Virus record (IMG/VR): IMGVR_UViG_3300008012_000037
Span: 1 to 52,862 of that record
DNA length: 52,862 bases
Source of the DNA: a virus
Direction: 5' to 3' (one strand)
The notes below the pieces were generated by a model that saw nothing but the letters and a program-made list of their open reading frames with translations, made no database searches and was not told the DNA's origin. Shown piece by piece: positions 1 to 52,862 of the stretch (position 1 is the first letter of the stretch; the number at the start of each line of letters is the position of its first letter). The position numbers and the translations under genes were made by a program.

Positions 1-1
1 A

Positions 2-169
2 AAAGACGAAGCGGGCAACGTGACCAAGATATCTCCGCACAACGAACAGGGTGAGTGGGAATACTATTCAAGGAACACCAAAACTGGTAAAACTGTCCGT
101 GTCAACATGGAAGAGATGATCAGAGACATCGAGAAGTTAACTGGTAAAACATATATCCAAGACAAATAG
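2..169 (+). CDS. C-terminal end of a possible tail-fibre/structural protein (partial)
   Basis: An open frame enters from the left edge and stops at TAG 167-169, giving the last 55 residues of a larger protein. The readable tail contains SPHNEQGEWEYYSRNTKTGK followed by a predicted helix with an EKLTGKTYI-like ending. Similar endings occur, as I recall, on phage fibre or adhesin proteins behind intramolecular-chaperone domains; this is memory of a pattern and not a search. The base composition is GC-richer than the genes that follow. A promoter and the next gene follow within 80 nt on the same strand. The function is uncertain because the diagnostic part lies outside the window. Confidence 0.45.
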   Translation, partial: KDEAGNVTKISPHNEQGEWEYYSRNTKTGKTVRVNMEEMIRDIEKLTGKTYIQDK

Positions 170-200
170 TTGACAAATATACTATTCTAGTGTATAAATA
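170..200 (+). promoter_or_regulatory. Promoter for the 248-637 gene: TTGACA / TATAAATA composite
   Basis: TTGACA lies at 170-175 and TATAAA at 193-198 with a 17-nt spacer, a near-consensus sigma70 promoter. The -10 is extended to TATAAATA (193-200), the T4 late-promoter consensus, so both host and late phage polymerase could use it. The predicted leader is about 42 nt and carries a good Shine-Dalgarno (AAAGGAG, 235-241). Confidence 0.7.
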
Positions 201-247
201 ATTTCGCATAACAACAGACACACAAACACAAACAAAAGGAGAATGTT

Positions 248-637
248 ATGGCAAACACAACACGAAACGGCTACGAAATCAGGGCCGACCTATTAGGACT
301 AGCGAAAGATATCGCTCAGTTCAACTACTCGGTAAAATTAAACGAATACGAAATGAGCGCCAAGAAAGATGGTGATCAGGTAGTGACTGAGTTTAAATTT
401 CCAACAATCTCAGCCGAGGACATCATAGAGCAGGCCAAGAAGTACAACGACTTCGTGACCAATGCTGTGCCACAAGGCAACGAGACCGCGAAAATACTGA
501 TGGAAAATGTCAGACAGTTCAATGACAAGGTGCAGGAATCATTCAATCCGGCCAAGATCACAGAGAACGTGAAACAGTTCCAGGACAGCGTGAAAAGTTA
601 CACAGAGGCTTTCTTCAGCAAAGCAAAGAAAGACTAG
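248..637 (+). CDS. Small helical, phasin-like conserved phage protein
   Basis: A 129-residue protein starting at ATG 248 behind AAAGGAG. The N-terminus reads NGYEIRADLLGLAKDIAQFN, which I recall as typical of a small conserved family in marine T4-like phages (cyanophages). The C-terminal half is amphipathic helix with ENVRQFNDKVQESFNP and ENVKQFQDSVKSYTEAFF, resembling the helical repeats of phasins that coat polyhydroxyalkanoate granules. I see no enzyme motif and no signal peptide. Its strong composite promoter and Shine-Dalgarno suggest high expression. It may be a virion or host-takeover protein rather than a true phasin; no structural gene for PHA metabolism is nearby. Function unknown. 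Confidence 0.85.
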   Translation: MANTTRNGYEIRADLLGLAKDIAQFNYSVKLNEYEMSAKKDGDQVVTEFKFPTISAEDIIEQAKKYNDFVTNAVPQGNETAKILMENVRQFNDKVQESFNPAKITENVKQFQDSVKSYTEAFFSKAKKD

Positions 638-644
638 AACAATA

Positions 645-788
645 ATGTTCAACGCGGGCAATTTCCAGGAATATGACTATGAATCCGAATGGATGGAATG
701 TTCCTGGAAAATTGCCTATGGACAAACCCATTTAGTAACCTTATACAGTTACAAAAATTTAGACAATAAGGTCCAAAATAGTCTGTAA
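645..788 (+). CDS. Possible 47-residue ORF
   Basis: ATG 645 opens a 47-codon frame (MFNAGNFQEYDYESEWMECS...) seven nt after the previous stop, so it could be translationally coupled. There is no clear Shine-Dalgarno or TAAATA box. Its 3' end overlaps the convergent NUDIX gene by 30 nt, the same overlap seen at other convergent pairs in this window, which weakly supports it. A long imperfect hairpin lies inside the frame, so the region may instead be an RNA structure. Confidence 0.3.
   Translation: MFNAGNFQEYDYESEWMECSWKIAYGQTHLVTLYSYKNLDNKVQNSL
657..726 (+). other. Imperfect 15-bp inverted repeat
   Basis: GGCAATTTCCAGGAA (657-671) is matched by the complement of TTCCTGGAAAATTGCC (711-726), with one bulged base and a 39-nt loop. 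No T-run follows, so it is not a classical terminator. It could stabilise the 3' end of the upstream message or mark a recombination remnant. Confidence 0.55.
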
Positions 789-1187
789 TTTTCCTTTTAT
801 ACTTTTATTGTTAAGAGTATTTCTTAGGCCAGCGTGTAAATTTTTTGGCCAACATTCGAAAGCACACCAGGCATACGAAGAATGCTCGTGATTTAATCGA
901 GGCAGGAATTCATCCTGTACGGCTATTACATATGTATTGAAAAAAAATTTTTGATCATTTGATGTAAAAAGTTCTAGTGGAATAACTTTCTTAAAGGTAG
1001 GAGTAGAACCTAGTTCCTCTTTAACTTCTCTTTTTAATCCTTCAAATGGACTTTCTTGAAAACGTGCTTTACCTCCTGCCAATCCCCATAGACCTTTTGT
1101 TTTTCCATCAGTTCTCTGAAGAAACAAAAACCGTTTGGTGTTTACAGCATAGAACAATGCACCCGAACAAATTATATTTTTTTCCAT
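759..1187 (-). CDS. NUDIX hydrolase
   Basis: A 142-residue protein with a complete NUDIX box, GX5EX7REUXEEXGU, read as GGKARFQESPFEG then LKREVKEELG (about residues 38-60). NUDIX enzymes hydrolyse nucleoside diphosphates linked to another group, such as oxidised dNTPs, NDP-sugars or RNA caps. The N-terminus (CSGALFYAVNTKRFLFLQR) is the usual first beta-strand of the MutT-like fold. The substrate cannot be read from the sequence. It could clean the nucleotide pool, act on NDP-sugars linked to the large glycan cluster, or alter RNA ends. The start at 1187 is supported by a TATAAT box exactly at leaderless distance. It lies downstream of gp15 on the same strand with a 7-nt gap. Confidence 0.9.
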   Translation of the reverse strand: MEKNIICSGALFYAVNTKRFLFLQRTDGKTKGLWGLAGGKARFQESPFEGLKREVKEELGSTPTFKKVIPLELFTSNDQKFFFNTYVIAVQDEFLPRLNHEHSSYAWCAFECWPKNLHAGLRNTLNNKSIKGKLQTILDLIV

Positions 1188-1193
1188 TTATTG

Positions 1194-1199
1194 ATTATA
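1194..1199 (-). promoter_or_regulatory. TATAAT -10 box for the NUDIX gene
   Basis: On the minus strand TATAAT ends 6 nt before ATG 1187. The predicted transcription start coincides with the A of the start codon, so the message would be leaderless. The box sits at the very end of the gp15 gene. I see no strong -35. Confidence 0.5.
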
Positions 1200-2583
1200 A
1201 CACAAGAGTCCACTTGCCCGCAACATAGATTCCTTCATAACTTTTAACCCATGCACCATTAGTGAATTTGTATTGTATACCGGTGTTTGAATTTGTGACA
1301 TATGCCACTGTGGAATCCGGATCAGAAGCGTCCCATACCACTCCCCATTTACCAGTGGAACTATTATATTCTATGATGTCATTTACACTGGCTCTAAGAT
1401 TTCCCCAAGCGGAGGCATCAAACGTGTTTGTAGAATCACCTACATCGTTGACAACAAGATATCTAGTTCCGTTTGTTGGTGTGCCAGGATCGAAAGTTAA
1501 TGGATTTATAATTTTACTAACATTTGTAAGAGTGTTTGCAGGCACGGTATCTGCGTCTATGCTGAAAACCAAAATAGATTCATCCAACGGTGAAGGAGCA
1601 ATCGTACCCACAACTTCGTTGCCATTTTCCTGCACTAATTTTATCTGCGAAATTCCATTTGTAATTTTACCATATTGGTTCAATAATGTGTTCCAATTTA
1701 TAGGTGGACCAAATGTTGTGAAAGGATCTAGATCTGTTGCTGATGCACCTGTGTAGTATCCGTCACCGCCCGAGCCAACATTTATTCCTGTTGTGCCAAA
1801 CAATCGTAATTGGTTTCCTGATAAAAATAAATTGAAATTGCCTGGTGTGATATAACTTCGCGAAAGCAAAGAACCATCTATCAATCCTTTTGATATTCCG
1901 CCGTCGTCGTCGTAAACGCTCATTATAATTTTTTCGATTACACCAAGTTTAGAAACTTTTACTGGCGGTGATAGCCATATTGGCATAGAAAATGTCATTG
2001 ATGCCACATCAATTTCGGTCTCTGTTCCAATTGGAATTGTCCTTGATGAAAATGTTACATTTTGTAATTCTATATAACTTAAACTGGTCCAGTCGATGTA
2101 GTTGTCTGACTTCTGTATTTCAAAGTCGGGATTGAATAGATAAAGAATCTGCTCCATTATCTGTAATTTCATATCTGTATTTGTGGTAAAAATATCTGCT
2201 TGAACATTTAAACGGAACGGTGATGGCATGACCTTTTCGATGGTATATCCCGCACCCAAATTTTCATTGTAGGTGCCATCGGCATTTCTGTCTCTCTGCT
2301 TAAGATGTTGTTTTTCGATGTGATATGGATTCTGCATACGTTCTCTGTCGTATTCTAATCCTATGATATATGCCGCAATCTTAGGGGCATAGACAAGAGA
2401 ATTTTCTGAGTTTTGTTTTAAGATATTTGCAACTTGTCTGGTTACATCACCATAGACAACTGGTACCTGTTTTAGTTGTACTGTGCCGTCGGCACCTTTT
2501 CCTGTCTCAATGTTAAAATTACTCAACACTCTTATAAATTGAGTTAAAAATTTTCTTATCTGTCCTTCGTAAAAATGTAGCAT
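1195..2583 (-). CDS. gp15: gp15-like proximal tail sheath stabiliser / tail terminator
   Basis: A 462-residue protein. The first ~240 residues match the gp15 pattern of T4-like cyanophages: FYEGQIRKFLTQFIRVLSNF, VPVVYGDVTRQVANIL, a YIDWTSLSYIEL stretch and PIWLSPPVKVSKLG. In T4, gp15 caps the sheath and tube at the head-proximal end and joins the tail to the gp13/gp14 neck. T4 gp15 has 272 residues; here a long C-terminal extension carries Trp-containing modules (NSNTGIQYKFTNGAWVKSYE, VAGKWTLVL) like those in gp14 and gp18 of this window. Its start overlaps the gp14 stop (TAATG), so the two are coupled. Confidence 0.85.
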   Translation of the reverse strand: MLHFYEGQIRKFLTQFIRVLSNFNIETGKGADGTVQLKQVPVVYGDVTRQVANILKQNSENSLVYAPKIAAYIIGLEYDRERMQNPYHIEKQHLKQRDRNADGTYNENLGAGYTIEKVMPSPFRLNVQADIFTTNTDMKLQIMEQILYLFNPDFEIQKSDNYIDWTSLSYIELQNVTFSSRTIPIGTETEIDVASMTFSMPIWLSPPVKVSKLGVIEKIIMSVYDDDGGISKGLIDGSLLSRSYITPGNFNLFLSGNQLRLFGTTGINVGSGGDGYYTGASATDLDPFTTFGPPINWNTLLNQYGKITNGISQIKLVQENGNEVVGTIAPSPLDESILVFSIDADTVPANTLTNVSKIINPLTFDPGTPTNGTRYLVVNDVGDSTNTFDASAWGNLRASVNDIIEYNSSTGKWGVVWDASDPDSTVAYVTNSNTGIQYKFTNGAWVKSYEGIYVAGKWTLVL

Positions 2584-3752
2584 TAGTCATCAGCCTTTGG
2601 TTTGAGTGCATCTGTTAGAGATTGCCTTTGTTCAACAGTCAATCCGTTTATGGTAGAACTAGAACTGTTATTGATAAAACCTGTTTTATAGTTAGACCTT
2701 GAATCGTTATTTGTCGTTGTTAATCTGACAGCATCTTCTACTTTGACCCATCTTGTACCGTCGTACCTAAATAATCTGTTTGGTAGATAGTCTGTTCTCA
2801 AGAAATAATCTCCCTTGTCTATACTCGACGTAGGAAAACTTGTTCCATGGCCTGCTACATAACCATTTGGCGGTATGCCGTCTCCGTCTATATAAAATCC
2901 ATAGTGAGATGCGGCCGGTGTATCTATCACAGCATTGATTGATTCGTCTGAGGATGCCTGGCCTTCTGATATACCTTCTTTTCTCACATTTCCTCTTTCG
3001 TCTATAGGAGTGACATAATATTGTTTATAGTTGAAACCAGATTTGGGAGCGTCTGCTTCGGCCTGTGCAACAATCTGACTGTTAATTTCTTTTTCTCTAT
3101 TATATGTGCTCATATACGAAGACAGACTGTTTCCTGTGTCTCCGACCTCTTTGTCCAATATGTCTTTGAATTCTTGTGAATCTACCAAAGATTTTAGTTT
3201 CAGTCTCAAAAGGTGAGGCCACCAAGTTTGCGAAAATCCTTCAGCCGCCCTATTCACATCTTCTACCACATAAAATCTTTTCAAAGCAATTGGTATATTT
3301 TCGTCTAATGAAAAATCATCTTTCATGTGAGGTAGTTCTATAACATCTCCGGACATTATTTTCCTTCCAATTCTTTCCACGGTATCGTTCAAATGAACAG
3401 TCATGAACACTGTGTCGTTTTGAAGAAACATTCCAAATTGTGAAAGATTGAAATCAGCATCTTGCACATTGTAGATTCCCCTAATTATATAAATGTCGTC
3501 TGAGTATTTCCTGTCTCTGTTCTCTAAAAATAACAAATCTTGTATTGTTCTCTCATTAAGTGAATCTCCAGAATACTGTGGTTGTGTAGGTGAAGCGTCA
3601 CCGTCTTTATTTGTAGATCCCTGATCATAAGGGCCTAGATATTTGTGGAGATAGATGTCAGTGCCACCCACAGTAAACATTTCTCTGATGTTACGGTCAA
3701 AAAATTTGTAATCATTGCCTTTTTCAGGCTTGTATATAGACAATCTTGGCAT
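2583..3752 (-). CDS. gp14: gp14-like neck protein
   Basis: A 389-residue neck protein; with gp13 it forms the collar that closes the filled head and accepts the tail. Recognised from MPRLSIYKPEKGNDYKFFDR, REMFTVGGTDIYLHKYLGP, and the DLLFLENRDRKYSDDIYIIR segment typical of gp14 in T4-like phages. It is longer than T4 gp14 (256 residues). The extra part near residues 300-340 has a KGDYFLRTDYLPNRLFRYDG-TRWVKV module of the kind found in gp15 and gp18 here. It is divergently transcribed from gp13 with only 42 nt between start codons, and its promoter is a perfect TATAAATA box. Confidence 0.88.
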   Translation of the reverse strand: MPRLSIYKPEKGNDYKFFDRNIREMFTVGGTDIYLHKYLGPYDQGSTNKDGDASPTQPQYSGDSLNERTIQDLLFLENRDRKYSDDIYIIRGIYNVQDADFNLSQFGMFLQNDTVFMTVHLNDTVERIGRKIMSGDVIELPHMKDDFSLDENIPIALKRFYVVEDVNRAAEGFSQTWWPHLLRLKLKSLVDSQEFKDILDKEVGDTGNSLSSYMSTYNREKEINSQIVAQAEADAPKSGFNYKQYYVTPIDERGNVRKEGISEGQASSDESINAVIDTPAASHYGFYIDGDGIPPNGYVAGHGTSFPTSSIDKGDYFLRTDYLPNRLFRYDGTRWVKVEDAVRLTTTNNDSRSNYKTGFINNSSSSTINGLTVEQRQSLTDALKPKADD

Positions 3753-3759
3753 ACAGACA

Positions 3760-3767
3760 TATTTATA
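3760..3767 (-). promoter_or_regulatory. Late promoter TATAAATA for gp14
   Basis: Perfect TATAAATA on the minus strand, its last base 8 nt before ATG 3752. T4 geometry predicts a 2-nt leader. Confidence 0.75.
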
Positions 3768-3783
3768 GTATTTGCCGCAACGG

Positions 3784-3789
3784 TAAATA
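3784..3789 (+). promoter_or_regulatory. TAAATA box for gp13; decides the start
   Basis: GGTAAATA ends at 3789, 6 nt before ATG 3795, predicting zero leader. It favours 3795 over the in-frame ATG at 3789, which overlaps the box itself. Confidence 0.65.
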
Positions 3790-3794
3790 TGTGT

Positions 3795-4556
3795 ATGTCA
3801 GAACTTCAAACAGGACAACAAGAAATTTTTGATTATGTAAAGACCAATCTGGGAGATGGTATGGTGGATGTAGAATTAGACCCAAAACACTATCAAACGG
3901 CGTTGGAAAGGGCGATAAACAGGTATCGACAACGGTCTTCAAATGCTGTTGAAGAATCATATGCTTTTTTGGAACTTAAAGAAAATCAAAACAAATATAT
4001 CTTACCCGACGAAATTATTAATGTAAGACAGGTAGGAAGAAGAACTGTGGGTTCACGTACAGAAGGTGGACAAGGAGGAACTTTGTTTGAACCATTCAAT
4101 CTTGCCTACACAAACACATACCTTTTGAGAGCGGGTGCTACAGGAGGTTTAGCAACTTACTACGCTTTTGCCAGTTATCAGGAGTTGGTAGGAAAAATGT
4201 TTGGAAGTTTTATACAGCATCATTATGATGTAGCAACGAAGACATTGACCATAACACAAAGACCAAGAGCCGATTCCGAAACAGTGGTTTTACACACTGA
4301 CAACTATAGACCAGATATAACTCTTTTCAAAGATATCTATTCAAAACCCTGGTTACGTGATTACACTCTGGCAGTGTGCAAAGTGATGCTGGGCGAGGCC
4401 AGAGGCAAGTTCAATACCATAGCGGGACCACAGGGTGGCACAACCCTAAATGGAGATGCTTTGAAAAATGAAGGCAATGCCGAGATGGAAAGACTCGACC
4501 AAGAGATCAACAACTATCAAGAAGGTGGCTCACCTTTCAGTTTTGTTATAGGTTAA
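3795..4556 (+). CDS. gp13: gp13-like neck protein
   Basis: A 253-residue protein from ATG 3795 (MSELQTGQQEIFDYVKTNLG). It matches gp13 of T4-like phages: an acidic helical N-terminus with LDPKHYQTALERAINRYRQR, ILPDEIINVRQVGRRTVG, then IYSKPWLRDYTLAVCKVMLG and a C-terminal GPQGGTTLNGDAL-KNEGNAEMERL segment. gp13 binds the portal vertex after packaging and, with gp14, stabilises the filled head. The start is chosen from the TAAATA box at 3784-3789. There is no Shine-Dalgarno, which fits a leaderless message. Confidence 0.88.
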   Translation: MSELQTGQQEIFDYVKTNLGDGMVDVELDPKHYQTALERAINRYRQRSSNAVEESYAFLELKENQNKYILPDEIINVRQVGRRTVGSRTEGGQGGTLFEPFNLAYTNTYLLRAGATGGLATYYAFASYQELVGKMFGSFIQHHYDVATKTLTITQRPRADSETVVLHTDNYRPDITLFKDIYSKPWLRDYTLAVCKVMLGEARGKFNTIAGPQGGTTLNGDALKNEGNAEMERLDQEINNYQEGGSPFSFVIG

Positions 4557-4614
4557 TTCTTTAAGCAATACAATTAAATACACAGCAACTTAGGCAAAAG
4601 AAAGGCACATAATT

Positions 4615-4803
4615 ATGGCAAGAAACAAATACTTCTCAAAACTTTCTGAATTATCTTTCAGACAACTCAAGCAATTGACAATAGCATTCGAAGTACTTCT
4701 CAAGGCAGGACCAAATTGGAAAATAACATTCCATTTATTGAATGCTGTAAGAGAAATCAAAAAAGAACTAGAAAATAGACTTAAAGACTTGAAAAACAAA
4801 TAA
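4615..4803 (+). CDS. Small helical protein of unknown function
   Basis: A 62-residue, Lys/Leu-rich, predicted all-helical protein (MARNKYFSKLSELSFRQLKQ). I do not recognise a family. It has a leader of about 30 nt after a TTAAATA box at 4574-4580. The leader holds TAGGCAAAAG and AAGGCAC boxes also seen before gp32 and the DnaE-like gene at 45761. The dNMP kinase gene follows after 21 nt. Confidence 0.6.
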   Translation: MARNKYFSKLSELSFRQLKQLTIAFEVLLKAGPNWKITFHLLNAVREIKKELENRLKDLKNK

Positions 4804-4814
4804 AAACCTGTTAC

Positions 4815-4820
4815 TATAAT
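4815..4820 (+). promoter_or_regulatory. TATAAT box before dNMP kinase
   Basis: TATAAT ends 5 nt before ATG 4825, another near-leaderless arrangement. A candidate TTGAAA (4789-4794) is spaced 20 nt upstream, which is not optimal. Confidence 0.4.
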
Positions 4821-4824
4821 CCTT

Positions 4825-5406
4825 ATGCTTATAGGTTTAGTTGGTTTGATAGGTTCTGGCAAAGACACAGTCGCGGCCAGACTGGTACAGGAACACGGAT
4901 TCAAGAGAGATTCTTTTGCCAAAAGTCTTAAGGATGCTGTGTCGTTGATTTTCAACTGGGACAGAACTATGCTGGAGGGACAAACCAAAGATTCACGTGA
5001 ATGGCGTGAGAAAGAAGATAAATTTTGGTCACAGAAATTTGGAAGACCAATAACCCCACGCTGGGTGCTTCAACATTTTGGAACCGAAGTATGCCGGGGT
5101 GGAATGCTTGACTCTATATGGGTGGACAGCCTAGTTGCTAGATACCACGGCGAAAAAACAGTGATATCAGACACCCGTTTTGTAAATGAAATCAAAACAA
5201 TCAGAGAACAAAATGGAAAAATAATTCTAGTAAAACGTGGCGAGATTCCTAGCAGAGAAGAAATGCAGGCATCTGGTGCTCACCAATCGGAATGGGATTG
5301 GATCGGATGCAAGTTTGATTATGTTCTAGACAATACTAATACACTAGATTCTCTTCACAGCAATACCGATCAAATGATCAAGAATCTACTTCAAGATCCC
5401 CAATAG
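4825..5406 (+). CDS. gp1: Deoxynucleoside monophosphate kinase (T4 gp1-like)
   Basis: A 193-residue P-loop kinase. Residues 1-15 (MLIGLVGLIGSGKDT) contain the Walker A motif. The body shows SFAKSLKDAVSLIFNWDR, QHFGTEVCRGG and VISDTRFVNEIKTI, the pattern of T4 gene 1 dNMP kinases, which phosphorylate dNMPs to dNDPs for phage DNA synthesis in the cytoplasm. It follows the small 62-residue gene. Its 3' end overlaps the convergent HNH gene by 29 nt. The length is close to the usual ~200-240 residues. Confidence 0.9.
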   Translation: MLIGLVGLIGSGKDTVAARLVQEHGFKRDSFAKSLKDAVSLIFNWDRTMLEGQTKDSREWREKEDKFWSQKFGRPITPRWVLQHFGTEVCRGGMLDSIWVDSLVARYHGEKTVISDTRFVNEIKTIREQNGKIILVKRGEIPSREEMQASGAHQSEWDWIGCKFDYVLDNTNTLDSLHSNTDQMIKNLLQDPQ

Positions 5407-5728
5407 TCCATCCAAGATCCTGTGTGCTCTTAAGCCGCTGGCAGTTAGCACAAATTGTTTTTAGATTGTAAACGCTGGTGTTGTTCCTGTTGCCGTCTAC
5501 GTGATATACGTCCATTTGATCCTGCACAACTGCCCTGAAACCACATAATTCACACTTGCTTTTCTTTTTATACCCAGCAGTTTGCCATCTATTCAACCCT
5601 CCGGTATTTTTGTTTTTGTTCTTTCTTATACAGGAATCACAAAGTCGCCTCCAGTAGATCTTGTCGCTTTTCCTATAGGCATAGGCCCTGGGTTTATCTT
5701 GGCAGTTAGAACATAAGGGTCTTTTCAT
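5378..5728 (-). CDS. HNH-type zinc-ribbon nuclease-like protein
   Basis: A 116-residue protein from ATG 5728 (MKRPLCSNCQ). Cys pairs CSNC and CDSC form an N-terminal zinc ribbon. A second pair (CELC, CANC) brackets the HNH-like core YHVDGNRNNTSVYNLKTI. Such small HNH proteins in phages can be free-standing homing endonucleases or packaging-associated nickases. The longer reading from GTG 5734 is rejected because the TAAATA box at 5735-5741 points to ATG 5728 with a 1-nt leader. It sits between dNMP kinase and the sheath gene on the opposite strand, a typical place for a mobile HNH gene. Confidence 0.8.
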   Translation of the reverse strand: MKRPLCSNCQDKPRAYAYRKSDKIYWRRLCDSCIRKNKNKNTGGLNRWQTAGYKKKSKCELCGFRAVVQDQMDVYHVDGNRNNTSVYNLKTICANCQRLKSTQDLGWTIGDLEVDS

Positions 5729-5734
5729 ATACAC

Positions 5735-5741
5735 TATTTAA
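5735..5741 (-). promoter_or_regulatory. TTAAATA box for the HNH gene; decides the start
   Basis: On the minus strand TTAAATA ends 7 nt before ATG 5728, predicting a 1-nt leader and excluding the upstream GTG. Confidence 0.6.
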
Positions 5742-5797
5742 GTGCCCTATATAGGTACCAAAAGATCAAGAATTTAGCCGCGTTTTACCGTAAACAC

Positions 5798-5828
5798 AAT
5801 AAATACATCAGTTATTACTTGCAAGGAG
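5798..5828 (+). promoter_or_regulatory. Late promoter AATAAATA and Shine-Dalgarno of gp18
   Basis: AATAAATA at 5798-5805 would start transcription near 5811. The leader is about 24 nt and carries a perfect AAGGAG (5823-5828) seven nt before ATG 5835. This contrasts with the leaderless arrangement of most other late genes and fits a very abundant product. Confidence 0.7.
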
Positions 5829-5834
5829 AAATAA

Positions 5835-8800
5835 ATGGCATTAACATCACCAGGAGTAGAAGTTTCAGTTATAGATGAAAGTTTTTACGTACCATCAGAC
5901 GCTGGTACTACACCACTTTTAATTGTAACTTCATCAAAAGACAAATTAAATGGTGCCGGTTCAGGCACAGCGGCAGGAACAACATCTGCTAACGCAAATC
6001 AGGTTTACTTGATTTCATCACAAAGAGAATTAACAGAAACATTTGGAGATCCAACATTTTACACAGATGCTTCAGGAAATCCTATCAACGGATATGAATT
6101 AAACGAGTACGGTCTACAAGCCGCATATTCTTTTTTAGGTATAGCCAACAAAGCATTTGTAATGAGAGCCAATATTGACTTATCTGAGTTGATAGGTTCT
6201 GCTGTGGCTCCGAGTTCAAATCCATCAGACGGTACTTACTGGTTAGACCTTGCATCATCAGTATACGGTATTTTTGAATGGTCAAGAACAAATCAGGCAT
6301 TCACAACTATTACTCCTAAACTTATCATTTCAACAAGCGACCTAGTTGGAAACGTTTCAACTGGTGCTCCAAAAACAAGTTATGGATCAAAAGGTGATTA
6401 CGCAATTAATACCACACACGTAACTAATAAAATGTATTACAAAAATGATTCAAACAGTTGGGTACAACTTGGATCAAGTGCGTGGCACAACAGCCATCCA
6501 ACTATTGAAGGTACAGTAACTTCTGGAAATATCACTTCTGGACATTCTATAGTAATCAACGGTACAACTGTAACATCAACAGGAACTTCTAGATCAGGCT
6601 TTGCGACTGTAATTAACAACGCAAACATTCCAGGAGTTAGTGCGGCAGTCGATGCTACAACAGGAAAATTTGAAATATACATAAATGGGTTGGCATACGG
6701 TGATTCAACTGAAACTAACACTATTAGAATTTCAAACAACTCAGGAACACTTTTAACTGATTTAGGAATAACTGCTGGTTTGTATAAAGGACCAGAATTC
6801 CTACAGGCGGCTCACACGTCAAGACCAGAATGGAAAACTGCCGATGATGACAGACCCAACGGTTCAGTTTGGTTCAAGACAACCACTCCAAACTCTGGTG
6901 CTGACATATCAGTCAAATTATACAGTTCGGCAACAGCATCTTTTGGAACGGTTGATGCACCTTTCTACGCAACCAACCATTCAGCAATTTACAACCTCGA
7001 TCCTACAAACGGCGGTACGTCAATAACTACAGGTGCATTATACACACAGTACAATGTAACTGAACAATCTGTTCTTGGACAATTTGACACTACACCGGCT
7101 TTAGGTGACTTCCAGGTGATGAGATACGAAGGTGGCGAAACAATTATCGCATCTAAGACGACTTATCCTTCTTTCACAGCAAACGAAACATTCAAAGTTC
7201 AAGAAACTATCAAGAACCAAGAAGCGTTAGACACTGCTAAGACAGTTACAATGGTTTCTGGAGATGGTTCAACATTAGGTGACGCAGATGATTTCGTAAC
7301 AGCATTTGCGGCGGCTGGGTTCACGAACCTAGAAGCATCAGTTATCACTTCAGGTGATTACAAAGGTGCCATTCAAATCAAACACAAACTAGGTGGTGAA
7401 TTTAGGATGTGGGACGTGTCAGGAACTCCATTGGCAGATGCAGGTTTTTCAACTGCCACTGCTCACAGTTATGGAACTTACACAGCAAATTCAACAACAT
7501 TGATTGATAATTTATATGACGTGCCAGCAGGAGACACAGAAGACTCTACTACTCCAGCGGCTATTATGGCTTCCAACTGGAAGAGATTGTCATACACTGC
7601 TTCGTCTTCGTCTCCAACAAATGAGCCGGCAGATGGAACTGTTTGGTACAACACAAACTTGGAAGCAGATATTATGGTTCACAATGGAACTACTTGGAAA
7701 GGTTACAAAGAAGTATACGCTACAACCGATCCAAACGGTCCACAGTTCTCAGCAACTGAACCAACTACACAATCAGATGGTACTCCACTTGTAGCAAATG
7801 ATTTATGGATTGACACTAGTGATTTAGAAAATTATCCTAAACTTTACAAATACGACACAAGTGCCACAGTCAGTTCAACAAACACTAACAATGGTGTTGC
7901 TGTAACTACTACAGCGGCTAAATGGGTGTTAGTTGATAATACAGACCAAACAACAGAGGACGGAATTGTTTTCGCAGATGCTAGATGGCACACTTCAGCC
8001 GATAAAGCCGCTGATGGAAATTCTGGTGCTGGCACAGGTTCAACAATCAAAGATCTTTTAAGCGACAGTTTCATAGATCCGGATGCTCCGAATCCTGCTC
8101 TGTATCCAAAATCAATCTTGTTGTTCAACACAAGAAGGTCTGGTTACAACGTAAAAGAATACAAAAACAGTTACATCACGACAACTGCCTATCCTGGTAG
8201 TGGAAGTTCTGGACTTGGTAACACAAGATTCAGCAATGAATCTGTTGCTGGGTACTATCCAGACAGATGGGTAACTAAATCAAGCAACAATGACAACGGT
8301 TCTGGCTCTTTCGGAAGAAAGGCACAGAGAAAAGTTATTGTTTCTCAACTTAAATCAGAGATAGACACAAACCAAGCAATAAGAGAAGACCAAAGAGGCT
8401 TCAACGTAATTGCTTGTCCTGGTTATCCTGAGGTAATGGCAAACATGATCAATCTAAACACTGACAGAAACAACACAGCGTTTGTGATTGGTGATACACC
8501 TATGAGATTACAAGGAAATGCTACTGCTATCACTAACTGGGCAAATAACTCAGCGGGTGCTACAGACAACGGCGAAGATGGTCTTGTAAGTGCCAGTGAT
8601 TATATGGGCGTGTTTTATCCTTCAGGAAGAAGCACAGACAATTCGGGTAACAACATCGTAGTTCCACCATCACACATGATGCTGAGAACATTCGCCAACA
8701 ATGACAACATAGGGTTCCCATGGTTCGCACCGGCCGGAACAAGAAGAGGTGTTGTTGACAACGCTACAGCAGTTGGTTACATTGATGCCGAAGGCGAGTT

Positions 8801-9257
8801 CGATCAAATAGCATTAACTGAATCGGTAAGAGATTCAATGTTTGATGTTAAGATCAATCCAATCACGTTCTTCTCAGGAGCAGGTATTGTGAACTTTGGT
8901 AACTTGACAAAAACATCATCAAGTTCGGCCTTAGACAGAATAAATGTTGCTAGATTGACTACGTATCTAAGGACACAATTAGATGCTATAGCAAAACCAT
9001 TTATCTTTGAACCAAACGACGAGTTGACAAGAAATGAAATCAGACAAGCAGTCGAGTCGTTCTTGTTAGAACTAGTAGGACAAAGAGCATTATACGATTT
9101 CTTAGTAGTATGTGATGATTCAAACAACACACCTACAAGAATTGACAGAAACGAACTGTATGTGGATATTGCAATTGAACCAGTTAAATCGGTTGAATTT
9201 ATTTACATACCTTTAAGAATAAAAAACACAGGGGAGATAGCAAACTTGGGTAACTAA
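5835..9257 (+). CDS. gp18: gp18-like contractile tail sheath protein, greatly enlarged
   Basis: An 1140-residue tail sheath subunit; T4 gp18 has 659. The N-terminus (MALTSPGVEVSVIDESFYVP) and C-terminus (PFIFEPNDELTRNEIRQAVE, VCDDSNNTPTRIDRNELYVD) are the conserved sheath handshake regions. The middle, roughly residues 120-760, is a large insertion built of repeated low-complexity Ser/Thr-rich units with a recurring pattern DGTYWLDL, PNGSVWFK, ADGTVWYNT, ANDLWIDTSD followed by a hydrophobic strand and Trp. These probably form surface-exposed Ig-like or carbohydrate-binding decorations on the tail (inference). Similar W-modules occur in gp14 and gp15. It is followed by gp19 after 23 nt. Confidence 0.93.
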   Translation: MALTSPGVEVSVIDESFYVPSDAGTTPLLIVTSSKDKLNGAGSGTAAGTTSANANQVYLISSQRELTETFGDPTFYTDASGNPINGYELNEYGLQAAYSFLGIANKAFVMRANIDLSELIGSAVAPSSNPSDGTYWLDLASSVYGIFEWSRTNQAFTTITPKLIISTSDLVGNVSTGAPKTSYGSKGDYAINTTHVTNKMYYKNDSNSWVQLGSSAWHNSHPTIEGTVTSGNITSGHSIVINGTTVTSTGTSRSGFATVINNANIPGVSAAVDATTGKFEIYINGLAYGDSTETNTIRISNNSGTLLTDLGITAGLYKGPEFLQAAHTSRPEWKTADDDRPNGSVWFKTTTPNSGADISVKLYSSATASFGTVDAPFYATNHSAIYNLDPTNGGTSITTGALYTQYNVTEQSVLGQFDTTPALGDFQVMRYEGGETIIASKTTYPSFTANETFKVQETIKNQEALDTAKTVTMVSGDGSTLGDADDFVTAFAAAGFTNLEASVITSGDYKGAIQIKHKLGGEFRMWDVSGTPLADAGFSTATAHSYGTYTANSTTLIDNLYDVPAGDTEDSTTPAAIMASNWKRLSYTASSSSPTNEPADGTVWYNTNLEADIMVHNGTTWKGYKEVYATTDPNGPQFSATEPTTQSDGTPLVANDLWIDTSDLENYPKLYKYDTSATVSSTNTNNGVAVTTTAAKWVLVDNTDQTTEDGIVFADARWHTSADKAADGNSGAGTGSTIKDLLSDSFIDPDAPNPALYPKSILLFNTRRSGYNVKEYKNSYITTTAYPGSGSSGLGNTRFSNESVAGYYPDRWVTKSSNNDNGSGSFGRKAQRKVIVSQLKSEIDTNQAIREDQRGFNVIACPGYPEVMANMINLNTDRNNTAFVIGDTPMRLQGNATAITNWANNSAGATDNGEDGLVSASDYMGVFYPSGRSTDNSGNNIVVPPSHMMLRTFANNDNIGFPWFAPAGTRRGVVDNATAVGYIDAEGEFDQIALTESVRDSMFDVKINPITFFSGAGIVNFGNLTKTSSSSALDRINVARLTTYLRTQLDAIAKPFIFEPNDELTRNEIRQAVESFLLELVGQRALYDFLVVCDDSNNTPTRIDRNELYVDIAIEPVKSVEFIYIPLRIKNTGEIANLGN

Positions 9258-9280
9258 TCCCTGGTAAATAAAGGAGCAAT

Positions 9281-9907
9281 ATGGCAATTTCGACACTTTC
9301 AAAATTTACAGTACCACTAGCAAACGATCAGAGTTCAGCATCACAAGGTTTGTTGATGCCAAAACTTCAGTATAGGTTTAGAGTTGTTCTCGAAAACTTC
9401 GGTGTAACAACACCAAGATCAGAACTTACTAAACAGGTTATAGACGTAACTAGACCAAACTTAACGTTTGAGAACACAACACTAGACGTTTACAACTCTA
9501 GAGTATACATAGCCGGCAAACACACTTGGGAACCTATCACATTGAACCTAAGAGATGATGTGAATAACTCTGTATCTAAATTGTGCGGTGAGCAAATACA
9601 AAAACAATTTGATTTCTTTGAACAGGCAAGTGCCGCTTCTGGTATCGATTACAAATTTACTACAAGAATTGAAGTACTCGACGGTGGAAATGGTGCCTCT
9701 GCTCCGGGTATCTTAGAAACTTTTGAATTATACGGTTCTTATGTTGAAGCAGTCAACTACAACACATTGGCATACAACACATCAGAGCCAGCAACAATAA
9801 CATTAAACATTAGATACGATAACGCAATACAGACACCAACAGGTACAGGTATTGGTTCAGCCGTAACAAGAACTGTTGGAGCACTTTCAACAGGTGGCGG
9901 TATCTAA
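9281..9907 (+). CDS. gp19: gp19-like tail tube protein
   Basis: A 208-residue tail tube subunit (T4 gp19: 163). Recognised by position directly after the sheath gene and by KLQYRFRVVLENFGV, TKQVIDVTRPNLTFENT, AGKHTWEPITLNLRDDVNNS and the ESFELYG-like LETFELYGSYVEAV-NYNTLAYNTSEP strand. It polymerises into the inner tube through which DNA passes. AAGGAG at 9271-9276 lies four nt before ATG, and a TAAATA box (9265-9270) just precedes it. A good intrinsic terminator follows 24 nt after the stop. Confidence 0.9.
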   Translation: MAISTLSKFTVPLANDQSSASQGLLMPKLQYRFRVVLENFGVTTPRSELTKQVIDVTRPNLTFENTTLDVYNSRVYIAGKHTWEPITLNLRDDVNNSVSKLCGEQIQKQFDFFEQASAASGIDYKFTTRIEVLDGGNGASAPGILETFELYGSYVEAVNYNTLAYNTSEPATITLNIRYDNAIQTPTGTGIGSAVTRTVGALSTGGGI

Positions 9908-9930
9908 CTTTCGTAAGCAATTATAAAGTA

Positions 9931-9960
9931 AAAAGAGCGCCTTTAACGGCGCTTTTTTTA
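9931..9960 (+). terminator. Rho-independent terminator after gp18-gp19
   Basis: The stem AGCGCC / GGCGCT (9936-9941 and 9948-9953) has a 6-nt loop and is followed by T7. The preceding A-run makes it usable on both strands. It is the only clear intrinsic terminator I see in the window, fitting separation of the abundant sheath/tube mRNA from the next unit. Confidence 0.88.
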
Positions 9961-9964
9961 TGAC

Positions 9965-9972
9965 CATAAATA
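9965..9972 (+). promoter_or_regulatory. Late promoter CATAAATA
   Basis: Ends 8 nt before ATG 9980, predicting a 2-nt leader for the gene following the terminator. Confidence 0.7.
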
Positions 9973-9979
9973 TACAAGT

Positions 9980-11392
9980 ATGCCTAGTATTAACAATTTT
10001 TTGAACGGTTTTTCAAACGGTTTTCCAGGAATGAAGGATTACCAACACGCCTCGAGACTCTATCTCGACGATAACTATAAACTTTTACCAAAACAAAAAT
10101 TCCTTTTCCATGTTGTTTTTGATATTGATGACGACACATTCACAAAAGCATTTAACACAAGCCAAAAACTCGAGTTGAATATGCTTGTCAAAAATATAGA
10201 TCTACCAAAATATAATTTTAATTTAGAAGAGAAACAACAGTACAATAAAAAAACTTATGTTAGCACCAGAATGAGTTACGAACCAATTAATATAAATTTC
10301 CATGATGACCATGCAGATACTGTTAATGCCTTTTGGAAAGCATACTACGAATACAACATTGTTGATTCAGTGACAGTTGCCAGCACAGGTTTGAGAAGTT
10401 CAACTAAAGATACCTTATATGACGCCAAAGGAAAACTTACACGGACTCAATTCGGAATGGATGGAAAACAAAGAAACAAAAAACCCTTACTTAGAAGTAT
10501 GCAGATTTTTGTATTACACAAACAAAGATTTACAAGTTTCACATTGATAAATCCTAGGATAGCAAGTTTTAGTCATGATAGCCTAGACCAAGCCGAAGGG
10601 GGTGGTGTGATGTCAAACGCCATGCAGATATTCTACGAAACAGTTTTATATTCCGCAGGCAAAATTGTAAAAGGCGCACAACCCACTGGATTCGCAACGA
10701 TTCATTACGATCAAGAACCATCGCCGCTGTCAGCACTTGGAGGAGGCACCACATCTATTTTTGGTCCAGGTGGTATTGTTGACGGTATAGGATCGGTTAT
10801 CGGAGACATAAGAACAGGAAATGTGGGACTAGGCACCATAATCAAAGGTATTAATACATACAACAACGCCAAAAAAATAAAAGCCAAAGAAGCAGTAAAA
10901 GAAGAACTTAAAGGCATTGTTAAAGAGGGCGTAATTAATGTTGGAAAACAGGCAGGAACAATAACCAATCCTGTAGGAAATTTCTCAATCGGAAATGCCT
11001 CAGCACAGGCAGTGGCAATAGGTGCCGCGGCGGCAACTGCTTATGGAATGATAGATAAAAACAAAAACAAATCTCGTACCCCCATAATACAAAATTCTCA
11101 AATTGACCTATCACAGAATCTTTCTCCAAGCGAAAGTTTCAATGTTGTAGTGGCAAACGAAGCAATAAAAGATCAAGTTGCGGCAGGTATATACTACAAA
11201 CTAATTGGTAGCAGGCAAGGACTCACAGTGGCAGAAAGCGATTTGAATTATGCTAACCTAACTACCCAACAAAAAGAAGTATACAGGAGTAGAGCAACAA
11301 GTGATATTACAAAATTAGTCACCGAAGGTTATATCAAAATTAATCGAGATAATCTCGATGTAACCATAGTAACAGAAAAGGCAAACATATAA
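9980..11392 (+). CDS. Tail-tube-like baseplate/tail protein (gp48/gp54-type candidate)
   Basis: A 470-residue protein. The first ~240 residues look like a tail-tube-fold protein: KFLFHVVFDIDDDTFTKAFN, LNMLVKNIDLPKYNFNLEEK, SYEPININFHDDHADTVNAF. In T4 the tube fold is shared by gp19 and the baseplate tube initiators gp48 and gp54, so one of these roles is plausible; the exact one is not certain. The remainder is Gly/Ala-rich (GGGTTSIFGPGGIVDGIG, AQAVAIGAAAATAYGM) and may be membrane-active or a tape-measure-like extension. It is followed by an overlapping gene (ATAATGAATG junction at 11392). Confidence 0.6.
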   Translation: MPSINNFLNGFSNGFPGMKDYQHASRLYLDDNYKLLPKQKFLFHVVFDIDDDTFTKAFNTSQKLELNMLVKNIDLPKYNFNLEEKQQYNKKTYVSTRMSYEPININFHDDHADTVNAFWKAYYEYNIVDSVTVASTGLRSSTKDTLYDAKGKLTRTQFGMDGKQRNKKPLLRSMQIFVLHKQRFTSFTLINPRIASFSHDSLDQAEGGGVMSNAMQIFYETVLYSAGKIVKGAQPTGFATIHYDQEPSPLSALGGGTTSIFGPGGIVDGIGSVIGDIRTGNVGLGTIIKGINTYNNAKKIKAKEAVKEELKGIVKEGVINVGKQAGTITNPVGNFSIGNASAQAVAIGAAAATAYGMIDKNKNKSRTPIIQNSQIDLSQNLSPSESFNVVVANEAIKDQVAAGIYYKLIGSRQGLTVAESDLNYANLTTQQKEVYRSRATSDITKLVTEGYIKINRDNLDVTIVTEKANI

Positions 11393-11769
11393 TGAATGAA
11401 TTTTACACAAACCTTCCTCAAAAAAATAAAGACACTTTTCAAAAAACTATAGAAAGATTGAAAACAAAAAATTATGTAGAAAACTTTCAGTTCAATCAAA
11501 ACGATTACGATGCGGCTATCGCCTTCTTTGTTAAAAGAGGATTTGATAGGCAACCGGCCGAAGAGACCGCATATGTTATTTTACAGCAGGCCAAAATAGA
11601 TAATGTATCCTCGCAAGAAATACTAGACATACTGACTAAAGCGTCACCTGTTGTCTTAAGTGAACTAGTCACTGTCATTTTAAATGCCAACAGATACAAA
11701 ACAAGTAGATTAGGAGTGAGAAATCAAAGGACCACTGATTCATTTGTTTCAAGAAATGTTGTTGAATAA
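11392..11769 (+). CDS. Conserved late protein of unknown function
   Basis: A 125-residue, mostly helical protein (MNEFYTNLPQKNKDTFQKTI). It overlaps the upstream gene by one base and the downstream gp4 gene by one base, so all three are translationally coupled in a tail/head completion operon. KRGFDRQPAEETAYVILQQA and EILDILTKASPVVLSELVTV look like helical bundles. I recall similar small proteins between tail and head-completion genes in cyanophages but no assigned role. Likely a virion or assembly protein. Confidence 0.7.
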   Translation: MNEFYTNLPQKNKDTFQKTIERLKTKNYVENFQFNQNDYDAAIAFFVKRGFDRQPAEETAYVILQQAKIDNVSSQEILDILTKASPVVLSELVTVILNANRYKTSRLGVRNQRTTDSFVSRNVVE

Positions 11770-12203
11770 TGAAATTTGCCAGAGGAAAATTCACACCAAA
11801 AAATCCTGCGAAATATGTAGGCACTAAGACTCCAACCTATAGATCAAGTTGGGAACATTCTTTTATGAGACTATGCGATGAGCACCCAAACGTTTACCAA
11901 TGGGCATCAGAGTCTATCAAAATACCTTACAGACATCCGTTTACCGGAAAGTACACAATTTATGTGCCTGATTTTTTTCTTGTCTACGTCGACAAAGATG
12001 GAAAAAAACACGCCGAAATGATTGAAGTAAAACCGATGAATCAAACAACAATGGAAAAAGCAGGAAAGAGCATGGCAAAGAAAAAACAAGTAGTGATAAA
12101 TCAGGCAAAATGGTCTTCTGCTTCTGCCTACGCCAAACAAAGAAGAATTGGATTCAGAGTTGTTTCAGAAGAACAACTATTTCATCAAGGTACACGTAAG
12201 TAA
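11769..12203 (+). CDS. gp4: gp4-like head completion protein
   Basis: A 144-residue protein with the gp4 (gp50/65) signature: KYVGTKTPTYRSSWEHSFMR, YPYRHPFTGK-like IPYRHPFTGKYTIYVPDFFL, then EMIEVKP. The layout E...PD...E-x-K is the PD-(D/E)xK nuclease core, here within SWEHSF, YVPDF and IEVKP. In T4 gp4 acts with gp13/gp14 to finish filled heads and probably trims DNA ends. It overlaps the preceding gene by one base. Confidence 0.9.
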   Translation: MKFARGKFTPKNPAKYVGTKTPTYRSSWEHSFMRLCDEHPNVYQWASESIKIPYRHPFTGKYTIYVPDFFLVYVDKDGKKHAEMIEVKPMNQTTMEKAGKSMAKKKQVVINQAKWSSASAYAKQRRIGFRVVSEEQLFHQGTRK

Positions 12204-12206
12204 ATA
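12201..12206 (+). promoter_or_regulatory. TAAATA box for gp16
   Basis: GTAAATA ends 7 nt before ATG 12213 and overlaps the gp4 stop codon; predicted leader 1 nt. Confidence 0.6.
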
Positions 12207-12212
12207 GATAGC

Positions 12213-12737
12213 ATGACAAAAAAACTAGAAGACATATTAAATTTACCAAATGTAAAACAAGCGTTTAATCAAGTTGACAAAAAAGAACAGGCAAGATCTA
12301 ACAAAGACAAAACTCGCGAAGTCGGCAACAACGTAGACCCAAAGACAGCGGCCGCACTAAAAGCCACTTACGCCGAATTTGACAAAATTGAAAAAGCACT
12401 GCCACAGGTCAAGGGACTGGGAGAATTGTCCGATCTAGAACTAGACAAACTGGCTGTTGAAGCAGAAGAAAGTTATAAAAATTTAATGGACCTAGGGATG
12501 AACGTAGATTCACGTTACTCAGGACGTATTTTCGAGGTCGCATCCACAATGTTAAGAAATGCCATTGATGCCAAAAACAATAAAATAAGCAACAAACTTA
12601 AGATGGTAGAATTACAACTTAAAAAAATGAAATTAGACAAAGACGGCGCTGATGACGGTGTTGGAGCAGTAGAATCTGAGGGTGTTGTCATAAGCGACCG
12701 TAACGAATTAATGAAGAAACTAATGAAAAAAGACTAA
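12213..12737 (+). CDS. gp16: gp16-like small terminase subunit
   Basis: A 174-residue protein. The segment ESYKNLMDLGMNVDSRYSGR followed by IFEVASTMLRNAIDAKNNKI and a Lys-rich helix resembles the central oligomerisation helices of T4 gp16 ([20 protein letters not shown]). gp16 recognises concatemeric DNA and regulates the gp17 motor. The flanks are charged and low in complexity. It lies three genes upstream of gp17, with two internal virion-type genes and usg between. Confidence 0.78.
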   Translation: MTKKLEDILNLPNVKQAFNQVDKKEQARSNKDKTREVGNNVDPKTAAALKATYAEFDKIEKALPQVKGLGELSDLELDKLAVEAEESYKNLMDLGMNVDSRYSGRIFEVASTMLRNAIDAKNNKISNKLKMVELQLKKMKLDKDGADDGVGAVESEGVVISDRNELMKKLMKKD

Positions 12738-12740
12738 ATA
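12735..12740 (+). promoter_or_regulatory. TAAATA box for the 12749 gene
   Basis: CTAAATA overlaps the gp16 stop and ends 9 nt before ATG 12749; predicted leader 3 nt. Confidence 0.6.
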
Positions 12741-12748
12741 CATCTAAT

Positions 12749-13363
12749 ATGAGCACGTTTACACAATATCTATCTGAATCGGCTAAACAATACGACTATA
12801 AAATCAAAGTCGCGGGCGAAATTGATAAAGATTTTGCTAATAAACTGGAAACAGCAATGGGAAAATTTGATCTTGCCAAACTGTCCGCAGGAAAAAGTTA
12901 TCCGATACAGGAAACTCCGTTAGATTTCCCTCAGTTAAAAAACGTTGAAGTAACGATATTTGACGCTACAACAAATTATCCAGCATCGGTTTTTGAGATG
13001 ACAGAATATCTTGCTAATTATTTGAATCTTGCTAGAAATCAAATCGTAGTAAGAAAACCAGGTGAGCCTACAGAGCAATACCAGGCAGATATGAAAGTTG
13101 AAAAAGATAAAAACGAATTTGCATCAGTGTTACAAGATATAGAATACAAAGATGCTCCAAAACTTAATGCAGAAGATGTGTACGGTGACAAGGCAAATCA
13201 AAGTCTTTTGAAAGAATTATTGAAATCAAGAAAAGAAATCACTCACGCAGAAGAAGATGCCAAAAACAAAGATGAAAAAAAATTACAGGACAGAGAAGAA
13301 AAACCTTCGCACAGTCCTTTGTCAAAATCGACTAACCCACACCCAGACCCAAAAAGGAAATAA
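12749..13363 (+). CDS. Prohead-core/internal virion-type protein, unknown
   Basis: A 204-residue protein (MSTFTQYLSESAKQYDYKIK). An N-terminal alpha/beta part with VAGEIDKDFANKLETAMGKF and LKNVEVTIFDATTNYPASVF is followed by a strongly charged, Lys/Glu-rich tail ending HPDPKRK. I recall similar KYDYKIK-type proteins in marine phages described as internal or structural. The neighbourhood (terminase subunits, another charged Lys-rich protein) supports a head-interior or scaffold role. No enzymatic motif is visible. Confidence 0.65.
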   Translation: MSTFTQYLSESAKQYDYKIKVAGEIDKDFANKLETAMGKFDLAKLSAGKSYPIQETPLDFPQLKNVEVTIFDATTNYPASVFEMTEYLANYLNLARNQIVVRKPGEPTEQYQADMKVEKDKNEFASVLQDIEYKDAPKLNAEDVYGDKANQSLLKELLKSRKEITHAEEDAKNKDEKKLQDREEKPSHSPLSKSTNPHPDPKRK

Positions 13364-13366
13364 GCC

Positions 13367-14197
13367 ATGGAAATGATCGACGTATTAAAAAAATTACAGG
13401 AAATAGCAGAAACTAAACCAGAACTCGTGAAAGATGCTGTAGAGAATGTTCAAAGAACTAATCCAGCAAAAGTAGACGAAGGTGCATTGAAACAACAGAT
13501 GCATGGCGATGCCGAAAATATGTCTAAAGAAGAGTTTGTTAAAAAATACGGTCAGGGTTCTGAAGAATTTTGGGATAACATAAATGGAGTCGAAGAGTCA
13601 AAGTCTAAGCCAGACTTTCTTGACATGGACAAAGATGGTGACAAAAAAGAACCTATGAAAAAGGCAATCAAGGACAAAGAAGCAAAAAAAGAATCAGTAA
13701 ATGAATCAATAACTATCGCGACAGATTCCCCAGAAGAAGCAGGAATGATGATGCAGATACTAAAGTTGGCCGGTGTACAACCAGTTGATGCGAAAATGAT
13801 AGGGGCAGAAGAACAACCTGCCGAAGAAGAATACGCAAACGAACCCGATGAAAAAACTCAATCAGTAGACGACCTTGTCAATCTACATTCGGGTGGATTA
13901 AACAGACAAAAAATTCAAATCAAAAAAGGTCATCCAGGTGACAACGAACTAGCGGCAGAAGATCTTGCCGACAGTTTAAGAAAACAATATAGTGAATTCA
14001 AGACGAACTACGAAAAAGCAGTTACCGAAGCAAAGGCCATAGCAGAAAAAAAGTTGACCAAAGCAGAAAAAGAAAAAAAAGAAAAAGTAGTGAAAGGTAT
14101 CAAAAAAAATATGCCTGACATGAAAAAAAGATACGGCAAAAGAGCAAAAGAAGTTGCCTACGCTACAGCAACAAAAATCGCCAAGAAAAAAGCATAA
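13367..14197 (+). CDS. Lys/Glu-rich internal virion or scaffold-type protein
   Basis: A 276-residue, highly charged protein. Features are FLDMDKDGDKKEPMKKAIKD (an EF-hand-like acidic run), NEPDEKTQSVDDLVNLHSGG, and a basic C-terminus PDMKKRYGKRAKEVAYATAT. The last motif (RYGKR..VAYATATK) recurs, as I recall, at the C-termini of marine phage internal proteins, where it may bind DNA or be a maturation signal. ATG 13367 is 4 nt after the previous stop, so the genes are coupled. Function inferred only from composition and neighbours. Confidence 0.65.
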   Translation: MEMIDVLKKLQEIAETKPELVKDAVENVQRTNPAKVDEGALKQQMHGDAENMSKEEFVKKYGQGSEEFWDNINGVEESKSKPDFLDMDKDGDKKEPMKKAIKDKEAKKESVNESITIATDSPEEAGMMMQILKLAGVQPVDAKMIGAEEQPAEEEYANEPDEKTQSVDDLVNLHSGGLNRQKIQIKKGHPGDNELAAEDLADSLRKQYSEFKTNYEKAVTEAKAIAEKKLTKAEKEKKEKVVKGIKKNMPDMKKRYGKRAKEVAYATATKIAKKKA

Positions 14198-14220
14198 GTT
14201 TAAGCCTACACTAATCTACC

Positions 14221-14227
14221 ATAAGTA
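14221..14227 (+). promoter_or_regulatory. Variant late box ATAAGTA for usg
   Basis: CATAAGTA ends 6 nt before ATG 14233, predicting a leader of zero. The A-to-G change also occurs in the box before 49709. Confidence 0.5.
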
Positions 14228-14232
14228 TTTTT

Positions 14233-14496
14233 ATGAAATACTTTGGGCAGTATAACAAAGGTTTACGTTACACATCGGTAAAAGTAATTTACTCTATGCC
14301 AGATTACACCAATGTTCTAAATGAATTTTGGTGGCAGACTCTTGACATTCCACCAAAATATCCGAGAGCAAAGAAATTTATAAACTACTGGAACGATTAC
14401 ATAGAAGGGATCATAAGGCATCTTGAGATAGGACACAAAGACAGTTTTGGCCCAATGAAATGGACCAACTGCACTAATTGGTTTGACTTAAAATAA
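14233..14496 (+). CDS. usg: Usg-family protein
   Basis: An 87-residue protein with the Usg pattern Y-x-MPDY-x4-L-x2-F-x-WQ-x2-D-x-PP-x-YPR, read as IYSMPDYTNVLNEFWWQTLD and PPKYPRAKKFINYWNDYIEG, then HLEIGHKD. Usg is a small protein of unknown biochemical role known from alphaproteobacteria, where it is often found near trpF/trpB. Finding it in a phage points to an alphaproteobacterial host (inference). It is placed between internal virion genes and the large terminase under its own variant late box, so it is probably made late. The family assignment is from memory of the motif and is fairly secure. Confidence 0.75.
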   Translation: MKYFGQYNKGLRYTSVKVIYSMPDYTNVLNEFWWQTLDIPPKYPRAKKFINYWNDYIEGIIRHLEIGHKDSFGPMKWTNCTNWFDLK

Positions 14497-14500
14497 GTCT

Positions 14501-14506
14501 TAAATA
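14501..14506 (+). promoter_or_regulatory. TTAAATA box for gp17
   Basis: TTAAATA ends 6 nt before ATG 14512, predicting a zero-length leader. Confidence 0.65.
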
Positions 14507-14511
14507 CTGTT

Positions 14512-16107
14512 ATGGCATACGTAAGTTTAGATTCGGATCAGATAAAAAAAGCCAACAAGAAACATCGTTACACAAAAGATCAAGTGTTGATGTTGGAAAA
14601 ATGTATGGACCTGAAAACTGGCCCTTTGTACTTTATGAAAAATTTTATAAAGATACAACACCCCACTAAAGGATCAATGCCTTTCGAGCCATATCCTTAC
14701 CAAGAAAGATTAATCGAGTCATACAACAACCATAGATTCTCTATTGCTATGTTACCTAGGCAGACAGGCAAAACAACCTGTGCCGCGGGTTATCTTATAT
14801 GGTATGCTATGTTTAAACCAGATTCACAGATATTGATTGCCGCACACAAATATCAAGGAGCAAGTGATATAATGTCTAGGGTTAGATACGGTTATGAAAT
14901 GTTGCCAAGTTGGATCAAAGCAGGTGTTAACCAATACAACAGAAACTCTATCGAATTTGACAATGGCTCAAAGATAATGGCAACAACTACTACCGAAAAC
15001 ACAGGACGGGGTATGTCCTTGACAATGATATATTGTGATGAGTTCGCATTCGTTCAACCGCCTGAGAAGGCTGTAGAATTTTGGACTTCACTATCTCCAA
15101 CATTGAGTACAGGTGGTAAATGTTTGATCACGTCAACACCAAACTCAGATGAAGACCAATTTGCCTTGATCTGGAAAGAAGCACTCAAAAGATACGACGA
15201 ATTCGGCAATGACAATGTTGTAGGCACGAACGGTTTTTATGGCATGAAAGCACACTGGTCAGAACACCCGGATCGAGACGAAGCATGGGCAAAAGCAGAA
15301 AGGTCTAGAATAGGCGAAGAAAGATTTAGAAGAGAGCATGAATGTGAATTCTTGATTTATGATGAAACTCTAATTAACAGTGTTAGATTAGTTGAACTAG
15401 AAGGCATAGATCCTGTATGGACACAAGGACAGGTACGTTGGTATTCAAAACCAAAACCTAAGCATACCTATATGGTAGCACTAGATCCGTCTTTGGGTAC
15501 TGGGGGTGATTACGCCGCGATACAAGTGATAGAACTTCCAACATTCAAACAAGTGGCAGAATGGCATCATAATCTGACCCCAGCAAATCAACAGATAAGA
15601 ATTCTTCAAAGTATCAATCAACACATATATGACTCGATCATGGAACAAGATTCGACAGCCACACCTCAGATATTTTATTCGATGGAAAACAACACTCTAG
15701 GAGAGGCGGCATTGATGAGAGTCATGGATATAGGTGAAGAAAACATAATGGGACAATTCTTATCAGAACCTATAAGGAAAGGCCACCGAAGAAAATTCAG
15801 GAGAGGATTTAACACAACCGCTAAACACAAAATTGATGCGTGTGCAAAATTCAAAGAATTGGTAGAAAACAACAAGTTAGAACTAAATTCTAAAGCATTG
15901 ATTTCTGAACTAAAAACTTTTGTAGCAACAGGTGTATCATACCAAGCAAAACCCGGAGAACACGACGACCTTGTGTCGTCAATGCTGTTGGCAACCAGGA
16001 TGATGAAAGTTCTGGCAGATTTTGATCCCAAAGTATTCGAGCAATGGACCAACAGAACTACGGAATGGACCACTCCTATGCCTATTTTTGCTAACCTGGG
16101 TGTTTAA
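14512..16107 (+). CDS. gp17: gp17-like large terminase subunit
   Basis: A 531-residue DNA-packaging motor. The N-terminal ATPase has Walker A LPRQTGKTT (residues 81-89) and Walker B MIYCDEFAF (172-180, D176 E177), with a coupling motif LITSTP (205-210). The C-terminal RNase-H-like nuclease begins at VALDPSLGTGGDYAAI (catalytic D325) and continues to the EHDDLVSSMLLA motif near residue 490. Length is close to T4 gp17 (610) and cyanophage versions (~550). It docks on the portal and cuts and pumps DNA with gp16. Confidence 0.96.
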   Translation: MAYVSLDSDQIKKANKKHRYTKDQVLMLEKCMDLKTGPLYFMKNFIKIQHPTKGSMPFEPYPYQERLIESYNNHRFSIAMLPRQTGKTTCAAGYLIWYAMFKPDSQILIAAHKYQGASDIMSRVRYGYEMLPSWIKAGVNQYNRNSIEFDNGSKIMATTTTENTGRGMSLTMIYCDEFAFVQPPEKAVEFWTSLSPTLSTGGKCLITSTPNSDEDQFALIWKEALKRYDEFGNDNVVGTNGFYGMKAHWSEHPDRDEAWAKAERSRIGEERFRREHECEFLIYDETLINSVRLVELEGIDPVWTQGQVRWYSKPKPKHTYMVALDPSLGTGGDYAAIQVIELPTFKQVAEWHHNLTPANQQIRILQSINQHIYDSIMEQDSTATPQIFYSMENNTLGEAALMRVMDIGEENIMGQFLSEPIRKGHRRKFRRGFNTTAKHKIDACAKFKELVENNKLELNSKALISELKTFVATGVSYQAKPGEHDDLVSSMLLATRMMKVLADFDPKVFEQWTNRTTEWTTPMPIFANLGV

Positions 16108-16108
16108 C

Positions 16109-16114
16109 TAAATA
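16109..16114 (+). promoter_or_regulatory. TAAATA box for the 16121 gene
   Basis: CTAAATA overlaps the gp17 stop and ends 7 nt before ATG 16121; predicted leader 1 nt. Confidence 0.65.
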
Positions 16115-16120
16115 CGCTAT

Positions 16121-18715
16121 ATGGTATCAGAACAAACATCAAACGATTTATTCAACAAGATAAGAAGCAAATTTGGTAATGTACACATAGGTGACAGCCA
16201 AGGGCAATCGACATCAGATCCAAACGATGCTGTATTTTTTGACTTTGAATTCAAGGAAGATGCTGATACATTTGGAAGAATAAGCATAAGCCTCGCAGAC
16301 GGGGAAACAGTAAAAGTATTTTACAGCAGAGATTTGGTTGAAAAAATAGATGAAGATTCAAAATCTGATTGGTATCTTTTCTTGAAAGAACTAAAAGACT
16401 TTGCTGTAGAGCATTCATTAGGATTTGACGTGAGAGATATCACCAAATCAAACCTAACACAGCAGGATTTTAAGAATCTAGCAGATACAAACAAAACGGT
16501 AAATACAGACGATATGTCAGAAGAATTATCTAGAATCACAAAACTAGCAGGTTTAGAAACTGTGGCCGAAGGATTAACCGGCACAGCAACAAGATCATTT
16601 GAAAACCTAGACAAAACAAGATTAATAATTAGACACAAAGGCAAAGTTGATGAGACTGTGCCGGGAGCAAGATCAAGACAGATACAATCACTATACATCG
16701 AAAACGAAGACGGCGAAAGATTTAAGTATCCTATTATTCATCTAGCAGGTGCGAGAGCAATGACAAGACACGTTGCCAACGGTGGAAAACCATATGATGA
16801 TTTTGGAAAGCACATTGTTGCTACTTCAGAGGACATTGCCAAACTTAATTCTTTCACTAGATACGTTGCCAATAAAGATCAATTAAATGATTCGGCAGGC
16901 GATATAATTGACCAGACAAAACTAAAATTAGAAAATTTAAGATCATATATGAAAAATTTATCAAAACAGTCACATTATGAAACTGCTAGTAAAGATTTCA
17001 AAACAGCAGAGCAACAGATACTAGACGACGAGACAGCAAACCAATACAGAGAAAAGTTTACTTTAAAAAATTTAGATAGCAGAGTAGAAGAAGCGTTACC
17101 TTTGATCCATAGTGTAATGAAAGAATTTGATGACAAACCGTTATCACAAAAAGATATTGAAATTCCACCTCCAGTAGACGGAGGCGCGGTTGTCCAACAG
17201 TTTTTAGCAAATCCAGACAAACAATTGGTTCTGAACAAAGACAAAGGCGAGTTGTCAAGTAGAGAAATGAAATTCACTCAAGACCAGAGAGGCAAGAATC
17301 AAATGTTTGCCACTATCCTAAGCGACATAGCAGAAAGACTATTGGTCAAAGATCCTAAAGACGATATCGTGGCTAATTTTGCCAGCGACATAGCAGATCA
17401 AATAGGCAACGAAGGTACTCCATTTTTCAAACCAGACAAAAACTATATCAAAAATAAGAAGATAGCCTATCAATTGGCAAAAAGATATGCGGATGATGTA
17501 AAAAGAATGAAACAAGATCCTGAATTTGCAGATGAGATTAGAAAAAGTCCTAGCGAATTTGCTCCAAAAAAAGACAGAATGGGCAAAGCCAAAGAAAGCG
17601 AACTAGCAAAATTTGAAAATTGGGCAAATAGATTAGAAGCAAGAGTAAATGAAGGCACTTGGGCACTACCCAATCAGGACTCGGCAGGAGCAGACTTCAA
17701 AGATCTCGAAGCGGCAATGTCGAAAGATATGCCTGTAGGCACTGATGCCATGAATGCCACTGGTATCCTATCAGATCTAGGGTTTGGCGATGACGAACTT
17801 TATGATGACCTAGGTAGTCTCTATGACGAAAAAGGCCCAGATGCTGACGGAAGAGAGTTGGTACATAATTACGTTCTAAACAGAATTTTGAAATCATCTA
17901 GAGTGAATGATTATTACACTCCAGAAGAACAAGAAAATCTAAAAAATGCTGTGCATTCCAATGCGGACAAGTTTGCCAAAAATAAAGAAGACAATCCGAT
18001 GAGAGGAACTTCAGGCGACATAGATGCTTTCAATGCCGAGTCAGAAGAACCGGTAGAAGAAGGTCAGAAACCATATGTATCAATGTACAGAGGCGACGAC
18101 GGAAAAATGATATACGACGTATTAGACAAAGACGGTGAATCAGCATACAAGTCGTCAGATGAAAAAGTAGCAACTGCCTATCTAAGAAAGAATTTTGACA
18201 AACTTTCCGGAACTGCACTGGACGATGTGAACGAAAATCCAGAAGCAAATCAAGAAATGTCAATGGACTATGAATACACAGGCGACGACGGTGAGACAGC
18301 ATACGGCACACTCCACTACAAAGTGATTAATGGCAAAGTGGACCCAAATTCATTGAGGGGTGAATCAGAGTACGAAGGAAATGCCAAAGTGGACGACGAA
18401 TTTGCCACAGACATGGTCAAGCCGGGTGGATCCGATCACGAAGACGCACTTCAGGCCGCTCAAGACGATTATGAGTACGAGTCACAGCGTATGCAGTCAA
18501 AATTTGGTGAAGGCAACCAGTTTGCCCAGGCAGTCAACAAGGCCAAAGCGGCTGGTATGAAGGCTGGAGATAAATTTAAAGTAGGCGACAAAGAATACAC
18601 ATTAAAAGACGCCATTGAACAAGCAGGACTACAATTAGAAGAATTTTTTTCTGAAGAAGAACTTGCTGTCGAAAACGAAATAAGCAGAATCAAAAACCTC
18701 GCAAATTACCAATAA
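16121..18715 (+). CDS. Large acidic internal virion-type protein, unknown
   Basis: An 864-residue protein rich in Asp, Glu and Lys. Residues ~1-140 form an alpha/beta domain. EELSRITKLAGLETVAEG (~150) marks a helix repeated near the end as ENEISRIKNLANYQ. The segment DKTRLIIRHKGKVDETVPGA begins a second folded domain with IHLAGARAMTRHVANGGKPY. The last third has short tandem-like units (YVSMYRGDDGKMIYDVLDKD, YEYTGDDGETAYGTLHYKV). I recall large marine phage proteins of this type in virions but know no function. It sits in the late block with its own leaderless box. It might be injected with the DNA. Confidence 0.7.
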   Translation: MVSEQTSNDLFNKIRSKFGNVHIGDSQGQSTSDPNDAVFFDFEFKEDADTFGRISISLADGETVKVFYSRDLVEKIDEDSKSDWYLFLKELKDFAVEHSLGFDVRDITKSNLTQQDFKNLADTNKTVNTDDMSEELSRITKLAGLETVAEGLTGTATRSFENLDKTRLIIRHKGKVDETVPGARSRQIQSLYIENEDGERFKYPIIHLAGARAMTRHVANGGKPYDDFGKHIVATSEDIAKLNSFTRYVANKDQLNDSAGDIIDQTKLKLENLRSYMKNLSKQSHYETASKDFKTAEQQILDDETANQYREKFTLKNLDSRVEEALPLIHSVMKEFDDKPLSQKDIEIPPPVDGGAVVQQFLANPDKQLVLNKDKGELSSREMKFTQDQRGKNQMFATILSDIAERLLVKDPKDDIVANFASDIADQIGNEGTPFFKPDKNYIKNKKIAYQLAKRYADDVKRMKQDPEFADEIRKSPSEFAPKKDRMGKAKESELAKFENWANRLEARVNEGTWALPNQDSAGADFKDLEAAMSKDMPVGTDAMNATGILSDLGFGDDELYDDLGSLYDEKGPDADGRELVHNYVLNRILKSSRVNDYYTPEEQENLKNAVHSNADKFAKNKEDNPMRGTSGDIDAFNAESEEPVEEGQKPYVSMYRGDDGKMIYDVLDKDGESAYKSSDEKVATAYLRKNFDKLSGTALDDVNENPEANQEMSMDYEYTGDDGETAYGTLHYKVINGKVDPNSLRGESEYEGNAKVDDEFATDMVKPGGSDHEDALQAAQDDYEYESQRMQSKFGEGNQFAQAVNKAKAAGMKAGDKFKVGDKEYTLKDAIEQAGLQLEEFFSEEELAVENEISRIKNLANYQ

Positions 18716-18730
18716 TAGTACTAGACTTTA

Positions 18731-18777
18731 GATAAATAACAGTGTATATTATGCAGTAAATGTCTAATATACATTTA
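18731..18777 (+). promoter_or_regulatory. gp32 leader: GATAAATA box and hairpin
   Basis: GATAAATA (18731-18738) is a late-type promoter box for gp32. Downstream, TAAATGT (18757-18763) and ACATTTA (18771-18777) form a 7-bp stem with a 7-nt loop in the ~70-nt leader. T4 gp32 represses its own translation through a leader structure and adjacent unstructured A/U-rich RNA, so this could be an analogous operator (inference). Confidence 0.4.
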
Positions 18778-18815
18778 GGCAAAAACAAACATAGGCACAC
18801 AAGGAGGCTTACATT

Positions 18816-19796
18816 ATGGCTACATTGGCTGAAATAAGAGCGAAGTTAAAATCTCAAGAAGTGAATCGCTCCACTTCAAACACAGGCGGCGACAACGCCA
18901 TTTATCCACATTGGAACATACAGGAAGGACAAGAAGCAGTTATTAGATTCTTGCCAGACAAGGACACTGCTAATACCTTTTTCTGGACTGAAAGAGCAAT
19001 GATCAAATTACCGTTTGCGGGTATAAAAGGTCAGGCAGATTCAAGACCAGTTCAGGTACAAGTACCTTGTATGGAGATGTATGGCAAAACCTGTCCAGTA
19101 CTGACGGAAGTCAGACCTTGGTTCAAAGACAAATCAATGGAAGACATGGGCAGAAAATATTGGAAGAAAAAATCTTACATCTTCCAAGGATTTGTTGTAC
19201 AAAATCCATTAGCGGAAGAAACAACTCCTGAAAATCCAATTAGAAGATTTATAATTGGTCCTCAGATCTTTAATATTATCAGAGCGGCATTACTTGATCC
19301 AGAAATGGAAGAACTGCCAACTGATAGCGTAAGAGGAGTAGATTTCAGAATAACTAAAACTTCAAAAGGTGGTTATGCTGACTATTCAACTTCTAAATGG
19401 TCAAGAAGAGAAAGAGCATTGGACGAGGCAGAGAGAGCCGCGATCGATACTCACGGATTGCACAATCTAAGTGACTTCAGACCAAAAGAGCCAACCGAAG
19501 CAGAGGTAAAAATAATCAAAGAATTATTTGAACAATCTGTGGAAGGAGAGGCATATGATCTGGACAAATACGGGCAATACTTTAGACCAGCGGGTGTAAG
19601 TTACAATGCTAATCAGGTGCAGACACCAAAAGTAGAAACACCAGCACCAACTGAAGCAAAGGCTGAACCTGTGGTAGCAGAAGCGAAAGAAACAGCACCT
19701 GCTCCAGAAAGTAAACCCGAAACTGCTCCAGCAGGCGATAGTGCCAAAAGAGCAGAGGACATCTTGAAACTTATCAGATCAAGACAAGCAAAATAA
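18816..19796 (+). CDS. gp32: gp32-like single-stranded DNA-binding protein
   Basis: A 326-residue SSB of the T4 type. The N-terminal basic segment (LAEIRAKLKSQEVNRSTSN) corresponds to the cooperativity domain. The OB-fold core includes YPHWNIQEGQEAVIRFLPDK and the Cys-containing zinc region PCMEMYGKTCPVL. The C-terminal third is acidic and Ala/Pro/Glu-rich (ETPAPTEAKAEPVVAEAKET), the usual protein-interaction tail. AAGGAGG at 18801-18807 gives a perfect Shine-Dalgarno. It coats ssDNA in replication and recombination and loads UvsX/UvsY, which follow directly. Confidence 0.93.
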   Translation: MATLAEIRAKLKSQEVNRSTSNTGGDNAIYPHWNIQEGQEAVIRFLPDKDTANTFFWTERAMIKLPFAGIKGQADSRPVQVQVPCMEMYGKTCPVLTEVRPWFKDKSMEDMGRKYWKKKSYIFQGFVVQNPLAEETTPENPIRRFIIGPQIFNIIRAALLDPEMEELPTDSVRGVDFRITKTSKGGYADYSTSKWSRRERALDEAERAAIDTHGLHNLSDFRPKEPTEAEVKIIKELFEQSVEGEAYDLDKYGQYFRPAGVSYNANQVQTPKVETPAPTEAKAEPVVAEAKETAPAPESKPETAPAGDSAKRAEDILKLIRSRQAK

Positions 19797-19807
19797 ACCC
19801 CTTAACT

Positions 19808-19848
19808 TACCAAGTGACTATATTGATTGACAGTATAGTCACAAGGTA
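19808..19848 (+). promoter_or_regulatory. Operator-like inverted repeat around the uvsX promoter
   Basis: Arms TACCAAGTGACTATA (19808-19822) and TATAGTCACAAGGTA (19834-19848) pair at 13 of 15 positions, with an uninterrupted 9-bp GTGACTATA core and an 11-nt centre. The -35 (TTGACA, 19827-19832) lies in the centre and the -10 (TAATAT, 19850-19855) abuts the right arm. No T-run follows, so a repressor or activator site is likelier than a terminator. Confidence 0.6.
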
Positions 19849-19855
19849 GTAATAT
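19827..19855 (+). promoter_or_regulatory. Sigma70-like promoter of uvsX
   Basis: TTGACA (19827-19832), 17-nt spacer, TAATAT (19850-19855). The last -10 base is 7 nt before ATG 19862, so transcription would begin at the start codon itself. Confidence 0.65.
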
Positions 19856-19861
19856 AACACT

Positions 19862-20941
19862 ATGACAAAACCATTTGATATAACAAAATTTAGAAAAAAC
19901 ATTACAAAATCAATACAAGGTCTAGGAATTGGGTTCAGTGATCCCACAGACTGGATCTCAACAGGAAATTACGCACTCAACTACTTGATTTCTGGAGATT
20001 TCAACAAAGGTATACCTCTAGGAAAAGTTTCCGTACTTGCGGGAGAGTCGGGTGCTGGTAAGAGTTACATAGCATCAGGAAACATAATCAAGAACGCACA
20101 GGAACAAGGCATCTATGTAATCTTGATAGATTCTGAAAACGCACTAGATGAAACTTGGTTACAGGCATTGGGTGTTGACACAGATGAAAAAAAATTACTC
20201 AAATTAAGTCTATCCATGATCGACGACGTGGCCAAGACAGTTTCAGAATTTATGAAATCCTACAAAGAGGAAAATGCTGACAATAGAGAAGGTGCACCAA
20301 AAGTACTATTCGTAATAGATTCTCTAGGAATGTTGCTTACTCCTACAGATGTTGATCAGTTTGAGAAAGGTGAAATGAAGGGCGACTTGGGTAGAAAACC
20401 AAAGGCTCTTACAGCACTCGTAAGAAACTGTGTTAATATGTTTGGAAGTTGGAATGTTGGTTTGGTAGCAACCAACCATACCTACGCATCACAGGATATG
20501 TTTGATCCAGACGACAAGATATCGGGCGGTCAGGGATTCATTTACGCAAGTTCTATTGTGATAGCGATGAAAAAATTAAAACTAAAAGAAGACGAAAAAG
20601 GTAACAAGGTGACAGATGTTAGGGGTATAAGAGCGGCCTGTAAGGTCATGAAGACTCGTTATGCCAAACCATTCGAAAGTGTACAGGTAAAAATTCCATA
20701 TGACACAGGAATGGATCCATATTCTGGCTTGATTGACTTGTTTGAGAAAAAAGGTTTACTAAAACAAACTGGTAATCGTCTCAAGTATGTTGATTCAAAA
20801 GGAAAAGAAATCATAGAGTTCCGAAAAAACTGGACTGGTGATAAATTAACTACAATTATGGAAGATTTTAACAACACAATCGACCATAATGCAGTTGAAC
20901 CAGAACAGGAGACAGCAGAGGATGAACGAAATGACTCATGA
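19862..20941 (+). CDS. uvsX: UvsX-like RecA-family recombinase
   Basis: A 359-residue strand-exchange ATPase. Walker A is GESGAGKS (residues 61-68), Walker B is VLFVIDSLGML (near 150), and the L1/L2 DNA-binding region includes GSWNVGLVATNHTYAS and the ISGGQGFIYASS segment. T4 UvsX has 391 residues. It forms filaments on gp32-coated ssDNA with the help of UvsY for recombination-dependent replication. No Shine-Dalgarno precedes the start, in line with a leaderless message. The last codons overlap the next small gene. Confidence 0.95.
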   Translation: MTKPFDITKFRKNITKSIQGLGIGFSDPTDWISTGNYALNYLISGDFNKGIPLGKVSVLAGESGAGKSYIASGNIIKNAQEQGIYVILIDSENALDETWLQALGVDTDEKKLLKLSLSMIDDVAKTVSEFMKSYKEENADNREGAPKVLFVIDSLGMLLTPTDVDQFEKGEMKGDLGRKPKALTALVRNCVNMFGSWNVGLVATNHTYASQDMFDPDDKISGGQGFIYASSIVIAMKKLKLKEDEKGNKVTDVRGIRAACKVMKTRYAKPFESVQVKIPYDTGMDPYSGLIDLFEKKGLLKQTGNRLKYVDSKGKEIIEFRKNWTGDKLTTIMEDFNNTIDHNAVEPEQETAEDERNDS

Positions 20942-21146
20942 GCAGATTGAAGAACTGTGGACCACAGTTTCTAACTATCTTCCGGATAGAGCCAAAATAG
21001 ACTGTGCCGTTGATTTCGTTAAAACGCTTTTTGACCAAGGTGTTGAGGTAAGTGAATTAAAGGCCGCAGGAGAATACGACGATAAGTTAGAACAAGCAAT
21101 AGAAACAGTTCTTGATGATGTTGAAGAAGAAGATTATGAGGAATAA
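20922..21146 (+). CDS. Small acidic protein between uvsX and uvsY
   Basis: A 74-residue acidic protein from ATG 20922 (MNEMTHEQIEELWTTVSNYL); an in-frame ATG at 20931 is an alternative. AGGAGA at 20907-20912 supports 20922. It has an Asp/Glu-rich tail (DDVEEEDYEE). It overlaps uvsX by 20 nt and the next gene by one base, so it belongs to the recombination operon. I recall small acidic proteins in this position in cyanophages without known function. Confidence 0.75.
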   Translation: MNEMTHEQIEELWTTVSNYLPDRAKIDCAVDFVKTLFDQGVEVSELKAAGEYDDKLEQAIETVLDDVEEEDYEE

Positions 21147-21604
21147 TGAGTTGGTATTCAGAAGTAAGTAAAGATATCTCAAAGATACCAGAATGCATAC
21201 AGCATTTCAATAATGAACTTTTACAGGCAAAAAACGAAGTAAGAATTTTTGGCAATCTAGAAAAAGCGTCAGCATCTATGCCGGGAATTGTGGAGCAAAG
21301 ATTCAACCAACTGCAGGAAATTGAAGCAATATTGGAATACCTAAATATTGAAAAAAGAAGATTGAGATCGTCAACATTCAAAAAATTTTTAGAAAACTAT
21401 CAAAGAGCTCTATCAAGCCGTGACGTGGAAAAATATGTGGATGGTGAATCCGATGTTGTAGACATGGAAAAAATAGTAAATGAATTTGCTCTTGTTCGTA
21501 ACAAATGGTTAGGTGTTCTAAAAGGTCTTGATCAAAAACAATGGCAACTTACCAATATTGTCAAACTAAGAGTGGCAGGTATGGAAGATGCCTCAATCAA
21601 ATAG
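21146..21604 (+). CDS. uvsY: UvsY-like recombination mediator
   Basis: A 152-residue helical protein. The core NIEKRRLRSSTFKKFLENYQ, RALSSRDVEKYVDGESDVVD and LVRNKWLGVLKGLDQKQWQL-TNIVKLRVAGMEDA resembles cyanophage UvsY, which helps UvsX displace gp32 from ssDNA (T4 UvsY: 137 residues). Position two genes after uvsX supports this. The N-terminal ~50 residues are less conserved. The assignment is from pattern recall and moderate. Confidence 0.7.
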   Translation: MSWYSEVSKDISKIPECIQHFNNELLQAKNEVRIFGNLEKASASMPGIVEQRFNQLQEIEAILEYLNIEKRRLRSSTFKKFLENYQRALSSRDVEKYVDGESDVVDMEKIVNEFALVRNKWLGVLKGLDQKQWQLTNIVKLRVAGMEDASIK

Positions 21605-22214
21605 AATCATATTAACCGACGTAGATGGCGTCTTACTAGAATGGGAGAACCATTTTACGAAATGGATGTTACAAAAATCATATTTTGATGAACATGGTAA
21701 CAGATACTTCCCCCATAAGTTAATACCAGATCAACAGAACAAATACGAAATGGCCGAAAGATTTGGCGTCACAAAAGATGAAATTAGAAAACATATACGA
21801 GAGTTCAACAGGAGTGCTTGGATGGGCACACAGAGGCCGATGCTTGAATCACAGACGTGGGTCAAACTGTTGGCCGCGGAAGGTTGGACATTCATACCAA
21901 TAACATCTCAGACTTCTGACATACCCGCCCAGCAACTGCGTAAGAGAAGACTAGGTGAATTATACGGAGACAAAATTTTCACAAATTATCTTATATTAGG
22001 AACTGGAGCAGACAAAGACAGTGCATTAGCCGAATTCCATGGAACCGGACTGTATTGGGTCGAGGACAAGCCTCATAACGCATTAGCCGGGCTCAAATAC
22101 GGTTTAAAGCCTATATTAATCGACCATGCATACAATCGAGACTTTGAACATCCGGAGGTTTTACGAGTAAATAATTGGAAAGATATACATCAGATACTAT
22201 CGGGAAAAAAATGA
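21588..22214 (+). CDS. HAD-superfamily phosphatase-like protein
   Basis: A 208-residue protein. HAD motif I is ILTDVDGVLLEW (D10 and D12 by count), motif II is the Ser/Thr of FIPITSQT, motif III the Lys in GADKDSALAEF, and motif IV VEDKPHNA. A cap-like helical insert (residues 25-80) lies between I and II. It probably dephosphorylates a small phosphorylated substrate such as a nucleotide or sugar phosphate; which one cannot be read. It overlaps uvsY by 17 nt and the following glycosyltransferase by 4 nt (ATGA). Confidence 0.82.
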   Translation: MPQSNRIILTDVDGVLLEWENHFTKWMLQKSYFDEHGNRYFPHKLIPDQQNKYEMAERFGVTKDEIRKHIREFNRSAWMGTQRPMLESQTWVKLLAAEGWTFIPITSQTSDIPAQQLRKRRLGELYGDKIFTNYLILGTGADKDSALAEFHGTGLYWVEDKPHNALAGLKYGLKPILIDHAYNRDFEHPEVLRVNNWKDIHQILSGKK

Positions 22215-22885
22215 AAGTTTACGTTGGTTGGGACAGCAGAGAAGATATCGCTTACCAGGTCTGTGAACACAGCATCAAGCGGAGAGATCCCGGAGCAGAA
22301 GTAATTCCTTTGAAGCAAAAAGAAATGCGTGAGTCGGGTCTATATAGGCGTGACATAGATAAACTCGCATCGACTGAATTTACTTTCACAAGATTTTTTA
22401 TACCATTTCTACAAGATTACAAAGGATGGGCAGTGTTCTGTGATTGCGATTTTGTTTGGAAAGTGCCGGCAAAAGAATTAGAAAAATATTGTGATGAATC
22501 AAAAGCCGTGGTTTGCGTACAACACGATTATACACCGCAAGAAGGAACCAAAATGGATGGACAAATACAGACAGTTTATCCTAGAAAAAATTGGAGTTCC
22601 ATGGTATTATGGAATTGTGGTCATGAAAAAAACAAACTACTTACACCAGATCTTATTAACAAAGAATCGGGTGCCTTTTTACATAGATTCCAATGGTTAG
22701 AAGACAAAGACATAGGATCATTACCTCATCATTACAATTGGTTAGTAGGATGGTATAAAGAACCAAAAGACGGACAGCCTAAAATATTACATTACACAGA
22801 AGGCGGACCTTGGTTTGAGGGTTATAGAGATTGCGAGTACGCTGATGATTGGAAAAAAGAAGTAATAAATCTTTTTTCGGCATGA
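22211..22885 (+). CDS. Glycosyltransferase-like protein (GT-A, DxD)
   Basis: A 224-residue protein from ATG 22211 (MKVYVGWDSREDIAYQVCEH). The DxD motif is WAVFCDCDFVW, and a GT8-like layout follows: substrate-selecting residues after TVYPRKNWSSMVLWNCGHEK and a C-terminal ILHYTEGGPWFEGY. Such enzymes transfer a sugar from an NDP-sugar with a divalent metal. The longer frame from 22175 is rejected since it only reads through the HAD gene. First gene of the 10-kb glycan cluster; ATGA overlaps couple it on both sides. Confidence 0.75.
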   Translation: MKVYVGWDSREDIAYQVCEHSIKRRDPGAEVIPLKQKEMRESGLYRRDIDKLASTEFTFTRFFIPFLQDYKGWAVFCDCDFVWKVPAKELEKYCDESKAVVCVQHDYTPQEGTKMDGQIQTVYPRKNWSSMVLWNCGHEKNKLLTPDLINKESGAFLHRFQWLEDKDIGSLPHHYNWLVGWYKEPKDGQPKILHYTEGGPWFEGYRDCEYADDWKKEVINLFSA

Positions 22886-23349
22886 TAACTGAAAAAATAA
22901 AAAATCACACTATTAAAGAAAGTATTGGAAATTTAAAATTTTTTATAATTAGAAATTTTGTTGAACTAAAAACCTACGACAAAATTTATGAATGTTTTAA
23001 TAACACATCTCACAGACATTGGTCAGAAGTAAAAGAAAACAACAAATTTGTGCTGAAGGAACAATTTTGGCACCTTTCAGAAATAAATTCCGATTTTGAA
23101 GCAAACAAATGGACAGGCTATTGGTTTTTCAAACAACGTGGCGACAGAAGAGCAATCCAATATAAAGTGTTATCCCCGGATGGCGAATCAAATGCCTATC
23201 ATTATCACGGAAATGTATTATTGCTCATATCCCCCAATCAACACAATATAAAAATGCAAGACGTGGAAATTTCTATGCCGGTGACACCTGTTTGTAAAAT
23301 TGTTTTTGAAACCAACGAATCAAGAGCCCTTGATCGATTGTTTGAGTAG
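22882..23349 (+). CDS. Protein of unknown function in the glycan cluster
   Basis: A 155-residue protein from ATG 22882 (MITEKIKNHTIKESIGNLKF), coupled by an ATGA overlap to the preceding glycosyltransferase. The C-terminal half is beta-rich with NAYHYHGNVLLLISPNQHNI and MPVTPVCKIVFETNESRAL. I do not recognise the family. The 3' end overlaps the convergent 23320-24060 gene by 30 nt. The longer frame from 22849 starts inside the previous gene and is not preferred. Confidence 0.6.
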   Translation: MITEKIKNHTIKESIGNLKFFIIRNFVELKTYDKIYECFNNTSHRHWSEVKENNKFVLKEQFWHLSEINSDFEANKWTGYWFFKQRGDRRAIQYKVLSPDGESNAYHYHGNVLLLISPNQHNIKMQDVEISMPVTPVCKIVFETNESRALDRLFE

Positions 23350-24060
23350 ATCGACGTCAGTTTTGAGATACCTATCTCTTACCATGGACCAAACAAAATC
23401 ATCTCGCTGATTTATATTAAGGTGTTTTCTAACGTTCACGGCGGTATCGTCAAAAATTTTTGATGCTTTACATATTACTCCTGGAAGAAATATACACCTA
23501 CCTATCTTTCTTGCTAATTTTTGAGTATAAGTGTCAACAAACCAATGCCAAAAAAACGGCGGTGCCAGCCATCCTAGGGTGTCAATCCATTTTCTGTGAA
23601 CAAAAAAATGTGGTGCTCCAAGTGGTTCATCACCAACATAAACGTATTTAGATTTTTGTGAAACAAATTTTTCTTTTCCTTTTTTACCATCCCAAGGCAC
23701 AACCATACATATCTTATCATCATGTAAATTGAACGTATTTTTAATTTCGGTGTCCCAATTTTCGGTTTTGAATTCAACATCATCGCCGGCCAGCATGACA
23801 ATATGTCCAACTGATTTGTAAGCCATTTGATTCCAACTGTAAGCAGTGGACTGGTTTGGCCCTACAATATAATTCTTCTTATCTAATATCTTTTTGTATT
23901 CTTCTAACTTGGGATCGTCATCGTTCAGATAGAACAAAAATTCTATACTATTAGAATTTGATGACTTTTTTATTGCCGAATCAACGAACCTCTTGGCCAA
24001 CTCGGGCCTGCCACGAGAAGGTAGACATAAAGATATATCTATATCAGTTTGTTTTTCCAT
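23320..24060 (-). CDS. GT2-like glycosyltransferase
   Basis: A 246-residue protein. The opening DISLCLPSRGRPELAKRFVD is a GT2-type nucleotide-sugar-binding start. The metal motif is IVMLAGDDVEF near residue 90, followed by PLGAPHFFVHRKWIDTLGWL and PPFFWHWFVDTYTQKLARKI with the acceptor-side Asp. It is the last gene of a five-gene minus-strand block, overlapping the epimerase gene by 22 nt. Likely adds a sugar to a phage or host glycan; acceptor unknown. Confidence 0.8.
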   Translation of the reverse strand: MEKQTDIDISLCLPSRGRPELAKRFVDSAIKKSSNSNSIEFLFYLNDDDPKLEEYKKILDKKNYIVGPNQSTAYSWNQMAYKSVGHIVMLAGDDVEFKTENWDTEIKNTFNLHDDKICMVVPWDGKKGKEKFVSQKSKYVYVGDEPLGAPHFFVHRKWIDTLGWLAPPFFWHWFVDTYTQKLARKIGRCIFLPGVICKASKIFDDTAVNVRKHLNINQRDDFVWSMVRDRYLKTDVDLLKQSIKGS

Positions 24061-25043
24061 GTGTCCGGGGTGTGCTCGTTTATAATTTCTAAGGGTAAAT
24101 GATATTGGAATTTTTTAGTTCCTTTTAATCTAATATAGTCTGCTGTCTTTTTCACAGCCTGCCTCATATTTGTTGATGTTTTGTATCCCAACAACTCTCT
24201 CGCTTTGTCTGACGAACAGGTAGCCATTTTTACCTCTTGTGGTCTATCTTTGTGGTGTATAGGATCAAGATTTACTCCTGTCTCGTTAGCACAGGCTTCG
24301 GCTAATTCTTTGATTGTTACTGGTTCTTCGTCTGGTCCTATGTTGATAACTTGGCCGACTACATTATCTTGGAATGCCAGAGCATTGAGACAAAATAAAC
24401 AATCGTCAATGTAACTGAAACATCTTTGCTGTTTTCCGTCACCATATATGATAGGTTGTTTTCCTTGTAACATTCTGTTCAACATGATAGACATCACATT
24501 TCTAAATGGATCATCGTACTTTTGCCTAGGACCAACAATGTTGTGTGGTACCGCAATCACATATTCAATGTCATGTGTTTCACACAGTATTCGTAAAACA
24601 TCTTCTCCGGCTTTTTTTGCTATTCCATAAGGATCCTGAGGACGGCATTCGTAATCTTCTTTGTAAGGTAGAATGTCGTGGTGTCCGTATCTTGCCATGC
24701 TAGAACAATAAACAATTCTCTTTACGTTGTTACGTACAGCGGCAGTTATAGTAGTAACTGATGCTTCAAATATATTTCTCGTTATCATTACTGGCGAAAA
24801 GACGGACAGTCCTTCGTGGGCAGTTGCGGCAGTGTGATATACAATGTCGCACCCTTTCATGGCTTTGGTCATATTTTCGAGGTCGCAACAATCCACTTGA
24901 TGAAATTCAACATCCTGTGGAACATTATCAAAAGAACCACCTATCATGTTATCATTACCTGCTACAGTGTGGCCATTTGCTATCATTAGATCGGCAAGAT
25001 GAGATCCTAAAAATCCAGCGACTCCAGTTATGAATATTTTCAT
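24039..25043 (-). CDS. NAD-dependent sugar epimerase/dehydratase (extended SDR)
   Basis: A 334-residue protein. The Rossmann start MKIFITGVAGFLGSHLADLM has GxxGxxG. The catalytic region shows VYCSSMARYGHHDILPYKED and DPYGIAKKAGE with the YxxxK pair, then IVGPRQKYDDPFRNVMSIML and IYGDGKQQRCFSYIDD. These are typical of UDP-glucose 4-epimerase/NDP-sugar epimerases. It supplies an NDP-sugar donor for the adjacent glycosyltransferases (inference). The start is supported by a TTAAATA box 7 nt upstream. Confidence 0.9.
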   Translation of the reverse strand: MKIFITGVAGFLGSHLADLMIANGHTVAGNDNMIGGSFDNVPQDVEFHQVDCCDLENMTKAMKGCDIVYHTAATAHEGLSVFSPVMITRNIFEASVTTITAAVRNNVKRIVYCSSMARYGHHDILPYKEDYECRPQDPYGIAKKAGEDVLRILCETHDIEYVIAVPHNIVGPRQKYDDPFRNVMSIMLNRMLQGKQPIIYGDGKQQRCFSYIDDCLFCLNALAFQDNVVGQVINIGPDEEPVTIKELAEACANETGVNLDPIHHKDRPQEVKMATCSSDKARELLGYKTSTNMRQAVKKTADYIRLKGTKKFQYHLPLEIINEHTPDTWKNKLI

Positions 25044-25049
25044 CTTAGA

Positions 25050-25056
25050 TATTTAA
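25050..25056 (-). promoter_or_regulatory. TTAAATA box for the epimerase
   Basis: On the minus strand the box ends 7 nt before ATG 25043; predicted leader 1 nt. Confidence 0.6.
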
Positions 25057-25060
25057 ACAC

Positions 25061-25696
25061 TTAAACTTGGTAAAAAACTTTATCTGGCCAGTGATCTATC
25101 AAAACTCTAAAATTATGATCTTGTAAGAATTTTTCAACATCTTTGTTACTTGATCCATATTTTTTTGTATTGTTGTTCAGTTCTATCATGATGTACTTAA
25201 TATTGGATAGTGTGTTTTTACATCCTTCCAAAACTTTCATTTCATATCCTTCCACATCAATTTTCAATAGATCGATACTGTCAAAAGCAAAAGAATCTAA
25301 TGTTTTTACTTCGATCTTACCAGACTCTTCTAATATCCTTTTTGCCTGAGTAAAATTGTCTTGCGACAATGAAATTTTTTTTGGGGTATCACCAACGCAG
25401 GACTGATGTAATTCTACGTTAGAAAGATTAAATGTATTTTTTTCTAAACATTTAAAATGGAGTTTGTCTGGTTCGAACGCAATGATTTTTTTGGAAAAGG
25501 GTGCTAAACTCCTTGTCCACGTTCCACACCATGCACCTATGTCGACTACTAATTTAAATTTTTTATCTTGGGCCTTGCACCATTCTAAAAATTTATTCAA
25601 ACATTTGTTTTGTGTGAATGGTTTTCCTTCTTTCCATTCATTTAGGTGTACGTCATTTGCTGGCACCCAAAAATCATTTACTTTTTCTATATTCAT
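25061..25696 (-). CDS. FkbM-family methyltransferase
   Basis: A 211-residue class I SAM methyltransferase of the FkbM type. SAM-binding motif I is KLVVDIGAWCGTWTRSLAPF; IIAFEPDKLHFKCLEKN gives the acidic ribose-binding residue; VKTLDSFAFDSIDLLKIDVE-GYEMKVLEG is the characteristic FkbM C-terminal core. FkbM enzymes O-methylate sugars or polyketides. Here it probably caps a sugar of the phage-made glycan (inference). It overlaps the KpsS-like gene upstream by 4 nt. Confidence 0.9.
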   Translation of the reverse strand: MNIEKVNDFWVPANDVHLNEWKEGKPFTQNKCLNKFLEWCKAQDKKFKLVVDIGAWCGTWTRSLAPFSKKIIAFEPDKLHFKCLEKNTFNLSNVELHQSCVGDTPKKISLSQDNFTQAKRILEESGKIEVKTLDSFAFDSIDLLKIDVEGYEMKVLEGCKNTLSNIKYIMIELNNNTKKYGSSNKDVEKFLQDHNFRVLIDHWPDKVFYQV

Positions 25697-26505
25697 AATT
25701 GTTTAATTTCTTTCAACACCGACACTGCTGTTCCATTTAAAAATTCTTCCGGAGTGAACTGTTGATAGCAAAGACTGGCATACCAATCTAATGGATCTTG
25801 CCAACTTGGAGATTCAATATTTTTCAAATTTGTATTTGCAATAGGATAGGCAAAACTTTTGATATCACAAAATACAGGTATACCTTGAGTAATTGATTCC
25901 ACAGCACTGATTGAACAACTCGTAACACAGGCCCAGGCATCTCGGAGGTCTTCTTCGATAGGAACATCAGCAACACCCGGTCCACTTGTTCCGTTTTTTC
26001 TGGGTTTCGATCTCACTTTTATAGGCCTATCGGTGTATTTCTGTAATTCATTAATTGTTTCATTCAACCAATTCGAACGTCCCAGGTACAGATTAATACT
26101 AGCACTACTCGGACAAACTAAAATATGTTTTCCGTTTTTCCTAAGTTCTTTTGGTAGGATTTGAAATTTTTGAAATCTATCTAATTTACAGTTTTTGATG
26201 TACGAAGCGTGTATATTATTTTTACATATCCTCCAATAGTGATTGTCTTTTTTAAGATTATTATTATCAAATCTTCCAAAGTATGGAGTGTCTGTGAACC
26301 AATATTCATGTCCTCTTGCTTCTGATTTCTTAACCATTTCAAGATTATTATTAACAAAACCCCAAAACATAGAATATGAATTTGGTTCTGTTTCTGTTGC
26401 GTTATCCAGAACAACCATTTCGTCTGGCCAAGTTTCACGTATGCCCTCGAACACTTCCCACGCCTTGCTTTTTTCGTTATTAAATGGTGAGTAAATTGTT
26501 AGCAT
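25693..26505 (-). CDS. KpsS/KpsC-like glycosyltransferase-type protein (paralogue 1)
   Basis: A 270-residue protein, one of four related proteins in this cluster. The shared tail reads GIPVFCDIKSFAYPIANTNL, then KNIESPSWQDPLDWYASLCY, QQFTPEEFLNGTAVSVLKEI. Upstream there is HILVCPSSASINLYLGRSNW and VTSCSISAVESITQG, the place where capsule Kdo-transferase-like proteins (KpsS/KpsC, GT-B) carry a nucleotide-sugar-binding Ser/Thr and Glu. EYWFTDTPYFGR at residue ~80 matches MDHGYF in the paralogue at 28287. Probable glycosyltransferase of a polysaccharide pathway; substrate unknown. Confidence 0.65.
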   Translation of the reverse strand: MLTIYSPFNNEKSKAWEVFEGIRETWPDEMVVLDNATETEPNSYSMFWGFVNNNLEMVKKSEARGHEYWFTDTPYFGRFDNNNLKKDNHYWRICKNNIHASYIKNCKLDRFQKFQILPKELRKNGKHILVCPSSASINLYLGRSNWLNETINELQKYTDRPIKVRSKPRKNGTSGPGVADVPIEEDLRDAWACVTSCSISAVESITQGIPVFCDIKSFAYPIANTNLKNIESPSWQDPLDWYASLCYQQFTPEEFLNGTAVSVLKEIKQL

Positions 26506-27172
26506 CTATAAATTCTTTCAACATATTGGCCCACTCCTCATGTCCTTGTGTACTCGGATGTGGGTCTTCTTTGTTTGCTATAAGATCTTTTTCTATAATG
26601 TAATCTAGATGTGACTTTCCAAAATGAAAAAATCTTTTTTGATTTACTGCATTCGTCAAAAATCTTACGTCCGCTGTTGTTATCTCAGGATCAGAAATAG
26701 TCTTGAAAAAAATGTAAGGATATTTTTTCACCTGCAGATAATTTTGTAAACTTACAATGTTTTCAAGAGATTCAATCTGTATCAGTTGATTGAGATCCAT
26801 TCCCCGACTGAAAAGTTCTTTAAAAAAAATTTGTTCTGTTTCTCCTGACTGAGGCTTGAAAGTTTTCCAGGTTGTTTCAAGGCTTGGAAACTTTTGCTTT
26901 TTGTATCCGTCATTTGTTGGATAATCAAATCTTGTCCCCGAACTAAATCCAATTACAAAAAAAGTATTACTTGCTTTTTCTGGATATTTTTCACACCACA
27001 TTTTTGTGGTTACACTCACTCTTTTATTGCCTCTTCCTCCTCCTGCTAGATTATCCACTATAGGCAATCCTAACGAATTGGAAAGTTCGAGACCGGAGTA
27101 TGTATCCACGTTATCTTTGGGTCTTTTTGTGAGAAAACTATCACCATTAATGAAAATTTTAGAAATTGTCAT
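26480..27172 (-). CDS. SGNH/GDSL-hydrolase-like protein
   Basis: A 230-residue protein. Block I is KIFINGDSFLTKR with the nucleophile Ser; block II Gly is in LAGGGRGNKR; block III may be in FFVIGFSSGTR; block V is DPHPSTQGHEEWA with the Asp-x-x-His pair. SGNH proteins in glycan clusters often remove or add acetyl groups on sugars. It heads the five-gene minus-strand block under a TTAAATA box, next to a palindromic divergent promoter region. It overlaps the following gene by 26 nt. Confidence 0.78.
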   Translation of the reverse strand: MTISKIFINGDSFLTKRPKDNVDTYSGLELSNSLGLPIVDNLAGGGRGNKRVSVTTKMWCEKYPEKASNTFFVIGFSSGTRFDYPTNDGYKKQKFPSLETTWKTFKPQSGETEQIFFKELFSRGMDLNQLIQIESLENIVSLQNYLQVKKYPYIFFKTISDPEITTADVRFLTNAVNQKRFFHFGKSHLDYIIEKDLIANKEDPHPSTQGHEEWANMLKEFIDANNLLTI

Positions 27173-27178
27173 GACAAC

Positions 27179-27185
27179 TATTTAA
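27179..27185 (-). promoter_or_regulatory. TTAAATA box for the SGNH gene
   Basis: On the minus strand it ends 7 nt before ATG 27172; predicted leader 1 nt. Confidence 0.6.
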
Positions 27186-27188
27186 TAA

Positions 27189-27204
27189 TTATATTATAAT
27201 ATAA
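27189..27204. promoter_or_regulatory. 16-bp palindrome with TATAAT on both strands
   Basis: The perfect palindrome TTATATTATAATATAA occupies the 38-nt gap between divergent genes. It contains TATAAT on the plus strand (27195-27200, 10 nt before ATG 27211) and TATAAT on the minus strand (27193-27198). It looks like a bidirectional promoter core. Confidence 0.5.
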
Positions 27205-27210
27205 CTAATC

Positions 27211-28290
27211 ATGATTGTAAAGCCAGTAACAAATATAGAATTTTACACAAACACCTGTGAACTTATAGATCAATCTTACACCTATCAGTGCGAGTGGCAC
27301 GAAAAGCAAAAACAGAAAAAATTTACCAGCAATCCAACTTTTGTTGGAGCATTTAGAAATGTAACTGCTCACAGTCTACCATTTTTACTTACCGACAACA
27401 ATCTTTTACTTTCAGATCACGTCTGGCCTCTTTTATGGAAACACAAACATAAACCACACAAAACACATAAGTTATGGACTCAGTGGAACGACAAATTAGA
27501 AATCAATTCTCCAAAAATTACAAAAAAATTCAGTGAGAAAAACCAGTATGTGTGGATGCCTATCGACGAAGAAAGTTCAAACAACGCCTGGCACTTTTGG
27601 ATTGATATAATTTCACGTCTTAGGTTGTTACAGCATTCGGTCAGTGCCTTCAAGCCTGTTTTTGAATACGTGTTTGTGTTTCCTAATATGGGACCTTACA
27701 TGAAAAAGGCTTTAGGAGAAGCATTTCCCGAAATGAAATTTATTATTATGCCAAAGTACGAATATTGGCATTTTGAAGACCTGCTGGTACCAAGTATGAG
27801 TAATTGCGATGACGGAGTTATAACACCACACCTGGCACCATGGATCAACAAAAGATGGATGCCCAAAAGGAAAACTGCTAAAAGAAAAATTTTTATTTCC
27901 AGAGACGACGCACCGGCCAGGCAATTGACAAACTCGGAAGAACTGTTTATGGCACTTAAAGGCTGGGAAAAGGTAAATTTATCAAATATGACTTTGTTAG
28001 ACCAGATTGATCTTTTCAGCGAAGCCACCCATATCATGTCTACCCATGGAGCAGGATTAATAAACACATTATGGGCACCTAAAGATACAAAAGTGATAGA
28101 GATAACACAGAGCGAACTGATAAACAAAAAACCATATCCGATACTGAGTATGTTTCTCAGACACAAACATCATGTTATATTGGCAGACAAAGTTCCTATG
28201 ACAAATATTCATAAACCAAAAAATGTCAAAAGATTAAAAGATTACAATAATCTAAAAATCGATATTAACAAAGTGATAAAATTTTTATGA
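27211..28290 (+). CDS. GT61-family (DUF563) glycosyltransferase
   Basis: A 359-residue protein. The C-terminal half has the GT61 hallmark THIMSTHGAGLINTLWAPKD-TKVIEI, preceded by KIFISRDDAPARQLTNSEEL. NAWHFWIDIISRLRLLQ resembles the N-terminal acceptor-side region (usually HWLxDxLP). GT61 enzymes add pentoses or other sugars in capsules and plant glycans. It heads a six-gene plus-strand run (27211-32612) whose members overlap by 4-11 nt. Its promoter is the palindromic TATAAT region. Confidence 0.85.
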   Translation: MIVKPVTNIEFYTNTCELIDQSYTYQCEWHEKQKQKKFTSNPTFVGAFRNVTAHSLPFLLTDNNLLLSDHVWPLLWKHKHKPHKTHKLWTQWNDKLEINSPKITKKFSEKNQYVWMPIDEESSNNAWHFWIDIISRLRLLQHSVSAFKPVFEYVFVFPNMGPYMKKALGEAFPEMKFIIMPKYEYWHFEDLLVPSMSNCDDGVITPHLAPWINKRWMPKRKTAKRKIFISRDDAPARQLTNSEELFMALKGWEKVNLSNMTLLDQIDLFSEATHIMSTHGAGLINTLWAPKDTKVIEITQSELINKKPYPILSMFLRHKHHVILADKVPMTNIHKPKNVKRLKDYNNLKIDINKVIKFL

Positions 28291-29108
28291 TAGAAGTAGC
28301 AGGAATACACACAACCAAACCCAGGACGCAGAGATATGTTGATGCATTTGTGAAAGGCACGCCGGGTAATCATAAAATATACGATTTTAAGAAGTTAAAA
28401 GAGTTACCCAAAGAAACACTCGCTTTCTATGGCATATTAGCCGGATCAGGTGAAGTTTACAAATGGTGTCAAAAAGTAGGTAGAGATTTTTATTTCATGG
28501 ATCACGGTTATTTTTCAAATGCTCATGATAGTCCGCATTGGCTGAGGATAACAAAAAACGCACACACACAAACTACTTTGAAAAATGTCCCCTCTGATCG
28601 TTATGAAAAATATTTTAAGCGTGATATCAAACCATGGAACAAAAATGGAAAAGACATCTTGTTCTTGCCACCAACGATGGCTATTGAAAATTTTTTTGAT
28701 GCTGGTAACTGGATAACAGATACATTAAAAATACTAAACAACAGCACAGACAGGTATGTAGATGTGAGGGAAAAACCATACAATCCAGAGATCACAAAAG
28801 ATCGATTTGGTGCGACTGTAAAAATTGACAGACCGACCAACCACAAAGGACCGATCGACTGGAATAGATACCATGCCGTTGTAACTTTCAATAGCAATAC
28901 AATAGTGGAAGCATTACACAACGGTGTGCCAGTTTTTTGTGACCCCCGAGCAAGTGCGGCTTTGCCAATATCAGAAACAGATTTTTCAAAGATAGAAACG
29001 CCTAAATACGAGGAGAGGATGCCACTGTTTTCCAGTCTCGCATATTCCAACTTCAATATGCAAGAAATGTCAGATGGCACAGCATGGAGAATATTGAATG
29101 AAAGTTGA
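28287..29108 (+). CDS. KpsS/KpsC-like protein (paralogue 2)
   Basis: A 273-residue protein with the same layout as 25693, 29098 and 30994. DFYFMDHGYFSNAHDSPHWL occupies the N-terminal third, KDILFLPPTMAIENFFDAGN the middle, and VTFNSNTIVEALHNGVPVFC-DPRASAALPISETD with KIETPKYEERMPLFSSLAYS the C-terminal third. The pair N-S-N-T and E fits the GT-B nucleotide-sugar site of capsule transferases. It overlaps GT61 by 4 nt (ATGA) and the next gene by 11 nt. Confidence 0.65.
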   Translation: MIEVAGIHTTKPRTQRYVDAFVKGTPGNHKIYDFKKLKELPKETLAFYGILAGSGEVYKWCQKVGRDFYFMDHGYFSNAHDSPHWLRITKNAHTQTTLKNVPSDRYEKYFKRDIKPWNKNGKDILFLPPTMAIENFFDAGNWITDTLKILNNSTDRYVDVREKPYNPEITKDRFGATVKIDRPTNHKGPIDWNRYHAVVTFNSNTIVEALHNGVPVFCDPRASAALPISETDFSKIETPKYEERMPLFSSLAYSNFNMQEMSDGTAWRILNES

Positions 29109-30096
29109 GATTTTTCGTAGGACAGTAAAAGACAGGAAAAGAGGTTCAAGTTATGACTTGCTGAAATGGATGATGGAGGGCATTAGTGCCTGTGGTGATG
29201 AACCCATAATGGTCAACGAAGACAGATCCGGTCCAACGGTAGAAGGCGAAATGGAGCCAACAACACCGATTGCTTGTATGTTTGGTTATGGTGGTACCAA
29301 TCAAAGACATCACACCAAAGGAAGAAGATTGGAACTAGTAGAAAATGCCAAAGCCAAAGGCACAAAAGTAATCACATTTGATGGCGGCCTGCTCAGCAGT
29401 TTTGGTAACGTTTCAACGTATCCAAACCATTACTGGCGTGTCAGTTTATTCTCACCAATGAACAATGGTGATTTTTTATCAGACAACTCTCCGTCAGATA
29501 GATGGGAAATGCTTAAAAAAGAATTTGACGTCAAACACGAGCCATGGAGAAAGTCACAATCAGATGATCCAATACTTTTTATACTCCAACCAAAAGACAA
29601 TTGGAGCATGAACGAATTAGATCCGATAAAATGGTTCAACGATGTTTACCAAAAAATAAGACCCTTGACCGATAGGAAGTTTATAGCGAGACCGCATCCA
29701 AATCACATAGATTCCATATCACAAAGATTGAACGAATTTCCTAATGATGTTGAAGTAGCAATAGGACAAAAACATTTTTACGGAGATGAAAAAAAGCACT
29801 ACAGATTCCAACTCCAGGAGGCGATAACTAACTGTCATGCTGTTGTTACTCACAATTCTACTGCCGGTGTCGACTGTTGCGTTCGTGGAATCCCTACCTT
29901 TAATACCTCAGATCTTGCACTTTCTTGGCCTGTAGCAAACACAGACCTTTCCAAAATAGAAACACCAAGTATGCCGGACAGGACCCAGTGGTTGCACGAC
30001 ATTGGATATAAATTATGGAGCACAGAGGAAATCAAGTCAGGAAAGGTATTCGCCCGTTTCAAAAAAAAATTAAATATCAAAGACAATGAAAATTAA
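29098..30096 (+). CDS. KpsS/KpsC-like glycosyltransferase-type protein (paralogue 3)
   Basis: A 332-residue protein and the clearest family member. It has FIARPHPNHIDSISQR (the RPHP motif of capsule Kdo-type transferases) and VVTHNSTAGVDCCVRGIPTF, then ALSWPVANTDLSKIETPSMP. KVITFDGGLLSSFG in the first third matches the MDHGYF position of paralogue 2. Likely GT-B fold, cytoplasmic, acting on a polysaccharide acceptor. It overlaps both neighbours by 11 nt. Confidence 0.72.
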   Translation: MKVEIFRRTVKDRKRGSSYDLLKWMMEGISACGDEPIMVNEDRSGPTVEGEMEPTTPIACMFGYGGTNQRHHTKGRRLELVENAKAKGTKVITFDGGLLSSFGNVSTYPNHYWRVSLFSPMNNGDFLSDNSPSDRWEMLKKEFDVKHEPWRKSQSDDPILFILQPKDNWSMNELDPIKWFNDVYQKIRPLTDRKFIARPHPNHIDSISQRLNEFPNDVEVAIGQKHFYGDEKKHYRFQLQEAITNCHAVVTHNSTAGVDCCVRGIPTFNTSDLALSWPVANTDLSKIETPSMPDRTQWLHDIGYKLWSTEEIKSGKVFARFKKKLNIKDNEN

Positions 30097-30997
30097 GGTC
30101 ATAACTTCATACAAACCGGGCACTTGGACTCTGTACGCAAAAAGATCTGTAGAGAGCGTTGTTAAAAATTGGCCCGACGGTACAGCAATAAACATCTATC
30201 ACGAAGGACCACAACCCGAAACCAAAGAAATTATTTCACCTAGAGTGAAATGGATAGATCTTCATGAAGTACAACCAGAATTGGTCGAATTCAAACAGCG
30301 ACACAAGGACGATCCAGTGGCCTGCGGTGAACTGCAGGAAATTGAGGGGGGTGTAAGAAGACCAACGGCGTTTAATGGCAGTGACAAAAACAAAGGAACC
30401 TATCTTTTTGACTCTGTAAGGTTCTCAAACAAAATATTCTGTGTGACCCACAGTATCAAGACATCTATTGACAAAAATTACGACTACGTCATATGGTTGG
30501 ATGCCGACACTTACACATTTAGACCCATGCCCAGACAGTTTCTCGAGTCGTTGATACCCAAAGATACCATGCTAACATATTTGGGTAGAGAAAATCCCGA
30601 AAAAAACGACGGCGGCAAGTATCCTGAGTGTGGATTTGTTGGTTACAATCTAAAAAATCCAGAAATTTTGAATTTTGCCAATGATTTAGAAAAAATTTAT
30701 ACAAGTGACAAGGTGTTCCAGTTAATGGAATGGCACGACAGTTATATCTTTTGGCATCTGTCTAAAATTTACAGAGAAAAACACAACATCAAAGTAAACG
30801 ACATTGGATACTGGAAAGGAGTCAAAGGCCATCACGTGTTTATCAACTCTGAGCTGGGACTTTATATGGATCATTTCAAAGGCAAGAGAAAGACACTAGG
30901 CACCAGTGCGAAAAACGACCTGAGGGGATCAAAAAGTAGCACGGATGTCAGCAAAGTCGATTATTGGAGAGAAGCACCACCGACGTGGAGATCATGA
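30086..30997 (+). CDS. Glycosyltransferase-like protein (GT-A, DxD)
   Basis: A 303-residue protein. MKIKVITSYKPGTWTLYAKR is the first Rossmann-like strand, YDYVIWLDADTYTFRPMPR the DxD metal site, and YPECGFVGYNLKNPEIL with MEWHDSYIFWHL the substrate-binding region. The C-terminus has GHHVFINSELGLYMDHFKG. It probably transfers a hexose from an NDP-sugar in the same pathway as its neighbours. Starts 11 nt inside the previous gene. Confidence 0.75.
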   Translation: MKIKVITSYKPGTWTLYAKRSVESVVKNWPDGTAINIYHEGPQPETKEIISPRVKWIDLHEVQPELVEFKQRHKDDPVACGELQEIEGGVRRPTAFNGSDKNKGTYLFDSVRFSNKIFCVTHSIKTSIDKNYDYVIWLDADTYTFRPMPRQFLESLIPKDTMLTYLGRENPEKNDGGKYPECGFVGYNLKNPEILNFANDLEKIYTSDKVFQLMEWHDSYIFWHLSKIYREKHNIKVNDIGYWKGVKGHHVFINSELGLYMDHFKGKRKTLGTSAKNDLRGSKSSTDVSKVDYWREAPPTWRS

Positions 30998-31869
30998 AAA
31001 TAGCAATTTTTCCAGATTATGGCAGTTTGAACTCAAAACCCGTGTTCAAAGCGTTCATTGATCATCTAAAAAGCAAAAACGAAACAATAGTTTTAAACAA
31101 ATTTGACAACACGTGCGATGTTGCGGTGATTTGGTCAGTGCTTTGGCGGGGAAGGATGGCCGAAAACAAAAAAGTTTGGGATTTCTTCAAAAAACACAAC
31201 AAACCTATTGTTGTGCTAGAGGTGGGAGGAATAAAAAGAAATGTGACCTGGAAAATGGGCATAAACGGAATAAACAGAGACGCCGATTTTGCCAACCAAA
31301 CGTTCGACGACAAAAGATGGAAAGGGTTAGGCATAGATCTAGTGCCTTGGAAGCAAACTGGCAACGTGATTGTCATTTGTGGACAGCACGATACCAGCGA
31401 ACAGTGGGTAGGCAAACCAAAAATGCCGATATGGATTAATCAACAGATAAAAACAATAAGAAAATATTGTGACAAGCCTATTGTGGTCAGACCTCATCCT
31501 AGAAACAAGATAGAATTTGACGAAAAACAATTCAAATATGTAAGAGTGAATTATCCAAAAAGAGACTGGACCACATACGATGACACAGATTTTAGAAAAA
31601 TACTGACATCTTGCTGGGCGGTTGTGAATCATAGTTCTAATCCTGCTATAGAATCTGTTTTCAATGGAATACCTGTTTTTGTATCTGAATCAAGCCTCTG
31701 TCATGACGTGGGAAACACAAATATCACAGACATCCTCTATCCTGCTATGCCAAACAGAGAAAAGTGGGCTCATAGATTGGCATATACAGAATGGACAACA
31801 CAGGAAATATCTCAGGGACTGCCTTGGGAAAGAATTAGAGAAAGATTATTGGAGAAATACATCAAATGA
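30994..31869 (+). CDS. KpsS/KpsC-like glycosyltransferase-type protein (paralogue 4)
   Basis: A 291-residue protein from ATG 30994 (MKIAIFPDYGSLNSKPVFKA), an ATGA overlap with the previous gene; the longer frame from 30964 is not needed. It contains VVRPHPRNKIEFDEKQFKYV (RPHP), SCWAVVNHSSNPAIESVFNG-IPVF and NTNITDILYPAMPNREKWAH, aligning with paralogues 1-3. It ends with SQGLPWERIRERLLEKYIK. Probable capsule-type GT-B transferase. Confidence 0.7.
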   Translation: MKIAIFPDYGSLNSKPVFKAFIDHLKSKNETIVLNKFDNTCDVAVIWSVLWRGRMAENKKVWDFFKKHNKPIVVLEVGGIKRNVTWKMGINGINRDADFANQTFDDKRWKGLGIDLVPWKQTGNVIVICGQHDTSEQWVGKPKMPIWINQQIKTIRKYCDKPIVVRPHPRNKIEFDEKQFKYVRVNYPKRDWTTYDDTDFRKILTSCWAVVNHSSNPAIESVFNGIPVFVSESSLCHDVGNTNITDILYPAMPNREKWAHRLAYTEWTTQEISQGLPWERIRERLLEKYIK

Positions 31870-32612
31870 AAGTAGTGAAATTAAATTCTAGGCAAACAAT
31901 TGAACCAATCGAGTGGGAACCATACACAGGAGAGACTATAATTGTCAATACCGTGATCAGAAAAGGACAGAAAATTCAGGAAACTGCATATGTTGAAGAC
32001 AAGGTAAAGGCGGTTCCGGAAGGAAACGCATACATTATCGGTAACGGGCCCAGCAGAAAAAATTTTGACCTTGAATCGTTGAGAGGTTCAGGCCAGACAT
32101 ATGGGTGCAACGCATTGTACAGAGATTTCATACCGGATTTCTTGTTTTCGGTTGATGCGAAAATGACAAAAGAAATCAGCGACAACAAGGTATACGAAAA
32201 ATGCTGGTGCTATGCTCCCTCGCTTGAGGTAAATCGTTTAACAGGACTTGTCCTAATACCAAAAAATCCACATTACACCAGCGGAAACCAAGCAATCTGG
32301 ACATCACTGATACATGGACACAAAAATCTTTATCTTTTAGGTTTTGATTTTGCTGAATTTGGAAAAGACAAATTGAACAACATTTATCAGGATACAAAAA
32401 ACTACGGTCCTAGGCACAATGACGTGATTTTTGAACAATGGCTAACACAATTTAGGAAAACCGTAAAACAAAGACCATACTGCCACTTCACAATCGTCCA
32501 CGACAGTCCTCCGGAGTACCTAAATCATCTGCAGACCGGGACAGATCTCGGAAATACAAAAATAATTTCTTACAAAGAGTTTAAAGAGTCAGTGCTAAAC
32601 CAAAAGTCTTGA
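31866..32612 (+). CDS. DUF115-like glycosyltransferase-type protein
   Basis: A 248-residue protein. NAYIIGNGPSRKNFDLESLR is the glycine-rich start of DUF115/6-HMP-pyrophosphokinase-like proteins, followed by FLFSVDAKMTKEIS and NPHYTSGNQAIWTSLIHGHK with LYLLGFDFAEF, which recall bacterial sialyltransferase-like and motility-associated glycosyltransferases. Role: probably sugar transfer onto protein or glycan. It ends the plus-strand glycan run and overlaps the convergent SprT gene by 32 nt. Confidence 0.72.
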   Translation: MKVVKLNSRQTIEPIEWEPYTGETIIVNTVIRKGQKIQETAYVEDKVKAVPEGNAYIIGNGPSRKNFDLESLRGSGQTYGCNALYRDFIPDFLFSVDAKMTKEISDNKVYEKCWCYAPSLEVNRLTGLVLIPKNPHYTSGNQAIWTSLIHGHKNLYLLGFDFAEFGKDKLNNIYQDTKNYGPRHNDVIFEQWLTQFRKTVKQRPYCHFTIVHDSPPEYLNHLQTGTDLGNTKIISYKEFKESVLNQKS

Positions 32613-33063
32613 ATCTAGGACGCCATTTAAAAAATTTGGCGCTATGATTTGAGTAAGGATCTTTGTCAATGGTCATTTGATGAAGATGTACCATCTCATG
32701 AGCCAGTGTTTCTATAAAATCTTTCCAGGTGTCATACTTTGATTTCAAAGTGATCTTGAAAGACACAGTTGGGTGATCTAAACTGTCAACGGGAAGTTGA
32801 TTTCTTCTTGTTTTGATACTTCTTGCGTCCCAACTGCATTCACATTCGCCAAAACAGTCTTTCAGTCTCTTGATTTGGATTGTTGGCAAAGTTAATCTTC
32901 CGTAAAAAATTCCTTGATTCAAAACGTTGAACCAGGATTGTGCCTGTGCAACTGTTGGTTTATGATTTTTGATACCACCACGAGTGATCAGTGCCTGCTT
33001 GACACGTAACTTCACTTTTTTAACCATTTTTTTACTGGTTTTTTTCTGTTTTTTCTTCTTCAT
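32581..33063 (-). CDS. SprT-like zinc metallopeptidase
   Basis: A 160-residue protein. The zinc site is LAHEMVHLHQ (HExxH, residues 122-126) with a third ligand candidate H140 in PYSNHSAKFF. The N-terminal 20 residues are almost all Lys. Cys pairs (C70, C74, C76) may stabilise the fold. SprT-like proteases, as in Spartan, act on DNA-bound proteins, and relatives are common in T4-like phages. The location beside replication genes fits a DNA-repair role (inference). Confidence 0.85.
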   Translation of the reverse strand: MKKKKQKKTSKKMVKKVKLRVKQALITRGGIKNHKPTVAQAQSWFNVLNQGIFYGRLTLPTIQIKRLKDCFGECECSWDARSIKTRRNQLPVDSLDHPTVSFKITLKSKYDTWKDFIETLAHEMVHLHQMTIDKDPYSNHSAKFFKWRPRFKTFGLALTL

Positions 33064-33066
33064 AGG

Positions 33067-33094
33067 TTGACACTTTTACCAGTTGTGCTATACT
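33067..33094 (+). promoter_or_regulatory. Sigma70-like promoter for the 33114-38 kb operon
   Basis: TTGACA (33067-33072), 16-nt spacer, TATACT (33089-33094). Transcription would start about 14 nt before ATG 33114 and run into uvsW and the downstream replication genes. Confidence 0.65.
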
Positions 33095-33113
33095 AGTAAT
33101 TATCAGAATTTAT

Positions 33114-34418
33114 ATGTCAAACACACAGCCGTTAATACCAGAAAACATACAAAAAGCAGTAGAAATATTAGCATATAATGAAAATATGTGGGAAGGTTTC
33201 ACTGTACACGGGAAAGATGTAAGCACAGTTAGGAGCCTGGCCGAAAGCGATTATGCCTGGACTGAAAAACAAGGCAGATTGGCGCTGGCTATGATAAAAA
33301 GATACAAAACACTCTTTACAAAATATGGAATAGACATACAACCGTTAATAGACAAACCTGTGTGGAGAGACGAATTTCGTAAGATTGACTTTGAAAAATC
33401 AATCCGATCATATACCGACGAGTTAGGAAATCACAAAATTGAACTTAAATTTCCTTACAACGAAAAAATTATTAAATTGGTGAGATGCCTAAACCATCAA
33501 AAACTCAGAGGCTTAAAATTTTCTCAATATGATGGAGAATCCAAGTCTTGGACATTTGATTACATAGATGTCAACTGTTATTTCCTCGCCTTGATTTCGA
33601 TAAGGTATGATTTCCAAATTTTAAATCCAGAAATCATAGACGATTACGAGAATATCAAAAAGGAAAAGTTAAATTATAAAAAAATGAGTGCTTATATTCA
33701 AGACGAAGAAATTAAATTTAAGAATGCTGATGAAAGTTTTGACGAATGGTGGAATAAAAACTATAAAAATAAAAAGTTTATACAACAATTAGATGTCGTA
33801 AACAAAAATATATATTGCGATAAAAATTTTACAACAGTCACTAGTGAAAAAAGTCATTTGGCCGATGTGATAGCGTGTTCTACAAACAGAAACATATGGA
33901 TAGACAGAAACAAGTATTCATTGAAGGAAACATTATCAGCATTAATGGAACTTAACGACTTTCCAATATTTGTACCATATGCTGAATTAGAGACGCATAA
34001 AGATCTAAAAGAAGTTGAAAATTTTTTTAAGGCCTGGAAGGGACTAGGACTGGCCGACAGCGGAATTTCCTTCACTTATGACTTCAAAGAACCTATCGAT
34101 TTCAGAGCCAAAACAGAAGATACATATAGTCTAGAAAGTGTTTATGGAACCAAACATTTAGGAGAAAGAAAAGATATCTATGAAAGATGGCTAGACCTGG
34201 TATCGTTTTCTAGAACATCAAAAATAATCTCAAACCAAACAAAAGTTATTTTTATAAACAGGAAATTATCAAGAACTTTTTTAAAATCTAATCTTAGGCC
34301 TAGAGTGGCACTTAATATCGAGGACAATAGTTTTTGGCCAACTGGCTCAAATACGGTAAACATCCTGGTTGATAATCTTTCAAAAAGATTGTATTATACA
34401 AGTAGAAAACCTATATAA
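33114..34418 (+). CDS. HARP-like DNA metabolism protein upstream of UvsW
   Basis: A 434-residue protein. The N-terminus is a helical domain. Around residue 120, HKIELKFPYNEKIIKLVRCL followed by GESKSWTFDYIDVNCYFLAL resembles the HARP fold (K-x-F-P-Y-x-E and W-x-F) of annealing helicases such as SMARCAL1. It lacks helicase motifs of its own and lies 12 nt before uvsW, which has them. It may be a partner that helps UvsW grip forked DNA (inference). The C-terminal half (VIFINRKLSRTFLKSNLRPR) is unassigned. Confidence 0.6.
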   Translation: MSNTQPLIPENIQKAVEILAYNENMWEGFTVHGKDVSTVRSLAESDYAWTEKQGRLALAMIKRYKTLFTKYGIDIQPLIDKPVWRDEFRKIDFEKSIRSYTDELGNHKIELKFPYNEKIIKLVRCLNHQKLRGLKFSQYDGESKSWTFDYIDVNCYFLALISIRYDFQILNPEIIDDYENIKKEKLNYKKMSAYIQDEEIKFKNADESFDEWWNKNYKNKKFIQQLDVVNKNIYCDKNFTTVTSEKSHLADVIACSTNRNIWIDRNKYSLKETLSALMELNDFPIFVPYAELETHKDLKEVENFFKAWKGLGLADSGISFTYDFKEPIDFRAKTEDTYSLESVYGTKHLGERKDIYERWLDLVSFSRTSKIISNQTKVIFINRKLSRTFLKSNLRPRVALNIEDNSFWPTGSNTVNILVDNLSKRLYYTSRKPI

Positions 34419-34430
34419 GGAAAACAAACA

Positions 34431-35894
34431 ATGAGCAGTTGCAAACTTGTGATCAAAGACGAGGTAAATGTAAAATTTGAAAATCTATCATTAGATCACA
34501 GGAAAAAACTACACAGCAAATTCAAATTTGAGATACCTTATGCGAGGCACTTACCAGCGGTAAAACTTGGAAGATGGGACGGAAAGATCAGTTTCTTTGG
34601 ATTGGGCGGCACCACCTATCTGGCATTGGTGGATCAAATTTTACCAATATTAGAAGACGCAGGTGTATACGTTGACCTGGAAGATCATCGCACTCCAAAT
34701 AATTTTGAATTCACACTGATAGACAAAAATTATCTTTCAAATATCACTTGGCCGGAATCACATCCTTGTGCAGGACAACCAATTGAGTTGAGAGACTACC
34801 AGGTAGAAATAATCAATGAGTTTATAAAAAGTCCTCAGTGCATACAAGAAATAGCCACCGGAGCGGGAAAAACAATAATCACAGCCACCCTTTGTAAATT
34901 AGTTGAAGACTACGGAAGAACACTGACCATTGTTCCTAACAAAAGCCTAGTGACTCAAACCGAAGACGATTTTTTGACTTGTAATCTCGATGTAGGTGTA
35001 TACTACGGTGATAGAAAAGAACTAGGAAGACAAAATACAATAGCAACCTGGCAATCATTGAATGTTTTAGAAAAAAAAAGCAAGGACGAACACACAGCAG
35101 ATTTTTTAGAAGCAATAAAAGGAATCAATACTATTATAGTCGACGAAGTGCATATGGCCAAGGCCGATGTACTTAAAAGAATGTTGACAGGACCATTTGC
35201 TCATTGTGGCATACGTTGGGGTTTGACAGGTACTGTGCCAAAAGCGGATTTTGAATTTTATGGTCTCAAATGTAGTATAGGTGATGTTGTCAATAAGATT
35301 GCGGCGAAGGAATTACAGGACAAAGGAGTTTTAGCCAACTGCAATGTAAATGTGCTACAGACACAAGACCACCCCGAGTTCAAAAACTATCAGGAGGAAC
35401 TAAAGTGGCTTACCACCGATAGTACAAGAATGGATTGGATTTCCAAAACAATTGATAGTATAGCGACTTCTGGAAACACATTGATTTTAGTGGATAGAAT
35501 ATCGGCAGGCGAAATACTAGAAAAAAAATTAAAAGGTTCGGTGTTTATATCAGGCTCAACCAAAAACCCAGAAAGGAAAGAACACTATGATGAAGTATCT
35601 ACTGCGAAAAATAAAATTATTATCGCCACATATGGAGTTGCCGCTGTTGGCATTAATATTCCTAGGATTTTTAATCTTGTTCTCATAGAGCCTGGCAAGT
35701 CATTCGTTAGAGTGATACAGAGCATAGGACGTGGTATCAGGAAGGCAGAAGACAAAGACAATGTACAGATATGGGACATTACCAGTTCCTGTAAATTTGC
35801 TAAAAGACACCTCGGGCAGAGGAAAAAGTTTTACAAAGAGGCCAATTATCCGTATAATATAGAAAAGATAGATTATGAAAATCCTTACAATTGA
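34431..35894 (+). CDS. uvsW: UvsW-like recombination helicase
   Basis: A 487-residue SF2 helicase. The N-terminal UvsW domain has RHLPAVKLGRWDGKISFFGL. Motif I is IATGAGKT (142-149), motif II DEVH (238-241), motif III GLTGTVP, and motif VI VIQSIGRGIRK near residue 430. T4 UvsW has 503 residues. It regresses forks, branch-migrates Holliday junctions and unwinds R-loops to switch from origin- to recombination-primed replication. AAGGA upstream gives a Shine-Dalgarno. Confidence 0.94.
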   Translation: MSSCKLVIKDEVNVKFENLSLDHRKKLHSKFKFEIPYARHLPAVKLGRWDGKISFFGLGGTTYLALVDQILPILEDAGVYVDLEDHRTPNNFEFTLIDKNYLSNITWPESHPCAGQPIELRDYQVEIINEFIKSPQCIQEIATGAGKTIITATLCKLVEDYGRTLTIVPNKSLVTQTEDDFLTCNLDVGVYYGDRKELGRQNTIATWQSLNVLEKKSKDEHTADFLEAIKGINTIIVDEVHMAKADVLKRMLTGPFAHCGIRWGLTGTVPKADFEFYGLKCSIGDVVNKIAAKELQDKGVLANCNVNVLQTQDHPEFKNYQEELKWLTTDSTRMDWISKTIDSIATSGNTLILVDRISAGEILEKKLKGSVFISGSTKNPERKEHYDEVSTAKNKIIIATYGVAAVGINIPRIFNLVLIEPGKSFVRVIQSIGRGIRKAEDKDNVQIWDITSSCKFAKRHLGQRKKFYKEANYPYNIEKIDYENPYN

Positions 35895-36378
35895 TAATAA
35901 AACATACACGTTGGAAAAGATTCCGGAATATGTGGATGACAGTTTGAGATTTGCTGTTCTTGACAACTCAAATCCTCAAGACCCAGATTATTATTTCATT
36001 CCTTTAATTTTTCTTGAATCTTTTAATGCACCAGCGGCAGTGTTACAAGTAGGAAAGTACAAAATTAAAATGCCTTTGGATTGGAAAATGATTATAGGAG
36101 ATGCCGAGCAAGGAGAATTACACGTCTTGCCAATAACAAGTTTAAATGATAGAGGTTTTGAGGCGTTTATTTTCAATCCACTTACAGGTGGAAGACCCGA
36201 TTTTGCTGGAGTGGACATAGTAGACATCTACCAGGAAGTAAAATGGTATTTTCCTAAAATAAAATCTGGTCAGATTCTAGCAGTGCCCTTGAGTGATCGT
36301 CCAAATCCGCCTTGTGCTTATTTTGTAAAGGACATATCAAGGCAGTCTGAACAACTCGATTACGGATCTGTATGGTAA
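35875..36378 (+). CDS. Conserved phage protein of unknown function
   Basis: A 167-residue, beta-rich protein (MKILTIDNKTYTLEKIPEYV). KMPLDWKMIIGDAEQGELHV, VLPITSLNDRGFEAFIFNPL and ILAVPLSDRPNPPCAYFVKD are well-ordered segments that I recall from a conserved protein next to replication genes in cyanophages, without known role. It overlaps uvsW by 20 nt and the gp62-like gene by 7 nt, so it belongs to the replication operon. Confidence 0.75.
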   Translation: MKILTIDNKTYTLEKIPEYVDDSLRFAVLDNSNPQDPDYYFIPLIFLESFNAPAAVLQVGKYKIKMPLDWKMIIGDAEQGELHVLPITSLNDRGFEAFIFNPLTGGRPDFAGVDIVDIYQEVKWYFPKIKSGQILAVPLSDRPNPPCAYFVKDISRQSEQLDYGSVW

Positions 36379-36830
36379 CACAAAAGAAAGATAATAGAAA
36401 ATTTTTTGAACTTCGGAACGGAATGAAAGCGATAGATTTTCGTAACAAAGATTACTATGATAGAATCGATGACAAAGAGCGAAGCCTTTACTCTCCGTAC
36501 ATGATAATGAGGTATGCTAGTTCAGTTACTGGAGATAAATTTTATCAGGAACACTATCTAGAAATGATAAACGAGTGCGTGAACAAACATCTTTTTACGC
36601 TGTCAGGCAAACACAAAAAACTTTGCTGGATACTTACTGCGATGTGTGGAGGATTAAAACAACAATTTCATCCATGGATAAAACCAATGAAAAAAGTACC
36701 AAACAAAAGTCTGAAACAACTGCAGGAAATATTTCCAGCAATGAAGGAAAAAGACCTCGAGACACTTGATGCTATAATCACAGACGCTGAACTAGAAGAA
36801 CTCTTGGAATCACATGGAATCAAATCTTAA
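36372..36830 (+). CDS. gp62-like clamp-loader small subunit (probable)
   Basis: A 152-residue protein. RSLYSPYMIMRYASSVTGDK, LEMINECVNKHLFTLSGKHK and QQFHPWIKPMKK match the style of T4-like gp62 (Y-x-PF-x-x-NR-x-x-S ... W), which with gp44 loads the gp45 sliding clamp. T4 gp62 has 187 residues, cyanophage versions ~130. gp44 and gp45 are not in this window. The name is withheld because the match is by pattern only. Confidence 0.6.
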   Translation: MVTQKKDNRKFFELRNGMKAIDFRNKDYYDRIDDKERSLYSPYMIMRYASSVTGDKFYQEHYLEMINECVNKHLFTLSGKHKKLCWILTAMCGGLKQQFHPWIKPMKKVPNKSLKQLQEIFPAMKEKDLETLDAIITDAELEELLESHGIKS

Positions 36831-37500
36831 TACCTGCACATACTGTAACAAAACATTCCAAAAGGCAAGGACACTGCAAGTGCATCTATGCGAACCAAAA
36901 AGAAGACATTTACAAAAACATGAAAAATGGGTGCAGAATGCCTTCATAGTTTTTCAAAGATTTTATCAAATACATCAAAATTCTTCAAAACCAAAAACAT
37001 ATGATGACTTCTGCAAAAGTGCCTATTACAACGCCTTTGTAAAATTTGGTAGATATATGATGCACATCAATCCGTTGTATCCAGACAAATATATCGATTA
37101 CATCATTACTTCAAAAATCAAACTGGATCACTGGGCAAGAGACGATCTGTACGAAGCATACATTATAGACGTTTTGAAATCAGAGCCGGTTGAATCTGCC
37201 CTGCAGAGAACAATAGCAACAATGATGGACTGGGCACAGGAACAAAACGCTCAATGGAGTGACTATTTCAGATTGGTCAACACCAATCGTGCTGTTATGC
37301 ATATACAACAAGGAAAGATATCTCCCTGGTTGGTGCTCGGTTGCAGAGCTGGTAAAAAAATGTTAAAATCATTTAACGATGAGCAATTACAAATGTGTGA
37401 TAGATTTATTGATCCAATATTTTGGAATAACAAATTCAAAAATTACAAATCAGATCTACTGTTTGTTGAAGAAACAGTAAAGGAGGCCAAAATTGAGTAG
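36814..37500 (+). CDS. C2H2-type zinc-finger protein, unknown
   Basis: A 228-residue protein. Residues 8-30 hold a zinc finger CTYCNKTFQKARTLQVHLC (C-x2-C-x12-H-x-C), followed by a basic patch EPKRRHLQKHEKW. The rest is helical (TIATMMDWAQEQNAQWSDYF, NTNRAVMHIQQGKISPWLVL). It may bind DNA. It starts 16 nt inside the gp62-like gene, and its end carries a strong AAAGGAGG for the next small gene. I recall related cyanophage proteins of unknown role. Confidence 0.75.
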   Translation: MESNLNTCTYCNKTFQKARTLQVHLCEPKRRHLQKHEKWVQNAFIVFQRFYQIHQNSSKPKTYDDFCKSAYYNAFVKFGRYMMHINPLYPDKYIDYIITSKIKLDHWARDDLYEAYIIDVLKSEPVESALQRTIATMMDWAQEQNAQWSDYFRLVNTNRAVMHIQQGKISPWLVLGCRAGKKMLKSFNDEQLQMCDRFIDPIFWNNKFKNYKSDLLFVEETVKEAKIE

Positions 37501-37708
37501 TCAAAAAAATGGATTAGAAATAATGTCAGGAGATAGTGTTTTGGTTATTGGCAAAGATGGAAATTTAAAAAAATTAGTTATGCCGGATATGAACAAGAAT
37601 ACTCCACATACTGCGGGCACAGAAAGGGTTTTGGAGATACTGAAAATTTTTGATCCAACGGCAAACTTAGACATATTAGAAAATGTTGACAAAGGAAGAT
37701 TGAATTAA
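37493..37708 (+). CDS. Small protein with TTG start, unknown
   Basis: A 71-residue protein starting at TTG 37493; AAAGGAGG (37479-37486) six nt upstream decides this start. An internal ATG (residue 11, MSGDSVLVIGKDGNLKKLVM) is an alternative. It may be an accessory to the DnaE-like mini-protein, whose ATG overlaps its stop by one base (TAATG). Confidence 0.65.
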   Translation: MSSQKNGLEIMSGDSVLVIGKDGNLKKLVMPDMNKNTPHTAGTERVLEILKIFDPTANLDILENVDKGRLN

Positions 37709-38316
37709 TGCCTGATGTAGATATAGATTTTTTTGACAGAGACAAATGTTTAGAACTATTCAAACATACTCCTGCGACAATTATTAAAAACCACACACAT
37801 GAAAAACACAAAACCGGTGTGTATTTTCACAAAATACCAAAAAATCCATTGTCTGGACACAGTAGTCTGAACTATAAAACAGCGGAGGACAGAGGCTATT
37901 TTAAGATAGATCTATTGAATGTGAATATCTATAAAAACATAAAGTCAGAACAAGAATTAGTTGAACTAATGATCCAGGAACCTAATTGGGATATGCTGAA
38001 AGACCCAAAAATTGTAGAACAACTTTTCCATTTGAATGGCCATTTTGAGATAGTATCTAAACTGGAGCCAAAGAACATAGAACAACTGGCCGCAGTGTTG
38101 GCCATAATCAGGCCAGCCAAACGACATCTTTTATACAAGGACTGGGTAGACATTCTCAAAGAAGTTTGGATTAAACCATCCGACGGCAGTTACTTTTTTA
38201 AAAAGTCTCACGCTGTTGCGTATGCCCAAGCGATTGTTGTGCAGATGAATCAGATGTCTAATGCTAAATATAGTTTTGATGCGACATCAGAAAATCAAAA
38301 AAAAACTTCCACGTAA
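37708..38316 (+). CDS. DnaE-like mini-polymerase (C-family palm/finger remnant)
   Basis: A 202-residue protein that begins with the C-family polymerase catalytic motif: MPDVDIDF (D3, D5), equivalent to D401/D403 of E. coli DnaE. The third catalytic Asp is in YFKIDLLNVNIY (D68), equivalent to D555 of KFDFLGLRTL. Downstream, EQLAAVLAIIRPAKRHLLY matches the finger segment ALVALFRPGP, and FFKKSHAVAYAQAIV matches FNKSHSAAYAL. PHP, thumb, tau-binding and OB domains are absent. All three catalytic Asp being kept argues against simple decay. It lies in the replication operon after a gp62-like gene. Activity is unproven; it may need a partner. Confidence 0.8.
   Translation: MPDVDIDFFDRDKCLELFKHTPATIIKNHTHEKHKTGVYFHKIPKNPLSGHSSLNYKTAEDRGYFKIDLLNVNIYKNIKSEQELVELMIQEPNWDMLKDPKIVEQLFHLNGHFEIVSKLEPKNIEQLAAVLAIIRPAKRHLLYKDWVDILKEVWIKPSDGSYFFKKSHAVAYAQAIVVQMNQMSNAKYSFDATSENQKKTST
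38265..38270 (+). promoter_or_regulatory. TAAATA box inside the mini-DnaE gene
   Basis: CTAAATA ends 9 nt before ATG 38279, predicting a 3-nt leader for a small overlapping gene. Confidence 0.5.
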
Positions 38317-38425
38317 ACCTAAAAAGAAACAAGTATTTCGAGCCGAGTACTCGTCCTACCATAAAGATAGTCCCTTGACCAGATACTTTGAAAGGAATTG
38401 TGGAATTAACAGTACAATTAAGTAG
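38279..38425 (+). CDS. Small basic protein (48 residues)
   Basis: A 48-residue frame reading MRHQKIKKKLPRKPKKKQVF and then RAEYSSYHKDSPLTRYFERN-CG. It overlaps the mini-DnaE 3' end by 38 nt in another frame and the convergent gene at 38418 by 8 nt. It fills the only gap in this operon and has a TAAATA box at the usual distance. The very basic N-terminus suggests nucleic-acid binding (inference). Not recognised. Confidence 0.55.
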   Translation: MRHQKIKKKLPRKPKKKQVFRAEYSSYHKDSPLTRYFERNCGINSTIK

Positions 38426-38792
38426 GACGTCTCATTAACTGAATTGTTCTACGCTTTATTCTTTTCTTTGCAATTTCATCTAATCTAACCACAGGACCGT
38501 GCTTTATCACGATGTCTTTTGTGGCCAGTGTAACCAAAGTGTGCCTGAAATACACAAAGTCTTTCTTTAAGAATATGTTGATGGGTATTTTTCTATTGGA
38601 TTCCCACCACCAAGTTTCGCCCATCTTCAAAAATGTTGCTTTGTCTTGCGGCATCATTATACGACCGTAGTCGTAAAAACTTGTGACTTGATTGTCTTGA
38701 TTCTGCACTATGCCCACAAATTCTAAATCGCCCTTTTGTATAAGCGACAGGAATGGGAATTTCTTGCCCAGTTTATCAAAAATTTCGTTCAT
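38418..38792 (-). CDS. Conserved phage protein of unknown function
   Basis: A 124-residue protein from ATG 38792 (MNEIFDKLGKKFPFLSLIQK); the frame extends 13 codons further to 38831 but that would overlap the divergent gene's promoter and start. DLEFVGIVQNQDNQVTSFYD and GETWWWESNRKIPINIFLKK look like a small beta domain. The C-terminus is very basic (AKKRIKRRTIQLMRRP). I recall similar small proteins in cyanophages near replication genes. No known function. Confidence 0.7.
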   Translation of the reverse strand: MNEIFDKLGKKFPFLSLIQKGDLEFVGIVQNQDNQVTSFYDYGRIMMPQDKATFLKMGETWWWESNRKIPINIFLKKDFVYFRHTLVTLATKDIVIKHGPVVRLDEIAKKRIKRRTIQLMRRPT

Positions 38793-38812
38793 CAGTAATC
38801 CAATAAATACTG

Positions 38813-38819
38813 TTAAATA
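38813..38819 (+). promoter_or_regulatory. TTAAATA box for the 38826 structural gene
   Basis: Ends 7 nt before ATG 38826 (1-nt leader). A second box, AATAAATA at 38802-38809, lies just upstream. This tandem arrangement marks a late gene inside an early/middle replication region. Confidence 0.6.
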
Positions 38820-38825
38820 TGTATT

Positions 38826-39611
38826 ATGCAAACAGTAACAAGGTATTTAATATCAAATGGTATAATCGTTTACCAAAACGGTTATCATGGAAGGAACTCA
38901 AAAGTGTACGATAGGCGCCTAAGATTATATAGGGGAGTAAGAAATCCAATAACTTTTACTTTCAAAAACGAAGATCAAAAGAGGCAAAATGTTGTTGGCA
39001 AAACATATCAGTTCAACATAATAGATACAGAATCAAAAAAAGCAGTTTTACAACGTAATTTAACCATTCTAGACGATGGTTCCACAATAAGCACCAAAGG
39101 AAACGCCCAGATCGAAATCACAGACGGTGACCTGTTGGATCTTGAAAACAAATTTTATGAGTACAGCATCAACGAGATCAAAACAGACGGTAGCACCCTA
39201 GTCACTTACGCAGACACAAGTTACGTGAGTTCAGGCACAATAGAATTGCTGGATGGGGCATATCCCCAATTTTTACCCAGTACCGAGATAACTTCTTTTA
39301 CCGGTACCACAGGACCTTTAGCAAAGACTTCATCAGCGATCAATGCCTATCCAGGAAAGAACAATAATTTGGCTCTGCATACTGCGGCGATCTATACCAC
39401 AGGTTTTGCGGGCAGAGTAAAAATACAAGGCACAATGGTTTCCACTAGTCCGGTTGACGCAGACTATTTTGACATAGCAAATGTTGATATCAGTGCTTCG
39501 GATTCGGTGGTATATCAAAATTTCAATGGTGTATATCAAAACGTAAGATTCAGTTACGGAAACTCTTCTGGTAATACCGGAACACTTGACAAAATACTCT
39601 ATAGACAGTAA
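38826..39611 (+). CDS. Virion/baseplate-type structural protein
   Basis: A 261-residue beta-rich protein. The N-terminal half resembles baseplate upper (BppU-like) domains: RNPITFTFKNEDQKRQNVVG, YQFNIIDTESKKAVLQRNLT and EITDGDLLDLENKFYEYSI. The C-terminal half is a jelly-roll-like segment AAIYTTGFAGRVKIQGTMVS followed by NFNGVYQNVRFSYGNSSGNT. I recall proteins of this type as virion components in T4-like marine phages. It has no enzymatic motif. Its late-type promoter agrees with a structural role despite replication neighbours. Confidence 0.72.
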   Translation: MQTVTRYLISNGIIVYQNGYHGRNSKVYDRRLRLYRGVRNPITFTFKNEDQKRQNVVGKTYQFNIIDTESKKAVLQRNLTILDDGSTISTKGNAQIEITDGDLLDLENKFYEYSINEIKTDGSTLVTYADTSYVSSGTIELLDGAYPQFLPSTEITSFTGTTGPLAKTSSAINAYPGKNNNLALHTAAIYTTGFAGRVKIQGTMVSTSPVDADYFDIANVDISASDSVVYQNFNGVYQNVRFSYGNSSGNTGTLDKILYRQ

Positions 39612-39621
39612 AATATAAGAT

Positions 39622-40635
39622 ATGAATCTAATTCAGTCGACTATTCTGACTTCTTTGCCTGCCGGCAAGAAAAAGACACCAAGTGGATGGACGTCATTCA
39701 ATGCTCCTTGTTGTGTGTACAACGGAGAGTCCCCTGACAAAAGAAAAAGAGGTGGAATAATGACCACGGCCGACGGCACTCTAAGTTATCACTGTTTTAA
39801 CTGCGGATACAAGGCCAGTTATATCATTGGTAGGAAACTGACAGCCAGGATGAGACAACTAATGAGTTGGTTGGGCATATCAGATGATGTTATCAAAAAA
39901 TTAGCCATAGAAGCGATGCGACATGAAGAATCAGATACCAAATATGAAAAAAAGAAATTTGTTGATTTCAAAAAAAAATCTTTGCCAAAAAATTCTCACA
40001 AACTTGATTTTTGGTTGGAAAAATATGTAGCACAAGATCTAACAGAACCACAATACAAAAAAATAGATGGTTTATTGAATTATCTGAAATCCAGAGGTAT
40101 TCAACCAGACTGGTATGATTTCTTGTATTCTCCAGACTCAAATTTTGATATTAACAAAAGAATTTTAATTCCGTTTTATTGGAAAGGAGATATTGTAGGA
40201 TACACAGGCAGGCTTTTTGAAAATTCAGACAAAATAAAATACTACACAGATGTACAGCCAGGTTATGTGTTCAATCTAGATGCACAAGACTGGTCACGTA
40301 AATTTGTAATTGTCACAGAAGGACCTTTTGATGCTTTAACCATTTCGGGTGTCAGTATATTGGGTTCTGAGGTAAATGATACACAAAAGGACCTTATAAA
40401 CAGTTTGAACAGGCAGGTAATTGTTGTACCAGATAGAGATGCTCCGGGAGAGAAACTCATAGACCAGGCACTAGAGTTTGGTTGGAGTGTTGCTTTTCCA
40501 GAATGGCAAAAAGGTGTTGATGACGTGGCCGATGCTGTGTTAAAATACGGAAGACTGTTTGTTATACAAAGTATTTTAAAAACAACAGAGTCCAATAAAC
40601 TAAAAATTGATCTAAAAAGAAAGATGTATGGCTGA
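39622..40635 (+). CDS. gp61: gp61-like DNA primase
   Basis: A 337-residue primase. The N-terminal zinc-binding domain has APCCVYNGESPDKRKRGG and LSYHCFNCGYKAS (C30/C31, H57/C58, C61). The TOPRIM motif is FVIVTEGPFDALTISGV, and VVPDRDAPGEKLIDQALEFG supplies the metal-binding Asp pair. T4 gp61 has 342 residues. It makes RNA primers for the lagging strand with gp41, whose gene overlaps by 8 nt. Confidence 0.94.
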   Translation: MNLIQSTILTSLPAGKKKTPSGWTSFNAPCCVYNGESPDKRKRGGIMTTADGTLSYHCFNCGYKASYIIGRKLTARMRQLMSWLGISDDVIKKLAIEAMRHEESDTKYEKKKFVDFKKKSLPKNSHKLDFWLEKYVAQDLTEPQYKKIDGLLNYLKSRGIQPDWYDFLYSPDSNFDINKRILIPFYWKGDIVGYTGRLFENSDKIKYYTDVQPGYVFNLDAQDWSRKFVIVTEGPFDALTISGVSILGSEVNDTQKDLINSLNRQVIVVPDRDAPGEKLIDQALEFGWSVAFPEWQKGVDDVADAVLKYGRLFVIQSILKTTESNKLKIDLKRKMYG

Positions 40636-42070
40636 TTATAGTTTCGATGTACAAAAATTATATTTAGAAATGTTTTTGGCTGACGCCGAATCATTTGCTA
40701 GAGCACAGAATATTTTTGAGCCAACGAGTTTTGACAGAAAACTGCAACCAATCGCAAATTTTGTAAAAGAATATTCCGAGGAATACAAGGTAATGCCTGA
40801 TGTAGAACAAGTGAATGCCAAACACGAGATCAAGTTGAAATCAGCAAAAGATCTAGATCCTTCGCATTTCAGTTGGTTGCTAGACGAGTTTGAAACATTT
40901 GCGAGACACAAAGCAATGGAAAAGGCAATATTAGAATCGGCAGATTTGCTGGAACGTGGCGATTACAATCCTGTAGAAGACAAAATTAAACAAGCAGTTA
41001 GCATAAGTCTAACCAAGGACTTGGGTACTGATTACTTTGAGGATCCGAGAGCAAGATTAGAGGCACTTAAAAATTCAAACGGTCAGGTAAGCACAGGATG
41101 GCCCAATGTCGACAAAAAACTTTACGGTGGTTTCAACAGAGGTGAACTGAACATATTTGCAGGTGGTTCTGGAGCAGGAAAAAGTTTGTTTTTACAAAAC
41201 CTGGCAGTGAACTGGGCATCAGCGGGATTGAACTGTGTGTATGTGTCTTTTGAGTTAAGTGAGGCGTTGTGTGCCATGAGATTAGATTCAATGATGGCAA
41301 ACATTCCTACAAAGCAAGTCATGAAAGACATAGACAATGTTGAAATGAAAGTGAAAATGATGGGCAAACAGTCAGGAGGTATACAAATCAAATATATCCC
41401 TTCGGGCAGTAATGTAAACGACATAAAGGCATACATCAAAGAACTACAATTGAAGCAAAAGAAAAAGATAGACTGCATACTGATCGATTACTTGGATTTA
41501 ATGATGCCAAAAAGTAAAAAAATATCACCTGCTGATTTGTTCATAAAAGACAAATATGTTTCGGAAGAACTGAGAAACTTCGCAACTGAATCACAAATGA
41601 TAATGGCAACTGCATCACAGTTGAACAGGGCATCCGTTGAGGAGATTGAGTTTGATCACTCTCACATCTCTGGTGGTTTGTCAAAAGTACAGACAGCGGA
41701 CAACGTGATTGGTATATTCACATCGAGAGCGATGAAAGAACGTGGCAGATATCAGATACAGTTTATGAAAACTAGATCGAGTTCGGGAGTTGGCCAAAAG
41801 GTAGATTTGGAATTTGACGTGGACACACTGAGAATAAGAGACCTAGCAGAAGACCCAGAATATCAACAGTTCAAGAAACAGACAAGCACGATATACGATA
41901 ATCTAAAAACAAAAAGCAAAGTATCACCATCTGAACAAAAAACTGATGCGAGAGACAGTAAAGAAATTGATCCGAGAAAAGGCGACGATATCGGCAAAGT
42001 CAAAGCCACAGTGGAGGGTGGCAAACTGAGACAACTGCTCAACGAGTTACACTCAGATGAAGAACAGTAA
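40628..42070 (+). CDS. gp41: gp41-like replicative DNA helicase
   Basis: A 480-residue DnaB-family hexameric helicase. The N-terminal helical domain is followed by the RecA-like domain with Walker A IFAGGSGAGKSLF (179-186 core), Walker B IDCILIDYLDLM, and MIMATASQLNRAS plus SHISGGLSKVQTADNV in the DNA-loop region. T4 gp41 has 475 residues. It unwinds DNA ahead of the leading-strand polymerase and recruits gp61. The acidic C-terminus ends LHSDEEQ. Confidence 0.95.
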   Translation: MADYSFDVQKLYLEMFLADAESFARAQNIFEPTSFDRKLQPIANFVKEYSEEYKVMPDVEQVNAKHEIKLKSAKDLDPSHFSWLLDEFETFARHKAMEKAILESADLLERGDYNPVEDKIKQAVSISLTKDLGTDYFEDPRARLEALKNSNGQVSTGWPNVDKKLYGGFNRGELNIFAGGSGAGKSLFLQNLAVNWASAGLNCVYVSFELSEALCAMRLDSMMANIPTKQVMKDIDNVEMKVKMMGKQSGGIQIKYIPSGSNVNDIKAYIKELQLKQKKKIDCILIDYLDLMMPKSKKISPADLFIKDKYVSEELRNFATESQMIMATASQLNRASVEEIEFDHSHISGGLSKVQTADNVIGIFTSRAMKERGRYQIQFMKTRSSSGVGQKVDLEFDVDTLRIRDLAEDPEYQQFKKQTSTIYDNLKTKSKVSPSEQKTDARDSKEIDPRKGDDIGKVKATVEGGKLRQLLNELHSDEEQ

Positions 42071-42087
42071 CGACATAGAATACATAT

Positions 42088-42807
42088 ATGAAGAAATGTA
42101 TAGTTCAATATTGGATTCCAGCCGACAAATATTCACAGCCGGATTACAACAAGTTGTTACGGAACCAGCCACTTCACGAAATCAGTTCAAGAAGTTTTAT
42201 AAAATATTGTGCAAAATACAATATTGATTATATCGAAATCAACGAACCCAAGATCAATTGGATACATCCAACATTTGAAAGATTTGATTTATGGCTAGAC
42301 GAGGAATGGTGGCAAAAATATGATCAAATACTATATGCAGACAGTGATATATTCGCTATGCCATGGGCACCAGACATATTCGAGATGTATCCAGATAACG
42401 ACACGTTCAAGTATTGCCATTTCTCAAAAATAGAAAATGCGGAGACGCAAGAACATTTTGATACATTCTATCACGGTTTGCTGAAAAAAGAGTGCAGTTT
42501 GGAAGATGTGCGTGAAAAAGGATTTCAGCCTGGTCTCTTTATTCTGACCAAAAAATCTAGAGACGTGATGAGACCATGGATAGAAAAATTCAAAGAGATA
42601 GGCAATGCTCACGACGGCGAAATCCTAAACTGGGCAAATATCAAAAGTAATGTAAAGATAACCAAAATGGACGAGTGGTTCAATTACAAAAATGCACATT
42701 TCAGGAGAAAACCAAAAATATATTTTTTTCATGCCGCGGGCAATAAGAAAGGAAAATCAGAGAGCCAGGAGGGTATACGAGAGTATCTAAAAAAACATGG
42801 AGTTTAA
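42088..42807 (+). CDS. Glycosyltransferase-like protein (DxD)
   Basis: A 239-residue protein. MKKCIVQYWIPADKYSQPDY opens a GT-A type fold; YDQILYADSDIFAMPWAPDI holds the DxD metal site; KGFQPGLFILTKKSRDVMRP and NAHDGEILNWANIKSN follow. The C-terminus has IYFFHAAGNKKGKSE, which may bind diphosphate. It starts the second glycan block, directly after gp41 with a 17-nt gap. It overlaps the next gene by 11 nt, like members of the 28-31 kb run. Acceptor unknown. Confidence 0.75.
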   Translation: MKKCIVQYWIPADKYSQPDYNKLLRNQPLHEISSRSFIKYCAKYNIDYIEINEPKINWIHPTFERFDLWLDEEWWQKYDQILYADSDIFAMPWAPDIFEMYPDNDTFKYCHFSKIENAETQEHFDTFYHGLLKKECSLEDVREKGFQPGLFILTKKSRDVMRPWIEKFKEIGNAHDGEILNWANIKSNVKITKMDEWFNYKNAHFRRKPKIYFFHAAGNKKGKSESQEGIREYLKKHGV

Positions 42808-43456
42808 GACATACGGATGCAGTTACACGGAATATCAATGGCCCACTTGGACTCATTGGTTAGAGCACGATAACAAAGTAAAAAGATACGGAGTACCCGG
42901 ATGGGGCAACGAGGATATTGCTAGATCTTTGATTTTGAATTGTGACACAAAGTCTACACAGGTTGTGATGTGGTCGGCTTTTGATCGTGTGAGCAGAGAT
43001 GCCAACAAAAAATGGCCATATGTGGGCGAAGGAAAATATACAGGTTCGGACTACAATAAAGAACGCCTGTTATCAAGAACATACGAACAGATCTATCTTG
43101 CTAATCGTTATTGTGCCGACAACAACATAAAGATATTCAATTTCACTGCCTTTCCTTTGGAACTTGGAGAAGATACCGAACTTCACAAAATAAAACACCC
43201 TTTGAAAAAAGATATGCCAACAATGCCTATTAGTTTTGCGGAGTTTTGTTTGGATCATCATGCCCTGCACCCAAACATCAAAGACAGACACCCCACAGTG
43301 TATCAGCACCTCAAATATTATAATGACGTGATGTGTCCTGTACTAGATACCAAAACTGTAGATAAAGATATATCAGAACAAGAATTATATTATTCAAAAT
43401 TAGAAACAAAATCAAATTGGAAAACCTACAGTGGTCCAATAAATTTTATTAAATAG
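42797..43456 (+). CDS. SGNH-hydrolase-like protein
   Basis: A 219-residue protein. Block I is FKTYGCSYTEYQWPTWTHWL with Ser in place of the GDS Ser. GVPGWGNEDIARSLI gives block II Gly/Asn. Block V is likely DRHPTVYQHLKYYND (Asp-x-His). SGNH-type proteins with a GCS(Y/H)T start are common in marine phage genomes, as I recall, often beside glycosyltransferases. May act on an acylated or sulfated sugar. Confidence 0.65.
   Translation: MEFKTYGCSYTEYQWPTWTHWLEHDNKVKRYGVPGWGNEDIARSLILNCDTKSTQVVMWSAFDRVSRDANKKWPYVGEGKYTGSDYNKERLLSRTYEQIYLANRYCADNNIKIFNFTAFPLELGEDTELHKIKHPLKKDMPTMPISFAEFCLDHHALHPNIKDRHPTVYQHLKYYNDVMCPVLDTKTVDKDISEQELYYSKLETKSNWKTYSGPINFIK
43449..43455 (+). promoter_or_regulatory. 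TTAAATA box for the 43462 methyltransferase
   Basis: Ends 7 nt before ATG 43462, overlapping the stop of the SGNH gene; predicted leader 1 nt. Confidence 0.6.
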
Positions 43457-43461
43457 AAAAA

Positions 43462-44004
43462 ATGATATCAGTAAAAGAACTTTACAACAAACAAGAACAT
43501 CAATCAGACAAAGGTGACAAACACAGTTACATAGACAAATACTACGACCCAACATTTACTCCATTAAAAAACAAAGTCAAAAAAATTTGTGAAATTGGAA
43601 TACTAAAAGGCAGTAGCATGAAACTTTGGTATGAGTTTTTTGATGATGCCGAAATACACGGAGTTGACAAGAAATTAAGATGGTTCGAATATGATCATAA
43701 ATCATATCTTGATAGATGTAGATTACATATAGGAAGATCAGATGACACCAAAACTTGGAAACAGATTCCAAAAGATTTTGACATAATTATCGACGACGGA
43801 CACCACGAATATCAAACACAGGCAGACACTTTTCAAATTGCCTGGGAACATCTAAAATCCGGAGGAATATACGTGATCGAAGATCCCGTCGACATAGACA
43901 GAGACAAATCAAGATTTGAAGCACTGCATCCTAGTTGCGAAATTCACGATTTTAGATCTATCAGCAACGTATTCGATGATGTGATAATTCAATACATCAA
44001 GTGA
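43462..44004 (+). CDS. Class I SAM-dependent methyltransferase
   Basis: A 180-residue methyltransferase. Motif I is KKICEIGILKGSSMKLWYEF, the acidic residue of motif II is in IHGVDKKLRW, and DFDIIIDDGHHEYQTQADTF with GGIYVIEDPVDIDRD are motifs IV-V. The IDDGHH...IEDP pattern resembles metal-dependent sugar O-methyltransferases of macrolide pathways (MycE-type). Probably modifies a glycan made by nearby glycosyltransferases. It overlaps the sulfotransferase gene by 4 nt. Confidence 0.85.
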   Translation: MISVKELYNKQEHQSDKGDKHSYIDKYYDPTFTPLKNKVKKICEIGILKGSSMKLWYEFFDDAEIHGVDKKLRWFEYDHKSYLDRCRLHIGRSDDTKTWKQIPKDFDIIIDDGHHEYQTQADTFQIAWEHLKSGGIYVIEDPVDIDRDKSRFEALHPSCEIHDFRSISNVFDDVIIQYIK

Positions 44005-44570
44005 TGGCTTACAGGGCACTGGACAAAATAACTTTCGTTCACATTGCCAAATGTGGCGGCAATGGTATAGCAGATTGGATAAGAAAATCTGAATATCAAT
44101 ACAGCGGAATGACCCATGAAGTTCCTGGCAAACTACCAACTAAATGGCAAGACGATCTTTTTTGTGTTGTTCGCAATCCATGGAGCAGAGTAGTAAGTTT
44201 TTATACCTATTTCAAAAAGACCTGGAACAAACACAACAAGTCAAAATATTTAAAAGTCTTAGACAAGGGATTTGAGCATTTTGTGATGAACTGTGAAGAC
44301 TGGCATCCCGAAATAGATCCCAGCATAGGACTGCCCTGGAACAAACAACTTTGTTCATTGTATTGTCATGAAAATATGAGATATCTTAGACTTGAAAATT
44401 TCTCTAAAGATTTTGAACAAATAAAAAAAATTTGTAATCGTACTGACAACCCTGTCTGGATGAACAAATCAAATACAGAATCTTATCAATCGTTCTATAA
44501 TGATAGAACAATTAACCGTGTTGGTGAGATTTTTGAAGAAGATATAAAAAGATTTAATTACTCCTATTAA
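44001..44570 (+). CDS. Sulfotransferase-family protein
   Basis: A 189-residue protein with both PAPS-binding signatures of Golgi-type carbohydrate sulfotransferases: 5'-phosphosulfate loop FVHIAKCGGNGIADWI (residues 11-26) and 3'-phosphate motif FCVVRNPWSRVVSFY (near residue 53). It would transfer sulfate from PAPS to a hydroxyl, most likely of a sugar. Length is short for the family (usually 220-300). Coupled to the methyltransferase, it suggests a sulfated, methylated surface glycan on virion or host (inference). Confidence 0.85.
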   Translation: MMAYRALDKITFVHIAKCGGNGIADWIRKSEYQYSGMTHEVPGKLPTKWQDDLFCVVRNPWSRVVSFYTYFKKTWNKHNKSKYLKVLDKGFEHFVMNCEDWHPEIDPSIGLPWNKQLCSLYCHENMRYLRLENFSKDFEQIKKICNRTDNPVWMNKSNTESYQSFYNDRTINRVGEIFEEDIKRFNYSY

Positions 44571-44653
44571 AAAATCTAATACCAAAATATACGTAGATAA
44601 ATAGTGCCTGTATAAAAAGAAATACAGACATTCCAAAAAACAAATTAAGACTC

Positions 44654-44683
44654 TTGACAAATTAATCAAATACACGTTACAAT
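44654..44683 (+). promoter_or_regulatory. Strong sigma70-like promoter of the porin gene
   Basis: TTGACA (44654-44659), 18-nt spacer, TACAAT (44678-44683), predicting transcription from about 44690. A GATAAATA box (44595-44602) lies further upstream. This is a host-type promoter, suggesting early expression by host RNA polymerase. Confidence 0.72.
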
Positions 44684-44694
44684 AGACAGAATTT

Positions 44695-44719
44695 GTGTAT
44701 GGTAATAAAATTACCACAC
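44695..44719 (+). promoter_or_regulatory. 5'-end hairpin in porin mRNA
   Basis: GTGT (44695-44698) and GGTAAT (44701-44706) pair with ATTACC (44710-44715) and ACAC (44716-44719) with a 3-nt loop and a 2-nt bulge. It starts a few nt from the predicted mRNA 5' end and stops before the Shine-Dalgarno AAGGAG (44726-44731), like mRNA-stabilising 5' hairpins (ompA is the known case). Confidence 0.5.
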
Positions 44720-44735
44720 AAAGATAAGGAGAAAT

Positions 44736-45680
44736 ATGAAAATAACAAAGAAAAAAACAGGATTGGTTGTTGCGATAATCGTAGCAATTGGAATCTTATG
44801 GGCAGTATTAAAACCTGCTCCGGCCGAGGCATCCGAAGTGGATGTTGACATTTATGGTTCTTTGAACTACATGATCAGCAACAACGAAGATGACAGTGGC
44901 GTTTCTACTTCAAAAGCGGAAAACAACGGATCGAGCATTGGTGCTAATTTCAGTAGCAGTATTTCAGAAGGTGTTAACGGATTCGCAACTATTGAAGTAG
45001 ATGTAGATGCGGACGACTCGGGATCTAGTCCCTTTGATTCAAAACTGGCATTCGCTGGTGTTGACATGGGCGACATGGGTATTGTGTCTGTTGGAAGACA
45101 GAACTCGGTATTCAAAGGTGCTGTGACATCTAAAACAGATGTGTTTCCAGAATACGGAAATAATGCATCTCAAAAGTTGTTCAGCAGAGACTCACACACA
45201 GCAGTTTATTCTAACAACTTTGGTGCTGTCAAAATTGACAACATGATCAAAGTAGATGGAACTACTGGAAAATCTGGTGTTGACGTTTTTGAAACAGCCG
45301 CATCTTTAGATTTGAGTGACACCCTAAATTTAGGTATTGCCTACTCGGACGACAAAGTAAATCAAATACAGTACACAGGTGCTGGAATTACTTTTGACAT
45401 ATCTGAAGCAACTACTTTGGGTTACGCACACACAATCAAGGACACGGAAACCACCAATCTTACCACATCTGCCAATGAGATAGTAGCAAGTCATATAATT
45501 GACAACACTACATACTCGGTCGGATACGGCAAGATTGAGGACGGTGCCGCCTACACAACAGTTGGAGCCGAAAAGAAAATTGGCGAAAACTTTAGCGTAT
45601 ATGGCGCTTTCGAAATGACCGACCCAGCGTCTGGCGTTGACACGCAGGATGCCGCGGCAGGAATCAAGTTTACATTCTAA
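44736..45680 (+). CDS. Gram-negative outer-membrane porin-like protein
   Basis: A 314-residue protein. Residues 1-35 are a signal peptide: KKKTG, the hydrophobic VVAIIVAIGILWAVL, then PAPAEAS as probable cleavage site. The mature part starts VDVDIYGSLNYMI, has MGIVSVGRQNSVFKGAV (porin-type loop before the constriction), alternating beta-strands, and ends FSVYGAFEM...GIKFTF with a terminal Phe, the beta-barrel assembly signal. This is the layout of general porins (about 300 residues, 16 strands). It would be inserted in the host outer membrane, changing permeability or receptor display. Lambdoid phage PA-2 (Lc porin) is the known precedent for a phage-encoded porin. Confidence 0.85.
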   Translation: MKITKKKTGLVVAIIVAIGILWAVLKPAPAEASEVDVDIYGSLNYMISNNEDDSGVSTSKAENNGSSIGANFSSSISEGVNGFATIEVDVDADDSGSSPFDSKLAFAGVDMGDMGIVSVGRQNSVFKGAVTSKTDVFPEYGNNASQKLFSRDSHTAVYSNNFGAVKIDNMIKVDGTTGKSGVDVFETAASLDLSDTLNLGIAYSDDKVNQIQYTGAGITFDISEATTLGYAHTIKDTETTNLTTSANEIVASHIIDNTTYSVGYGKIEDGAAYTTVGAEKKIGENFSVYGAFEMTDPASGVDTQDAAAGIKFTF

Positions 45681-45695
45681 TCATTGATCCATTTT

Positions 45696-45753
45696 GTTTG
45701 CCTATAATTCCTTGGGTGATAAGTAAAATTGCTCAAGGCAAATATAGGCAAAC
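45696..45753 (+). promoter_or_regulatory. Structured leader before the DnaE-like gene
   Basis: GTTTGCCTATA (45696-45706) pairs perfectly with TATAGGCAAAC (45743-45753), and CCTTGGG (45710-45716) pairs with CTCAAGG (45733-45739) inside it with one G-U, leaving a 16-nt loop. No T-run follows, so it is not a standard terminator for the porin gene. The right arm is part of three GGCA boxes spaced 10 nt (45735, 45745, 45755) running to ATG 45761. Confidence 0.6.
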
Positions 45754-45760
45754 ATAGGCA

Positions 45761-47452
45761 ATGAAAGATAAAGAACTGAACGACATAACCAGGCTGTACG
45801 ATAGATTCATCAGGCAATGCCCAGGCACAGAAGAATACACCCAGAGGCTCGCTGAAGAGACTCGTATCATCCTACAACTACGTTTCGTAGATTACTTCAT
45901 ACAAATATGTGACATCATAAAACTCACCAGAGACATACCTCACATGACCAGAGGTTCCGCTGGTAGTTCGTTGGTCTGCTACTTGCTTGGCATAACTGAT
46001 GTGGATCCTGTGGAGTGGGGCATACCCATTGCACGATTTTTGAATCCAAACAGAGACGATCTACCAGATGTGGATATTGATTTTCCCCACCACAGTCAGG
46101 AAGAAGTCATGAAAAGGATATTCAAAAAGTGGCCGGGAAGTTCTGCACGAATTTCTAACTACGTGCTCTTTAAAGAAAAAAGTGCTAAACGAGAAGCGGC
46201 AAAAAGATTGGGTGCGAAAGGTAAACTCCCTCGCAGGTTCACATACGAGTCAGTTGGTGTTGATCCCACTGAAGCAAAAAGGATTGAACAAAAACTGATG
46301 GGCAAGAAGAGATGCATATCAAAACACTGCGGAGGAATACTGATGTTTCAAAGACAACTACCAAAAAGCCTGTTCACGGCGGAAAACCAAATACTACTAG
46401 ACAAGAACGAAGTGGAGGACTTGGAACACCTCAAGGTGGACATTTTGGCAAATAGAGGACTATCTCAACTGCTGGAAGTAGACCCCGTGACCAAATTAAC
46501 CGAGTATCCTGAAGAAGATAAAGAGACAGCGGAACTATTATGTAGGGGCGACGTGCTGGGAGTCACACAGGCAGAATCCCCGGCAATGAGGAGACTGTTT
46601 CGTGCCATACAACCAAAGTCAATGAAAGATTGTGTGTTCGCAACAGCATTGATAAGACCAGTGGCTGTGTCAGGAAGGAAAAAGGCAACAATGTTTCACG
46701 ACTGGTCAAAGGAAAGAATGGAAGACACTATAGTATATGAAGACGATGCCATTGACAGAATATCCGAGGTGCTGGGTATTGACAAATACGAGGCAGACAA
46801 ATACAGGAGAGCATTCGCAAAAAAAAATGAAGAAAAAATCTTAGAGTTTACAACAAGACTTGGCAATCACCCAAGAAAAAATTCAATAATAGAAATGTTA
46901 CAAGGACTGTCTGGGTTTGGTTTGTGCAGAGCTCACGCCATAAATCTAGGAAGATTGATCTGGGCTCTAGCCTATCAAAAAGCACATAACAAAAAAAAGT
47001 TCTGGGAGGCGTGTCTTAAACATTGTCATGGATCATATAGACGTTGGGTTTACAGAATTGAAGCAAAAAGAGTAGGAATAGATGTAGTCACACCATCAAA
47101 CTCGGATAAATGGGACACACCGGATTTTCAATATAGGAAATATGGTTGGTGGAGTTCAAAAAACTTTATGCCAGGTATGTATGTAAGAGAACTCTACATG
47201 GACAAAGTTGAATTTGCAGGACTGATAGCAAACGGCAGAGTGTTTAGAGGAGACAAAGGCAAGTATGTAACATTTTTGACACTTGGTGTTGGTAATGGAA
47301 AATATATAGATGTCACAATAAAGAAACCATTTTCCTATCACGATCATGACGTGGTCTGGGGACAAGGAATAATAAGACAATCAAACAATTCCGAATATCT
47401 TGATGTATATGATGCAAAAGGATTTACACTTGAAAAATATCAAAAATTATAA
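45761..47452 (+). CDS. DnaE-like (C-family) DNA polymerase without PHP domain
   Basis: A 563-residue protein, half the length of DnaE (1160). The palm begins with HMTRGSAGSSLVCYLLGITD (61-80; E. coli [20 protein letters not shown]) and reaches the catalytic motif LPDVDIDF (101-108, D103/D105). The third Asp is in LKVDILANRG (D227). The finger region has FATALIRPVAVSG and the F-x-K-x-H-A motif appears as GFGLCRAHAINLGRLIWAL. The C-terminus (EFAGLIANGRVFRGDKGKYV) is OB-like. PHP, and thus proofreading, is absent. No PolB (gp43) lies in the window. Possibly a translesion or specialised polymerase. Leader structured as described. Confidence 0.9.
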   Translation: MKDKELNDITRLYDRFIRQCPGTEEYTQRLAEETRIILQLRFVDYFIQICDIIKLTRDIPHMTRGSAGSSLVCYLLGITDVDPVEWGIPIARFLNPNRDDLPDVDIDFPHHSQEEVMKRIFKKWPGSSARISNYVLFKEKSAKREAAKRLGAKGKLPRRFTYESVGVDPTEAKRIEQKLMGKKRCISKHCGGILMFQRQLPKSLFTAENQILLDKNEVEDLEHLKVDILANRGLSQLLEVDPVTKLTEYPEEDKETAELLCRGDVLGVTQAESPAMRRLFRAIQPKSMKDCVFATALIRPVAVSGRKKATMFHDWSKERMEDTIVYEDDAIDRISEVLGIDKYEADKYRRAFAKKNEEKILEFTTRLGNHPRKNSIIEMLQGLSGFGLCRAHAINLGRLIWALAYQKAHNKKKFWEACLKHCHGSYRRWVYRIEAKRVGIDVVTPSNSDKWDTPDFQYRKYGWWSSKNFMPGMYVRELYMDKVEFAGLIANGRVFRGDKGKYVTFLTLGVGNGKYIDVTIKKPFSYHDHDVVWGQGIIRQSNNSEYLDVYDAKGFTLEKYQKL

Positions 47453-47469
47453 TATAATTGAAAGTATCT

Positions 47470-47784
47470 ATGCCCTACGTTGTAAATGATAAATGCATAT
47501 TGTGTAAACACACAGATTGTGTAGAAGTATGCCCGGTAGACTGCTTCTACGAAGGTGAAAATATGTTGGTTATAAATCCAGACGAATGCATAGACTGTGG
47601 CGTGTGTGAACCGGAGTGTCCGGTGGATGCTATTGAACCCCTGGACAGTGGTGAATTAGTTGAATTCAACAGGACCTGGTCAAACAAATGGCCAAATATC
47701 ACACAAAAAAAGGATGCATTGCCGGAAGCAGAAAAATATGCCAACGAAACAAATAAACTAGAAAAATATTTTAAAAACAAATGA
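47470..47784 (+). CDS. fdxA: 7Fe (3Fe-4S/4Fe-4S) ferredoxin FdxA
   Basis: A 104-residue ferredoxin from ATG 47470; a TTG reading (47458) would add four residues. Cys layout C9-x2-C12-x4-C17-x3-C21-P and C40-x2-C43-x2-C46-x3-C50-P, with C25, matches Azotobacter ferredoxin I, including [29 protein letters not shown] and [16 protein letters not shown] near the C-terminus. It carries low-potential electrons in the cytoplasm. It is preceded by overlapping TATAAT boxes (47448-47458) at the end of the DnaE gene. It overlaps DUF2061 by 4 nt. Likely acquired from a proteobacterial host. Confidence 0.95.
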
Positions 47785-48014
47785 GTGAATTCAAAAACGG
47801 AATTTTTCAAACATTCAGGACCTTGATGAAATCCAGTTCTTTGGGTCTTGCGGTGATCTATACACTGGGTCACATCTGCATCGCCATGGCAGTGGTTTAC
47901 TATTTTACAGGTTCTAGCCTTTGGGAGGCCGGCCTAGTGGCTTTGGTTGAACCGTCAATAAATGGAATTTGGTTCTACATCCTTCATCGATGTTGGACAA
48001 CATTCAATGACTGA
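47781..48014 (+). CDS. DUF2061-like small membrane protein
   Basis: A 77-residue protein with two hydrophobic segments: [21 protein letters not shown] and [19 protein letters not shown], separated by [22 protein letters not shown] and the ending LHRCW resemble DUF2061 (K-x-x-x-Y/S-R ... ALxExxxKxxxYYxHERxW). DUF2061 is a two-helix membrane protein of unknown role. It overlaps fdxA by 4 nt and the PLP-enzyme gene by 8 nt, so all are coupled. Confidence 0.75.
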
Positions 48015-48876
48015 TAAAATAAAAAATTATAAATTGAACAGGGCAAGTGTTCCCATCAACAGCCACGAGACAAAAGATTTTATAGAAAAAAATCTTTCGG
48101 TGTTTCACACAGGTAGCAAACATATTACACAGATAGAAGTGGAGGAATCATTTAGAAAATTTCTAACAAAGAACACAAACAACAGCATAAATCTAGACAA
48201 CTTTAAATATGCCGAGTATTGTTACGGAACAAGTCAGGCTATAACCGAATTCATAGCAAGAAATAATAAAAGAAGGTTGCGTGTCAGCAAAATAGATTTC
48301 GTTCTTTCAAAGATAGTTGGCAATGCCTATAAAATAAAAATAACATCATTGGAAGAAGACAAAATAAGAAAAAACGACTGCATCGTGATTAGTTTTCCTT
48401 TTAGTGGTAACGGATCTTACTACAACAATTATGAAGAGATCTTGAATGAAGCAACTAAATTACAAGTTCCGGTTCTCATAGACGGTGCCTATTTTGGGAT
48501 CGGTAACGGAATAGAATACCCAATCAATCATGATTGCGTTACTGATTTTACAACAAGCCTGAGCAAGTCACATGGAGTTGCTGACTATAGGATAGGCATA
48601 AGATTCAGGAAAGAATTTGTAGACGATCACATTTCTGCTTCTAAAGATGCGGATGTTTTCAACAGATTTGCGGCCTGTGTGGGAGTCTGTCTGATGTCAA
48701 ACTTTACACACGATCACTTACTTAAAAAATACGTTTCACAACAAAAAAAGATATGTGATGATTTAAAAATAGATATGACAAAAACTTTAACTTTTGGACT
48801 GGGGGATAACAAGGCGTGGTCCGATTATGCACGGGGCGACAATGCGAGAATATGTATCAGCGAAAATTTTGTATGA
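48007..48876 (+). CDS. Short PLP-dependent aminotransferase-like enzyme
   Basis: A 289-residue protein from ATG 48007 ([20 protein letters not shown]). The PLP-pyridine Asp is in VPVLIDGAYFGIGNG and the Schiff-base Lys in DFTTSLSKSHGVADYRIGIR, the layout of fold-type I aminotransferases (D-x-A/x-Y ... S-x-S-K). DCIVISFPFSGNGSYYNN before it fits the PLP-ring-stacking region. The usual length is ~370-400, so it is trimmed. The frame start at 47962 is rejected because ATG 48007 is coupled to the DUF2061 stop. Substrate unknown; the next gene is a 2OG oxygenase. Confidence 0.75.
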   Translation: MTDKIKNYKLNRASVPINSHETKDFIEKNLSVFHTGSKHITQIEVEESFRKFLTKNTNNSINLDNFKYAEYCYGTSQAITEFIARNNKRRLRVSKIDFVLSKIVGNAYKIKITSLEEDKIRKNDCIVISFPFSGNGSYYNNYEEILNEATKLQVPVLIDGAYFGIGNGIEYPINHDCVTDFTTSLSKSHGVADYRIGIRFRKEFVDDHISASKDADVFNRFAACVGVCLMSNFTHDHLLKKYVSQQKKICDDLKIDMTKTLTFGLGDNKAWSDYARGDNARICISENFV

Positions 48877-49447
48877 CGAATTAGAGAAAGTCGACTTCAT
48901 AGAATACGGAAATATAGATCTTCCCTGGAAACACTACGTCACCGAATGTGAAAAGTCGAGATCACTTAATCCAGAATACAATATTAGTCCTTTTGACGGT
49001 GAAGTATGGCAACCCGGAGCAAAGAAAATGTTCAGCATCGTCGATACCTGGAAAGAATGGGGTTACACAGAACACAACACAAGGATATGGAAGACCACCA
49101 ATCAGAAACCAAAAATAAATTTTGATTGGGAAAAAGATATCAGCAAATACCTACCTTTCTCTGACTGCATAGTGACTCCAACCATGCAGGAACCAGGACA
49201 TACCTTGCCATGGCATCAGGACAACTTTGTGCTTCTCAAAGAAAAATATCCATCTGGCAACATTTTAAGATTTTTGATATTCATGGAAGACTCATCGACA
49301 GGCCATGCCTTGCAGATCAAGGATACCTGGAAAACAAGTTGGCGAGCAGGAGATGTTATAGTATGGTATCCCAACGCAGGGCATCTATCTATAAACATAG
49401 GAAACAAAAACAAATGGACCTGTAACGTTACAGGTGTGCTGAAATGA
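48842..49447 (+). CDS. Fe(II)/2-oxoglutarate oxygenase-like protein
   Basis: A 201-residue protein from ATG 48842 (MREYVSAKILYDELEKVDFI); the upstream in-frame start at 48794 lies well inside the PLP gene. The cupin core shows HTLPWHQDNFVLLKEK (His-x-Asp of the iron site) and SWRAGDVIVWYPNAGHLSIN (distal His and a following basic residue for 2OG), as in Asp/Asn beta-hydroxylase-like and PHYH-like families. It overlaps the PLP gene by 35 nt. Probably hydroxylates an amino acid or a protein side chain made or released by the PLP step (inference). Confidence 0.75.
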   Translation: MREYVSAKILYDELEKVDFIEYGNIDLPWKHYVTECEKSRSLNPEYNISPFDGEVWQPGAKKMFSIVDTWKEWGYTEHNTRIWKTTNQKPKINFDWEKDISKYLPFSDCIVTPTMQEPGHTLPWHQDNFVLLKEKYPSGNILRFLIFMEDSSTGHALQIKDTWKTSWRAGDVIVWYPNAGHLSINIGNKNKWTCNVTGVLK

Positions 49448-49668
49448 AATTGGCTAAATTAGAGTCTCTACAGAAACTCAAAGACCAAGGACCTCGTAAA
49501 AAAGACAGAGCATATTGGAAAATTTCCAAAAGAGATATAAACCAATCCAACTATAATATATGGCTCTGTTGGATGCAGATGGTGATTGATTATTTGGTAA
49601 AAAGAGCGGAGCGAAGCGCCAAAATAAAAGACAGCGTAAGCGTAAATTTAGAAAACAGCGAAGCGTAA
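49444..49668 (+). CDS. Small basic protein of unknown function
   Basis: A 74-residue protein (MKLAKLESLQKLKDQGPRKK), coupled by an ATGA overlap. The core YNIWLCWMQMVIDYLVKRAE is amphipathic. Its last 20 codons run into the GCGAAGC/GCGTAAGC repeats, encoding RAERSAKIKDSVSVNLENSEA, so the C-terminus may be shaped by the repeats and the ancestral protein may have ended earlier. Confidence 0.55.
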   Translation: MKLAKLESLQKLKDQGPRKKDRAYWKISKRDINQSNYNIWLCWMQMVIDYLVKRAERSAKIKDSVSVNLENSEA

Positions 49669-49684
49669 AACAGCGTAAGGCGGC
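49606..49684 (+). repeat. Array of GCGAAGC / GCGTAAGC mini-hairpin repeats
   Basis: GCGAAGC at 49611-49617 and 49658-49664, GCGTAAGC at 49634-49641, and a decayed GCGTAAGGC at 49673-49681, spaced 15-24 nt. d(GCGAAGC) is known to fold into an unusually stable DNA mini-hairpin (GAA loop), and GTAA is a GNRA-type loop on the same GC stem. The array lies at the change from AT-rich to GC-richer DNA. Confidence 0.65.
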
Positions 49685-49694
49685 TTCTGACCCC

Positions 49695-49702
49695 TATAAG
49701 TA
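49695..49702 (+). promoter_or_regulatory. Variant late box TATAAGTA
   Basis: Ends 7 nt before ATG 49709 (1-nt leader). The same G substitution is seen before usg. It shows the GC-rich cassette is wired into the phage's own late programme. Confidence 0.55.
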
Positions 49703-49708
49703 AAACGT

Positions 49709-50302
49709 ATGTACACCTCTACAGGAGAAACCTGCATCACGGAATGCTGGCCCGAGCACGGACACGTGATCAAACAGTTCAGGCCTCGTAAACCAAAATT
49801 TGGAAGAGCCATAGATCCCTTGCGTGAAAGCCTGGACCTTTGTTTCTATCGCGAACTGACCTGCCTGCAGAGATTGGCCGGCAACACCCATTTCCCCCAA
49901 CTGTTGGACTACAACGAGGACGAACTGTGGATCAAGATGACCTGGGTGGGCAGACCTTTCCTGCATTTCGCTGACGATAACCGAGATCCCTATCTCGCAC
50001 AGGTTGATCCCATAGTTGACGCCTTGGCCGAGAGCGACATACGCCTGGCCTATAGGTGGACACCCAACGACACACGCCTGGGCTACTGCCTCAGCATGAT
50101 GATGGTTCGATCACATCAGTTGTGCATCATAGATTTTGAACGTGCATGGCCAGTGGGCTGTGGGCGAGAACCCGAGTTCAATGGACTGTTCCGGGACAGT
50201 TTTGAAACACACAGCAACACAGAATTTCGTCGCACACTCGCAGACACGATAATTACTACTATCAAGCAACCGCCGCCAAAGGGAAACTATGAAAAAGAGT
50301 GA
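49709..50302 (+). CDS. Kinase-like-fold protein
   Basis: A 197-residue protein of protein-kinase-like/aminoglycoside-phosphotransferase style. VIKQFR (Lys for ATP) follows the first strands, ESLDLCFYRELTCLQRLAG has the helix-C Glu, LWIKMTWVGRPF is the hinge-like strand, and LSMMMVRSHQLCIIDFERAW contains the DFx metal motif. The usual HxDxxxxN catalytic loop is not clear, so it may be a pseudokinase. Codon use is GC-richer than in the genes at 22-49 kb. It heads a four-gene coupled cassette with methyltransferase and radical SAM protein. Confidence 0.7.
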   Translation: MYTSTGETCITECWPEHGHVIKQFRPRKPKFGRAIDPLRESLDLCFYRELTCLQRLAGNTHFPQLLDYNEDELWIKMTWVGRPFLHFADDNRDPYLAQVDPIVDALAESDIRLAYRWTPNDTRLGYCLSMMMVRSHQLCIIDFERAWPVGCGREPEFNGLFRDSFETHSNTEFRRTLADTIITTIKQPPPKGNYEKE

Positions 50303-50852
50303 AGCAGAAAATTTACACGCCTGGGATCAATATCAGCACAGCAAGATAGGTAATAACGTGGAAGAACGGATTCGTCTGTTTGATTTAGAATCGTATACTG
50401 GCAAGGACAAATCTCTGTTGGACACAGGAGCCAACAACGGCAAGTTCACTGCCCAACTGGCACACCTGTTCAGGCACTGCACAGCAGTGGAACCGTATGC
50501 AGAGCCGGTCGCACAACCCGACAACGTTACCTGGATAAAGAAAGGATTCCGGGATTTCTGTGAGTCCAATCGGGACACATTTGATGTGGTGTATTCTTTT
50601 GCCTGCACTATCCAGATCGAAGACATTGATCTGTTGGACACAGATGCCATTGCTGAACACTATCATCGTTTGGTCAGTGAAAACGGTATGCTGATATACG
50701 AAACACAGAAGTTGACCAAACCCAGACACCGAGCACACGCCGAAAGAATGATAGCATCATTCCAAAACAGTTTTGGCAAGGAGATCAGGATCGGTCGAGG
50801 TAGAAGCAGAGACACCAGGACCGTGCATTATTTTCAGAAGAAGACAGCATAA
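50289..50852 (+). CDS. Class I SAM-dependent methyltransferase
   Basis: A 187-residue methyltransferase. SAM motif I is KSLLDTGANNGKFTAQLAHL, motif II TAVEPYAEPVAQ, motif IV TFDVVYSFACTIQIED, followed by LVSENGMLIYETQK. It is of the small Methyltransf_11/23 type; substrate unreadable. It overlaps the kinase-like gene by 14 nt. With the radical SAM protein downstream it suggests modification of one substrate in several steps. Confidence 0.85.
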   Translation: MKKSEAENLHAWDQYQHSKIGNNVEERIRLFDLESYTGKDKSLLDTGANNGKFTAQLAHLFRHCTAVEPYAEPVAQPDNVTWIKKGFRDFCESNRDTFDVVYSFACTIQIEDIDLLDTDAIAEHYHRLVSENGMLIYETQKLTKPRHRAHAERMIASFQNSFGKEIRIGRGRSRDTRTVHYFQKKTA

Positions 50853-50865
50853 TGGGAGAAACACA

Positions 50866-51054
50866 ATGGGCATACATCACGACTACAAGAGCACCAGGGG
50901 TGCTAAAAAAATGGAGAAACAAAAACAACGTGAACAGCGTAGGCTCAGGAAAAAGAAACCAAACACCGACAACCGGAAAGTTGCAAAAACAATCCCCGAA
51001 GACGTGGTGCTGACCTTGGACATGATCACCGATCCCAATTTCAAAAATGATTAA
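50866..51054 (+). CDS. Small basic protein between methyltransferase and radical SAM genes
   Basis: A 62-residue protein from ATG 50866 (MGIHHDYKSTRGAKKMEKQK), chosen because GGGAG (50854-50858) lies 7 nt upstream; the longer frame from 50773 is a read-through of the methyltransferase gene. The middle is a Lys/Arg/Gln-rich helix (REQRRLRKKKPNT) and the end TIPEDVVLTLDMITDPNFKN is more hydrophobic. It overlaps the radical SAM gene by 8 nt. Could be the peptide substrate of the cassette or an RNA-binding protein (both inference). Confidence 0.6.
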   Translation: MGIHHDYKSTRGAKKMEKQKQREQRRLRKKKPNTDNRKVAKTIPEDVVLTLDMITDPNFKND

Positions 51055-52027
51055 CCCAAGACTGTTTGACCACTACGGCATCAATATCAATAAAAATCTC
51101 AAAATCAAATCACGATGTGCCAGACCGTTTGACACTGTGTTGATCGATAAACAGGGATCCTGTTATGCCTGTGAATGCACTGCCTGGTTGCCACAGAGCA
51201 TCGGAAACCTGCAGATATCTCCACTCAGAGACATCATAGGATCTGCCACACATCGCCACCTACAGGAATCTATCACGGACGGCTCTTATCGTTACTGCAA
51301 CAATCAACAGTGTGCCTACATCAAGGCCGGTCGTTTCTATGAAGCCTCGGAACAGCAGATACGCTATCTGAGATTGGCCATAGACAACTCCTGTAATCTC
51401 AGATGCCCCAGTTGTCGAACACAAAAAATTTTCCACAGCCGTGGTCCAGAATTGAAACGAATGAAACTGTTGGCCGATCGTGTGTTGGAATATCTGTCCG
51501 AGTCCGATCACGGCCTTCACGTACACATAGGCAGTGATGGAGATCCTTTTGCCAGTTTGGTCTATCGATACTTCATGCGAAATGTGCCAAAACAAATGAA
51601 GCACACATACTCGTTGATGACCAATGCACTGCTACTTAAGAAACAGTATGCCCACAACGAAACAGTGTTCGACAATCTCACCGAACTACAGATCAGCATC
51701 GACGGTGCCACCAAACAGACCTATGAGAAGTTGAGGTTGGGAGGTAATTGGGAACAGTTAAAAGAAAATTTAAAATTTGTCAGCGAGATAATGACCTTTG
51801 ACGTTTGCCTGCACATGGTGGTGCAGAATGACAACTGGGCGGAAATACCAATGATGTTGGATCTTGCGGATCAATATAATTTTGATAGGGTCTACTTCAA
51901 CAAGATCGAAGACTGGAACACCGGTATAGATGTGTCCACACATCGTTTTGATCGTTCAGTCACATTCCGAAAGATGATCGAATCTGTTCAAGATCATCCC
52001 AAATTCAAAAGTTCTATCGCAGTCTAG
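51047..52027 (+). CDS. Radical SAM enzyme with an N-terminal SPASM-like Cys cluster
   Basis: A 326-residue protein. The radical SAM 4Fe-4S motif is DNSCNLRCPSC (C116-x3-C120-x2-C123), followed by HVHIGSDGDPFASL-like strand and LQISIDGATKQTYEKLRLGG, as in MoaA/PqqE-type enzymes. Unusually a SPASM-like set lies before the barrel: C24 (CARPFDTV), C39-x2-C42-x-C44 (GSCYACECTAW), GNLQISPLRDII and C84-x4-C89. SPASM domains normally follow the barrel. SPASM enzymes often modify peptides. It overlaps the small basic gene by 8 nt and converges with the SGNH gene (14 nt). Confidence 0.88.
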   Translation: MINPRLFDHYGININKNLKIKSRCARPFDTVLIDKQGSCYACECTAWLPQSIGNLQISPLRDIIGSATHRHLQESITDGSYRYCNNQQCAYIKAGRFYEASEQQIRYLRLAIDNSCNLRCPSCRTQKIFHSRGPELKRMKLLADRVLEYLSESDHGLHVHIGSDGDPFASLVYRYFMRNVPKQMKHTYSLMTNALLLKKQYAHNETVFDNLTELQISIDGATKQTYEKLRLGGNWEQLKENLKFVSEIMTFDVCLHMVVQNDNWAEIPMMLDLADQYNFDRVYFNKIEDWNTGIDVSTHRFDRSVTFRKMIESVQDHPKFKSSIAV

Positions 52028-52724
52028 ATCGCCATCGATTGAATAATAGATCAGCAAATTCTGTGTGGTGCTCTTCTCCAAAGTGTTTGCCATCTCTTGC
52101 CACACTGGGTTTGTCTTGTAGTTTTCTATTTTGGTGATCGGTCTTGATCGTTGACCATTTGGGCCAGCAAGATCTTAAACTTTTTTCGTTGAAACAGTTT
52201 TTGTGTTCCACATCATATATTTCGTCAGCGAAACAATGATAGGTTTGGCAACTGTTTTTTTCAGCAAATTTTTCTACTAGAAAAAAATTTTTCAAAAAGT
52301 TATTTGTATCCGTGTGATTGTTTTCTAAAATCAATTCTTGATCAACGTTGGTTAAATTTTTTGGAGCGAGATCCAATCTTTCTCTTCTTGAATTCACAGG
52401 CCAACACACGATAACAATTTTTGGAAACAGAGTTTTCTCTGTGGCAAACAATATCCTGGTTACAAGATCGGCACTGGCTCCTGGTTGTGCTAGATTCCAA
52501 AATCTCAAAAGTTTTGATTGTAATTTGTTTTCTAATTTTGATAACCAAATTTCTGATTGTTCTAGGCCTTCACCAAAAGTATGTGAACAACCCAGCACCA
52601 CCACGTTCTTTTTGCCAGGTGGCAACGGTGAAAATTCCTGTGTGCGATATCCATGCGAATTGGTATCATACATAGGATTTGTAAACTTTGGAATGCTGTC
52701 GTCTGAATAATAACCGTGCTTCAT
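52014..52724 (-). CDS. SGNH-hydrolase-like protein
   Basis: A 236-residue protein. Block I is VVVLGCSHTFGEGLEQSEIW (Ser nucleophile), block II Gly/Asn in FWNLAQPGASADLV, and block V DGKHFGEEHHTEFADLLF (Asp-x-x-His). VIVCWPVNSRRERLD resembles block III. It is the third SGNH-type protein in this window. The start at 52724 is supported by a TTAAATA box that places transcription exactly at the ATG. It is immediately next to the tRNA cluster. Confidence 0.75.
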   Translation of the reverse strand: MKHGYYSDDSIPKFTNPMYDTNSHGYRTQEFSPLPPGKKNVVVLGCSHTFGEGLEQSEIWLSKLENKLQSKLLRFWNLAQPGASADLVTRILFATEKTLFPKIVIVCWPVNSRRERLDLAPKNLTNVDQELILENNHTDTNNFLKNFFLVEKFAEKNSCQTYHCFADEIYDVEHKNCFNEKSLRSCWPKWSTIKTDHQNRKLQDKPSVARDGKHFGEEHHTEFADLLFNRWRSRLR

Positions 52725-52729
52725 AAAAC

Positions 52730-52736
52730 TATTTAA
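52730..52736 (-). promoter_or_regulatory. TTAAATA box for the SGNH gene
   Basis: On the minus strand it ends 6 nt before ATG 52724; predicted zero leader. Confidence 0.6.
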
Positions 52737-52740
52737 ACCT

Positions 52741-52817
52741 TGGCGTGCCCGGCAGGATTCGAACCTGCGACCCCAAGTTTAGGAAACTCGTATTCTATCC
52801 AACTGAACTACGGGCAC
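52741..52817 (-). tRNA. tRNA-Arg (anticodon CCT)
   Basis: A 77-nt tRNA with encoded CCA. Acceptor GTGCCCG pairs with CGGGCAC, discriminator G. D arm GTTC-AGTTGGATA-GAAT. Anticodon stem CGAGT/ACTTG with loop TTCCTAA gives CCT, reading AGG. T arm GCAGG-TTCGAAT-CCTGC. All stems are intact. Arg AGG is infrequent compared with AGA in these genes, so its benefit is not obvious; phage tRNAs often compensate for host scarcity. Confidence 0.93.
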
Positions 52818-52826
52818 ATATTTTGT

Positions 52827-52862
52827 TGGCGGTCCCTAGGGGAATCGAACCCCTCTTTCGAG
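52827..52862 (-). tRNA. Partial tRNA (3' part), identity not readable
   Basis: The right edge cuts a minus-strand tRNA. Visible are the encoded CCA, discriminator G, the 3' acceptor strand AGGGACC, T arm AGGGG-TTCGATT-CCCCT, variable loop GAAAG and the start of the anticodon stem (CTC). The anticodon is outside the window. The short variable loop excludes Ser, Leu and Tyr types. Confidence 0.85.

Follow-up and report, generated by a model that had tools for sequence, protein, structure and literature searches.

Can a protein of 202 residues that opens directly on the catalytic motif of the bacterial replicase be a DNA polymerase? The question is raised by an open reading frame at positions 37708 to 38316 (+) of a 52,862-nucleotide stretch of viral DNA, which was analyzed over its whole length and is called the window here. 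A first-pass annotation, made from the letters alone, had read this frame as a DnaE-type polymerase core that retains the catalytic aspartates, and had offered three identities for it: a new minimal polymerase, a primase-like enzyme, or a regulatory decoy. We refer to the protein as the C-half, and to the separately encoded GS-motif half of the palm found in its relatives as the N-half.

The gene, its conservation, and its neighborhood

The reading frame is present at these coordinates. Its ATG overlaps the stop codon of the preceding frame (TAATG), and AAAGGAAG lies immediately 5', which together make a start at MPDVDIDF credible and argue against truncation in the present contig. The preceding frame (37493 to 37708, +), described in the first-pass annotation as a small protein started at TTG, is indeed open over 71 codons, but its counterparts in relatives share its position and no sequence similarity and cannot be aligned. 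We had considered this small protein as a supplier of the thumb that the C-half lacks and dropped it because of the unalignable counterparts.

The C-half matches phrog_11778, annotated "DNA polymerase" (E value of 1.4e-64), and has homologues in 63 phage records at 33 to 52% identity over about 90% of its length; at least several hundred viral contigs encode it. The homologues are equal in size and begin at the same motif, written PDVDIDF, TDIDIDF, MDIDIDI, or FDVDIDV. In the window, the protein opens with PDVDIDF at residues 2 to 8 (37711 to 37731, +), where D3 and D5 correspond to D401 and D403 of Escherichia coli DnaE. The third catalytic aspartate, D68 (DnaE D555), stands with K66 in GYFKIDLLN (residues 63 to 71; 37894 to 37920, +), and both residues are invariant in 108 of 108 homologues. 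Equally invariant (108/108) is an HxxG element (H34 and G37; 37807 to 37818, +), the counterpart of the HAGG palm strand of DnaE, which aligns with HCGG in a second DnaE-like protein of the window. Two fingers motifs complete the set: IRPAKRH (residues 134 to 140; 38107 to 38127, +), with I134, R135, P136, and K138 invariant and aligned to a DnaE segment ending in FRPG at 641, and KKSHAVAYA (residues 165 to 173; 38200 to 38226, +), with H168 and Y172 invariant and aligned to KSHSAAYA at DnaE 752 to 767. Counted residue by residue, 107 or 108 of the 108 homologues retain D3, D5, D7, K66, and D68, as well as H34, G37, R135, P136, K138, H168, and Y172, and the same conservation holds in a more diverse set of 65 sequences. 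The three aspartates singled out in the first-pass annotation are therefore conserved as proposed.

Within the window's own clade, the median dN/dS of the C-half is 0.057. It is a functional gene under constraint, far beyond what chance would give. No cellular DnaE is nearly as short as the C-half, a fact that could be explained if it were a truncation, a pseudogene, or an assembly artifact of a longer DnaE. Such an origin is hardly conceivable, as conservation already refutes it: the same length and the same start recur in the 63 phage records and in at least hundreds of contigs, the gene order around the frame is intact, and the dN/dS ratio is about 0.06.

That gene order runs from uvsW through small genes, a zinc-finger-like gene, and a further small gene to the C-half, and on through a reverse-strand gene and a structural gene to the gp61 primase and gp41 helicase. 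With small variations, it is common to RaK2, 121Q, XaC1, PA5oct, Vibrio phage 2.275.O, SCTP-2, Phosso, and Atu_ph07. In the window, a UvsW-like helicase (34431 to 35894, +; phrog_16, E value of 6.5e-77) forms the upstream end of the conserved locus, a position it also holds in RaK2 and 121Q. Directly 3' of the C-half lies a small gene on the opposite strand (38418 to 38831, -; phrog_11637, E value of 1.2e-29), found in the same place in RaK2, Atu_ph07, Phosso, 121Q, and XaC1, and farther along are a gp61-like DNA primase (39622 to 40635, +; phrog_47, E value of 4e-41) and a gp41/DnaB-like replicative helicase (40628 to 42070, +; phrog_19, E value of 2.7e-74; PF03796). In the T4-like replication operon described earlier, the UvsW, primase, and helicase genes are confirmed. 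The conserved upstream neighbor (36814 to 37500, +) is plausibly the C2H2-zinc-finger-like protein that had been proposed (phrog_11058, E value of 3e-59), but its zinc-finger matches in Pfam fall below the cutoffs. Support is lacking for the "gp62-like" label given to 36372 to 36830, as that protein matches only phrog_11758, a family of unknown function, and has no Pfam clamp-loader match.

The window also encodes a tail sheath, a tail tube, a terminase, a gp32-like single-stranded DNA-binding protein (SSB), and UvsX, and it is a fragment of a T4-like myovirus. The tail sheath protein is very large, at 1,140 residues (5835 to 9257, +; phrog_10581), and a second sheath-like match lies at 1195 to 2583 (-).

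Predicted fold and the separate half of the palm

Direct sequence comparison links the C-half to DnaE only faintly. A phmmer search of the PDB with the single protein returned a chance match to Era and nothing else, and a profile search gave DnaE matches that were weak (E value of 0.08) but collinear, falling at DnaE residues 402 to 421, 596 to 641, and 752 to 767. Because these matches are weak, assignment to the family rests on the PHROG match, on structure, and on the N-half. An AlphaFold model built from the homologue alignment (pLDDT 89.6, pTM 0.76) was compared with known structures using VIA-align, and the best 15 matches were all DnaE or PolC (Z scores of 6.1 to 9.7), including the DnaE proteins of Thermus, Mycobacterium tuberculosis, and E. 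coli; the first unrelated chain in the ranking had a Z score of 3.4. E. coli DnaE (2hnh) superimposed over 185 residues spanning chain positions 400 to 781 (Z score of 8.8, rmsd of 3.7), and in PolC the matched region was 971 to 1361. Foldseek put the same C-family entries first, with E values of only 1.5e-3. As modeled, the C-half is the metal-binding half of a C-family palm together with fragments of the fingers. The first-pass identification of a DnaE-type protein, which depended on a C-family palm fold and on aspartates conserved among homologues, held on both counts, with phrog_11778 as additional support.

Like bacterial DnaE and PolC, the C-half has the palm metal-site fold and parts of the fingers; unlike them, it has no GS-motif palm half, no HhH region, and no C-terminal domain, and it comprises 202 residues where they have more than 900, covering only DnaE 400 to 781 with large gaps. 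Its length and scans with Pfam and NCBIfam revealed no PHP, OB, or tau-binding domain, and the protein also lacks a thumb and the greater part of the fingers. The earlier list of absent domains (PHP, thumb, OB, and tau) was correct as far as it went but overlooked the missing half of the palm. DnaE requires this further palm segment, whose GS motif holds the incoming nucleotide.

A PF07733 search of RaK2, Atu_ph07, and Phosso showed that the GS-motif half has its own gene there, for a protein of 172 to 177 residues that carries GRGS and ends in EFL followed by K, N, or E. A profile of the N-half, built without sequences of the second DnaE-like protein, matches E. coli DnaE from 317 to 393 and stops there. 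GRGS is present in 80 of 80 further N-halves, nearly all of which terminate at or a few residues from EFL followed by K or R. With the N-half ending at DnaE 393 and the C-half beginning at 400/401, the two proteins define one split point, just before the PDxDxD strand. A split intein was rejected as an explanation for the break, because the C-halves start at the break and the N-halves end there or only a few residues away, with no room left for intein sequence. The N-half gene is located near the clamp loader gene gp44 and, in relatives, tens to hundreds of kilobases from the C-half (about 34 kb in RaK2 and about 180 kb in Atu_ph07). In one record of 117,666 bases (G045), the N-half is matched twice at the same score, once on each strand (22490 to 23005, +, and 94662 to 95177, -), which reflects either an inverted duplication or a palindrome created in assembly.

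Among records of 200 kb or longer, 19 contain at least one half and 18 of them contain both; as these records were chosen for having one half, the count tests the presence of the other half only. The exception among the 19 is a 359-kb record (G037) with an N-half, in which the C-half was not detected, and a 195-kb record (G031) has a C-half, with the N-half not detected. Divergent partners or incomplete genomes are possible explanations for both. A family B polymerase (PolB) was encoded in all 15 large records tested.

The protein under study might still add nucleotides alone, as a minimal polymerase or primase-like enzyme that needs no partner, since it retains all three metal-binding aspartates and some fingers residues, which are invariant. 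We consider this highly improbable, as the protein lacks the strand-loop half of the palm bearing the GS motif, which the same genomes encode separately, and as the halves co-occur in nearly all large records that contain either one. The C-half by itself is half of an active site and should be inactive, and the complete minimal polymerase or primase-like enzyme of the first-pass annotation therefore gives way to one part of a divided enzyme.

For the present phage, the N-half was not found in the 52.9-kb window or in 14 sister contigs of 37 to 91 kb, all of them fragments, and none of 155 further N-half loci listed was linked to a C-half. The 52.9-kb fragment likewise contains no family B polymerase. 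The nearest large relative is a 328-kb marine record (G040) whose C-half is 60% identical and which encodes both an N-half and PolB in addition, so that an N-half is expected outside the window in the present phage. Presumably, it lies beyond the limits of the 53-kb fragment.

The proposed two-piece enzyme

A split minimal DNA polymerase III alpha, divided into two subdomains and encoded beside a family B polymerase, was described in group 2.2 jumbo phages by Iyer et al. 2021 (PMC7824862), who predicted that the two halves assemble into an active enzyme. Parts of it had been noted earlier, as a truncated alpha subunit of 172 residues in phage CBB (PMC5259590) and as the Pol III alpha protein gp316 of Atu_ph07 (PMC6102473); by length and position, both are the N-half. 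Our search of the literature found no biochemical test of the split enzyme. The C-half resembles the published C-terminal subunit (phrog_11778; RaK2 ORF124, Atu_ph07 gp074, and Phosso gp437) in its length, its start at the catalytic motif, its residues, and its gene neighborhood, at 33 to 52% identity. It is a stand-alone Mg-binding and template-binding subdomain that begins at PDxDxD, with the three catalytic aspartates and no other Pol III alpha domains. It is thus a new marine example of an already described split enzyme, not a new stand-alone mini-polymerase. Full-length phage DnaE proteins with a PHP domain, found in jumbo group 3.2 and in actinobacteriophages, are distantly similar to the C-half (phrog_405), but each is a single long replicase, whereas the C-half would be half of a minimal enzyme beside PolB.

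With homology, fold, metal ligands, split point, and co-occurrence with the N-half and PolB in large relatives in hand, we regard the C-half as the probable C-terminal subunit of a minimal C-family nucleotidyltransferase made of two pieces, a proposal in which assembly, catalysis, and role are inferred. The C-half would supply the catalytic metal site (D3, D5, and D68, with D7 and K66) and a reduced fingers or template-binding part, and the N-half, of about 175 residues, would supply the GRGS loop. In DnaE, this loop binds the triphosphate of the incoming nucleotide. The two proteins are predicted to assemble into a single palm with a chain break between DnaE 393 and 400. Such an enzyme would have no PHP, thumb, OB, HhH/clamp-binding, or tau parts, and from these absences it would be expected to be distributive and dependent on the phage replisome (PolB, the clamp, the gp32-like SSB, and UvsW/UvsX). 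Alongside the family B replicase, it may carry out a limited amount of gap filling, primer extension, or repair.

One alternative is that the C-half has kept its fold as a noncatalytic scaffold, a decoy, or a regulator of the replisome. The loss of the thumb, PHP, and most of the fingers fits such a role, as do the full PolB in these genomes and a literature that reports no activity. However, a purely structural role would not call for D3, D5, D7, D68, and K66 to stay unchanged in 108 homologues as little as 33% identical, and the gene is under strong purifying selection (dN/dS of about 0.06). These data make a scaffold, or the regulatory decoy of the first-pass annotation, unlikely.

An active complex of the two halves would be the smallest polymerase of the C family, working without thumb and PHP, and would have persisted over a very long period in phages already equipped with a family B replicase. 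Activity would also show the minimum that the palm of Pol III needs and would bear on proposals that the ancestral bacterial replicase looked like such phage versions.

The unsplit DnaE-like protein of the marine clade

Compared with the published split enzyme, the window's uncultured marine clade differs in having an unsplit DnaE-like gene a few kilobases downstream. In the window, this gene (45761 to 47452, +) lies 7.4 kb downstream of the C-half and encodes a protein of 563 residues without a PHP domain. The protein matches PF07733 (E value of 2.2e-42) and PF17657 (E value of 3.1e-17), and it matches E. coli and Thermus DnaE at 1e-26 to 1e-31. A GS motif, the metal site, KVD, and fingers elements can be read from its sequence (RGSAGSS, PDVDIDF, LKVDIL, and GLCRAHA), along with a YRRAFAKK segment that resembles RRAMGKK of DnaE; judged by eye, the C-terminal 90 residues may resemble the DnaE OB region. 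The AlphaFold prediction was poor (pLDDT 45), and the alignment was shallow. Its closest relative outside the clade, at 39%, is in LR756508.1, a 484-kb record with neither split half. A search of the large split-enzyme genomes, run without a positive control, did not detect the 563-residue protein. The presence of such a C-family protein beside the C-half is apparently new and specific to this clade.

The two genes lie 4 to 7.5 kb apart in the same orientation at no fewer than 47 marine loci, and the C-half is present in 10 of 10 larger contigs picked for carrying the 563-residue protein. Together with the finding of no N-half among the clade's matches listed, this arrangement could mean that in the marine clade the C-half works with the unsplit protein instead of an N-half, as an accessory or regulatory subunit. 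We judge that role distinctly improbable: a complete PDVDIDF/KVD metal site within the 563-residue protein leaves it no need of the C-half, several clade members have a C-half without the 563-residue gene nearby, and the contigs are fragments, so the absence of an N-half proves little. A related idea is that the clade has been remodeled, with the N-half lost and the C-half and the 563-residue protein forming a new two-subunit C-family polymerase beside PolB. Such a remodeling is quite unlikely, and if true it would give a C-family polymerase of new composition. With the C-half read as one subunit of the split enzyme, the marine clade offers a natural experiment in which split and unsplit C-family cores stand side by side.

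Several other genes in this part of the window deserve mention. Directly after the 563-residue gene is a 2[4Fe-4S]-type ferredoxin with DUF3470 (47458 to 47784, +; phrog_8732), and in other marine jumbo phages, ferredoxins that are 55 to 76% identical are located behind the clamp-loader gene near the N-half. The window also encodes a porin-like protein (44736 to 45680, +; PF00267, E value of 8.9e-9), and genes for a 2OG-Fe(II) oxygenase-like protein, a methyltransferase, and a radical SAM/SPASM protein stand in a row at 48794 to 52027 (+), possibly as a modification cassette.
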